Notes under the pieces: model-generated | Database searches by the model: none | The model's input: the letters and a program-made list of their open reading frames with translations, nothing else | Told to the model about the DNA's origin: nothing | DNA from: a virus | DNA: 38,808 nucleotides | IMG/VR virus record: IMGVR_UViG_3300030329_004873 | Location: 1 to 38,808 of that record | Reading direction: 5' to 3' (one strand) | Position numbers and translations under genes: made by a program | Shown here: in pieces, positions 1 to 38,808 of the stretch | Numbering within the stretch: position 1 is the first letter of the stretch | Layout of the letters: every line of letters begins with the position of its first letter

Positions 1-81
1 CTCATCAGGATACGCGGCTCCAAAAGCAGCGTCGATGCGGGTTTTCTGGGCGTCAGTTACAGTCAGCGTCAAGTCGGGCAT
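1..81 (-). CDS. Small phage protein, N-terminal part (runs off the window start)
   Basis: Twenty-seven codons are visible, beginning MPDLTLTVTDAQKTRIDAAF, with GGAG upstream of the ATG. Small proteins starting with 'LTLTVTDAQ' are common beside tail-fibre genes in phages; their function is unknown to me. The reading frame is open at window base 1. The last 100 bases of the window hold an open C-terminal half on the same strand that fits the same kind of protein, so this gene probably spans the ends of a circular or permuted genome. It lies directly downstream of the tail fibre gene, with a 22-base gap. Confidence 0.7.
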   Translation of the reverse strand, partial: MPDLTLTVTDAQKTRIDAAFGAAYPDE

Positions 82-103
82 TTTTAATTCTCCATTAGGT
101 CAA

Positions 104-2593
104 TTAGTTTTGTAGTGCCGCTACTTGTGCTTCGAGTGCCTCGATGCGGGCCTTGGCTTCCTGCAACGCCTTCACAGTCAACGGAACCATGTTGTTGTAC
201 TCCGCTTTCCAAACGTGGTCGTGATCTTCGCACGAAAGCCCAGCCTTGCATGTGGCGCAATCGCCAGCATTCCCTGCGTTCACCGTCCACGGTGCCCACT
301 CGACCACTTCCTGCGCGATCAACCCCACATACGTCCCCCGACTCGACGGCCCGTAATCGCTGTCGGTGTCTGCGATGCCTTCCTTGTCGTAGGTGAATGA
401 GACGACTCGCGCATTGCCGAGAAGATCCAACGCGGACCCGGTGTAATCGGCTACATCATTCTTGACGCGAAGGTCGGAAGACGTAGTGATCGACTGGTTG
501 CCGATGTAGAGTGTGCTCGACCCGCTACCGTTGGAAGCGTCATCAATCAGCTTGTTCGTTGTGTTCGTGCCGATTGTTACTCCGCTATAAACTACGGCAG
601 TCGCCCCTTGTAGGATGAGAATGTCGGCGGAGTGATCGTACCCAATGCTTCCTTGATTGTTCGAGCCGCTGTCATCCGACCAGCGGATATAGTTCCCGTG
701 TCCGGTGCCCCCTGCGTAAAATTTCAGTCCACCGCCGTCGGGGGGTTTCAGGATCGTATTGCCGCCGTTATCTAAAATCACACGCTCAGTAGCCGCAGTT
801 CCAAAAGACCAAGAATCTGACAGCCCATTCAACGAGGTTCCGTTGTCATAAATGAGCCAGCCGCGACGATTTTGGTCAACGTCACCAACAGCAATGCCTC
901 CATGATAAGCCGCAGGGCATAGCATGGTTATTCCTACATCGTTGCTATTTTCAATAACGAGATCATCGTGATCCGCGTGTGCCGTGACAGACCCAGCGGT
1001 CGCTGTATGCACATGCAGGGTGCCGTCTGCCGCAGTTGTAGTGGGGCCAACCATCAGCTTATTGCCGCCAACATACGTGTTAAGGACGATAGTCTCAGTC
1101 GTGCCATTCCACGTAGAGAGCGTGAACATATTTGAGTTGTCCATATCGTATTGCAACTCAATGGCCTCATCCCCTGAACTCACGCCATCCCCGATAAGGA
1201 TGTTGCCACCCCGAGTAGAGGTCGTGCCTGAATCAACGATATGGAGATTGGCCGCGATTGTATCTCCTGCTGCGCCTGTCCCGATCCCCACATTCTGCGA
1301 CGAGTCGATCCGCATGGCCTCTGCATTATTACTGTAAAAATTAATCTGGTTGGCTGTCTCGAAGTCTATTTTAGTCTGGTCATCTTCACCGATCTTAATG
1401 TTGGTAGCGAGAAGTGAAGTGATGCCAGTCTGTGCTGCATCAACACCGATAACAGAACTCGAAGCAGTAAGACCTGTCCCAGCAAATAGCGTAGCTACGT
1501 CTGCCAGATCGCCTTTTACGGTTGCATTGCTGTCGGTAGCATCCGTGAATACGATATAGTCACCATTAGCAATCGCTGTATCGGTAAGCTCCGAGAGATC
1601 AAGAGCAAGAGTAACGCCCCCACTGGTTCCACCACCCGACAGTCCGTTACCTGCCGTTACGCCCGTGATGTCACCTGTCGTTGGGGTCTCCCATGCCGGT
1701 GCGACCCCAGCACCACCAGAGGTGAGCACCTGCCCATCGCTTCCGTAGTTCGCCCCACCAATGCCAATCTCTCCCTGACTCGTTATCCGCAGTTTTTCCG
1801 TAGCTGCTTCTGAGTGGCCGGTATAAAAAATCAGGTCAGTGGCATTGAGATCCGCTGCAAAAGTGCCTTGTGCTATAGCCTGTATTGAGGCGGCAACCGT
1901 GATGGCATCTGTTCCTCCAGCCTCATGGGGAGCCTGAAAGTCAATCTTTCCCAATACATCATTCGCATTGATGTTTGTAAGGGAAGTAGCCAACAGCAAT
2001 TTTCCGGTGCTGGTGGTTGCGTCAGCCGATGCGCCCATGATCCGCAACTGATCGGCGCTCTCGTCCCACTCCATGTAGGCACCAGCAGACGCTCCGAAGA
2101 ACTTTACGTCATGGCCAGTGTCATCCACTCCTACGGTGACTGGTTTCTTAAAAGTGGCCGCTGCCGCTGCCAGCGACAGCACCTCCGCCGTCTCGACAGT
2201 AAAGGCCATGTCGGTACCATGGGTGTAGACGATTGATCCAACGTCGTTGTCTGTATCGCCAAAGTGGATCGAGCCGGTGGCACTGGCTCCCGAGAGAAGG
2301 GTCATGCCGGTGTTGGCGGAGCTTTCCACCACCAAATCATTGGCATCGGCATGGGCTGCGACACTTCCAGCAGAGGACACGTGCACATGCAGCTGGCCGT
2401 CTCCGGCCCCTGCGGCGACACCAGATCCCAACACCAATGATCGCAACAGATAGTCGTCGGTCTGGGATAGGTTGTCGTTGTCGAGGGCGTTGTCGTTTAT
2501 GCCCGCGAGGATGCCGTTAAACTCAGCGTTTAGGTGAGCAGCGGTCAGTACCTCGTCAGAAACCCAGGTTTTAGTACGGCTTACATTAGGCAC
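104..2593 (-). CDS. Tail fibre/spike with C-terminal peptidase S74 (intramolecular chaperone) domain
   Basis: 829 residues. The first two thirds are Gly/Thr/Ala/Asn-rich, beta-structured and internally repetitive: a 'LHVH..AGSV.AHAD..DLV.E' module occurs near residue 70 and again near residue 520. The C-terminus, from about residue 700, matches the peptidase S74 or endosialidase-chaperone domain. It contains the SDLRVKNDV segment, whose Ser near residue 706 is the expected self-cleavage residue, then GLIAQEV, then a terminal coiled coil (ALQEAKARIEALEAQVAAL). In this family the chaperone trimerises the fibre and releases itself by autoproteolysis. It is the last large gene of the virion operon, as expected for a host-binding protein. 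The receptor cannot be inferred. A Cys-rich insert (CATCKAGLSC) lies inside the chaperone domain and is unusual. Confidence 0.88.
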   Translation of the reverse strand: MPNVSRTKTWVSDEVLTAAHLNAEFNGILAGINDNALDNDNLSQTDDYLLRSLVLGSGVAAGAGDGQLHVHVSSAGSVAAHADANDLVVESSANTGMTLLSGASATGSIHFGDTDNDVGSIVYTHGTDMAFTVETAEVLSLAAAAATFKKPVTVGVDDTGHDVKFFGASAGAYMEWDESADQLRIMGASADATTSTGKLLLATSLTNINANDVLGKIDFQAPHEAGGTDAITVAASIQAIAQGTFAADLNATDLIFYTGHSEAATEKLRITSQGEIGIGGANYGSDGQVLTSGGAGVAPAWETPTTGDITGVTAGNGLSGGGTSGGVTLALDLSELTDTAIANGDYIVFTDATDSNATVKGDLADVATLFAGTGLTASSSVIGVDAAQTGITSLLATNIKIGEDDQTKIDFETANQINFYSNNAEAMRIDSSQNVGIGTGAAGDTIAANLHIVDSGTTSTRGGNILIGDGVSSGDEAIELQYDMDNSNMFTLSTWNGTTETIVLNTYVGGNKLMVGPTTTAADGTLHVHTATAGSVTAHADHDDLVIENSNDVGITMLCPAAYHGGIAVGDVDQNRRGWLIYDNGTSLNGLSDSWSFGTAATERVILDNGGNTILKPPDGGGLKFYAGGTGHGNYIRWSDDSGSNNQGSIGYDHSADILILQGATAVVYSGVTIGTNTTNKLIDDASNGSGSSTLYIGNQSITTSSDLRVKNDVADYTGSALDLLGNARVVSFTYDKEGIADTDSDYGPSSRGTYVGLIAQEVVEWAPWTVNAGNAGDCATCKAGLSCEDHDHVWKAEYNNMVPLTVKALQEAKARIEALEAQVAALQN

Positions 2594-2632
2594 GCTTTCA
2601 TGTGTTTCTACTCCCGTTCCTCCTACTACTGC

Positions 2633-4810
2633 TTACTCTGGCTCTGAGGGGATGTCACCCCAGCCCCCTTGTCCTCCGGTCAACGCCTGCAAGGTTTCTC
2701 TTTGTCTCTGCTCTTGCTCTGAGTATACAGGCGTTTGGCTTTCTTGCTGCACGTCTAAGCGCTCCATCAGCTGAGTCACGTTCCAGCCCTCCCGCTGCGC
2801 GAGCCGCCGTAGATCGCCGCCCGTCATCTCGTCCAGCCGTTGCATGGCCTGAGCAATACGTTCGATCCGCTGCTTGCTTTTGTCTGACAGGACTTGCTTC
2901 ACAGCCTGACGGATGCCACCTAACTCCCCACGGCCCACGATGAGGGATGACATGAGGCGTGGGCTGAACAAGGCAACTGCGGGCAGCATTGCCAAGCCAC
3001 CCGTCACTGCGCCGGTAACGGTGCCAGCGACCCCAGCGCCCACGGCTGCGCCCCCCGCCATTAAGGCACCGACTGGCTTCAGCAGTTCGCGGCCAAGCTG
3101 GGCCAACTCGTTGCGAACGATCAGCCCGCCGCCTGCCCATGCTTGCGCCATCTGTGCCAGCTGCATGTCCACCAATCCCTTGGTCTTGGTGATGTCTTCC
3201 AGCAACTCGATGGCGTCTAAACGCCGCGCCGACAGGCCCGTATCGCCAATAGCTCCTTCCATGGCTCGCATGGCAGGCTCCTGAGAGCCGCCAACAACTT
3301 GACCCCGCCGCGTGATCTGGCCGGGGTTGATTCGCAAATTGGTCTGAAGCTCATCCATCAAGATGCTGGCGATGTGATAATCCTCCATCGCCGTCACGTA
3401 TTTCTCGCCCAGCGCGTCCTCCAGGTAAGTAGCCGCTGCCTCACGCACGGCGCGTAGGCCATTTCGTGCCCTGGTGGACACGTCAGAGTCGGCCGACAGG
3501 GTGGACAGCGCATCGTCAACCAGCTGTCGCTGTCGGTGCAGCTCGGACGCGCTGATCGTATCGCTGTGTAAGCCCAGAGTCGGCTTTCCTGCACCAGCAG
3601 GTCGCTCCGGGTTAAACAGGGGCTCAACCGTCTTGCGTAGCGTCTCACGGGCTCCCCCCAGCGGCGTCACGAATGACTCATCAAACAGTAGCCTGCCGTC
3701 AGGGCCGACCTGTACGCCAATGCTTGCCATTGCCTGCGTAATGTCCTCCCGCAGCCGATCCATGGGTAAGTTGGGAACCTCATCAAGATTCCCGAACACT
3801 TCCTCCGTTCCGCTCCGGTACGCAGACTGCATCTTCTCCTGCAGCCGGTTCATTGCCTCAAAGGTGCGTCTTTGCAGGCGGCCAGCCAGCTCACCACGGC
3901 CCATCTGTCGGGCTGCTACGAAGAATCTGCGGAAATTCCTGCCTAACTTGGGCGTATCTCCCTTGGACCGTCGCAAAAGCTGTGAGATGAACTCAGCCGG
4001 GCGACCTGTGGTGATACCAAACATCGTGGACCCAATGTCATGGCGGATGGTGCGGCCGCCTACCCGGTTCATGTCGCGGAACTGCTGCATCTGCTGTCTC
4101 ATTCTGTTTAAACGGCCTCCTTCCTCAGAAGCAGACCTGGTGAGCCGATCCCGCGCCCCTCCAATTATAGACTGCACGCCACCACCGACGTTGCGTGGAG
4201 ACATCATGCGCGATGGTGTCAACGTGCCCAGCGTGCGCAGCAGTTTACCTTTGGCCAGAGCCTTCGGCCCTATTGGCAGAGCGTCCATGACGTTGGCCAG
4301 GGCATTGGCGGGACGTTTTTCAACCTGGCCCGGCTCAAAGCTCTGTTCATACAGGTCGCGAAATCCACGGGCCATCGCACGATTCTCGTCATCTGCCAAT
4401 CCTGTATATTCGAGGCCGCGACCCAGCGTCTGGAGCACAGAAGGAGCCCCAAGGTAAGGCCGCTGCCGCCGCTGTCGCCTGGATGCATCCCCCAGCTCTG
4501 CAATGCCGCCCACGGCGAGGTTACCCAGCTGCTCCGCTGTCTCAGGCAGGTTAGTAAGGCCATGCCAAATGCCCTCCACGTTCTCCTTTCCCGTTTCCCA
4601 CACATCGCCAGGAAAGTTCCGCGCCGTCTCTCCCAGGCTGACCTTGCCCCACTCGTCCATCACGGTGAAGCCCTGGGGTGCCAGCTGTGGTAGCAGCTGG
4701 CGACCAATCTCAGCCGGGTCCATTCGTCGAAGGGCGGGATCTTCTGGGTGCTTCTCCATCCACCACTGGCCCAAATCGGCGTGTGACGCAAACCGTTTGT
4801 CGGTTGCCAT
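2633..4810 (-). CDS. Large putative internal virion protein with a hydrophobic segment
   Basis: 725 residues, no catalytic motif recognised. It is rich in Arg, Gln and Met and largely helical. Residues roughly 575-625 form a long Gly/Ala/Val hydrophobic stretch (GAGVAGTVTGAVTGGLAM) that could insert into a membrane. Large helical proteins with one such stretch, encoded between tail-hub and fibre genes in podophages, are often internal virion or ejection proteins. That role is inferred from position and composition only. Its ATG overlaps the stop codon of the upstream gene by one base (TAATG), so the two are translationally coupled. Confidence 0.6.
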   Translation of the reverse strand: MATDKRFASHADLGQWWMEKHPEDPALRRMDPAEIGRQLLPQLAPQGFTVMDEWGKVSLGETARNFPGDVWETGKENVEGIWHGLTNLPETAEQLGNLAVGGIAELGDASRRQRRQRPYLGAPSVLQTLGRGLEYTGLADDENRAMARGFRDLYEQSFEPGQVEKRPANALANVMDALPIGPKALAKGKLLRTLGTLTPSRMMSPRNVGGGVQSIIGGARDRLTRSASEEGGRLNRMRQQMQQFRDMNRVGGRTIRHDIGSTMFGITTGRPAEFISQLLRRSKGDTPKLGRNFRRFFVAARQMGRGELAGRLQRRTFEAMNRLQEKMQSAYRSGTEEVFGNLDEVPNLPMDRLREDITQAMASIGVQVGPDGRLLFDESFVTPLGGARETLRKTVEPLFNPERPAGAGKPTLGLHSDTISASELHRQRQLVDDALSTLSADSDVSTRARNGLRAVREAAATYLEDALGEKYVTAMEDYHIASILMDELQTNLRINPGQITRRGQVVGGSQEPAMRAMEGAIGDTGLSARRLDAIELLEDITKTKGLVDMQLAQMAQAWAGGGLIVRNELAQLGRELLKPVGALMAGGAAVGAGVAGTVTGAVTGGLAMLPAVALFSPRLMSSLIVGRGELGGIRQAVKQVLSDKSKQRIERIAQAMQRLDEMTGGDLRRLAQREGWNVTQLMERLDVQQESQTPVYSEQEQRQRETLQALTGGQGGWGDIPSEPE

Positions 4811-7182
4811 TATTCGGGCTCTCCCTCTTCAGGTGTCGTTATTACGACGTGACCTATGTCTGCTGAATCCGCACTCCCCGGTTCCGCGTACATGCGGTCA
4901 CTTTTGCGCAGCGCAGTTGAAACCTCTGCAAGTGCATCATTTCCAATGTTATCACGTACCCATTTCAATAGCGGGCCGCGATCCAGCTGTGGGCCTGTTA
5001 GGCTAAGCTCACCATCCGCAAGGCCAAAGTCCACAAAACCCAACGACGCCAGGTTGCTGTTGCCCGTGTAGGCGTAGGCCGTGACGATGCTACGAATGGT
5101 GGAAATTTCGGACAGCATCCGCATTTTTGCCACCTGGATCTCATACTTCTCACCCTTAACTGGCAGGGCTCGCATCGCTGCCTCTTGATCTTCCTTTGTC
5201 GGGCGGCCGTTGTTGATCGCAGAGGCGTACTGAATGGCAAAGCTGCCCAGCATCTGGCGAAAATGGGACGAGGCTGGGAATTGCTCCTGGAAAACCCGGT
5301 TAAACAGGCCAATGGATAACGAGCCGTTCTGGTCTTCGTCCAGAACCGGGATGCCATCAAGCCCAAAGGCCAATAGCGCCCGATCCAAAAAGTCGCCGCG
5401 CAACTCCTGCTGGCCAAACAGGAGGCCAATTTGCGCCACTTGTGCGCCAAAGAGTTGAGAGTCCACCATGTTCATTTTGCCGGTGTCGGAGAACGTACCG
5501 GTCCCAGCTCCCGCCTGCCGTGGGGGCACGCGGTCTACGATGGGCACCGGGGCCGCAAAGCGGTCCCGCACAAAGCCCTGGTCCGCCTCACCCAGGCTGT
5601 TGAAGCGGGTAGACAGTTCGGGGTTGCGATCCAAAACCGCGTCTAAGGATTCGCCGTCTTGCGCCAAGGACCGTAGGTTGTCTGTCAGGGCACGCCTCTG
5701 GTCGGCTTCCAGGTCGCCAGGCTCGTCAGGCTCCGGTGGTTCAACCTTATCTTGGGCATTTCTGATTACGCCTATTGCCGCAGACTCAAAACCGGATGGA
5801 ATTTGCAAGCCTGAGTCAGAAAGCAGCGTCGCCGCATCGGCTTCCGGGTTGCGTGCGCCCAATGACGTTAGGGCTTCGGTAAAGTCGCCCAGCTCAGGTG
5901 TGACGGCTGCCTCGGGAAAAAGGGCTCGCCGGAGTGCCATGCGGTCCCGGTTGTTCACTGCCGTGAGATCAATCCGCGCATTCCCCGCCCTCTCCTCCAG
6001 TGTCCGTCCGGTGGCGTTCCGCAGCTGATCCATCATAAGGTTTCGCTGGCCCTCGGTGAGATTCGGAATCTCAGACCCGGATGTTCCCTTCCCCGCCCGC
6101 CTCGCATCTGTAAGCCTTGTGGTTTCCCTGTTGAGAAACTCCTGCTGGTCTATTTTGCGGCGCAGTTCTCCGTGCTGTAACCCTGCCTCTCCAATCCCAG
6201 CAAGGCCAGACGACAACTGACCCAGGAGCCCCAGCGACGGCTGCGTGCGAGTGCCACGGGCGACAGCACGGCTGGACAGCGCATTTATGAGGTTGGCCCG
6301 CGCCTGCGATGATTGGTCTTGCCTGTTGGCATCCTGAATAGCTCGGCCGCCAGCGACGGCCCCGCCCACGTTGCCCAGCGTCTGCAACAGGCGAAAGCCC
6401 AAGTCGCCTTGGTCGCGGGTCAGTTCATGTATCGCTCGTTGCTTAAACGGCACCTTATCTACTGTCGGCGGAGCCGGAGCCGTAAGTGGCGTCAGATCTG
6501 GCTCAAGCGCATCCAGCTCAACCGGGCTTAAGCCCGGCCTTGCCGAACCAGGGTTGGAAATTCGAAGGAACATTTCGTCGGTCAGTTCCCGCCCGAGACG
6601 CTCCTCTAACATCCGCTTTAGAAGCGGATCAACGACCCCATGCTCGCGGGCCACACGTGCGTGCTCGGCAAACCCGCCATCACCTGACCGGCCTGGAGGA
6701 CCGGAGTCCCGTCCATTGATCTCCTGCTGGGCGTCTTCGCCCACCCCCTCAACCGGCAAAGGCTCTCCGGCTGAAGCGCCAACCGGCTCAGGCCCTTCGG
6801 CTTTTCCGATGACAGCGGCTCGATATTGTTCCCTTGAATCGTCTAAGGCTCGATTAAGCTCGTCGAGATAATCACGCCGAGCTTTCGCCCAGGCGGGAGA
6901 GCCGGGAGGATGTAGCTCAGAGAGAAGCGAAGATGGCCCCGCCGAAGTGCCTGTAGAGCCATTGCCGAAGGTGACTGCTGTTGTTACGCCAGAAGGAGGG
7001 TCTGTAGGCGCATCGCCTACAGTGGTCGGAAGCATAACCTCTGTCGCAGCTACTGCCTCCCTATTGGCCTGCTCGGTCGCCTCGGCGAGCGGAACCCCCT
7101 GTGCAACTAACTGGTCAATGCGTTCCTGAACGGAGACCCTGGCTTTGTTGCCACCTGATCTACTTGCTATAGCCTGTGTCAT
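4810..7182 (-). CDS. Large putative internal virion/structural protein
   Basis: 790 residues, not recognised as a named family. The N-terminal 250 residues are low-complexity (Pro, Gly, Ser, Glu) and probably disordered. The middle is helical and Arg/Gln-rich (for example HGELRRKIDQQEFLNRETTR). The C-terminal third looks globular. It overlaps the upstream 125-residue gene by 4 bases and the downstream gene by 1 base. It sits in the middle of a run of three proteins that probably form an ejected or internal complex. A lytic transglycosylase motif was looked for and not found. Confidence 0.55.
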   Translation of the reverse strand: MTQAIASRSGGNKARVSVQERIDQLVAQGVPLAEATEQANREAVAATEVMLPTTVGDAPTDPPSGVTTAVTFGNGSTGTSAGPSSLLSELHPPGSPAWAKARRDYLDELNRALDDSREQYRAAVIGKAEGPEPVGASAGEPLPVEGVGEDAQQEINGRDSGPPGRSGDGGFAEHARVAREHGVVDPLLKRMLEERLGRELTDEMFLRISNPGSARPGLSPVELDALEPDLTPLTAPAPPTVDKVPFKQRAIHELTRDQGDLGFRLLQTLGNVGGAVAGGRAIQDANRQDQSSQARANLINALSSRAVARGTRTQPSLGLLGQLSSGLAGIGEAGLQHGELRRKIDQQEFLNRETTRLTDARRAGKGTSGSEIPNLTEGQRNLMMDQLRNATGRTLEERAGNARIDLTAVNNRDRMALRRALFPEAAVTPELGDFTEALTSLGARNPEADAATLLSDSGLQIPSGFESAAIGVIRNAQDKVEPPEPDEPGDLEADQRRALTDNLRSLAQDGESLDAVLDRNPELSTRFNSLGEADQGFVRDRFAAPVPIVDRVPPRQAGAGTGTFSDTGKMNMVDSQLFGAQVAQIGLLFGQQELRGDFLDRALLAFGLDGIPVLDEDQNGSLSIGLFNRVFQEQFPASSHFRQMLGSFAIQYASAINNGRPTKEDQEAAMRALPVKGEKYEIQVAKMRMLSEISTIRSIVTAYAYTGNSNLASLGFVDFGLADGELSLTGPQLDRGPLLKWVRDNIGNDALAEVSTALRKSDRMYAEPGSADSADIGHVVITTPEEGEPE

Positions 7183-7556
7183 GGAAATCCGACCCCGCCA
7201 GCTTGGCCTCCCTGTTGAGACCGGATGCGGAGATTCTCCAGTATCTGGTTTAAACTGTTCACAGCTGCCTGTGACCCACTCACGTCTTGCGGCTGCGGGG
7301 TCGGCTTCCTTTGCGCACGCTGCATCATCATTTGCGTTAGCGGATCAAGGCCACGAAGCACATTGGCAGCTACCGACTGGCCCTGCGCCGGGGCCCTTCG
7401 GGCGCTCTGCCTGTTAGACAATGACCCAACAACCGCGTTTAAAGCATCTCGCTCGCGCTGCCGTCTGGCGGCCCGTCCTTGGGCTCGGTAGTCGAGAGCG
7501 CTTGCGCCGAGACTCAGCGCCCCCTGTCCAATCATTGCCCATGTAAGCGGGTCCAT
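7179..7556 (-). CDS. Small putative internal virion protein
   Basis: 125 residues, start MDPLTWAMIGQGALSLGASA. A short hydrophobic N-terminal helix is followed by an Arg/Gln-rich helical body (RAQGRAARRQRERDALN). A small protein of this shape ahead of two very large helical proteins recalls the small ejection protein that accompanies larger ones in podophages. This is an analogy from gene order and not a sequence match. It overlaps the next gene by 4 bases (ATGA). Confidence 0.55.
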   Translation of the reverse strand: MDPLTWAMIGQGALSLGASALDYRAQGRAARRQRERDALNAVVGSLSNRQSARRAPAQGQSVAANVLRGLDPLTQMMMQRAQRKPTPQPQDVSGSQAAVNSLNQILENLRIRSQQGGQAGGVGFP

Positions 7557-7576
7557 AATTTAGCTCCCTATTGTCA

Positions 7577-9808
7577 TTATCTTGGGGTCGGGTTGGGATT
7601 TCTCCGATGGCCGCGTCCGTAGGCCTCCCGATACTCCGGCTTCAGTCCGATCAAATCCAAAAGCTGGTCATACTGTGGGTCCGGGATTTCTGTCAGGCCC
7701 AGCAACATCGCTGCAAGGTTTTTCTGCTTCTCATCGTCCGTGTCAATCTCCAAATCCGGGTCCAGTGCTGCAGTGATGGCGGCGATGATGTCCAGGTCTG
7801 TCTGGTCTCGGCTCAAGTCCAGTTCGCCCAGGCCCAGCTCGCGCTGTGAGGCCGTGCCGAACAAGTCCGTGCCGCCCGTCAGGCCGCTGATCCGATCTGT
7901 GCGATAACGCTCGGCAGCATCACCCAGCACGCTCGCCTCAGCTCGCCTCTGACCGGCTCGCAGCTCGTTCATAATGTCGATTCGATTGCCAGAGTCCATC
8001 ATGCCCAATCGGTTCAGGTCTTCCAGTGCCTGCTCCCGATCTTCTTCGTTGCGCTGCTCCAAGTCCAGCAGCAGTGATGCTGTGAGAGGATCAGCTCGTA
8101 GCTCTTCTGCTGTAGTGGGGCCAGTTGTCAACGTCGTTATGGCTGACTGTAAGTCTTTTAGCAGCTTGTCCATCCCCTCCAGTTCAGCCGGGTCGCCTGT
8201 GTCGCCTGGGTCGCCTGTGTCGCCTGGGCCAGCTGGTTTCCCAGCGGGTGGTGGGACGACGCCCCCGGCACCCGGTATCAGCTCCTCCAGCGTGCGTGCC
8301 AGCTCCTCCTCCGTTGGCAAAAGATCGCTCGCCAAGAACGCATCGGGCCGCAAGTTTGCCAGCATGCTTGTTAGCTGAGCCCCCGTTGGTAGGAGTTCGC
8401 TCGGCAAGAACGGGGCGGGGCGCAGTTCGGGCACCGTCCGGGCCAAGTCTTCTTCCGACGGCAGGATATCGCGACTCAAGATGCGCTCGCCAGCCAGTTG
8501 ATCCAGCAAGTTGTCACGTCCGATCTGTGGCAGAACGTCACTCGGCGTAAGTCCTTCGCCAGGTAATGCCCTAAATAGATCTTCACGTCCGATCTGTGGC
8601 AGAATATCGCCTACGCCCAGCCTCTGTTCGGGCAACGTTCCAAGCAGGTCCGCACGTCCAATTTCCGGCAGAATATCGCCTACACCCAGTGCCTGGCTTG
8701 GCAGCGCTCTAAATAAATCTTCGCGGCCGATTTGCGGTAGAATATCCCCTACACCCAGTGCCTGACTTGGCAGCGCTCTGACTAAATCTTCGCGGCCGAT
8801 TTGCGGTAGAATATCCCCTACACCCAGTCTCTGGCTTGGCAGCGCTCTAAATAAATCTTGACGCCCAATTTGCGGCAGGACATCGCCTACACCCAGCGCC
8901 TGTTCGGGCAGTGCCCCAAGCAGATCTGGACGTAAAATTTGCGGCAGGATATCGCTTGCGCCCAGTGTCTGTTCGGGCAGTGCCCCAAGTAGATCTGAAC
9001 GTAAAATTTGCGGCAAAATGTCGCCTGCGCCCAGTCTCTGGCCTGGCAGTGTTCTGAATAAATCTTCACGTCCAATCTGCGGCAGGATGTCACTACCCAG
9101 GATGCGCTGGCCTGGCAGTGCCTCAAGCAGGTCCGCACGTCCGATCTGTGGCAGAAAATCTCCTACCGTGAATGCCCCCGGCTGCCTCTTTCCCATCTCC
9201 GTCGCCAGAACCTCCCTGGTCGGCAGAAAATCATCTATTGCGAATGCACTCGGCTGCCTTTTTCCCATCTCCGTCGCCAAAACCTCCTCGCTCGGCAGGA
9301 TGGCTTCGGGCGTAATGTCGGGTACCGTAATCTTGCCCAGCTCAGCGCTTAGTTGCCCGGTAAGGCCAATAGCTTCAGGGATGACGCCTGCTTGCCCGCT
9401 GAACGAACCCCTCGTCAATCCCTCGGCAGACCGCAATGCGCCGCTAAGCGTCTTGTCGAGAGTTTTTGCTGCGGTTTGTGCAGCCCCTATCTGGTCGGGA
9501 AACGCCCCAATGGTCTTGCCGGTCTCGGTCACCCCTGCTGCAAACGGATTCCACTGTGACGGCGTTTGAAAATTGCTAAAGCCCGAAATGTCCGTGGCGG
9601 CCTGAGACGCACTGTCAACGAATTGCTGCAGCTCGGGCGCGATATTCGCTTCAAACGTGACCCTTTGTGTAATGTCTTCAAACGGCTTGTCTTGACGATC
9701 CCCTTGTCCAGGGATGTTGTAATTGGCGCCCCAATTCCGGTTCTCAATATGACGATTCAACTGCGGATTCAGCTTAGTTCTTATAACCCCCCACGCACCT
9801 TCTGACAT
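7577..9808 (-). CDS. Virion-operon protein with about 13-15 tandem 23-residue repeats
   Basis: 743 residues from the ATG at 9808. That start was chosen because it overlaps the upstream stop codon by one base (TAATG), as at neighbouring junctions, and has AGGGG just upstream; a 26-residue extension to 9886 would overlap the upstream gene by 78 bases. The centre is a tandem array with consensus VGDILPQIGREDLFRALPSQ plus three more residues. About ten clear units lie at 8478-9170 (69-base period), with degenerate units on both sides containing LPSEEVLATEMG or LPTEEELARTLE. The C-terminal 200 residues are acidic and helical. The function is unknown. A regular rod or solenoid that gauges length, or a scaffold for other virion proteins, would fit the repeat. 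Confidence 0.65.
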   Translation of the reverse strand: MSEGAWGVIRTKLNPQLNRHIENRNWGANYNIPGQGDRQDKPFEDITQRVTFEANIAPELQQFVDSASQAATDISGFSNFQTPSQWNPFAAGVTETGKTIGAFPDQIGAAQTAAKTLDKTLSGALRSAEGLTRGSFSGQAGVIPEAIGLTGQLSAELGKITVPDITPEAILPSEEVLATEMGKRQPSAFAIDDFLPTREVLATEMGKRQPGAFTVGDFLPQIGRADLLEALPGQRILGSDILPQIGREDLFRTLPGQRLGAGDILPQILRSDLLGALPEQTLGASDILPQILRPDLLGALPEQALGVGDVLPQIGRQDLFRALPSQRLGVGDILPQIGREDLVRALPSQALGVGDILPQIGREDLFRALPSQALGVGDILPEIGRADLLGTLPEQRLGVGDILPQIGREDLFRALPGEGLTPSDVLPQIGRDNLLDQLAGERILSRDILPSEEDLARTVPELRPAPFLPSELLPTGAQLTSMLANLRPDAFLASDLLPTEEELARTLEELIPGAGGVVPPPAGKPAGPGDTGDPGDTGDPAELEGMDKLLKDLQSAITTLTTGPTTAEELRADPLTASLLLDLEQRNEEDREQALEDLNRLGMMDSGNRIDIMNELRAGQRRAEASVLGDAAERYRTDRISGLTGGTDLFGTASQRELGLGELDLSRDQTDLDIIAAITAALDPDLEIDTDDEKQKNLAAMLLGLTEIPDPQYDQLLDLIGLKPEYREAYGRGHRRNPNPTPR
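8478..9170 (-). repeat. 69-bp in-frame tandem repeats
   Basis: Ten consecutive 69-bp units encode the 23-residue repeat. Adjacent units at about 8690-8840 are nearly identical in DNA, which suggests recent duplication and possible copy-number change. Confidence 0.85.
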
Positions 9809-11334
9809 TACTGCACCCCTGCTTTCCGCTTGCGCTTGATACCCAAATCCTTGTAGACCTGAACGATCCTTCGTATCCGAAACCATTCAGCTGAAACGTT
9901 CTGCGATACCGTGATGGATGAATGGGGATCATAGCCACTCAATTCAGAATCACGAGACAGGACGCGCACGCTTCCCAGCTTGCCCGTGTCCAGCTCATCC
10001 GTGTTCAGATTAAAGCCCGCACCCTGCTGTGTGACGGTCTGGGTCTGGCCGACGATCCCGGATGACACTTGCTGCAGCTTTATGTCAAACGCGCCAATCG
10101 AGTCGAAGTAGTTGCGTGCAAACAGCCATCTGAGCCGGGATTCTTCACCCTCTGGTGCCTTGGCGCTGGTCGTGAACGAAGCATGAATGGCAGCCGTTGA
10201 GGAGTCATTCACATCCGTGTAAACTTCCGGGTCGTGATCCACAAGCTCGCCAATAAAATCTCCCGCGTGTGGCTTGTTGTTAATCATCGCCGCACAGGCT
10301 CGCTCGTAATACGTGGTGCTGGTCTGGCCACGGAATGGCCCATGCCAGCGTTCCTTCTCCACGTTGTAGACCATGATGTCATTCATATTGGTCTGCGAAG
10401 CGCCAAACGGCAGCCATATCCATATTTCGTTCTTGAGCCGGTAATAGATGGCAAAGCTGTTTTTCAGAGCAGCGGGGTTGAGCTGGCCCCAATATCCTTC
10501 GTCCAGGTCAATGGATGCCTTGGTAACGCTTTCTGTGCCATCCCACTCGTACACCCCTTCCAGCATTACGAAGAATTGCCGGTTGCCAGGGACCGTCACA
10601 ACGCTGCGGCCCGATAGCGCAGCCTGCTGGGTCTGCTGTTGCAGCTGGTACGGGATCGTGGCGTTGCCCGTGGGCGTCAGTGTGTGGATGCCGTCTGCTG
10701 TGTGGATGGCCAGCGAGTCTGCCACCGGCACAAGCCCGGTGATGTCACTGCCCAGGTTGTAGAAAGACGTGGCACCCCAGGTCTCGATGTCGCCCAGGTC
10801 AGACCGCCATAGTCGGTCTGTGTTGGCATTTGTGTTGCCCATCCACAGCCGGTTGTCCCAAAAGGCCACGTGCTGAGCTGTCGTGAACCGGCTATCCACG
10901 TCGAGTAAGGCGAGCCCCGCCCCCGTGCCCGTCCATTTAAGCGGGGCATTTGTGCCGTTGGTGATAACCAGCGTGCCGTTGGCCCCGACCCATGTAAACG
11001 GCTTATCGGCAGTGATTGTCTGACTATTGGTGCGGTCATTCCATGCTGACCCGGAGTACTCCCAGAACACTGACCCGGCGGCCTTAAACACTGGCTGCGA
11101 CGTAGAAGACTCGCGGTATTCCCCCACAAGCATGACGTTGGGATCGCCGGAAATGGCGTGTTGGCTCCCAGCATAGTTAGCGGACCCCGTGCGCTTCTCA
11201 CACTCCCCCGCCTGCCCGATTCGCACGTTGATCGTATCGGTGCACTGGTCTTCTTCCAGATTTTCTGGCGGGAGGTTGTAAACCGCACCGGCAGTCCATG
11301 GGCCATGAACAATGGCATCGCCGTCAATAACCAT
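9808..11334 (-). CDS. Tail protein, beta-propeller type (P22 gp10-like stabilisation/tail hub)
   Basis: 508 residues, rich in aromatic and Asn/Thr residues, with repeated beta-strand patterns such as FWDNRLWMGN, FFVMLEGVYEWDG and EIWIWLPFG. These are typical of propeller-type phage tail proteins, including P22 gp10-like packaged-DNA stabilisation proteins. The length fits that group. Family knowledge places such proteins at the portal-adaptor-tail junction, where they close the head after packaging. Its position just after the adaptor-like gene agrees. It overlaps the neighbours on both sides by one base (TAATG). A T7 tubular-protein-B-like role is an alternative. Confidence 0.65.
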   Translation of the reverse strand: MVIDGDAIVHGPWTAGAVYNLPPENLEEDQCTDTINVRIGQAGECEKRTGSANYAGSQHAISGDPNVMLVGEYRESSTSQPVFKAAGSVFWEYSGSAWNDRTNSQTITADKPFTWVGANGTLVITNGTNAPLKWTGTGAGLALLDVDSRFTTAQHVAFWDNRLWMGNTNANTDRLWRSDLGDIETWGATSFYNLGSDITGLVPVADSLAIHTADGIHTLTPTGNATIPYQLQQQTQQAALSGRSVVTVPGNRQFFVMLEGVYEWDGTESVTKASIDLDEGYWGQLNPAALKNSFAIYYRLKNEIWIWLPFGASQTNMNDIMVYNVEKERWHGPFRGQTSTTYYERACAAMINNKPHAGDFIGELVDHDPEVYTDVNDSSTAAIHASFTTSAKAPEGEESRLRWLFARNYFDSIGAFDIKLQQVSSGIVGQTQTVTQQGAGFNLNTDELDTGKLGSVRVLSRDSELSGYDPHSSITVSQNVSAEWFRIRRIVQVYKDLGIKRKRKAGVQ

Positions 11335-12242
11335 TAGGCACTTAGCGATCCTTCCTGCACGAAAAACCCGAAGGCACTGCCGCTGCCAAACTTATGGCTG
11401 CGGGCGCGATGGCGATTGCCCCACATTCGTGCGTTTACACGCAGCGCACGGTCTACCTGTCGATCTGCTTCTTGTCGGTTAATCTGTGCGCCATCATCAT
11501 CCCCCTTTTCCTGCTGGTACAGCGCCGCAGCCGTGTAAACAAGTGCGGGTTGCAGCGGCTGCGGAATCCATCCGTCGAGTGCCGTGGAGTCATCGTCGGA
11601 TGTCCAATCGGGGATGTAGGCGTAGTACCGGTAGCGGAAAGTTTCATTAGAGGTATCGTGCAGCGGGAACACTGCCACCAGCTGGTACCCCGTGTTGGAG
11701 TCAGCGCCCTCCGGGATGATCCAGCGGGCATCTCCCGTCTCGTTTTGGTCGGGGTCGGCTTCATCCATTTCGTCCCAGCTGGCAATGGTCAGGACTCGGT
11801 TGTTCGTTTCGTCGCGCCAGCTGTAGGGAGACAACACATCACTGGCCAGTTGATACTGGCGCGTGACAACATCAGAAACAACGGTGGACGAGGGGCCACC
11901 ACTAACAGAAAGGGTGCCACTAAAATCCGTCGTTTTTGACGTGGTGTAGTGGATGATGGTTGGCGCGTTGGTTACATCGTAGGACGCGGCAATGGTGCCA
12001 GAATTGGTACCATCCGTAATGGTATTTCCAACGGCAAACGACCCCCCGGTAATGTTTTTCACCGTTACGGTATGCGTCGTGGTGAGCGTGCCCTGTTTAT
12101 ACAACCACCACCAGTCCGCCAGTGCACCCAGCTCTTTGGCCCCCATATTGAGGTAGAGCCGCATCTGGTCCTTGAACGTAGCGCTGGTTTCGTCCAAGCC
12201 CACCCGCTTTAACGCCATGGTGTAGGCTTCAGTTAGTGTCAC
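11334..12242 (-). CDS. Putative head-tail adaptor/connector protein
   Basis: 302 residues. A helical N-terminus (MTLTEAYTMALKRVGLD, then LYLNMGAKELGALADWWW) is followed by a beta-rich Thr/Ser/Gly insert at about residues 50-115. A helical C-terminus follows (LQPALVYTAAALYQQEKGDD, then RQVDRALRVNARMWGNR). This helix-insert-helix plan matches phage head-tail connector or tubular-A-type adaptors. The likely start is GTG. It is one base from, and coupled to, the propeller tail gene. Confidence 0.6.
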   Translation of the reverse strand: MTLTEAYTMALKRVGLDETSATFKDQMRLYLNMGAKELGALADWWWLYKQGTLTTTHTVTVKNITGGSFAVGNTITDGTNSGTIAASYDVTNAPTIIHYTTSKTTDFSGTLSVSGGPSSTVVSDVVTRQYQLASDVLSPYSWRDETNNRVLTIASWDEMDEADPDQNETGDARWIIPEGADSNTGYQLVAVFPLHDTSNETFRYRYYAYIPDWTSDDDSTALDGWIPQPLQPALVYTAAALYQQEKGDDDGAQINRQEADRQVDRALRVNARMWGNRHRARSHKFGSGSAFGFFVQEGSLSA

Positions 12243-12273
12243 CTCATGCGCTCAGTCTCCTACTCTCCCCCGG

Positions 12274-12501
12274 TTAAATCAGATTTGCCCACGCGCCATT
12301 CTCGTAGGCTTGCAGCTTATTGGTCGACGCGTTGTAGATAACCATGCCATTGCTGGCTGTTAGGGCATCTCGTTCAGTCGTCGTCAAATTTGCGAGAGTG
12401 ACGTACGACCCCAACACGATGGTCTCAACCTGGATCGTGCCCAACGTGGCAGCATCCCCAGAAAAGGATGCCGCCTGTATCTGTTTGAACTTCTCGGCCA
12501 T
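12274..12501 (-). CDS. Small fibre-like structural protein
   Basis: 75 residues. The C-terminal half (ERDALTASNGMVIYNASTNK, then LQAYENGAWANL) is a motif often seen in phage fibre and tail proteins. It is fused to a short N-terminal segment MAEKFKQIQAASFSGDA. The stop codon of the preceding gene is directly adjacent. The role is unknown; it may be a minor virion or decoration component. Confidence 0.6.
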   Translation of the reverse strand: MAEKFKQIQAASFSGDAATLGTIQVETIVLGSYVTLANLTTTERDALTASNGMVIYNASTNKLQAYENGAWANLI

Positions 12502-12852
12502 CTACATCTGCGCGATGTCGGCGTACTCTTCGGCCTGGCTGGACGGGTTGCTGTTTCTCTGGTTCCACTGCGCCAGCCATTCGGCCACAGCCTCCGGTCC
12601 TTCTTCAGCTTTGGCCTGTGATGCCTTCGGCTGAAACCCTTCCGGCTGTACGATCTCGCCCACTGAATACGCAATGCGTTTGGCGTCCTGGTTGGACTGG
12701 GTAGGCGGTGGCTTCTTAATGGCCCCACCCACGCCCAATGCTTCTCGCATCGCCTTCTGTGCCTCGGGGCCAGCTTTCTGGATCATGCCCACCAGCTCGT
12801 CAACCGCCGTGGACCCCTCCTGGTTCTCTGTGGGTGCTTTCTTCTCGGCCAT
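12502..12852 (-). CDS. Hypothetical protein of the head gene cluster
   Basis: 116 residues, acidic and Gln/Ala-rich, with predicted helices (AVDELVGMIQKAGPEAQKAM) and no recognised domain. It lies between the head-protein gene and the fibre-like gene in the virion operon. The function is unknown. Confidence 0.6.
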   Translation of the reverse strand: MAEKKAPTENQEGSTAVDELVGMIQKAGPEAQKAMREALGVGGAIKKPPPTQSNQDAKRIAYSVGEIVQPEGFQPKASQAKAEEGPEAVAEWLAQWNQRNSNPSSQAEEYADIAQM

Positions 12853-12876
12853 AATATCTCCGTTGTGTGTGAAATA

Positions 12877-12906
12877 AAGGAGAGAGAGCCGAAGCTCTCT
12901 CTCCTT
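12877..12906 (-). terminator. cUUCGg-tetraloop intrinsic terminator
   Basis: Read on the minus strand, a perfect 13-bp stem (AAGGAGAGAGAGC with GCTCTCTCTCCTT) is closed by a UUCG loop and followed by TTTATTTC. It lies just after the stop codon of the 12913-13719 gene inside the virion operon. It probably reduces read-through from the abundant capsid messages into the tail genes. Confidence 0.8.
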
Positions 12907-12912
12907 CTTGGT

Positions 12913-13719
12913 TTATTCAAGCGTCAAGTGCACTGCGACGTACTCATTATCGTCGCCAGTTGAACCCACATAATGTCCGATTGTCTGGTATCCATCATGT
13001 GCGTCCAGCTTGGCCTCAACAAGGCCGTCGTGCGCATCGCTCATCACCAGCTCCATTCCGTAATGCGGAGCAGCGGTGGTATCTGCGTCAAATTGAACCG
13101 CCGCGATGCCTCGCGTCTGCATCCAAAAGTAATATCCACTGGTAATCGCGATTGGATTAACACCAACAACCCAAGAATCCGTTGCTGCGCCTGAACTGGT
13201 GCCATCCGCCGTAAGAACGGCCCCAAACGGATTTCCGACGATCATAACACCGGTCGCCGCCACGGGTGCTGTAACGAGGGCATCGTACAGATAAAAAGTG
13301 ATCTTATCCGAACTTGCCGTGGTATGACTCTTGATGCGGTAACATTGACCCGCACCCGTGCCATCGGTGAAAACGATGTAACCGCCCGCATAGAAATTCG
13401 CCGTCGTGGAAAACTGAGACCCACTTCCGGTCAAAGAGAAATAATCGTTTCCTGCGGTCGCGCTTACGGTAGTGGTCGAATCAAGCTCGGCCAGCAAGCC
13501 ATCGCTGTAGTCGCTGGAGCAGGCATTGCCAATCGTAATCCCCGCTGCGCTCTTCGTGTATCTATACTTGCGCCCATCATCAAATTCCAGCGAGGCACCT
13601 AATGGACCGTTTTGGGCAGAGGACTCCTCATAAATACCTTGAGAAATTCCGCCAATAGAACCAAATCCTACGCTTCCGTTATTGGTGCCTCCGGCACCAA
13701 AGTCCCAATTTGTAGACAT
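12913..13719 (-). CDS. Probable head decoration/capsid-associated protein
   Basis: 268 residues, Gly/Thr/Ser/Ala-rich and beta-structured, no Cys clusters or enzyme motif. It follows the major capsid gene and is separated from the tail genes by a strong terminator, implying high expression like the capsid. The C-terminus (IGHYVGSTGDDNEYVAVHLT) looks like a jelly-roll or decoration-protein strand set, but I recognise no named family. GAGAGG precedes the ATG. Confidence 0.5.
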   Translation of the reverse strand: MSTNWDFGAGGTNNGSVGFGSIGGISQGIYEESSAQNGPLGASLEFDDGRKYRYTKSAAGITIGNACSSDYSDGLLAELDSTTTVSATAGNDYFSLTGSGSQFSTTANFYAGGYIVFTDGTGAGQCYRIKSHTTASSDKITFYLYDALVTAPVAATGVMIVGNPFGAVLTADGTSSGAATDSWVVGVNPIAITSGYYFWMQTRGIAAVQFDADTTAAPHYGMELVMSDAHDGLVEAKLDAHDGYQTIGHYVGSTGDDNEYVAVHLTLE

Positions 13720-13749
13720 CTTATTTTCCTCTCCCCTATGGTCAGGGTA

Positions 13750-13820
13750 TGAACCCCCATTGGCTTGGGGGCAAGGTTATTGAGCCGCCGTCAGACAGGA
13801 TTCCCTGGCGACGGCGGCTA
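13750..13820 (-). promoter_or_regulatory. Two hairpins after the major capsid gene
   Basis: Just beyond the capsid stop codon, the minus strand can form a GCCGCCGTC/GACGGCGGC hairpin and then a CCCCCAAG...(T)GGGGG hairpin. There is no U tract, so they are more likely 3'-end stabilisers or processing hairpins than terminators. Confidence 0.45.
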
Positions 13821-13827
13821 TTGCGTC

Positions 13828-14826
13828 TTATGCGCAGTCAAAGAGCACGCCCTGACGGGCGCGATGATTTGTGACCATCTGAATCCCGACCACGACAAAC
13901 GCCACCTTGGCCATCTGGTTCGACGGCTCCTTAAACGGTGTCTTGGCGAAGTTGAGACCCGACTGGATCTTGAGCTTCAGGTACTTGGTGTTAAGCATGT
14001 AAAGGTCGTCGGACGCGCAATCACGATCCGGGATGACGGGGGCACCACGAAACGTGATGTCACCTTCAGCGCCGATTCCGTGGTTGGGTCCAGACCGATT
14101 GCCATTGGCCACGAAGCGCGTGTAGCCAGTGCCTTCGAAAATCTCTTCATACGAGCCGTACAGCGAGTACGAAGTGATAATCAGATTGGGCTTGTCGTTG
14201 CCCTCACTAATGCTGTTCCACAACGTGCCCATGCGCACGGGGCCGTTATAGCGATCAGTGCTCTTCGTCACAAAAGACGTGTACGTCCCGGTGGCGAAGT
14301 CCAGGCGACCGTTCTCCCACCACGTGTTGGTGGCAGCAGAGATTCCGCCCAGCGTAGTGCCGGACGACTGTGCGCAAATGTCCTGCAAGCCCAGCATAGA
14401 CTTGCCAGACTGTGAAGACAGCGCCGCCTGGTTCATGGTGTCGAATGAACCCTGCATGGCCTGCGTCGTCTTTGCGGTCAGCAACTTCTCGGAGCCCGCA
14501 GCCTTGCGTGACTCCATTTCTTCCGTCATCGAAATGACGATAGGTGTGGCATTGTAGCGCGGTGTGTAGAAAGCCGCCGTGATGCCGTCCATGGCATCGG
14601 TGTTCAGCACGTCGTATCCGTCGAACCACTCAGAGCTACCAAGCCCATACATCAAATCCTCTTGGTACTCCTTGCCGCCGGTCTCAACTTCGAGCACGCC
14701 GGAGCGACGGAAACGACCGATAGTCGGATAGTTGTCGGAAATGTTATCCGTCAACCTCTTCCGCTTGGCACGCATCGTGAGTGTCCACGCTGCATCCCAG
14801 GTTTCGGTGGTCGATACAGCAACCAT
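13828..14826 (-). CDS. Major capsid protein
   Basis: 332 residues. The assignment rests on position (terL, portal, scaffold, this gene, decoration), size and composition. The N-terminus (ETWDAAWTLTMRAKRKRLTD) and the conserved-looking NLIITSYSLYGSYEEI and ITFRGAPVIPDRDC segments resemble HK97-fold coat proteins of phages with an unfused scaffold. The coat would form the icosahedral shell around the scaffold encoded immediately upstream. GGAG lies upstream of the ATG. Confidence 0.8.
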   Translation of the reverse strand: MVAVSTTETWDAAWTLTMRAKRKRLTDNISDNYPTIGRFRRSGVLEVETGGKEYQEDLMYGLGSSEWFDGYDVLNTDAMDGITAAFYTPRYNATPIVISMTEEMESRKAAGSEKLLTAKTTQAMQGSFDTMNQAALSSQSGKSMLGLQDICAQSSGTTLGGISAATNTWWENGRLDFATGTYTSFVTKSTDRYNGPVRMGTLWNSISEGNDKPNLIITSYSLYGSYEEIFEGTGYTRFVANGNRSGPNHGIGAEGDITFRGAPVIPDRDCASDDLYMLNTKYLKLKIQSGLNFAKTPFKEPSNQMAKVAFVVVGIQMVTNHRARQGVLFDCA

Positions 14827-14860
14827 TTAAACGTCTCCATGTCGTTATTGGAGACCTGAC

Positions 14861-15724
14861 TTATTCGAACCCCAACTTTTGCAGTCCTGCCGCCAACTGG
14901 GCGGGAGTCAGCTCTCCATCGTCTGCGTTGTCCGCGCCCACGACCCCTTGCAGGGCTGTGCGCGAAGAGGCGTCAGACCGGACTTGCCGCTCGGTGGCTG
15001 CCAATTCCTGAGATTTTGCCGCTGCTTTACCGGAAGCCAGCTCAAAGGCTTCTTTGACGGTATACGCAGAACGAGTCGCGGGATTCTCCACAGCAATGAG
15101 TGCCTTAATCTGCGGGGCATACGAATCGAGTTCTGTTCCGTACGCTTCGCGGGCCTCAACTACCTGTGCGTTTAAACCCTGCGCCTGACTCTGCACGTGA
15201 CTTTGCGCCATAACACTTACGGCTTCCCGCAGCTGTTGAAGCTCACTTTTGGTGGCTTCATGTTCCGACCCGTTCACGGCTTTAATAATGTCGGATACGA
15301 CATCGACCGCGCCCGCGTCTTCACCCAGCCTGCGACGAAGATCCTCTAAGGGGTCCGCTGCTTGCTGAGCTGGAGTTGCCTGTGTGTTTTGCTGCTGGGC
15401 TACCTGTCCCTGCAAGTGCTCCAGGTTGCGCCGCATTTCTGCGAGTTCCTGGGTCTTACGGGTGTAGTCGCCCTGTAAATCACGCTCTCGTCCTTTGGCC
15501 CATTCCTGGGCTTTCCGGTATTCTGGCGGTAGTGATTCAGGATCTGCAGTGCCGAAATCGACAGTGCTCGGGTTGAAGTCGGTGGTTCCTTCGTCAGACG
15601 ACGTGGAGGTCGTTTCCGGTGCTTCCTGCCCATTGGGCGTCAGATCAAGGTCTGCACCAAGATCAAACCCAGCGTCGGAGTCGGTTTCGACGGTTCCAGT
15701 GGAATCCGCTTCTACTTCTGCCAT
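14861..15724 (-). CDS. Capsid scaffolding protein
   Basis: 287 residues. The N-terminal 60 residues are acidic and disordered. The centre is coiled coil (RKTQELAEMRRNLEHLQGQV, then QQNTQ). The C-terminus carries a helix (LTPAQLAAGLQKLGF) suited to coat binding. Acidic-coil proteins directly upstream of the coat gene are the usual scaffolds in P22-like and other phages. GTTTAAAC lies just upstream of its ribosome binding site, at 15740-15747. Confidence 0.75.
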   Translation of the reverse strand: MAEVEADSTGTVETDSDAGFDLGADLDLTPNGQEAPETTSTSSDEGTTDFNPSTVDFGTADPESLPPEYRKAQEWAKGRERDLQGDYTRKTQELAEMRRNLEHLQGQVAQQQNTQATPAQQAADPLEDLRRRLGEDAGAVDVVSDIIKAVNGSEHEATKSELQQLREAVSVMAQSHVQSQAQGLNAQVVEAREAYGTELDSYAPQIKALIAVENPATRSAYTVKEAFELASGKAAAKSQELAATERQVRSDASSRTALQGVVGADNADDGELTPAQLAAGLQKLGFE

Positions 15725-15733
15725 TGTTTTTTC

Positions 15734-16132
15734 CTACTCGTTTAAACTGCGCGGGTCATCTACCCACACAGTGTTGGAAGCCTCGGGTGCTTTGGGTTGA
15801 GGTCTCCAGTGGTTGCGCGAACCTCCTACGGGGTCCGCGCCTTCTATTACGCCCATTTCGCGCATTAGCTGCTGCTTATGGCCGTAGTCTTGCACCACAC
15901 ATCCCAACCCTTCCTCGTATTTGCCATACATGGATGACTTGGATGGATGGATAAAATTGCGGCGCTGGCTGATGATCCTCTCCGCTGCATGGCCGCACGC
16001 GCACGCGATTGTGGTCGTAACGGCCAGTCTCGACGCGAAGAACACATCTTCAGTTACAGCACCGCATTTGCCACAGGCGTAGTCCACCAGCGTGGGGTGA
16101 GCGCCGCCTTTCATGTTCACTTTATAAGCCAT
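15734..16132 (-). CDS. FmdB-type zinc-ribbon protein
   Basis: 132 residues. Two Cys pairs (CGKC near residue 20 and CACGH near residue 45) in the context YACGKCG...IACACGHAAERII match the small FmdB-like zinc ribbon often found between portal and scaffold genes in phages. The rest, including the C-terminus, is basic and Pro-rich. It overlaps the portal stop codon (TGATG). Its role is unknown; regulation or assembly assistance has been suggested for the family. Confidence 0.65.
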   Translation of the reverse strand: MAYKVNMKGGAHPTLVDYACGKCGAVTEDVFFASRLAVTTTIACACGHAAERIISQRRNFIHPSKSSMYGKYEEGLGCVVQDYGHKQQLMREMGVIEGADPVGGSRNHWRPQPKAPEASNTVWVDDPRSLNE

Positions 16133-18216
16133 CAGTTCTGATCCGGGTTGACGTTGACCTTTTGGCCGATGGTCTGCGCAGAGCTGCGCACGGCTGAATC
16201 CACAGCGCCAGTGGCGGCCTGCACGGCTGCCAGCGGTGAACCACCGTTGCCGCCAGGAGCTGCCGCGCCCGTTCCTTGCGCGGGCCGCAAGCCCTGCGCC
16301 TTGGATTGCAGCGCTTCCTCGTGCTGCTGCATGTGCAGTTGGACAAACTGCGCCACGATCTGCTGGAGATGTGGAGGCAGCTGTGTAAACTGCGGGCCAC
16401 CGATGATTTGTCCGTGCTGCTCCAAATGCACCCGGTGATTTTCGTCGGGGTGGACCTGCAGCGGCTGGCCGCCGCTTAGCTGATTCATCTGCAACATGGC
16501 GGTGTTTTCCAGCTGTGCGGCTCGCACGGCATCTGCGTGCACATGGTCGCCCAGGAACCTCTCGACGTTGGGCACCCGGAAAGCCTGCAATAGGAGCTTT
16601 AGCGATTCCTGGCGTGGCACTTCGGGGATTTGCACCAAGTAGTTGAACAGGGCCAGCGCATCGTCCCGTTCGAGCTGGTCGTACAACGGCTTCATCGACC
16701 CGGCCTCGATGTCTACGCGGAATCGGGCTTTGAGCATGTCGCCCCGCACGGCATGAAACACGGGGTCGTAATCGTCGTGCGCTGTGTTGATGATGAAGTT
16801 TTCGGGCGTGTATCGAGCGTCAGCGAAGATCCGCAGATTGTTGTAGGTGATCTTTTCAAACACGCGGGCCACCTCATCCTGCAACCACTCTCGATTGAGC
16901 TGGCCGAAAGAAGCGTTGAGGGCGGACTGCGTAGCCGTCACCCGAGACCCACCGACGCTGGTGGTGCCCACGTGGAGCGTCTGCTCCTCGTAGTTACGGA
17001 GATCGGATTCCGCCCCCAACTGATCTGGCAGAATGTTGCCTGTCAGCAGTTCGCGGAAACTGTTGTTCGGATCGTTGCTCCAGATGATGTGGCCGTCCTC
17101 GGCCTTTTGTAGCTCTTCATCGACGTTGGGGTTTATGCTTTTTTCACGCTGGTTGCCGACGATGATTCGAGCGCCCCGCTTTAGGTTGTCCATGCGGCGG
17201 GACATAGACTCGATGATGCCCAGCTGCGACACTTCGCCGTAGGCCATCATGGGCAGACCGTAGAGGCCGTCGAATGAGTGGTCGAACTTCATAGGGATGT
17301 AAGGAAAGCCCTGGTCAACCAAAAATCCCCCAGTCGGCGTAAACCCGACCGTGCGTTCCTCCCCTGTGAACGGGTCGGCCTCAGTAATGGTCCGCCCCGC
17401 TAAGAACGGGTGTTCCACGTCCTCGATAGGTTGCTCAACACCCTCGGCAAACGTGTACATGCGCTTGTGGATTCGGTCATGGATTTCGTTGAGCACGACA
17501 TACTTGCCCTCGATCCGCGAATCCTTGACAGCCTGCTGCTCTTCCTCGTTTAGGTTGGGCGACCGGCTAATGTCCTCCAGCATCGCTTCCTGGGCCTCTT
17601 CGTCAGACAGAGGCTTAATCTTGTTTCGCTCTTTCGACCTCTTGAACCGCGAGTCCTCCATCACGAACTCAAGCGGAGCCAGCATCCGTTCACGCACAAA
17701 CCGGGCCTGCCCAAAGTCATGCGGAGGCGTCAGCGGGTCAGGGAAGATGTCGAACGGTGACCGGCGTTGCACGAACACCATGCCGTTGGCCAGTGAATCG
17801 TTGGCCACATAGGGCGGCACCAGATCCTCGTCGCCGGGTGGGTTTACGCCCATCTTCACCCAGCCGATGTTGCAGTACAGCGCATCGAAGATCTGCTGCT
17901 GCACTTCTCGCTTGGCGTTTTGCAGGTGCAGCGCATCGTTGGCAATGCGCTCCATGATTTCCGTTTGGAACTCCAGCGTTTGCTCTTCGACACGCAGAAG
18001 CACACGCGGGTTGAAAAACGCCGTAGACGCAATAATCTGACGGGTCAGTGGATAGAAGCGACTGATTTTTCGCTGCTTGTTCTCTTCCACTGTCAGCTGT
18101 TTAAACTCAAGCCGGTACATATCCAGCAAGCGTTTCCACAGCTTGTGCTTTGGAGCCATGTAGCGATTTGTGGCGTCTATCTGCTTCTGCCAGAAATCAA
18201 CGTCTTTTTGCTTCAT
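16132..18216 (-). CDS. Portal protein
   Basis: 694 residues, the long form typical of podovirus-like portals. Features include an N-terminal helical clip region, SPFDIFPDPL, a long central helix region with GLPMMAYGEVSQLGIIESMS, and a Gln-rich C-terminus (LPPHLQQIVAQFVQLHMQQH) that fits the crown or barrel of large portals. It lies downstream of terL with two small genes between. The protein forms the dodecameric vertex through which DNA is packaged and ejected. It overlaps both neighbours by 1-4 bases. Confidence 0.85.
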   Translation of the reverse strand: MKQKDVDFWQKQIDATNRYMAPKHKLWKRLLDMYRLEFKQLTVEENKQRKISRFYPLTRQIIASTAFFNPRVLLRVEEQTLEFQTEIMERIANDALHLQNAKREVQQQIFDALYCNIGWVKMGVNPPGDEDLVPPYVANDSLANGMVFVQRRSPFDIFPDPLTPPHDFGQARFVRERMLAPLEFVMEDSRFKRSKERNKIKPLSDEEAQEAMLEDISRSPNLNEEEQQAVKDSRIEGKYVVLNEIHDRIHKRMYTFAEGVEQPIEDVEHPFLAGRTITEADPFTGEERTVGFTPTGGFLVDQGFPYIPMKFDHSFDGLYGLPMMAYGEVSQLGIIESMSRRMDNLKRGARIIVGNQREKSINPNVDEELQKAEDGHIIWSNDPNNSFRELLTGNILPDQLGAESDLRNYEEQTLHVGTTSVGGSRVTATQSALNASFGQLNREWLQDEVARVFEKITYNNLRIFADARYTPENFIINTAHDDYDPVFHAVRGDMLKARFRVDIEAGSMKPLYDQLERDDALALFNYLVQIPEVPRQESLKLLLQAFRVPNVERFLGDHVHADAVRAAQLENTAMLQMNQLSGGQPLQVHPDENHRVHLEQHGQIIGGPQFTQLPPHLQQIVAQFVQLHMQQHEEALQSKAQGLRPAQGTGAAAPGGNGGSPLAAVQAATGAVDSAVRSSAQTIGQKVNVNPDQN

Positions 18217-19232
18217 CCGGGATCGGCTCCCTGCCGTTGAAGGGCAATTCGCAATCGGTCAGCTGCCGCCCCGGTATTGGGGATGGCATCGCCCGCCTGC
18301 CGGGATGCAATAAGGCGACGACGCATCTCGTAGAGTGTGTCGGGGATAAGCGCGTCTAAGCGAACGATGTCGGCTGAGAGGACATCATCGACGATACGCT
18401 GTAGTTCCTGTCGACTGTAGGAGATGTGGGGGCCCCGCCGGGCAAGATTGTCCATAAAAGACATAGGAAAGATCGTGTCGGTTCTGGTGCCAGGCGCGGG
18501 CGGGCGCGTTTTGAGGAAGTCGATGAACTTATCGGATACCCCTTCGATCTGCGCTGCCTCCTCGACATCCCAAAAGTCAGGTGGCGCCGACGGGCTGGCA
18601 ATCCGTGAATCGAGGGGCTTCATGCCAATGGCTGACCCCCCCACGCCCCCGGCAGCAAGAGGAGCCAGGTCAGATTCGGCGTAATTTTTGGCCACATGCG
18701 CGTCCTGGACCTGCTGTCGCACGTTGGGAGCCCTTGATGAGCCTGGCCCACCCTCCATCTTGAGTCCCTTTGCGATTCCTTCTGGTGCGCCCATGCCTTC
18801 CAACAGTTCCACCAGCGGGTCAACGTCTGCCTCGTCAACGCCCAGCGTGCCGCCCCGCAGCTCCGCACTTGGAGCCGCCTTGCTAATGATGTCCGCCATG
18901 TCGCGGCCAGGACGCACGCCCGGTCCCGGCTGCCCAAACAGTTCGCGCACAAAGCGCAACGCTTGCGGGTTCACTCGATCCAGGCGCATCAGCAACTTGG
19001 TGACGGATGCCAAATCCCCCATCGACCCCGGCATTTCGCCAATCTTCATCATGCCGGGGTTTCGGCGCAGCAGCTCTATATGGGACATCAGCTCGGGCTG
19101 GTATTCGGCTTCTCGCTTGGCACGCAACTCAGGCGCCGGCGCAGCAAGCGGCATGGCGTTTACACCCGGCGCACCCGTTGTCATCGCCGTCGTTGGAAAC
19201 CGCTGATTGGCCAGCCGGTTGAGCATCGTCAT
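18213..19232 (-). CDS. Hypothetical protein sharing an N-terminal tag with its neighbour
   Basis: 339 residues. The N-terminus (MLNRLANQRFPTTAMTTGA) is nearly the same as that of the next gene upstream (LLRRLANQRFPTTAMSTGA), while the rest differs. The body is helical and Pro/Gly-rich, with no recognised domain. It lies between terL and portal and overlaps both neighbours by 4 bases (ATGA). A shared N-terminal segment on two consecutive proteins suggests a common docking or targeting signal. Confidence 0.6.
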   Translation of the reverse strand: MTMLNRLANQRFPTTAMTTGAPGVNAMPLAAPAPELRAKREAEYQPELMSHIELLRRNPGMMKIGEMPGSMGDLASVTKLLMRLDRVNPQALRFVRELFGQPGPGVRPGRDMADIISKAAPSAELRGGTLGVDEADVDPLVELLEGMGAPEGIAKGLKMEGGPGSSRAPNVRQQVQDAHVAKNYAESDLAPLAAGGVGGSAIGMKPLDSRIASPSAPPDFWDVEEAAQIEGVSDKFIDFLKTRPPAPGTRTDTIFPMSFMDNLARRGPHISYSRQELQRIVDDVLSADIVRLDALIPDTLYEMRRRLIASRQAGDAIPNTGAAADRLRIALQRQGADPG

Positions 19233-19861
19233 TTAAGCATGCCCCCCAGCACCAGGTCGATGGCCTGCTTCAGTTCTACAAAGTCCGCTTCGTCCGCCAT
19301 CTCAACGAGCTTGTTGGTGCCCTCGGGCAGACTGCCCGCTGTGCCGCCCTGTTTATACAGTCCCTGCGGCGATAGGAAGGTTTTGATGTCCCGCAGCTGC
19401 TGGTGGGACAAGCCGCTTCTTTTCAGCATCGACGCATAGGCTTGCGGGCTCTGACCCAGATTGAGCTTGTTCAGGTAGTCGTCAATCTGGCTAATCACCG
19501 CCATGGGCTCTTTCATGTACTCCGGCACAAACGTGGAGCGGTCGCTTTTGAGGTAAGATCCCAGCGGGTCGCTTGTTTTCTGCGCAGCTGCACCTGGGCG
19601 ACCAAGTTTCCATTTGGGCACCTTCGACAGGATGCCTGCGCCCACTCCCACTGGCGGCTCAAAGCCCACCTGTCCCTGCTCCAGCAGGCGTGCCACGGGA
19701 CTGGTCATGGCATCGCCTGGCGCTTGCAGCTGTGGCGATGGTTGTGGCTCGGGCATCTGGTTGGTCTGCCCCGCTCCCGTGGACATCGCCGTAGTCGGAA
19801 AGCGCTGATTGGCGAGCCGTCGAAGCAGATTCTCATTGCCGTATCCCACGCCAGCAGGCAT
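19229..19861 (-). CDS. Hypothetical protein with shared N-terminal tag
   Basis: 210 residues. After the tag LLRRLANQRFPTTAMSTGA the protein is Pro/Gln-rich to about residue 50, then helical (VISQIDDYLNKLNLGQS, LSHQQLRDIKTFLSPQ). There is no recognised domain. The ATG overlaps the terL stop codon by one base. Confidence 0.6.
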   Translation of the reverse strand: MPAGVGYGNENLLRRLANQRFPTTAMSTGAGQTNQMPEPQPSPQLQAPGDAMTSPVARLLEQGQVGFEPPVGVGAGILSKVPKWKLGRPGAAAQKTSDPLGSYLKSDRSTFVPEYMKEPMAVISQIDDYLNKLNLGQSPQAYASMLKRSGLSHQQLRDIKTFLSPQGLYKQGGTAGSLPEGTNKLVEMADEADFVELKQAIDLVLGGMLK

Positions 19862-21321
19862 CAGCCCAACACCCCCGTTTGGCGCAACTTGCGTTGCGTT
19901 TTAATGATGTTCTCACCTCGAAACGGGTTTTTGTCGGGTGGCTTTTCGGCTTCTGAAGGCGTGTAGATGTGCAGCATCCCATAACGCAGCGCATCCATCG
20001 CATGATCCTCAGACCGTGGGCTAATGTCTTCCCGGTTCTTGTCGTCACGGGTGATGGTCGGAGCTGTGCGCATGAGGTTGGGGGCCTGCTTGCCAAATAC
20101 CCGCAAAAACCCTCGATGCAGTGCCGTGTTGATGATTCGCCAACCGTTGATCTTGGCTTCACGTCCCACAGCCGCCTTGGTCAGCGACATCCCGGCCTCC
20201 CGGAACACATCTTCAGCGGTATTGGCCGTATCCTCGCCCAAACGACGCTTAATCCACATATCGTGCGGGGCATAGATCCGGTCGGGCTGGCGGCCCTGTG
20301 TAAACACACAGCCACGAATCATCTCGTCGATGCCCGATGCATTTTCATGCGCCGAGCGCTCGGCTTCGTAATACTCGCCAATCACATACACCCGGTCGTC
20401 GTAATCGACCGTCATAAGCAGACAACAACAAGGCGCGTATTCGCCATAGTCGATGGCAGCAAACAGCGGCCAGTCTTGCGGGATCATAAACGGCTTGGTG
20501 TGGATTTCCGGCTCCACCCACTCGAAGAACCCACCTACCAGTGCTCGCCAATCCCCTTCCAGCCAGGCTTTTACCAGCTCAGGATCGCCAACACCACGCA
20601 AACGAGACGTGTACAACGGGTCCGCATCCAGCAGCGCCTTGTTGTCCTCGACACGGGCCGGTATAAACATCCGGTCCATGCCGGTGTCTGGATCTACAAA
20701 CGTGTCGATGTTGCTCAGCGTCTGGGGTTCATCAGGAATGCCGAAATACGCCTGCACGGCGTGGTGACCAGGGCCACCGGGGTTGCCGGTGGATCTCATG
20801 CGCTTGTGACGCGCCACGCCGCGCAGACGAGACTTGGTGCGGTTGTAGCAGGCCAAATCCTCCCATTCGGGCAGCTCATCAAAGCCAATCCAGCTCCAGG
20901 AGTGACCCAGATACTTGCTGAAATCGAAGACATTTTCCATGTGCCGAAAGCGCAACACAGCGCCATTGGGCCAGATCCACTGGTAAGCTCCGGCTTTCCA
21001 GCTGGCCCCGGTAAGCGGGTAGATTTGGTGCGAACGGTGCACCAGCTCGTCCAAGGCCGGATAAGAGCGCCTAAACAACACGCCCTGCCACGCCTGCCCC
21101 TGGCTCACGTCCTGCAAATAATCACCCAGCAGGTAATCGCTCTTGCCCCCACCGGCTGCGCCCCCATAGAACAACTCGTCTACAAACGCAGCACGAATGG
21201 CAGCCGATTGCGGCCCTGGCTGTGGCGACCATGCAGACTGCACCGAAACCGGCTTCTTGGGTTTGCCATTGCCCTTGGTCGGGTCTTTTGGAGCGGCCAG
21301 CTTGTCAGCGGCCGTGGTCAC
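19861..21321 (-). CDS. terL: Terminase large subunit (packaging ATPase and nuclease)
   Basis: 486 residues from the GTG at 21321, chosen because it forms a GTGA overlap with the terS stop codon and has AGAGG upstream; a GTG 33 bases further out is possible. The ATPase domain shows Walker A GGAAGGGKS at about residues 53-61 and Walker B WIGFDE at about 144-149. STGNP follows near residue 178, in the place of the coupling motif. The nuclease domain begins with AAIDYGEYAP, with catalytic Asp near 291. The enzyme docks on the portal, pumps DNA into the head and cuts the concatemer. Confidence 0.92.
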   Translation of the reverse strand: MTTAADKLAAPKDPTKGNGKPKKPVSVQSAWSPQPGPQSAAIRAAFVDELFYGGAAGGGKSDYLLGDYLQDVSQGQAWQGVLFRRSYPALDELVHRSHQIYPLTGASWKAGAYQWIWPNGAVLRFRHMENVFDFSKYLGHSWSWIGFDELPEWEDLACYNRTKSRLRGVARHKRMRSTGNPGGPGHHAVQAYFGIPDEPQTLSNIDTFVDPDTGMDRMFIPARVEDNKALLDADPLYTSRLRGVGDPELVKAWLEGDWRALVGGFFEWVEPEIHTKPFMIPQDWPLFAAIDYGEYAPCCCLLMTVDYDDRVYVIGEYYEAERSAHENASGIDEMIRGCVFTQGRQPDRIYAPHDMWIKRRLGEDTANTAEDVFREAGMSLTKAAVGREAKINGWRIINTALHRGFLRVFGKQAPNLMRTAPTITRDDKNREDISPRSEDHAMDALRYGMLHIYTPSEAEKPPDKNPFRGENIIKTQRKLRQTGVLG

Positions 21322-21710
21322 GCGGCCGCCTCTGAGCGGTTCTGCTCCAACCACTCTTCCATAGAGGTGGCACGGGGCGGGCTGTGGATCGGCAACGCCA
21401 GATCCTTGCCGTCTTTACCGGTCTGCTCCAGGCGCTCAACGTAGCCGCGATGCTTGGCCTGGCATTTTAAGTAGAAAATGATGGCATTGGCCTGACCGTT
21501 GCGGATCAGCTCAAACAGCTGTGACTCCGCAATGTCGATATTGACCTCCCGACAACGCTCATGGTATTCTTTCAGGTCGGGATTCTTCTTGATTCGCCGG
21601 GTAAGACTTGTTCGATCGACGCCCAGCGCCTTGGCTGCGTGCAGTAGAACCCCCGCACACTTGTCCAGCGCTTCCTTAACCTGTTCCTCAGTATGCTTCG
21701 CAGGGGGCAT
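21318..21710 (-). CDS. terS: Terminase small subunit
   Basis: 130 residues from the ATG at 21710. A 28-residue upstream extension is open but looks non-coding. The N-terminus has a Fis-like helix-turn-helix (LLHAAKALGVDRTSLTRRIK) that would recognise the packaging site. A helical centre (ESQLFELIRNGQANAIIFYL) follows, as in oligomeric small terminases. It is directly upstream of, and coupled to, terL. Confidence 0.8.
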   Translation of the reverse strand: MPPAKHTEEQVKEALDKCAGVLLHAAKALGVDRTSLTRRIKKNPDLKEYHERCREVNIDIAESQLFELIRNGQANAIIFYLKCQAKHRGYVERLEQTGKDGKDLALPIHSPPRATSMEEWLEQNRSEAAA

Positions 21711-21929
21711 AAAACACGTCCAAAATGTTGGCCGGGGTGAGCAGCCGGAGGATTGTAGGAGCGGCTTGAAGCCACCCACCCCGGAACGTCCCATGTGGCC
21801 ACAGGTGACTCTCCATCACCCACAACCCACATGAGTCGCGGAAACACCCGGACTTCGGGCGTTTAAACGCTACAAAGAGCTTATTCCCAATTAGCGATAC
21901 CCGTTTACGCGGTCAAGCAGTGTGCCATG
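21711..21929 (-). promoter_or_regulatory. Spacer upstream of terS with possible late promoter
   Basis: No gene seen. On the minus strand TTGACC (21916-21911), a 17-base spacer and TAATTG (21893-21888) form a plausible but weak sigma70-type promoter for the virion operon. GTTTAAAC lies just downstream at 21861-21868 and GTAAACG inside the spacer. The small hairpin CCCGGACTTCGGG is at about 21848-21860. Confidence 0.35.
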
Positions 21930-22331
21930 CTAAAACGGTAGGTCGTCGTCCTGGTCGAGCGGCGGAGAGGCCGCCATCGCTTCAGAATTGGGCGTTGAAC
22001 CCGGAGCCGTATCGAGAAATAACAGCTCCCGGACGACACATTCAGTGCGATAATGCTTGTTGCCGGAATCATCATCCCAGGTGCGCGTTTGCCAGCGGCC
22101 CAGCACATAGAGCTTGGCCCCCTTCTTACAATACTGCGTCACGACCTCAGACAGCCGACCCCATATAACAAGAGGCACCCACTCAACCCGAGACTTGCGG
22201 TCGTCGCCAGTGCCCCACTCCTCATTAACAGCCAACGACACGTTACACACCGTGCTGTTGCCTGCCTGCTTTAACTCTGGGTCCGCACCCAGATTTCCAA
22301 TAAAAGTGCAGACGTTTATGCCTCTTGCCAT
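21930..22331 (-). CDS. ssb: Single-stranded DNA-binding protein
   Basis: 133 residues. It has the classic OB-fold SSB start MARGINVCTFIGNLGADPEL, then VEWVPLVIWGRLSEVVTQYC and the acidic tail ending DDDLPF, which in bacterial SSBs recruits replication and repair proteins. Because SSBs start at this Met, it also shows that an ATG directly after GGAAGGAGG is used in this phage. It works with the RecT-like protein encoded at 32220. Confidence 0.93.
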   Translation of the reverse strand: MARGINVCTFIGNLGADPELKQAGNSTVCNVSLAVNEEWGTGDDRKSRVEWVPLVIWGRLSEVVTQYCKKGAKLYVLGRWQTRTWDDDSGNKHYRTECVVRELLFLDTAPGSTPNSEAMAASPPLDQDDDLPF

Positions 22332-22394
22332 CCTCCTTCCATTTCTGCTCCCATTTCCCCCTTGTTCAACGCTTTTTTAACGAATCTCACGCTT

Positions 22395-22438
22395 AAATGG
22401 CGAAACGGGCATGCCCTTTGAATAAATGCCCGCCATTT
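22395..22438 (-). promoter_or_regulatory. Hairpin between small gene and ssb
   Basis: AAATGGC/GCCATTT and GGGCAT/ATGCCC arms form an extended stem-loop between the 22454-22693 gene and ssb. There is no clear U tract. It may separate expression of the two genes. Confidence 0.45.
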
Positions 22439-22453
22439 TCTTGCGTGGCGACC

Positions 22454-22693
22454 CTATGACTCCTCAATGTCTGGCGGCACCTCGTCGTCAAACTCCGCCA
22501 ACACCTGCTGCGTAGCCTGCTGAGCCTGCTCTACCCGCTGGGAAGCCAAAACCACCAGCGGAGCCGCCTCCACATCCTTCGGCACCAGCTCATCAAGCCG
22601 ATTACACAGATTCTCCCAGGCTTCTATCTCCTGCGACTGAGCCTCGCATAGCCGTAAGGCGCTCTGCGCACGTTCTTGCCACGTTTTTACCAA
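22454..22693 (-). CDS. Small acidic coiled-coil protein, TTG start
   Basis: 79 residues, helical (LRLCEAQSQEIEAWENLCNR), with an acidic C-terminus. The start is TTG, supported by AGAGGTGG six bases upstream and by no better ATG. The function is unknown. It lies upstream of ssb in what appears to be an early minus-strand unit. Confidence 0.6.
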   Translation of the reverse strand: MVKTWQERAQSALRLCEAQSQEIEAWENLCNRLDELVPKDVEAAPLVVLASQRVEQAQQATQQVLAEFDDEVPPDIEES

Positions 22694-23028
22694 AAATTAC
22701 CACCTCTCAGCTCTTTTCAAATTCTTTTAGAACTCTTTTATGATCCCCAGGACATCCGTGTCCGGGGTCCGAGGACAGGGGTGTCCTGGGTGAGGCGACA
22801 TTCGTGTCTGGGGCTGCTGGGACAAACCTGGCAGGGCTTGCGACGGCAATCAAACGACGCCTTTTAACGGGATAAGGGATTTCATGGCCTGAAATCCTTG
22901 TCCCGGCACCTCTCAGCTGAAAAGAATCGCAGGGAGAAGAACAGCCCCCATAAGGACCGGATGAATCGTTGCCCTTGTCCGCTTTACGCAGACGACTGCC
23001 CCTCTCCCCGCTATCTCCGTTCCCTTGC
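22694..23028. promoter_or_regulatory. Hairpin-rich intergenic region
   Basis: I see no supported gene. A 9-bp perfect stem (CCCAGGACA/TGTCCTGGG) encloses a second TGTCC/GGACA stem at 22746-22790. Three related GTGTCC(T)GGG-like words occur in 22755-22820. A second long stem-loop lies at 22868-22905 (CGGGATAAGG...CCTTGTCCCG, one bulge). They sit between two minus-strand genes and could be processing or attenuation structures. Confidence 0.45.
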
Positions 23029-23280
23029 TCAAGGCTTGAAAAGGATGATCGGAGTCCGCTTGCCCACCCAAGCGCCGATCAGGTTGAAGTCAATCCACTC
23101 CCTGGCCTCGTCATAGCCCATACCCTGCTGCATAAAGCATTCGAGCAACTTCTCGTCGTCGTATACGGCAACAGGAGGGCTACCACACCGCTCGCCAACG
23201 CCCACCAAAGCCTCGTCGCAGCCCTCCCAGAAGGCGATCTCCTTGTCGTAGGCGGCAATCTCGTCCCTGGTGACACACAT
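23029..23280 (-). CDS. Conserved hypothetical phage protein
   Basis: 83 residues. The C-terminal part (GMGYDEAREWIDFNLIGAWV, then GKRTPIIL) is of a type I know from uncharacterised phage proteins in which an 'EA.E.I.FN..GA..G..TP' pattern recurs. AAGGAGA lies four bases before the ATG. The function is unknown. It is the most upstream gene of the minus-strand unit reading away from the divergent control region. Confidence 0.7.
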   Translation of the reverse strand: MCVTRDEIAAYDKEIAFWEGCDEALVGVGERCGSPPVAVYDDEKLLECFMQQGMGYDEAREWIDFNLIGAWVGKRTPIILFKP

Positions 23281-24116
23281 CGGCTCTCCTTCCCCCCTCG
23301 TCTCTTAGGAGTACAATTTGACTGCGGTAACCGGCCCGGAACCGGGGGGTCGCGTGCGGCTTCACCTTCGCCCACCGCCAAACTCGCCAGCCAGACAGCC
23401 AGGCACGAGCTAAGCCCTTGCAGCACAACAGCTTAGCCCGTGCACTCAAGCTGGGCCAGCTTGCCCCCACAACAGCCTAAGCCCCTGTAATTACAGGCGG
23501 TTGCGGGGTTCCTCAACTGGCGGCTTCCCCCAGTGGTCCCCCAGCCTGGACGGCCAGGCCGTGTAAACGGCCCGGCACCCAGCCATGGCCAAAGGAGTAC
23601 GAATTCGTGTTTCGTGAGTGGCTATGCGTGCCCGTCCACCGGTCCCGGTGAACCAATCAAGGCAAATGGCCACCTGCTCACACACAACGCCGGGGGGCCG
23701 TGTAAACGGTGCGGCCGGAGGTAGTCCAGGGCACCGCACCCGGTGGCCACAGTCACCGTCAGACGGCCCTCTAATTTTTTTTCGTTTAAACGCCCTACCT
23801 CTGGAAGATTTCTCTTGACAGTGGCAAAATGCCACCGTAAGTTCATACCCGTCAGCAAGACACCGCTGACCCCTACCGGCACTCGGTCGCGGCAACGCAC
23901 CGAGAGGCACCCCAGGCTCGACTCGAAAGAGTCACGCGGCCCGTGTCTAACGAAGCGGAGAGGGAGCATAGCAGATCATAGGCACCTGAGAAGGGGCGGC
24001 CCGGACAAAGCACCGGGCTGGTAGTATCACCACAGTATCAGGTCACCGTGAGAGGCCGTGAGCAGCGGCCCAAGTCAAGGCGAACTATCAGATTGTGTGT
24101 GAGAGTGAACAGTAGT
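23281..24116. promoter_or_regulatory. Divergent control region and leader of the ribozyme array
   Basis: I see no supported gene. It contains three GT(T/G)TAAAC octamers (23561, 23700, 23784), two of them centred in GGCC...GGCC-type inverted repeats. It also holds the sigma70-like promoter at 23815-23843, a GCCCGG/CCGGGC hairpin near 24000, repeated AGTATCA and CCGTGAG words, and a 25-base scar (24079-24103) of the end of the 26952-27443 gene. The RNA leader from the promoter to the first ribozyme is about 270 nt. Confidence 0.6.
23815..23843 (+). promoter_or_regulatory. Sigma70-like promoter with operator palindrome in its spacer
   Basis: TTGACA (23815-23820), a 17-base spacer and TAAGTT (23838-23843). 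The spacer begins with the perfect inverted repeat GTGGCA-AAA-TGCCAC (23821-23835), so a dimeric repressor bound there would block RNA polymerase. GTTTAAAC lies about 24 bases upstream of the -35 box. It is the best candidate promoter for the whole ribozyme-separated array. The phage's own HTH proteins (30166, 35044, 35460) are possible binders. Confidence 0.65.
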
Positions 24117-24186
24117 TGACGAGGGCTGGCCAGCACGTGTAAACGTGCCGGCCAGTAAGTCGCAGAGCCGGTCCCAAGCCCGGCTC
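24117..24186 (+). ncRNA. Twister-type ribozyme 1 (leader)
   Basis: P2 TGAC/GTCG, GAGGG internal strand, P1 stem of about 12 bp with loop TGTAAA, TAA then GTC, P4 GAGCCGG/CCGGCTC with loop TCCCAAGC. Predicted cleavage is between U24156 and A24157. It ends the untranslated leader, so cleavage would remove the leader from the first gene. Confidence 0.85.
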
Positions 24187-24212
24187 ACACTCACTCACAA
24201 GGAGCAAGCAAG

Positions 24213-24614
24213 ATGATGCCGATGAAGCAGCGCGTTGCCCAGCTGGGTCTGGCCATGGAGTCAGAGCTGGTGGAGGCGAACCCCGACATGATTGGCGAGA
24301 TGGCCCCAGGTAGTATGCACTGGAGGTGTACGATCACGGCCCGCGAGGGCGGCAGTATGCTGGTGCACTTCAGCCAGGGTCCAGCCGTATGCGAGGAGCC
24401 GACGCTGGAGGGCGTGTTGGGCTGCGTGGTGGACGAGGTGTCGAGCGTGGTGAACGTGACCAGCTTTGAGGAGTGGGCCACGTCGCTGGGCTATGACACG
24501 GACAGCCGCCGAGCGGAGGCCGGGTTCAACCACATCGTCAAGCATACGGAGCAGCTGATGATGCTGGTGGGCGGCGAAGCGTTTAACGATCTGCTGTATG
24601 AAACGTCCGAGTAG
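24213..24614 (+). CDS. Array gene 1: conserved hypothetical phage protein
   Basis: 133 residues after AAGGAGCAAGCAAG. A globular N-terminal half is followed by FEEWATSLGYDTDSRRAEAG, then FNHIVKHTEQLMML. I associate this pattern (EE..., GYD.DSR.AE....) with widespread uncharacterised phage proteins. The function is unknown. Its TAG stop is one base from the next ribozyme. Confidence 0.7.
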   Translation: MMPMKQRVAQLGLAMESELVEANPDMIGEMAPGSMHWRCTITAREGGSMLVHFSQGPAVCEEPTLEGVLGCVVDEVSSVVNVTSFEEWATSLGYDTDSRRAEAGFNHIVKHTEQLMMLVGGEAFNDLLYETSE

Positions 24615-24615
24615 C

Positions 24616-24677
24616 TGACGAGGGGCGCAGCGTGTAAACGCTGCGTTAAGTCACAGCCACGGTCCCAAGCCCGGCAC
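24616..24677 (+). ncRNA. Twister-type ribozyme 2
   Basis: Shortest P1 (CGCAGCG/CGCTGCG, loop TGTAAA). Core GAGGGG, TTAAGTC and loop TCCCAAGC are intact. Predicted cleavage is U24647^A24648. P4 is weakened to about 3 bp by an apparent two-base loss compared with units 9 and 11. Confidence 0.8.
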
Positions 24678-24705
24678 ACTCACTCACTCACAAGGAGCAC
24701 GAATC

Positions 24706-24984
24706 ATGAGCATGATTTTCACGTCAGACAACGAAAAGGTGAAAATCCTAACCAGTGAAACGCTCGCCGCCGGCGTGTTGTACATCTACTCAACAAAGCC
24801 GGGTGATGAGCTGGGGGAGGGCAATCGGCTGGATAGCCTGACCCTAACGCCTGACGAGATGATAAGCCTTGGTCGCACGTTGACCACTCGCGGCGAAGCC
24901 CTCAAGGAAGACAAGAAGCATAGCGTGGTTGTTGAGCGAATCAGACCGGTGGAAGCGCCACGGCCGTTTGGTGAGGGAACATGA
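24706..24984 (+). CDS. Array gene 2: small hypothetical protein
   Basis: 92 residues after AAGGAGCACGAATC. An N-terminal beta region (KVKILTSETLAAGVLYIYST) is followed by TLTPDEMISLGRTLTTRGEA, which may be a short helix-turn pattern. No family recognised. About 30 untranslated bases separate its TGA from the next ribozyme, unlike most units. Confidence 0.6.
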   Translation: MSMIFTSDNEKVKILTSETLAAGVLYIYSTKPGDELGEGNRLDSLTLTPDEMISLGRTLTTRGEALKEDKKHSVVVERIRPVEAPRPFGEGT

Positions 24985-25015
24985 GGCGCAGTGGCTGGCG
25001 GACAAAATTAACAGC

Positions 25016-25085
25016 TGACGAGGGGTGCCGGGCACGTTTAAACGTGCTCGGTATTAAGTCGCAAGCACGCACCAAGCGGGCACAC
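25016..25085 (+). ncRNA. Degenerate twister-type ribozyme 3
   Basis: The first half is intact (TGAC, GAGGGG, P1 with GTTTAAAC, TTAAGTC; predicted site U25055^A25056). The second hairpin has lost the CCGG-TCCCAAG element and reads CGCACCAAGCGG, removing the CCC needed for the pseudoknot. The downstream leader also lacks the usual CACTCAC block and uses AGGAGG. It is probably inactive or altered. Confidence 0.6.
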
Positions 25086-25122
25086 ACTCGGGTGCCCGCC
25101 TTCAAACCCAGGAGGAAATAAA

Positions 25123-25368
25123 ATGAAATATTACTGCGACGGATTCCAGAGCGTAGAAGCGGACGACCCCAGCGAGGCCGCAGAAATCTTTGCCGCAAGG
25201 CTGGCCCGCAGGGAGCATGGCCGAGCGGGGCGGGTTGGGCCAGTTAACATGAATGGGTTCGTCTACGGGGGCGGGGTCTGGGACTACTCCGCATTCATCG
25301 GCTACAAGGGCGGCGGCGGCGGTTTGACAGGCGCGGACGTAGCACTGTCGGTATACACAAAAGAATGA
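25123..25368 (+). CDS. Array gene 3: small hypothetical protein
   Basis: 81 residues after AGGAGGAAATAAA. Starts MKYYCDGFQSVEADDPSEAA, followed by helix EIFAARLARREHG and a Gly-rich C-terminus. The opening resembles small phage proteins in which an aromatic N-terminus is followed by a helix of the 'S..EAAE.FA.R.A..' type; no named domain. It is followed by a scar of the neighbouring SprT gene. Confidence 0.6.
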   Translation: MKYYCDGFQSVEADDPSEAAEIFAARLARREHGRAGRVGPVNMNGFVYGGGVWDYSAFIGYKGGGGGLTGADVALSVYTKE

Positions 25369-25376
25369 GTAAGGCA

Positions 25377-25421
25377 ATGTGGTCCGAGGTCACACACCCG
25401 GACGAAGCATGCAAGCGTAGC
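25377..25421 (+). pseudogene. Remnant of the SprT-like gene 3' end
   Basis: This stretch is identical to the last part of the SprT-like gene (WSEVTHPDEACKRS and stop; 26190-26234), and the identity runs on through the ribozyme. It follows the unrelated array gene 3 with no start of its own. It is a recombination scar from gain or loss of a gene between two ribozyme units. Confidence 0.85.
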
Positions 25422-25489
25422 TGACGAGGGGTGCCCGCACTGTTTAAACAGTGCGGGCATTAAGTCGCGGTGCCGGTCCCAAGCCCGGC
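25422..25489 (+). ncRNA. Twister-type ribozyme 4
   Basis: P1 TGCCCGCACTG/CAGTGCGGGCA with TTTAAA loop, P4 GCCGG/CCGGC with loop TCCCAAGC. Predicted cleavage is U25461^A25462. Compared with its otherwise identical copy (unit 5), the P1 pair T25441-A25450 is replaced by C-G, a compensatory change. Confidence 0.87.
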
Positions 25490-25517
25490 CTACTCACTCA
25501 CACAAGGAGCAAGAATC

Positions 25518-26237
25518 ATGGCACCCACAATCAAAAAGATGCCGCGTGCGAAGTCCCGCGAAGAGTGGCTGAACAACGCTATCAAGCTGAGCCGCCCCAT
25601 CTTCCGAAAGCTCAAGTGCCCGCTGCCACGTAAAGTGCGGGCGGCGTGCTCGTGGACGTCGCACGGTGCACGGTCAGCGGCCATCGGCCAGTGCTGGACG
25701 TACGAGGCCAGCAAGGATGAGACGGTAGAAATTCATATCTCCCCCAGGCTGGACGATGTATTGACCGAGGGCAAGCAAGGCGTACTCGACACGGTCGTGC
25801 ACGAACTCGGACACGCGGCGGCGGGAGTTGACGAGGGCCACAAGGGCGAGTTCGCACGAGTAGCCCGAGAGTTGGGGCTGGCGGGGCCGTTGACCGCCAC
25901 GAACGCCGGGCCTGAGTTCGTGAAAATGTTCAGGCCGATAGCACGGGCACTGGGGCCGTACCCGCACGCCGAGTTGCGGCCCAGCATGATGGTACCCGCT
26001 GGGCCAGGTGGCGGCGCTGGCACCCCAAGCGGCCGAGGCGGCGCACCCGTGCCCCGCACAAGCGGCCCACGGAAACAGGGCACGCGAATGCTCAAGGTCA
26101 TGTGCAAGGATTGCGGTTACACACTGCGCACCACTCGCACCTGGCTGGAAATGCAAGGCACGCCAAAGTGCCCGTGCAACGATACACCGATGTGGTCCGA
26201 GGTCACACACCCGGACGAAGCATGCAAGCGTAGCTGA
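25518..26237 (+). CDS. Array gene 4: SprT-like zinc metalloprotease with C-terminal zinc ribbon
   Basis: 239 residues from the ATG after AAGGAGCAAGAATC; an upstream in-frame ATG lies inside the ribozyme leader and is rejected. The catalytic motif HELGH at residues 95-99 is followed by GHKGEF with a third metal ligand near His108. This is the HExxH...H arrangement of SprT/Spartan-like proteases, which cut DNA-protein crosslinks in cells. A Pro/Gly linker leads to a zinc ribbon (C196-x2-C199 ... C218-x-C220). In a phage it could process host or packaging DNA-protein complexes; this is inference. The TGA stop is also the start of ribozyme 5. Confidence 0.8.
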   Translation: MAPTIKKMPRAKSREEWLNNAIKLSRPIFRKLKCPLPRKVRAACSWTSHGARSAAIGQCWTYEASKDETVEIHISPRLDDVLTEGKQGVLDTVVHELGHAAAGVDEGHKGEFARVARELGLAGPLTATNAGPEFVKMFRPIARALGPYPHAELRPSMMVPAGPGGGAGTPSGRGGAPVPRTSGPRKQGTRMLKVMCKDCGYTLRTTRTWLEMQGTPKCPCNDTPMWSEVTHPDEACKRS

Positions 26238-26303
26238 CGAGGGGTGCCCGCACCGTTTAAACGGTGCGGGCATTAAGTCGCGAGCACGGTCCCAAGCCCG
26301 TGC
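26235..26303 (+). ncRNA. Twister-type ribozyme 5
   Basis: P1 TGCCCGCACCG/CGGTGCGGGCA, P4 GCACGG/CCGTGC with loop TCCCAAGC. Predicted cleavage is U26274^A26275. Its first three bases are the stop codon of the SprT-like gene. Confidence 0.88.
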
Positions 26304-26330
26304 ATTCACTCACTCACAAGGAGCAGCAAA

Positions 26331-26492
26331 ATGACACGCCATAGGGAAGTAAACCGGACGGCCATGGCCCGCTTGCTCAAGGACTGCCGTCAACGGGGCG
26401 CAGAGTTTCAATACCATATCAATTCCCTGGGGCACCGCTCGCTATCGGTTGAGTTGTACAACCGAGGGGTGCGCTTCTATCATATCTACTGA
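26331..26492 (+). CDS. Array gene 5: 53-residue hypothetical protein
   Basis: Short gene opening MTRHREVNRTAMARLLKDCR and ending VRFYHIY, with AAGGAGCAGCAAA before the ATG and its TGA shared with ribozyme 6. A basic helical N-terminus is followed by two predicted strands. The ribozyme-leader-SD context on one side and stop-ribozyme fusion on the other strongly support it as a real gene. The function is unknown. Confidence 0.75.
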   Translation: MTRHREVNRTAMARLLKDCRQRGAEFQYHINSLGHRSLSVELYNRGVRFYHIY

Positions 26493-26558
26493 CGAGGGAT
26501 ACCGGGCACGTTTAAACGTGCCCGGTATTAAGTCACAACACCGGTCCCAAGTCCGGTG
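26490..26558 (+). ncRNA. Twister-type ribozyme 6
   Basis: P1 of 12 perfect pairs (ATACCGGGCACG/CGTGCCCGGTAT), P4 CACCGG/CCGGTG with loop TCCCAAGT. Predicted cleavage is U26529^A26530. It begins with the stop codon of array gene 5. Here GGGA can pair with all of TCCC. Confidence 0.88.
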
Positions 26559-26588
26559 CATTCACTCACTACACAAGGAGCACGTCAA

Positions 26589-26858
26589 ATGTTCTACACA
26601 ATCGTGCAGCATAGCGCGTACGGCTACGGTTCGGAACCACAGTTTCAGCACGGGCTCGAAACGCGGCAGGTGAACACCAAGGCCGAACACGCCAAGGTGC
26701 GCAAGGCGGGCGGCGTAATTATGGAATACATCGAGGCTGAGGATTTCGTTGAGTCCGAGTCGTATCCCCCAGGCAATAGCGGGCTGGTTCCGGCCGCACG
26801 GGGCTCGTTCGCACGGGCTAAGGTGGACGGTTTGCGTATTTACGTTCCGAGTAGCTGA
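26589..26858 (+). CDS. Array gene 6: small hypothetical protein
   Basis: 89 residues from the ATG after AAGGAGCACGTCAA. Begins MFYTIVQHSAYGYGSEPQFQ and has a helix NTKAEHAKVRKAGGVIMEYI. No family recognised; the predicted mixed alpha/beta fold is compact. The TGA stop opens ribozyme 7. Confidence 0.65.
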   Translation: MFYTIVQHSAYGYGSEPQFQHGLETRQVNTKAEHAKVRKAGGVIMEYIEAEDFVESESYPPGNSGLVPAARGSFARAKVDGLRIYVPSS

Positions 26859-26924
26859 CGAGGGGTGCCGGGGGCGTTTAAACGACTCGGCATTAAGTCA
26901 CAGCACCGGTCCCAAGTCCGGTGC
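26856..26924 (+). ncRNA. Twister-type ribozyme 7
   Basis: P1 is imperfect (TGCCGGGGGCG against CGACTCGGCA), but the outer five pairs and GTTTAAAC tip remain. P4 GCACCGG/CCGGTGC with loop TCCCAAGT is perfect. Predicted cleavage is U26894^A26895. It begins with the stop codon of array gene 6. Confidence 0.82.
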
Positions 26925-26951
26925 ACCCACTCACTCACAAGGAGGCACAAA

Positions 26952-27443
26952 ATGCCCAAAAGCCAACCCACCTGCGCAGATCGTGTAAACGGCAGCTGGC
27001 AATCGACGCGGCAGGATTTGCATTGCATGTATGGTTGCAGCGGCTGGGGGGCACTGCCGTCTGAGGTAGAGTTGCGTGCGTTTCTCGCGGACCAGGGACA
27101 GGACGCGGAAGAGCTACGCAACATGGACCGGGACGAGTTAGACCAACAAGCGGCCGACATCCGAGGCGAGTACGGCCTGGAGTTCAGCTATGTGGCCCCG
27201 CACACGTTTGAGGATCAGCCAGACGGCTACTATCGCTACCTGTTTAGCACGGGCGGGCCAGGCACGGAGTTGCGGTTCTATCCTCGGGCCACGTCTGAGG
27301 AACGGCTGGATAGGGCTGAGTACTGGTTTCTCGACTGGTATGACGGGGCCAACATTACAGTCACAACGGACGAGGTTGTTCAGGCCGTCTGGGAAGATTT
27401 ATACGACACCGGGGCGGTATGGCGAACTGCAGATTGTGTGTGA
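26952..27443 (+). CDS. Array gene 7: acidic hypothetical protein
   Basis: 163 residues after AAGGAGGCACAAA. Acidic and aromatic, with segments LRAFLADQGQDAEELRNMDR, GYYRYLFSTGGPGTELRFY and ERLDRAEYWFLDWYDGANIT, then a C-terminal helix TTDEVVQAVWEDLYDTGAV. No family is recognised with confidence; small acidic phage proteins of this kind are often anti-defence or DNA-mimic proteins, but nothing here proves that. A GTGTAAAC octamer lies inside the gene at 26983. A copy of its last 24 bases is left as a scar in the array leader (24079-24103). Confidence 0.65.
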   Translation: MPKSQPTCADRVNGSWQSTRQDLHCMYGCSGWGALPSEVELRAFLADQGQDAEELRNMDRDELDQQAADIRGEYGLEFSYVAPHTFEDQPDGYYRYLFSTGGPGTELRFYPRATSEERLDRAEYWFLDWYDGANITVTTDEVVQAVWEDLYDTGAVWRTADCV

Positions 27444-27455
27444 GCCTGCAATTAC

Positions 27456-27525
27456 TGACGAGGGGTGCTGAGCACGTTTAAACGTGCTCAGCATTAAGTC
27501 ACAACTCCGGTCCCAAGTCCGGGGT
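27456..27525 (+). ncRNA. Twister-type ribozyme 8
   Basis: P1 TGCTGAGCACG/CGTGCTCAGCA, P4 ACTCCGG/CCGGGGT with loop TCCCAAGT. Predicted cleavage is U27495^A27496. It differs from unit 10 by one base across the core, and that change only turns a G-C pair into G-U. Its downstream leader is nearly identical to that of unit 12. Confidence 0.88.
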
Positions 27526-27554
27526 AGAACTCACTCACACATTGGAGGATTTAC

Positions 27555-27935
27555 ATGGCACGCAAAGCCGAAGCTATTCAGCACTGGCGCAGCTTGGAGT
27601 CGGATCAGCCGATCTTGCGACACTTCACGCCAATTCCCTACAAGGCAAGCGGCAGCAAGTACGGAACGTGCGGGATACGGATTGACGGTAGCCCGCAATT
27701 TGTGGACGCGGTGCTGTCCCGGTTGCAGGATCTGATCGACGGCGAAAATCACGCGACACGGCTGGAGTTGTCGCGCAGGCCTGTTACCAGCGAGTTCAAG
27801 GCCATGCCCAACGCGGTGCAAGACTCGGAAGTCTGCTACATCCGACTGCACATGCGCGGAGGTCAGGCCGCTACGCTGCTGTTCGACCGAAGCCTGGACG
27901 ACGCAACGGAACGATTTGCCAAGGCACAAAGCTGA
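27555..27935 (+). CDS. Array gene 8: hypothetical protein
   Basis: 126 residues after TTGGAGGATTTAC. Mixed alpha/beta, with IDGSPQFVDAVLSRLQDLID and HATRLELSRRPVTSEFKAMP. No family recognised. The TGA stop is shared with ribozyme 9. Confidence 0.65.
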   Translation: MARKAEAIQHWRSLESDQPILRHFTPIPYKASGSKYGTCGIRIDGSPQFVDAVLSRLQDLIDGENHATRLELSRRPVTSEFKAMPNAVQDSEVCYIRLHMRGGQAATLLFDRSLDDATERFAKAQS

Positions 27936-28001
27936 CGAGGGGTACTGGGCACGTTTAAACGTGCCCAGTATTAAGTCACAGCTACGGTCCCAAGTCCGTG
28001 G
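27933..28001 (+). ncRNA. Twister-type ribozyme 9
   Basis: P1 TACTGGGCACG/CGTGCCCAGTA, P4 CTACGG/CCGTGG with loop TCCCAAGT. Predicted cleavage is U27972^A27973. It begins with the stop codon of array gene 8. Confidence 0.88.
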
Positions 28002-28036
28002 CACTCACTCACACTCACTACCATGGAGGAAACACC

Positions 28037-28522
28037 ATGGAAGGTCAGACGTTTACACACTTCGGTGTCGGTGCCAATGTCTGGGCACTGGCCAACGGGA
28101 TCAACGCCTGCGTTGCCCGGCTCGTCGAGGAGGGCGGCTCCCAAAATCTTGAGCGCTACGGCCATGGGGTGTATGAGTTCAGCCGACCCGTGACGCTGGA
28201 CGAGGTGGAGGTGTCGCCCCTGGATGGTGCACTGTCGGCTGCGGAAGATGTCGGCGTTAAGCCCGTAGAGATTCACCGGAGCTGGGCGGACAAGCAGAAA
28301 GACACCAGCACAAACGAGCCTCGGTACAACGGTCGGACGGCCAAGGAGTTGGTTGTGGCCCTTGAGGAGGTGTATTACGGGCTGGAGGAACTGGCCAGCG
28401 ACGTTGACGACGAGGACGACAGCGGTGGCGAGATCCAGAACCACGCCTACGAACTGGAGGTGCTGTTTAACCAGATCGGTGAGGCGCTGGGGATGGAGGA
28501 ATACGGCGGCGTGTGTAGCTGA
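28037..28522 (+). CDS. Array gene 9: acidic hypothetical protein
   Basis: 161 residues from the ATG after ATGGAGGAAACACC; an in-frame ATG 39 bases upstream lies in the leader and is rejected. It contains NGRTAKELVVALEEVYYGLE, then ELASDVDDEDDSGGE, an acidic helix-loop region, and a C-terminal helix YELEVLFNQIGEALG. No family recognised. GTTTACAC occurs near the start of the gene (28051). The TGA stop opens ribozyme 10. Confidence 0.65.
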   Translation: MEGQTFTHFGVGANVWALANGINACVARLVEEGGSQNLERYGHGVYEFSRPVTLDEVEVSPLDGALSAAEDVGVKPVEIHRSWADKQKDTSTNEPRYNGRTAKELVVALEEVYYGLEELASDVDDEDDSGGEIQNHAYELEVLFNQIGEALGMEEYGGVCS

Positions 28523-28589
28523 CGAGGGGTGCTGAGCACGTTTAAACGTGCTCAGTATTAAGTCACAACTCCGGTCCCAAGTCCGGGGT
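28520..28589 (+). ncRNA. Twister-type ribozyme 10
   Basis: P1 TGCTGAGCACG/CGTGCTCAGTA, P4 ACTCCGG/CCGGGGT with loop TCCCAAGT. Predicted cleavage is U28559^A28560. It begins with the stop codon of array gene 9. Confidence 0.88.
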
Positions 28590-28620
28590 ATTCACTCACT
28601 ACACAAGGAGCAAAAATCAG

Positions 28621-29220
28621 ATGAGCGACTGGACGATCACGCACCTACCGCTGGATGGCCCGTTACACCCTCTGCATTACCACTACGAGAGTCAGACTGA
28701 GCCGCAGGAGGCGTATATTGAGATCAACTGGCTCGACCGCACTATACACGCAGACTACGACGGCGAGGTCGGCGGCGACGGTGGGCGATTATGGCACCAC
28801 GACGGCACCTACCTCGTCGAACGAGTCAATTCAACCACCTTCTGCACGGTCCCGTACAATGCGACTGCCGAGGAACTCAACCGCCTACTGAATCAGATCG
28901 GGGCGTCGGTGGCTACTGCGGGGGCAGTAGCCACCGACGATGATTTGGAATCGGTTTTCGAGGGGCTGGTTAGGGCGTTATTCGATGACATCGAGTCGGG
29001 AGAGCATCCCAGGATCTGCACCGCCGAGGAGTGGTTTGGGCCGTGGTCTGAGGGCGATCTGCCGGTTGTCGCCCCTGACAGCACCGACAAGCACCTCGAC
29101 GCGCTGGCCGTCGAGATCGAGCGAGACGCCCGCAAGAACTCCGTCACGGTGACGGGTGTTGACGAGTGGCTGGCCGAGCGGCGGGCTGAAACCGGAGGTG
29201 ACGCATACTGTGAGAATTAA
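28621..29220 (+). CDS. Array gene 10: acidic hypothetical protein
   Basis: 199 residues after AAGGAGCAAAAATCAG. The N-terminus is beta-rich and His/Tyr-rich (HPLHYHYESQTEPQEAYIEI). A helical middle follows (TAEELNRLLNQIGASVATAG), and the C-terminal half contains CTAEEWFGPWSEGDLPVV and a helix DALAVEIERDARKN. Strongly acidic. No family recognised. It contains a perfect 16-bp inverted repeat (28904-28939). The TAA stop is one base before ribozyme 11. Confidence 0.65.
   Translation: MSDWTITHLPLDGPLHPLHYHYESQTEPQEAYIEINWLDRTIHADYDGEVGGDGGRLWHHDGTYLVERVNSTTFCTVPYNATAEELNRLLNQIGASVATAGAVATDDDLESVFEGLVRALFDDIESGEHPRICTAEEWFGPWSEGDLPVVAPDSTDKHLDALAVEIERDARKNSVTVTGVDEWLAERRAETGGDAYCEN
28904..28939 (+). 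repeat. Perfect 16-bp inverted repeat inside a coding region
   Basis: CGTCGGTGGCTACTGC, a GGGG loop, and its exact reverse complement, all in frame within array gene 10 (encoding about ASVATAGAVATD). The messenger could form a very stable hairpin. Confidence 0.9.
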
Positions 29221-29221
29221 A

Positions 29222-29288
29222 TGACGAGGGACACCGAGGCGTGTAAACGCTTCGGTGTTAAGTCACAGTCACGGTCCCAAGTCCGTGG
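29222..29288 (+). ncRNA. Twister-type ribozyme 11
   Basis: P1 ACACCGAGGCG/CGCTTCGGTGT with GTGTAAAC tip, P4 TCACGG/CCGTGG with loop TCCCAAGT. Predicted cleavage is U29259^A29260. Confidence 0.86.
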
Positions 29289-29319
29289 CACTCACTCACT
29301 ACACAAAGGAGCAAGAATC

Positions 29320-29511
29320 ATGGCTGATTATCAGATCAGAGTGTCCGTTAAGGCCAGTTTTCTTGTGTGCCTGGCCGCCAGCGAACTGCCGCTCGACGAT
29401 GACAGGACTATGCGGCAAATCGTATTCGAACACATACGCCAGCAAATAGCGGATTCGGACGCAGAGGACGTTATTGACGAGTGGACGCCCGAAAGCATCG
29501 GACCTATGTAG
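29320..29511 (+). CDS. Array gene 11: 63-residue hypothetical protein
   Basis: After AAAGGAGCAAGAATC. Opens MADYQIRVSVKASFLVCLAA and continues with a helix RTMRQIVFEHIRQQIADSDA and an acidic end. No family recognised; a small ferredoxin-like fold is possible. The TAG stop shares its G with the first base of ribozyme 12. Confidence 0.68.
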   Translation: MADYQIRVSVKASFLVCLAASELPLDDDRTMRQIVFEHIRQQIADSDAEDVIDEWTPESIGPM

Positions 29512-29577
29512 ACGAGGGGCACCGAGGCGTGTAAACGCCTCGGTGTTAAGTCGCAACTCCGGTCCCAAGTCCGGGGT
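29511..29577 (+). ncRNA. Twister-type ribozyme 12
   Basis: GAC/GTC P2, GAGGGG, P1 CACCGAGGCG/CGCCTCGGTG with GTGTAAAC tip, P4 ACTCCGG/CCGGGGT with loop TCCCAAGT. Predicted cleavage is U29547^A29548. It is the last unit of the array. Confidence 0.86.
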
Positions 29578-29604
29578 AGAACTCACTCACACATTGGAGG
29601 ATTT

Positions 29605-29886
29605 ATGCAGCTTACGATGGCTGACTGGCTGCTCCACGGGCAGCAAGCGTGCAAGGACAAACCCTATGTCGCCTGTCGTGATGTTGTGGAGGCACACGCT
29701 ATGGAACGGGTTCGAATTAGAAAAACGGCACGTCCCTATGCGGGTAGGCTGTTGGAGGTGGCAGGCCGCGAAACCTACCCCAACGGGCGAAGTGTCGTAC
29801 GCGTATACCCGCCCCGGAAGAGCAAGTACTACCGGACGTTGGAGTATGAATTGCACGAGGTTCAGGAGGTGCAAGATGAGCCGTAG
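29605..29886 (+). CDS. Array gene 12: small basic hypothetical protein
   Basis: 93 residues after TTGGAGGATTT, the leader it shares with array gene 8. Contains MADWLLHGQQACKDKPYVAC and a basic beta region GRSVVRVYPPRKSKYYRTLE. No family recognised. It overlaps the next gene by 11 bases and has no ribozyme between them. Confidence 0.65.
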   Translation: MQLTMADWLLHGQQACKDKPYVACRDVVEAHAMERVRIRKTARPYAGRLLEVAGRETYPNGRSVVRVYPPRKSKYYRTLEYELHEVQEVQDEP

Positions 29887-30106
29887 AGTGCACCCTGTCG
29901 TGCGTCAGATCGTAGATCGGCAGCACGTTGGTACGCCCAACCGCGAGGTGATCGCGGCCGTAGTACGTGGCCTCAAGGACGGCTGGCGCACCTGGCGTAC
30001 GCTGGATCGTCGCACGCGGCGCAAGTGGATGAATGACGCCATTCGTATACACGCGAGCAACCGCGAGTTGTATACGAATGTCATGCGGTATGGCCGAGGC
30101 GTGTAA
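29876..30106 (+). CDS. Array gene 13: small basic hypothetical protein
   Basis: 76 residues from the ATG at 29876, preceded by AGGAGGTGCAAG. Strongly basic and helical (LKDGWRTWRTLDRRTRRKWM), consistent with nucleic-acid binding, but no named domain. The stop codon TAA lies inside a GTGTAAAC octamer. The next feature is a G-run/C-run element in place of a ribozyme. Confidence 0.62.
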   Translation: MSRRVHPVVRQIVDRQHVGTPNREVIAAVVRGLKDGWRTWRTLDRRTRRKWMNDAIRIHASNRELYTNVMRYGRGV

Positions 30107-30107
30107 A

Positions 30108-30152
30108 CGGGGGTGGGGGTGGTTAAATACACCCCCCCCCTACCCCCCCCCA
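30108..30152 (+). promoter_or_regulatory. G-run/C-run hairpin or G-quadruplex-prone element
   Basis: Runs GGGGGTGGGGGTGG and, 8 bases later, nine C, TA, nine C. The two arms can pair into a strong hairpin, and the G arm (or the complementary strand of the C arm) could form a quadruplex. The homopolymer runs are also prone to slippage. It occupies the place where a ribozyme would be expected. Confidence 0.6.
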
Positions 30153-30165
30153 TTCACAAGGAGGA

Positions 30166-30387
30166 ATGGAAGTGAACTGGACTGGAGTAACATTGCGGGA
30201 GTGGCGAGAGTCGCAACCGCCAGATCGTGAGAAGGTGGGCCGTGGCAAGTGGATCGACTGCCTTAGCCGCGAAGGGCTGGGGCGGCGGCTTAGAGTGCAC
30301 AAGCGGACGATTGCCCGCTGGGAGAATGACGAGCAGCCGATCCCGGCTCCTGTGAAGGTTCTGCTCAGTCTTATGGCTGAGAAGTAG
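30166..30387 (+). CDS. Small helix-turn-helix (XRE/Cro-like) regulator
   Basis: 73 residues. The segment GLGRRLRVHKRTIARWENDE, then QPIPAPVKVLLSLM, fits a Cro/XRE-type HTH in which a recognition helix 'HKRTIARWEN' is followed by the usual 'P....LL..' helix. The ATG is only one base after AAGGAGG; a GTG six bases on (30172) has ideal spacing and is the alternative start. ssb shows that very short spacing is tolerated here. It closes the array and could bind the operator palindrome at 23821. Confidence 0.7.
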   Translation: MEVNWTGVTLREWRESQPPDREKVGRGKWIDCLSREGLGRRLRVHKRTIARWENDEQPIPAPVKVLLSLMAEK

Positions 30388-30408
30388 GGCCAGCCCGTTT
30401 ACACGCAA

Positions 30409-30840
30409 TCAGGAAGCCCTCTGTGCCGGAAGGCGCAGGGGGCTTTTTTTTGTGCTCATTTTGAGTGCCCGCTGGACGGCAGAGGCTCGTGCGGGGTTAT
30501 CGACTATGCGCTGGAACGTCTCATGGTCAACACCGGCGGACTCGTGCCAGATTGAGTTCGCGCACAGGAACAGGGCCGGATCGGGGGCCATGAGTATATC
30601 ATGCACCCGCCCGTGCGTATACTTCTCGATCTTGAGTCGTTTAAACTCACCCGGCTTGACGGTGCCCAGGCCGTTACGCTTGATCTGCGTAAACGCCTTG
30701 CGCACCCGCTGTCCTTCTTTGCTATGCCAGATAAACCAGTCGCGCAGCGCAGATAGCAGCATTTCGCTGGCCAGCCGTTGGTGGCATCGCCTTTTAAGCA
30801 TTTCCCTATAGGCTGGGGTACGACTACGGTCAATGCTCAC
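30409..30840 (-). CDS. Hypothetical phage protein
   Basis: 143 residues, basic and helical, with LKRRCHQRLASEMLLSALRD and a C-terminal Arg/Lys-rich end. The start is GTG in a GTGA overlap with the upstream gene. No family recognised. Its last codons are inside the terminator of the opposing array. Confidence 0.6.
   Translation of the reverse strand: MSIDRSRTPAYREMLKRRCHQRLASEMLLSALRDWFIWHSKEGQRVRKAFTQIKRNGLGTVKPGEFKRLKIEKYTHGRVHDILMAPDPALFLCANSIWHESAGVDHETFQRIVDNPARASAVQRALKMSTKKSPLRLPAQRAS
30414..30451 (+). terminator. Intrinsic terminator of the accessory array
   Basis: Fourteen continuous pairs (30414-30427 with 30432-30445, two G-U) with loop GGAA, followed by eight T. It lies 27 bases after the XRE gene and overlaps the 3' end of the convergent gene. 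GTTTACAC is just upstream at 30397. Confidence 0.9.
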
Positions 30841-31262
30841 GGCTCATCCCCCCAAGTAATCACGAATTCATCCGCCGTAGGCACGGCACTGCGTAGTTGT
30901 CGCAGCGCGTCCTTGCTGCTCCAGACGGCGGGGTCGCCGGTCGGGGTTTCGCCTTTTGATAGGCCAATCCCTATGCATCCCTGCACCTGCCGAGCGTAGT
31001 TGGCCACGTGAATGAGACAGGCGTAGCGGGCCGCTACGTTGGGATCTGAGGCCACAGTGCCACCGACAAAGCGGAAACAGTCACCAAATTTGGAAGAAAC
31101 ATGGGGCGATAGCGTGTAAACGCCCGAGGGCACACACGACTCGAAGGGCGTATTGTCAAGCCACGGCCGTTCGATTGTGTGCAGCTTCAGATCCGTTGAT
31201 GACAGGCTGAGCAGGCCACGGGTGCCCCCTGGCGACGATTCGTAACGTACAAGCGTCAGCAT
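30837..31262 (-). CDS. DUF5675-type phage protein
   Basis: 141 residues from the ATG at 31262, preceded by AGGAGG at ideal spacing; longer upstream starts run through hairpins and are rejected. The pattern LVRYESSPGGTRGLLSL, HTIERPWLDN, CVPSGVYTLSPH, LIHVANYARQVQGCIGIG is typical of DUF5675. The family has no proven activity that I know of and is common in phages; an involvement in lysis is sometimes suggested by gene context. No recognisable endolysin exists elsewhere in the window, so a lysis-related role deserves attention. Confidence 0.75.
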   Translation of the reverse strand: MLTLVRYESSPGGTRGLLSLSSTDLKLHTIERPWLDNTPFESCVPSGVYTLSPHVSSKFGDCFRFVGGTVASDPNVAARYACLIHVANYARQVQGCIGIGLSKGETPTGDPAVWSSKDALRQLRSAVPTADEFVITWGDEP

Positions 31263-31332
31263 GGTCACACCTCCTATGTCATCGGGTATGTTTTTTTTGT
31301 ATATTCCCCATGCCCAGCTGGAGGACTTGGAC

Positions 31333-31380
31333 CTCTCGCCTATCGAGAGGGCCTCCGTGGGTTCACACTTCGTGTGAGAG
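31333..31380 (-). promoter_or_regulatory. Small hairpins upstream of the DUF5675 gene
   Basis: CCTCTCG-CCTAT-CGAGAGG and CACAC-TTC-GTGTG stem-loops lie in the region that would be the leader of the DUF5675 message. Confidence 0.35.
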
Positions 31381-31386
31381 TGAGTG

Positions 31387-31428
31387 GCCCCCATTTTGAC
31401 CCCCAGGTCGAAATGGGGGCTTTTTTTT
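31387..31428 (+). terminator. Strong intrinsic terminator
   Basis: Fifteen-pair stem (GCCCCCATTT... with ...AAATGGGGGC) with a CCCA loop, followed by eight T, reading on the plus strand. It would stop plus-strand transcripts that pass the array terminator and protect the recombination module from the array promoter. Confidence 0.88.
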
Positions 31429-31475
31429 GGGAGCTACCCCTTCAGGCACACTTTGTGGGGGGGGCAAAAATGAAA

Positions 31476-31537
31476 GCGGAGTGACAGGCTATGGCGTCAG
31501 GGAAAATTTCCCTTGACGCCACGACCCGCCACTCCGC
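31476..31537. repeat. Large nested inverted repeat
   Basis: Outer arms GCGGAGTG/CACTCCGC enclose inner arms GGCGTCA-GGGAAA/TTTCCC-TTGACGCC with almost no central loop. It could extrude as a cruciform or fold as an RNA hairpin. Confidence 0.85.
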
Positions 31538-32049
31538 ATATTGTTTAAACACAGCGGTTTAGGAACCGTAGGACAGGTGGCAATAGGCGGGGAAGTTTCC
31601 ACATCACCTTCCGACACGCCTGGAAGCCAAGCCTACGCTACAGGGTCGAACGCTGGAGTCCTCTTCTCACAGAGCGCACCTCCAATTTCGGCCCGCCTTT
31701 GTTTATACCCCCGGTTCGAGGGGTGGCGACGATCCCACGCCGCACCCTGTCGGGCTTCAAAAGAGGGGAACCCCTCCCCTTTAGGATACCTACCGGCTTT
31801 CGGCCACTTCTGTCTACTTCATTGGTCGGGGTCTTAAAAAAACTTATGACCAATTTAGCGAGACGTTGTGGCCGTGTCCATAACTTTCTGCGTTTACACG
31901 CACTTATGGCTGGTTTGCAAGCCTGGTGACTGGAGGCGTCTGGGGGGTGACTCCCCGTGCTTTTTGCCCCAGTTTTGAAAAAAAAATATTGTTGCTGTGC
32001 TAAAAAATTTTTTTTATTTACCACGCAACTCTTGGGATAAAAACAAACC

Positions 32050-32083
32050 GACGCCCCGCCAGCGTGCAGGCTGGCGAGGCGTC
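32050..32083 (+). promoter_or_regulatory. GC-rich stem-loop upstream of the recombination module
   Basis: GACGCC-C-CGCCAGC and GCTGGCG-A-GGCGTC arms with one mismatch. There is no T tract, so attenuation or stability is likelier than termination. Confidence 0.5.
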
Positions 32084-32136
32084 TAAACCCAAGGAAACTC
32101 GAATCAACCCCGACCAAGGAGTAGACAGGAGGAGCG

Positions 32137-32223
32137 ATGGGCCTTTCTTATTGTAGGGCTGCCGAGTCATGTACGTCAAGTGCGCCCTTGCGTACATGTA
32201 TGACATGCGGTGACTGCCGATGA
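32137..32223 (+). CDS. 28-residue Cys-rich micropeptide coupled to the RecT-like gene
   Basis: It opens MGLSYCRAAESCTSS and ends CMTCGDCR. The start is preceded by ACAGGAGGAGCG, one of the best ribosome binding sites in the window, and its TGA overlaps the ATG of the RecT-like gene (ATGA). The leader repeats CAACCCCGACCAAGGAG, found again before the gene at 33434. Five Cys in 28 residues could bind zinc. It may act as a leader peptide that opens the 32168-32198 hairpin and delivers ribosomes to the next gene, or as a small protein in its own right. Confidence 0.55.
   Translation: MGLSYCRAAESCTSSAPLRTCMTCGDCR
32168..32198 (+). promoter_or_regulatory. Hairpin hiding the RecT-like gene start region
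   Basis: CATGTACG-T-CAAG and CTTGCGTACATG pair (12 bp, one bulge) with loop TGCGCC, entirely within the micropeptide frame and 22 bases before the next start. Ribosomes on the micropeptide would melt it. Confidence 0.55.
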
Positions 32224-33062
32224 CTACAACTACGCACGTCACCTCCGCCGAAGCCACCCTGGCGGCCGCCTCAGACGAGCTGTTGGAAAAGGTTTTACTG
32301 GAGGGCGATCTATCCAAGCTCTCCGTCCCGCAGCGCCTCGCGTATTACAAGCACGTCTGTGAGTCAGTGGGTTTAAACCCGCTGACCAAACCCTTCGATT
32401 ATGTAAAACTACAGGGCAAGCTGACCCTGTATGCGCGTAAGGATGCCACGGACCAGCTGCGCAAGCTGCATGGGGTATCCGTCGATGACCTGGAGCTGAC
32501 CCGCTCTGACGGCCTGGTCACAGCCTGTGCAAAGGGCTCTGACCGGACTGGCCGGAGGGATGTCGAGTATGGGTCGGTCGCGGCTAATAATCTCAAGGGT
32601 GACGCCCTGGCCAATGCCGAGATGAAAGCCGTCACCAAAGCCAAGCGCAGGCTCACCCTGTCCATGTGCGGGCTGGGCTGGCTGGACGAAACTGAGGTCC
32701 GCACGATCCCAGATGCGGAGCCAATGGATGACATGTTTCACGAGGAACAACAGGCCGACGCGGGGCAGCCAGCAGCTCCGGCCGCTGAACCGGAAAAGGG
32801 ACACCCCCCTGCTCCAACTTCCCAGGGGGATGTCCCCATATCCCCAGAAGAAGCGGCAGAGGAAGAGCCCCACTATTTCCGCTATCTGAAGAAATGCCAG
32901 GAGCTAAAAGCCGACCTGGGTAATGACGCCTACTACGACGTGCTGGGTCAGTTCGACCTGCGTAAGTCCAATGAGGTGGACGGTAGCGACCTGAAAAAGA
33001 TGGGGGCCATTGTAAAGTCACTCATGGCAGTGTCCCAGCTTACCAAGAATGGAATCGTGTAA
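32220..33062 (+). CDS. recT: RecT-like single-strand annealing protein
   Basis: 280 residues. The core LNPLTKPFDYVKLQGKLTLY, then ARKDATDQLRKLHGVSVDDL, is the signature of the RecT/Bet-like group in phages ('GLNPLT.PF.Y....GKLTLYA.KD.T.QLRK'). It is followed by LANAEMKAVTKAKRRLTLSM, then CGLGWLDETE. These proteins coat single strands and anneal homologies during phage recombination. The C-terminus is Pro/Glu-rich and disordered, then helical. It works with the SSB (21930) and the Gam-like inhibitor (34065). The stop TAA lies inside a GTGTAAAC octamer. It has little ribosome binding site of its own, in keeping with coupling to the micropeptide. Confidence 0.85.
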   Translation: MTTTTHVTSAEATLAAASDELLEKVLLEGDLSKLSVPQRLAYYKHVCESVGLNPLTKPFDYVKLQGKLTLYARKDATDQLRKLHGVSVDDLELTRSDGLVTACAKGSDRTGRRDVEYGSVAANNLKGDALANAEMKAVTKAKRRLTLSMCGLGWLDETEVRTIPDAEPMDDMFHEEQQADAGQPAAPAAEPEKGHPPAPTSQGDVPISPEEAAEEEPHYFRYLKKCQELKADLGNDAYYDVLGQFDLRKSNEVDGSDLKKMGAIVKSLMAVSQLTKNGIV

Positions 33063-33064
33063 AC

Positions 33065-33325
33065 GTGGGCATCAAGGTGGAAGTGACACACACCGTGGAC
33101 CTGGCCTGTGACCACGCCGGTTGCGCCAACAGCTTTCACGAGACAGTGGACGACGTGACCAAGGCCATCGACGCAGCTCGCAAGCAGAAATGGTGGGTTG
33201 GTAAGGATTTTAGCGTCTACCACGTGGTTAAACTCCAGTCAAACAAGCCCACGATGGCCTACTGCCCCGAACATCTGGCGGATTGCCCCACTCTGGACGA
33301 AAAGGCGACAGCCAATGCGCGATAA
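33065..33325 (+). CDS. Small zinc-ribbon-like protein
   Basis: 86 residues from GTG two bases after the RecT-like stop codon. C15-x4-C20 (CDHAGC) and a later YCPEH...C could form a zinc site; the middle (KAIDAARKQKWWVGKDFSVY) is helix then strand. I associate this layout with small uncharacterised phage proteins. Its start depends on coupling, as no good binding site precedes it. Confidence 0.6.
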   Translation: MGIKVEVTHTVDLACDHAGCANSFHETVDDVTKAIDAARKQKWWVGKDFSVYHVVKLQSNKPTMAYCPEHLADCPTLDEKATANAR

Positions 33326-33407
33326 CCACCGAAGCGTGATCTATGTCGCCGCAGGGATAACCGTCGTATGGCTCGTGGGGGTTCTGTGTCTGCGCTGGGT
33401 GCTTTAA
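33315..33407 (+). CDS. 30-residue single-span membrane peptide
   Basis: MRDNHRSVIYVAAGITVVWL and VGVLCLRWVL: a charged head and one hydrophobic helix of about 20 residues. It overlaps the preceding gene by 11 bases, with weak AAGG upstream. A topology with an N-terminal positive patch and a transmembrane helix is clear. It might be a holin-like or exclusion peptide, or an unused frame. Confidence 0.4.
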   Translation: MRDNHRSVIYVAAGITVVWLVGVLCLRWVL

Positions 33408-33433
33408 AAACAACCCCGACCAAGGAGGATTCC

Positions 33434-33805
33434 GTGGAACCGGAAAAGGAAATGACCAAGGGAGCGGTCTGCCAACTGATTGACAACCTGTGGGTGACCA
33501 AAACCCAACGCGAAGGACTCAAATACAAAATTCAAACAAGGATGTTTACAGGGCCGGAGTTGATGGAGTGGGGCGCACGCTTTCACACGGCGGTGAACAT
33601 GCAGGAGGAATTGATGCAAACACACGCCCAGGAAGCGGCCAAGGCCCCACAGGTCGAGGCGTTGCGTCACGACTACAGCGGCCCCGAGCTGCGGAAGCGC
33701 CGACGCACCCTGGCCGGTAGGCTGTTGCGCGATGCCATCCGGTCACAGGACGGAGTGCAGGTGCCGCCGGAGTTGTCCCGGCAGGCTGTGGAGAAATACC
33801 TATGA
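33434..33805 (+). CDS. Hypothetical protein of the recombination module
   Basis: 123 residues from the GTG preceded by AAGGAGGATTCC; an open extension upstream crosses the leader and is rejected. Helical and charged (MTKGAVCQLIDNLWVTKTQR, LRKRRRTLAGRLLRDAIRSQ). No family recognised. It overlaps the excisionase-like gene by 4 bases (ATGA). Confidence 0.65.
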   Translation: MEPEKEMTKGAVCQLIDNLWVTKTQREGLKYKIQTRMFTGPELMEWGARFHTAVNMQEELMQTHAQEAAKAPQVEALRHDYSGPELRKRRRTLAGRLLRDAIRSQDGVQVPPELSRQAVEKYL

Positions 33806-34068
33806 GCCAGCTGGCGCGAATCCTTCAGCAGGCACGATCTGAGGCCCAGGGCGGGCTGGAACAGGATGGGCTGCCCCAGGGTGCCCAAGAGCACCCTATT
33901 GAGAAAATCCAGTACACGTATAAAGAGGCGGCCTTTGTGATGGGGCTGTCAACTCGCTATCTGATGCGCCTGGTCAAAGAGGGCAGGCTGAAAGCTGTTC
34001 GATTTGGCAAAAGTACCCGCATACGCAAGGCGGATTTAGAACAGCTTGTTGAGGATCACCTGGAATGA
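33802..34068 (+). CDS. Excisionase-type helix-turn-helix protein
   Basis: 88 residues. The C-terminal 50 residues (YTYKEAAFVMGLSTRYLMRL, then VKEGRLKAVRFGKSTRIRKA) match the small winged MerR/HTH_17 domain of phage excisionases. The family bends attachment DNA and favours excision. Four GTCAC words spaced exactly 10 bases apart in the attP region are attractive binding sites. It is encoded in the recombination operon, away from int, so it could instead regulate transcription. Confidence 0.75.
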   Translation: MSQLARILQQARSEAQGGLEQDGLPQGAQEHPIEKIQYTYKEAAFVMGLSTRYLMRLVKEGRLKAVRFGKSTRIRKADLEQLVEDHLE

Positions 34069-34661
34069 GACTCGACCCCCCACCACCACCAGAACCCGAT
34101 GAGGACGACCCGATGCCAGAAACGACGTTGGACGAGCTGCAGGCCCGTGACGAGCACCAAGCCACCGACAATAGCCCGGACACCGACGATACAGAGTTCA
34201 TAGAGCCCTTTGCAGAGCTAAGGAGCGACGAGATGGCAGAACACCATCTACGGAAGCTGAAGGGGCACCAGGACGAATATGAGGAGGTGCAGGCCCGCTT
34301 TGACACCGAGATTGCCCGGCTGATGGCGCGGGCCGACCGTGAGCTGCAAAAGATCGAGCGGCGAATATCCTGGCACGAGGGGGGGCTAAAAGCCTACTAC
34401 GTGCGTAAGGGGCAGAAACGGCTGGTGATGGCCAACGCAACCTTGAGCAGTATCAAAGGACGGCCGAGCGTAGATGTGCCCAATCCAGGGCTATTGGAGG
34501 CGTGGTGCGTTGAAACGGGTCGTGCCGAGGTGGACGATCTGTTTCGGCGCACGAAGTCTCCCGACAAAAAGAAGATCCTGGCCTACATCCGGGAAACTGG
34601 CGAAGAGCCTCCCGGCTGCCGGATGATGACTGGAGCAGACTCCTTTAAGGTAAAATTTTGA
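34065..34661 (+). CDS. Gam/Gp157-like host nuclease inhibitor
   Basis: 198 residues. An acidic, Pro-rich N-terminus (1-60) is followed by a long coiled coil (HHLRKLKGHQDEYEEVQARF, then ARADRELQKIERRISWHEGG) and LKAYYVRKGQKRLVMANATL, then SSIKGRPSV. The segment 'ERRI.W.EGGL.AYY...G.KR..M.N.TL....G' is typical of Gam-like and Gp157-like proteins, which shield phage DNA ends from RecBCD-type nucleases. Being in one operon with a RecT-like gene supports this. Confidence 0.78.
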   Translation: MRLDPPPPPEPDEDDPMPETTLDELQARDEHQATDNSPDTDDTEFIEPFAELRSDEMAEHHLRKLKGHQDEYEEVQARFDTEIARLMARADRELQKIERRISWHEGGLKAYYVRKGQKRLVMANATLSSIKGRPSVDVPNPGLLEAWCVETGRAEVDDLFRRTKSPDKKKILAYIRETGEEPPGCRMMTGADSFKVKF

Positions 34662-35008
34662 AGAAGCGGATTGTAGCTCTTTGTCGGCAAGAGGCCGACA
34701 GGCTGGCAAAGAGCTTCAGCCGCACTGATCGGGCAAACAACTTCGCACACGAGTCCTATCATCTGGCAAAGCTGCTAAACTGCTCAGAAACCGTGGCTGT
34801 TGCCTGTTATCGGAAGCGCCCATCCGGCCAGCTGGCGCTGGCTGCGTTAAAGTGGGTCAACGCTGGGCAGCGCGACGCTCAGGGCATTGGGGATCGGAGT
34901 TACGTGCTGTCGTGGTTTATCACCTACGCAGACCTGGCAGGCTTTGAGGTTGCGCGAGACCTGCTCCAGAGAGCGGAGGTGTACAACACAACATCAAAAA
35001 TGGGGTGA
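34658..35008 (+). CDS. Hypothetical protein, TTG start
   Basis: 116 residues. TTG overlaps the upstream TGA (TTGA) with TAAGGT seven bases before. Helical (KKRIVALCRQEADRLAKSFS, NFAHESYHLAKLLNCSETVA). No family recognised. It is the last gene before the module's terminator. Confidence 0.6.
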   Translation: MKKRIVALCRQEADRLAKSFSRTDRANNFAHESYHLAKLLNCSETVAVACYRKRPSGQLALAALKWVNAGQRDAQGIGDRSYVLSWFITYADLAGFEVARDLLQRAEVYNTTSKMG

Positions 35009-35037
35009 CCACCAGTCCGATGGTGGCCACCCCTTTT
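35002..35037 (+). terminator. Bidirectional terminator of the recombination module
   Basis: GGGGTG-A-CCACCA with TGGTGG-C-CACCCC (one mismatch) and loop GTCCGA, followed by TTTTT on the plus strand and ATTTTTG on the minus strand. It lies between convergent genes. Confidence 0.85.
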
Positions 35038-35043
35038 TCGTCG

Positions 35044-35457
35044 TTACTTGAGCCAGGCGCTGCCCTTGTAATTCACGTAGAAGCGCTTGGGCGGCGGCCG
35101 CTTGCGAGCCTCCCCCACTGCGGTCACCTTGTGGGCACCTGCACAACTGGCTCGCTCGCCATAGCGCAACACCGTCGGCTCGACCAATTCTTCTGATACC
35201 GCGAGCTTGGCCAGGCCCGCACGAGTGAACACATTGAGCTTGCGCATCAACTTGCGCATGTGCATTTGGACTGTGCCTGGCTGAATACCCAGCTTGTCCG
35301 CTACCTCGTTGTCGTCCAGCTCGCAAGCGGCCAGGTGCCAGACATCAATTTCGCAGTCGGTCAGCTCCTCACCCGCTTCAGGCGTCCGCCGGTGCCGTCC
35401 GCCCTTGGGCTTCCCATTGGATGATGGCTGAGGCTGCCTCGTACGGGCCTTAGCCAT
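35044..35457 (-). CDS. LuxR/GerE-type helix-turn-helix regulator
   Basis: 137 residues. After a basic, disordered N-terminus, LTDCEIDVWHLAACELDDNE, then VADKLGIQPGTVQMHMRKLM, is a GerE/LuxR DNA-binding domain ('LT..E..V..L.A......E.A..L.I...TV..H...L..KL'). The C-terminus is basic and has two Cys/His pairs. No sensor domain is present. In a phage it may be a lysogeny or late regulator; the target is unknown. It is two bases from the upstream HTH gene. Confidence 0.75.
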   Translation of the reverse strand: MAKARTRQPQPSSNGKPKGGRHRRTPEAGEELTDCEIDVWHLAACELDDNEVADKLGIQPGTVQMHMRKLMRKLNVFTRAGLAKLAVSEELVEPTVLRYGERASCAGAHKVTAVGEARKRPPPKRFYVNYKGSAWLK

Positions 35458-35459
35458 AA

Positions 35460-35897
35460 TTACATCGCCCCTGCCTGCTCGCTCAACGCAGCTATGAGCC
35501 GGTCCAGTCGGTCCCGTTCCCGCCTCAGCTCTTCGACGATAGTCAGCGTCATGGCCAAAACGGGCATGACGGCAAGGCCGGTGGTTTCCACGGGGGCGAT
35601 CTCAAAGCCTGTTGCGGTGCCATTATTGCCAGTTGCGGTAGCCTGTTGCGCTTCTGCATCCTGACGGATGCCATTTGCGCGAGCCTGACGGGCCGTCGCC
35701 GCCTTGCTAATCTTCGCATTGGCATCCTGGATCTCTGGCTCCAGCTGAACACGCCATCGGCGCAACACGCTATCCGCCACGTCAACGTGGCGGGCAACTG
35801 CGGAAAGCGACTCCCCCTTCATTATCCGCCGCACGGCCTTCAATTTCGTGTGCTTCTTCCACCGACGCCGTGCCCTTGGTGCTGTTGCTGCGGTCAT
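35460..35897 (-). CDS. Helix-turn-helix protein with C-terminal coil
   Basis: 145 residues. HTKLKAVRRIMKGESLSAVA, then RHVDVADSVLRRWRVQLEPE, is a transposase-OrfA-like or terS-like HTH. It is followed by an Ala/Thr-rich linker and a C-terminal coil (TIVEELRRERDRLDRLIAAL). No transposase genes or inverted repeats adjoin it, so a regulator of the integration region is more likely than a transposon remnant. Confidence 0.65.
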   Translation of the reverse strand: MTAATAPRARRRWKKHTKLKAVRRIMKGESLSAVARHVDVADSVLRRWRVQLEPEIQDANAKISKAATARQARANGIRQDAEAQQATATGNNGTATGFEIAPVETTGLAVMPVLAMTLTIVEELRRERDRLDRLIAALSEQAGAM

Positions 35898-36124
35898 ACC
35901 GTCACTCCTTGGTTAAGTGAGAGGTGGGTCGGTATAAACGCAAAAAAAAAGTAGAAGATCAACTAAAATCGTGCCCGTTGGGGCGCACTGAGTCGATTCC
36001 TACGATACTGCCCCACAGGCGGGGCAAGCCTTTATAGGCAAAATTTGGGGGGGCGTCTTGGGGGAAGTATTCTCAGGGGCTCCGGGAAACTCCTTGCACT
36101 GCAACCACTTACGAGGGTAGCGTT

Positions 36125-36166
36125 CCAGCTTGGGAAGCTTGCGTTCTACCCCTGAACTACTCCCGC
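36125..36166 (-). other. attP: Probable attP core: 5' half of a tRNA-Gly(CCC) gene
   Basis: Read on the minus strand from 36166: acceptor strand GCGGGAG, D stem GTTC/GAAC with AGGGGTA loop, then CAAGC, anticodon loop TTCCCAA (anticodon CCC) and GCT. Identity to a tRNA stops there: no T arm or 3' acceptor follows, so it is not a gene. Its position next to int makes it the likely attachment core, with crossover near the anticodon loop. Confidence 0.75.
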
Positions 36167-36190
36167 TCCGTTTCTCTACCTCGAGTAAAC

Positions 36191-36225
36191 GTCACTTCCA
36201 GTCACGATAAGTCACCGCCGGTCAC
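36191..36225 (+). promoter_or_regulatory. Four helically phased GTCAC repeats
   Basis: GTCAC starts at 36191, 36201, 36211 and 36221, exactly one DNA turn apart. Such phasing on one face of the helix is typical of cooperative binding by excisionase or integrase arm domains. The int promoter lies 44 bases downstream, so binding could also control int. Confidence 0.75.
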
Positions 36226-36268
36226 CAAGGGGATTGGGGGATGTTGGGGGAAGTATGGGGGAAAAGGC

Positions 36269-36297
36269 TTGAGAAAAAATAAATCCATCTGTATGTT
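36269..36297 (+). promoter_or_regulatory. Probable int promoter
   Basis: TTGAGA (36269-36274), 17-base A-rich spacer, TATGTT (36292-36297), 46 bases before the int ATG. Confidence 0.6.
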
Positions 36298-36343
36298 GCC
36301 AGAGCCATATAGGAGTGGCGACTCATAAAAGGAAGGATTTACA

Positions 36344-37438
36344 ATGGCACCACGCAAGCCGCCCCCCTTACCGAAGTCTCATCATGTGGGACGGGTGACG
36401 CTTCGATTGAAGTCGGGGGTTTATTGCGCACGTTATCGCAATGATGACAAGCGCCGATTCGAGTTCTCCACCAAGTGCCGAACGCTGGAGGGGGCCATAA
36501 AGGTGGCCCGCCGGATAAATGATGATCTGGAGCTGCACGGCGACTGGCGACCCACACGCGGTGACATGACCGTAGCCGCAGCGTGGGCCGAGTTCTGCAA
36601 GAAGTGGACCGGGTGGAGCGATGGCGTCTGGAGCAACAATCACTATTACTACAACGGTCTGATCCTGCCAGCGATTGGCAACCTGCCCATCGCTTCCGTG
36701 CGGCCCGTCGATCTGCTGGACATCCTCGAAGGGGCAGAGAAAAACCGAGAGGGGGGCAGGGTTGGCCCGTCCTGCTGGAACGGCTGGATCACAGCGCTTT
36801 CGACCCTGTTTAGATGGGCCAGCAACCCTGCGCGGGCCTACTGCCCCGGCAATCCGGCCCGGTTGTTGGAGCGACGGCGGGAGCCAAATTACGGTGACCG
36901 TATCCCGCCTGCGTTGAGCGACGACGAGCTGGAACGGCTACTGACCGATCTCGCCGAGGTTTCCACATCGCCCGTCGCCTATTACATCACGCTGCTGGCC
37001 GTGGACCTGGGGATGCGCCCATGCGAGCTAAAGAAGCTGACGTGGGACGATATCGACTTCGACAACAATCAGATCCGGGTCGTGGAGTCCAAGACGGATA
37101 CCGACCGCTACGTTCCCATGACGACCCGCGTGCGTGGGGCCATTACCGAGCGCTGGAATCACGTTGGCCAGCTGGACGGCGAGCACCCCCCGGTGCCGGG
37201 CGCTAACATTATTAAGGCGCTGAAGTCAGCGGCCAAGCGAGTGGGCATCCCTCACATTACCCGCTACGTCCTGCGACACACAGCAGCCACGAGGTGGGGC
37301 GAAAGCGGCATGGAGCTGGACGTGGTAAAAAACGCCATGGGGCACAAGAAAGTGGACATGACCCTGCGCTACATGAAGTCGAGAGAGAAGCGAATCCACG
37401 ACCAGTTTGCCGCCTTTGACCAGCAGCAGGCCGGTTGA
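36344..37438 (+). CDS. int: Tyrosine-family integrase
   Basis: 364 residues, preceded by AAGGAAGGATTTACA. An N-terminal arm-binding region (about 15-65) leads to a core-binding SAM-like domain (about 70-165). The catalytic domain has Arg225 (LGMRPCELKKL), Lys250, YVLRHTAATRW with Arg311 and Tyr in place of the usual first His at 308, His334 (MGHKKVDMT) and the nucleophile Tyr343 (LRYMKS). It would recombine attP with a host tRNA-Gly locus. It is flanked by its own promoter and a terminator. Confidence 0.92.
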   Translation: MAPRKPPPLPKSHHVGRVTLRLKSGVYCARYRNDDKRRFEFSTKCRTLEGAIKVARRINDDLELHGDWRPTRGDMTVAAAWAEFCKKWTGWSDGVWSNNHYYYNGLILPAIGNLPIASVRPVDLLDILEGAEKNREGGRVGPSCWNGWITALSTLFRWASNPARAYCPGNPARLLERRREPNYGDRIPPALSDDELERLLTDLAEVSTSPVAYYITLLAVDLGMRPCELKKLTWDDIDFDNNQIRVVESKTDTDRYVPMTTRVRGAITERWNHVGQLDGEHPPVPGANIIKALKSAAKRVGIPHITRYVLRHTAATRWGESGMELDVVKNAMGHKKVDMTLRYMKSREKRIHDQFAAFDQQQAG

Positions 37439-37488
37439 CAAGGAAGCGGTTAGTTGGCTTGATTCACTGAAGTTATTAGAGCGAGGTC

Positions 37489-37530
37489 AAAGGGCTCCCC
37501 GTTTCGGCAAAGACGGGGAGCCCTTTTTTA
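37489..37530 (+). terminator. Bidirectional terminator after int
   Basis: AAAGGGCTCCCCGTTT and AGACGGGGAGCCCTTT arms around CGGCAA, with T-rich flank on the plus side and symmetrical A/T ends. It separates int from the convergent minus-strand genes. Confidence 0.9.
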
Positions 37531-37536
37531 TGCTGT

Positions 37537-37968
37537 TTAATCCTGGGTACTGGCATACGCCTGGCTCAGAATCCACGTGATAAATGTGACCAGTGCGGCC
37601 GTGGTGGCTTCGTGCGTCCACACCGATTCCCATCGATATCCCCCAGGCCACTGGCCTGTGCTCCTGCAAATTTGATAAAAAATCGTCACCGCTGTGGCCG
37701 CGCTTGCTGACCACGCTGCCGCACGATTGCTGTCCTGTTTTGCTCTCTCTTGAGCGGAAATTACCTTCTCGAGTTTGGCAGTTTTCCCCTTGGATTTTGC
37801 CAATTCTGCGGCGGTTTCTCGCTTGCCTTTGGCGGCTTTTTTTGCGGTCCATCTCTCCGCCTGGACAGCCGATTGGGTCTGTTCCAGCTCTTTTTTAATG
37901 GCATCATAATGCCTACGCAGATCCCCGAACGAGGCGACATTTTTACTGTCTGGGTAATGCGGAGACAT
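37537..37968 (-). CDS. Coiled-coil membrane protein, possible lysis protein
   Basis: 143 residues. Residues about 15-80 are a charged coiled coil (HYDAIKKELEQTQSAVQAER). Two hydrophobic segments follow, near residues 85-100 (AAAWSASAATAVTIFYQI) and 118-138 (EATTAALVTFITWILSQAYA). Two spans at the end of the late operon resemble a holin- or spanin-like protein, but no signature is present. Start ATG with GAGGG upstream. Confidence 0.6.
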   Translation of the reverse strand: MSPHYPDSKNVASFGDLRRHYDAIKKELEQTQSAVQAERWTAKKAAKGKRETAAELAKSKGKTAKLEKVISAQERAKQDSNRAAAWSASAATAVTIFYQICRSTGQWPGGYRWESVWTHEATTAALVTFITWILSQAYASTQD

Positions 37969-38039
37969 CGGCTTATTTCCCTCGATCCGTCAGACGGCGA
38001 AACCTGCCTTGCCGCAACAGTCGTTGCATGGTGCGGCGA

Positions 38040-38177
38040 TTAGGACGCTGCCTGCGCCGTAGCCAATGCCGCAGGCGTGCCCACCACGACAGGCGGTATA
38101 TTCCCCTCTCGTCGGACAACCTGGAATGCTCGACGGGCTTTGGCAGACTGCCAGTCCCTGTCTCGCGCCGTGCCCAA
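38040..38177 (-). CDS. 45-residue hypothetical protein, TTG start
   Basis: Begins TTG with AGAGG close upstream, six bases after the preceding stop codon. The product starts MGTARDRDWQSAKARRAFQV and continues VRREGNIPPVVVGTPAA, with a basic helix then a hydrophobic Pro/Val segment. No family recognised. It fills what would otherwise be a 215-base gap in a tightly packed operon. Confidence 0.45.
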   Translation of the reverse strand: MGTARDRDWQSAKARRAFQVVRREGNIPPVVVGTPAALATAQAAS

Positions 38178-38183
38178 GTGCCT

Positions 38184-38390
38184 CTACCCCTTGGCCGCCA
38201 CTACAGTATCGCAGTAATGCTTCCAGCCATCATAGAGGGTCTGGAGGGCGGTGTATCCAAGGGCGTACATGGCTCCTTCCGTGGAGCCTCCCGTTGCCAA
38301 AGCCACGCTGGCCGCACCCCCGGCAACCTTTTTAGACACGACTGATTTTACACGCTCGACAACAAAACTACCCAAGAGTCCCACTCGCAT
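38184..38390 (-). CDS. Small protein with Gly/Ala-rich hydrophobic centre
   Basis: 68 residues from the ATG at 38390, directly after AGAGGAGG; a GTG six bases on has better spacing. VERVKSVVSKKVAGGAASVA, then LATGGSTEGAMYALGYTALQ, suggests an amphipathic then a weakly hydrophobic helix, as in some small holin-like or virion peptides. It overlaps the upstream gene by about 23 bases. Confidence 0.55.
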   Translation of the reverse strand: MRVGLLGSFVVERVKSVVSKKVAGGAASVALATGGSTEGAMYALGYTALQTLYDGWKHYCDTVVAAKG

Positions 38391-38574
38391 CCTCCTCTGC
38401 TTCGGATTCAACCACTTTTAATTCCGGTTCCTCTGCGTTTAATGCTTGCAGTACCTCCAGCTTGCCCGCAATCCGGTTGATGACCGGATCAGCGCTGGCA
38501 ATCTGGTTTAAACGAGCGCCCTGCTCCTGTTGTAACTGCTCAATCAGCTGCTCCCTTGTCGGCTCGCCTACCAT
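38368..38574 (-). CDS. Small acidic helical protein
   Basis: 68 residues (MVGEPTREQLIEQLQQEQGA, then RLNQIASADPVINRIAGKLE), acidic C-terminus. AGAGGAAG lies five bases before the ATG. GTTTAAAC lies inside the gene (38506). No family recognised. Confidence 0.65.
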   Translation of the reverse strand: MVGEPTREQLIEQLQQEQGARLNQIASADPVINRIAGKLEVLQALNAEEPELKVVESEAEEDASGTLG

Positions 38575-38576
38575 AA

Positions 38577-38696
38577 TTACTTCCTCTTCGGTTTGCGTGT
38601 GTTGGTCACTTTACGGCCCGACCGTTTGGCCTCTTTCGTCGCAGCAGCTTTTCCTGCTGGCGTATACGCGTAATGCTTACCGCCTACCTTTGGCAC
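38577..38696 (-). CDS. 39-residue basic phage protein
   Basis: GTG start six bases after AAGGAGG. The product MPKVGGKHYAYTPAGKAAAT, then KEAKRSGRKV, belongs to the small Lys-rich 'MPKVGGK.YPYT.KGKAAA' proteins found near tail or lysis genes of many phages. The function is unknown; nucleic-acid or virion binding is plausible from charge. Confidence 0.72.
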   Translation of the reverse strand: MPKVGGKHYAYTPAGKAAATKEAKRSGRKVTNTRKPKRK

Positions 38697-38708
38697 GATA
38701 TACCTCCT

Positions 38709-38808
38709 TTATGAGTTCCAGCCTTCGTCATCGAGATCCGATGCGATGGCTGCGTCTGGACTACGTCGTTGACTCTCGTACTGTATCACCTGCGTTTTAA
38801 CATGGCGC
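38709..38808 (-). CDS. C-terminal part of the gene split by the window ends
   Basis: Open from the window end to TAA at 38709; product ends HVKTQVIQYESQRRSPDAAI, then ASDLDDEGWNS. The 12-base gap to the next GTG contains the AAGGAGG. 'VK.QV..YE..RR' at the C-terminus matches the plan of the small phage protein whose N-terminus lies at 1-81. Joining the ends directly is out of frame by two bases, so a few bases may be missing between them. Confidence 0.55.
   Translation of the reverse strand, partial: RHVKTQVIQYESQRRSPDAAIASDLDDEGWNS

Follow-up and report, generated by a model that had tools for sequence, protein, structure and literature searches.

The ribozyme array and its genes

The window, the whole 38,808-base IMG/VR phage record analysed here (IMGVR_UViG_3300030329_004873), carries between 24.1 and 29.6 kb an array of 12 repeated units, dispersed direct repeats of about 95 nt that are 62-94% alike. 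Every unit opens with GACGAGGG, mostly at the preceding gene's stop codon or overlapping with it, and its 3' end is the Shine-Dalgarno site ahead of the next start codon. With the Rfam covariance model for the type-P5 twister ribozyme (RF02684), 11 of the 12 units score above the gathering cut-off (48.7-56.2 bits against 37.6), as do all 14 units of a related phage, L009. The remaining one, unit 3 (25017-25122), is degenerate; its P1 hairpin is retained, its GGTCCCAAG core is gone, and the RF02684 search returned nothing even at E<=1.

All units and array genes lie on the plus strand. Unit 1 (24118-24212; 52.2 bits), a twister with leader, precedes G1 (24213-24614); unit 2 (24617-24705; 52.3 bits), with a short P1, precedes G2 (24706-24984); and the degenerate unit 3 is followed by G3 (25123-25368). 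Unit 4 (25423-25517; 55.6 bits) stands before the SprT-like gene G4 (25518-26237), unit 5 (26236-26330; 54.5 bits) before G5 (26331-26492), unit 6 (26491-26588; 54.5 bits) before G6 (26589-26858) and unit 7 (26857-26951; 53.1 bits), whose P1 is partly mismatched, before G7 (26952-27443). The row continues with unit 8 (27457-27554; 52.1 bits) and G8 (27555-27935), unit 9 (27934-28036; 50 bits) and G9 (28037-28522), unit 10 (28521-28620; 48.7 bits) and G10 (28621-29220), unit 11 (29223-29319; 51.7 bits) and G11 (29320-29511), and finally unit 12 (29511-29604; 56.2 bits), which is orthologous over its full length in L009, and G12 (29605-29886). Of these genes, all of them small, three match PHROGs of unknown function (G1 phrog_4273), G4 has an SprT match (PF10263) below the cut-off as well as phrog_6361 (1.3e-42), and the rest have none.

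A candidate promoter of the array was read by eye on the plus strand at 23815-23843 (TTGACA, 17 nt containing the dyad GTGGCAaaaTGCCAC, then TAAGTT, a weak -10); a consensus scan missed it, and both the -35 and the -10 hexamer are present in L009 too. Promoter-like sites number 2 against 2.1 expected, the plus-strand one (26455-26483) lying inside G5 and none within a unit. In 23300-30410 no plus-strand terminator candidate was found besides the strong intrinsic-terminator-like site 3' of the array (30411-30448, plus strand). The array is probably a row of single-gene cassettes read as one transcript.

In the twister-P5 fold 97.7% of the cells are paired, 15 pairs have changed on both sides, and the covariation is 0.412 against 0.154 when shuffled. 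The 5' half of a unit is the P1 hairpin, and the 3' half holds the core and a second hairpin. The two-sided changes affect 11 of 11 pairs in P1 and four of seven in the second hairpin, each helix lying wholly within one half; the contacts that bridge the halves (helix columns 1-3/42-44 and the GGG/CCC pseudoknot, 6-8/57-59) are invariant. Since the variable helices are each confined to one half and the bridging contacts do not vary, a crossover between the hairpins keeps all pairings intact; judged from the aligned sequences, shuffling need not break the ribozyme. Damaged hairpins are seen in window units W2 and W7 and in L009 unit B13, with one mismatch in B8, and may record crossovers inside a hairpin.

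The trinucleotide UAA follows P1 in all units. Twister ribozymes cleave at U-A. From this known site and the Rfam alignment, cleavage is predicted at U39/A40; the upstream mRNA would then end in P1, and the downstream mRNA would begin with the remainder of the unit as a fixed leader. With both untranslated regions fixed in this way, we infer that each cassette would be insulated from, and independent of, its neighbours.

Gene turnover between related phages

The relative L009 (relative B; IMGVR 3300025141_000488) was located in IMG/VR by its unit pattern. Two such patterns returned only L009 and an unrelated phage, L017, which leaves a single close relative in the collections searched; a looser pattern gave four loci, none of them a twister, a genome collection searched in the same way gave one chance match, and cultured phages gave zero unit matches. 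Among relatives by TerL, L011, L012 and L014 end before the array (the contigs of L011 and L014 stop 400-700 nt short of it), and L015 (78% amino acid identity in TerL) has no ribozyme. The 47.7-kb record of L017 (IMGVR 3300036888_000014) carries four twister-P5 units at 10627-12850, mostly between small genes, and so the arrangement recurs; for L017 itself relatives were sought for the same comparison of seams, the best reaching only 36%.

The initial annotation had proposed that the units are seams for cassette gain and loss, and that related phages would differ in gene set or order between conserved units, with breakpoints within the units. The comparison agrees: rather than the same genes with breakpoints elsewhere, units of one kind enclose different sets of genes in L009 and in the window, and the breakpoints are mostly within the units. 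Six genes are common to both phages and collinear (G2, G4, G7, G9, G11 and G12); six cassettes (G1, G3, G5, G6, G8 and G10) are found only in the window and eight only in L009. What the comparison shows is gain or loss (unpolarised with a single close relative), duplication and replacement, without permutation of order, the shared genes being collinear in the one relative. In both genomes, neighbouring cassettes are always separated by exactly one in-register unit (12 + 14 units). Of 12 homology-block edges listed by the analyst from the alignment, nine fall at units, which make up 24% of the array (p 2.7e-4).

Shared genes have diverged unequally (SprT 90% identical, and 93% in amino acids; G2 84%; G9 96% in nucleotides; G11 100%), so that the array is a patchwork in which some segments are older than others. 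Comparison of G9 with its L009 counterpart gives zero synonymous changes; nine of nine changed codons are nonsynonymous and lie mostly in a short patch (28397-28444, DDEDDSGGEIQ vs DDNGLLLGHIQ) that looks as if a small segment had been swapped.

Outside the array, a 14-kb flank is 95-98.6% identical between the two phages and contains two swaps, neither of which is at a ribozyme. One replaces a whole virion-region gene (12913-13719), the other is partial and replaces the C-terminus of a second gene (18215-18747), and identity near the edges of both is about 95%. Whole-gene turnover is 6/12 in the array against 1/16 in the flank (Fisher p 0.023). The ribozyme-free swap at 12913-13719 counts against our main explanation, in that it shows units not to be required for swapping. 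At 21887 the window lacks a segment of about 69 nt with an inverted repeat that is found in four relatives (L009, L011, L012 and L014); the missing segment stands 19 nt from a GTTTAAAC site.

Hybrid units and gene scars

Each unit was divided before TAAGTC, where cleavage is expected, and the halves were compared for all window-L009 unit pairs. Pairs sharing only the upstream gene are 0.967 identical in the 5' half (hairpin) against 0.800 in the 3' half (leader), those sharing only the downstream gene 0.787 against 0.925, and the background of pairs sharing neither gene is 0.716 and 0.727; the same-side values were reached in none of 20,000 permutations (interaction p 6e-4). At variable columns, the match between upstream-sharing units is 1.00/1.00/0.94 over columns 1-39 and at background over columns 86-101 (0.07 against 0.10), a stretch in which units sharing the downstream gene match at 1.00. 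From this profile, most exchanges took place between about column 40 and column 92. The PHI test rejects the absence of recombination (p<5e-4). Simple changepoint fits for W1/B1, W8/B8 and W2/B2 ran into the flanks, the gene-end alignments being out of register, and the half-unit, chimera and column-profile tests were used in their place.

When the units are reconstructed as best two-parent chimeras, the parent that shares the gene stands on the expected side in 19 of 23 cases (mean 5.7 and maximum 14 under permutation), a pattern that holds in both genomes. Near-perfect examples are W11=B11|B13, W5=B4|B2 and W9=B10|B8; in L009, B8 is W8|W9 at a distance of 1, the joint expected upon removal of the cassette between units 8 and 9. 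All hybrid units are in register. Each of the two sequences was assembled from a metagenome across a region rich in repeats, and such hybrids and the scars described below could be false if assemblers had joined variant reads at repeats; the array is indeed repetitive, and two related contigs stop short of it. The longest exact repeat of the array, however, is 64 nt, less than common read and k-mer lengths, every gene is intact and in frame, and the correct-side pattern is found in each genome separately, so that we give an assembly artefact a very small probability.

In another reading, cleaved single-gene mRNAs are converted to DNA that re-enters the genome, so that cassettes would correspond to post-cleavage transcripts; each gene, with a leader half before it and a P1 half after it, roughly resembles the expected cleavage product, with U-A at position 39/40. 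Several switches nevertheless lie 30-50 nt beyond the cleavage site (71-91 in W5/B4, 73-84 in W10/B9), and a non-exhaustive search noticed no reverse transcriptase among the proteins examined. Because crossovers reach past the cleavage site, RNA-mediated movement is judged barely credible.

Crossovers are found in no fewer than two zones (columns 33-60 and 71-95 of the unit), which makes a fixed recombinase site unlikely. A site-specific, integron-like exchange, with the unit as a folded recombination site for the phage's tyrosine integrase (36344-37438; PF00589, 3.1e-25), would fit the one-gene cassettes that each carry a trailing hairpin with a palindromic loop, the leader at one end and the presence of the integrase itself. 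Against this, the integrase scores 59.6 bits with the integron integrase model TIGR02249, for which the cut-off is 265, and the attC-type boxes GTTRRRY and RYYYAAC occur together in none of the 26 units; taken with the two crossover zones, these results led us to reject such exchange as highly improbable.

Several scars record individual events. The end of the SprT-like gene had been noticed standing alone before unit 4, and this is borne out by 25377-25422 being identical to 26190-26235 at 46 of 46 positions (E 6e-20), past the stop codon of the unrelated G3. The exact match totals 64 nt, reaching 25440/26253 within the ribozyme, and the SprT gene of L009 aligns to the scar from 25375 onward; the scar (25375-25422, plus strand) is a remnant of a duplicated SprT cassette. 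Over the tail and first half-unit the copies differ at only two positions, which pair with each other (GCACTG...CAGTGC vs GCACCG...CGGTGC), a compensated change. Unit 4 has on its left the SprT tail and the hairpin of the after-SprT unit, and on its right the leader of the before-SprT unit, with the switch at columns 41-60; B4|B3 is its best two-parent chimera among 182 ordered L009 unit pairs. The succession of SprT tail, unit and SprT head is thus a tandem-duplication junction from a crossover within a unit. An unequal crossover between the two SprT-flanking units leaves just such a tandem SprT duplication, with unit 4 as the junction, and the first SprT copy was afterwards replaced by G3 except for its last 46-48 nt. 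The replacement event is not clean; on the left it stops in the damaged unit 3, and on the right in the SprT tail.

A further unit-derived scar occurs in L009, where gene g4 ends in a 23-nt hairpin copy (L009:7506-7528, CCGCACCGTTTAAACGGTGCGGG) of the after-SprT unit, with the stop codon in the loop and the next unit 3 nt on.

A segment of the array leader (24079-24103, plus strand) had been reported to recur at the end of G7, and it does so at 27421-27444; the alignment, with a single gap and a single substitution, scores 18, where 2000 shuffled leaders reached 15 at most. The counterpart of G7 in L009 has no leader-like stretch at its end, and 27421-27444 is therefore a 24-nt insert, in which G7 of the window terminates. 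The likeness claimed for the leaders after units 8 and 12 is also seen; the 3' halves share an exact run of 52 nt and then lead into the unrelated genes G8 and G12.

It had further been proposed that recombination at the units swaps or deletes whole genes cleanly. The gene turnover and the breakpoints in units support the swapping and deletion; the cleanness did not hold, as other breakpoints lie at 24904 (beyond about this position the C-terminus of G2 differs), 25375 (the SprT tail) and 27584 (30 nt into G8, which shares these first 30 nt with L009 9993-10022), along with the 24-nt insert in G7. Two of the scars first noticed are consequently imperfect events. Illegitimate recombination at random places, with selection letting only those joints survive that keep genes and ribozymes whole and with the homology of the units idle, would accommodate the three breakpoints outside units, and also the whole-gene swap of the flank, whose edges are near gene ends and away from any ribozyme. 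It is decidedly unlikely, since random joining would mostly yield duplicated, truncated or out-of-register units, whereas the cassette borders have exactly one in-register unit apiece, the junctions are mid-unit hybrids with halves that follow the correct neighbour, and unit 4 is the junction of an unequal crossover. Breakpoints that survive could also have become concentrated at the units through selection that keeps genes and ribozymes intact.

A candidate agent of exchange, and related systems

The explanation that we favour, and consider likely, is that homologous or homeologous recombination from unit to unit gains, loses and duplicates cassettes, the ribozymes being the joints at which the gene set is rebuilt. 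Driven by the homology of the units, recombination would occur by unequal crossover within one genome or by exchange between co-infecting phages, and each event would delete, duplicate or swap the enclosed gene and leave one in-register hybrid unit. The genes have turned over, hybrid units are present, and unit 4 is the junction of a tandem duplication.

A candidate catalyst is a predicted Rad52/Red-beta-like annealing protein encoded at 32220-33062 (plus strand). This ORF has zero Pfam, PHROG or NCBIfam family matches; the core of its AF2 model (pLDDT 77-92, against a mean of 63) matches human RAD52 (E 8.5e-5) and lambda Red-beta (8.4e-3) in Foldseek, with a low full-length TM. Also encoded are a Mu Gam-like DNA-end protection protein (34065-34661, plus strand; PF07352, 8.7e-9) and an SSB (21930-22331, minus strand; PF00436, 2.2e-26). 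The pairing minimum of Red-beta is 23-27 nt, and Rad52-like phage recombinases tolerate diverged sequence (De Paepe 2014, PMC3945230). The longest exact run between unit pairs has a median of about 14 nt, below the Red-beta minimum, so that most unit pairs would be poor substrates; the runs of B3/B4 and B11/B13 reach 24 and 32 nt. On the evidence of the structural model, it is plausible that the predicted annealase is the agent of unit recombination.

GTKTAAAC is the most over-represented 8-bp motif of the phage. Outside the array the top two over-represented 8-mers are GTTTAAAC, with 11 sites against about 0.3 expected, and GTGTAAAC/GTTTACAC, with 13 against about 0.6; their sites are spread over the whole window (for example 4106, 7248, 15170, 21861, 23561, 32371 and 33057), in all codon frames and between genes, and 12 of 13 flank sites are retained in L009. 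One such motif forms the P1 loop in 26 of 26 units. GTKTAAAC contains the stop codons of the annealase gene (33060-33062), of G13 (30104-30106) and of g4 in L009 (L009:7516-7518); the P1 loops of L017 are without it. It is conceivable, if unlikely, that the array is an evolved platform for gene exchange, in which insulation at the RNA level, interchangeable halves that keep the ribozyme working and a GTKTAAAC P1 loop as recombination hot spot would be combined.

The PeSL consists of an early promoter and a terminator stem-loop. PeSLs are reportedly the 'mobile regulatory cassettes' of T4-like phages, a description said to go back to Arbiol 2010 and Comeau 2014. Both there and here, repeated intergenic regulatory stem-loop modules give homology for the shuffling of small early genes in plastic regions, and the present array has the PeSL feature that relatives carry different genes whose borders fall in the repeat. 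The units differ in having no promoter or terminator; the module is a self-cleaving ribozyme with a leader and a Shine-Dalgarno site, and the exchange takes place inside it.

Other systems share single features. The SAS/ESAS elements of Cluster K mycobacteriophages (PMC3203893) are likewise repeated, start-associated sequences that contain an inverted repeat and lie ahead of many small phage genes, but they are 13-bp and 2x17-bp motifs of unknown function, without a ribozyme and conserved per gene family, and half-exchange is not reported for them. Relaxed recombination by Rad52-like phage recombinases (De Paepe 2014, PMC3945230) also involves a phage-encoded annealase and mosaicism from diverged homology; that homology lies within genes, whereas here short ribozyme repeats are present in cis at every gene border. 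In Campylobacter group II phages (PMC4546147), inter-module repeats have been proposed as drivers of rearrangement, yet these are kilobase repeat regions between modules of 28-55 kb, as against about 95 nt between single genes. Integron cassettes resemble the array in their one-gene organisation and in the hairpin after each gene, and differ in that the array has no integron-type integrase, attC boxes or fixed crossover point.

The units have the sequence, core and fold of type-P5 twisters (RF02684), and they differ from these in standing in rows of 12-14 copies, one per border between neighbouring genes; in the literature we found no description of twister-P5 rows between genes or of a role for them in recombination. 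Why ribozymes are linked to Mu-like phage genes is described as an unanswered question in PMC10085705. The comparison of the two arrays gives direct evidence of a consequence of phage-associated ribozymes at the DNA level, as joints for gene gain, duplication and loss, and offers a concrete, testable model, akin to the ribozyme insulators used in synthetic biology, of how phages keep fast-changing accessory genes expressible. Shuffling by repeated regulatory modules is already known from T4-like phages; ribozymes in that role appear to be new.
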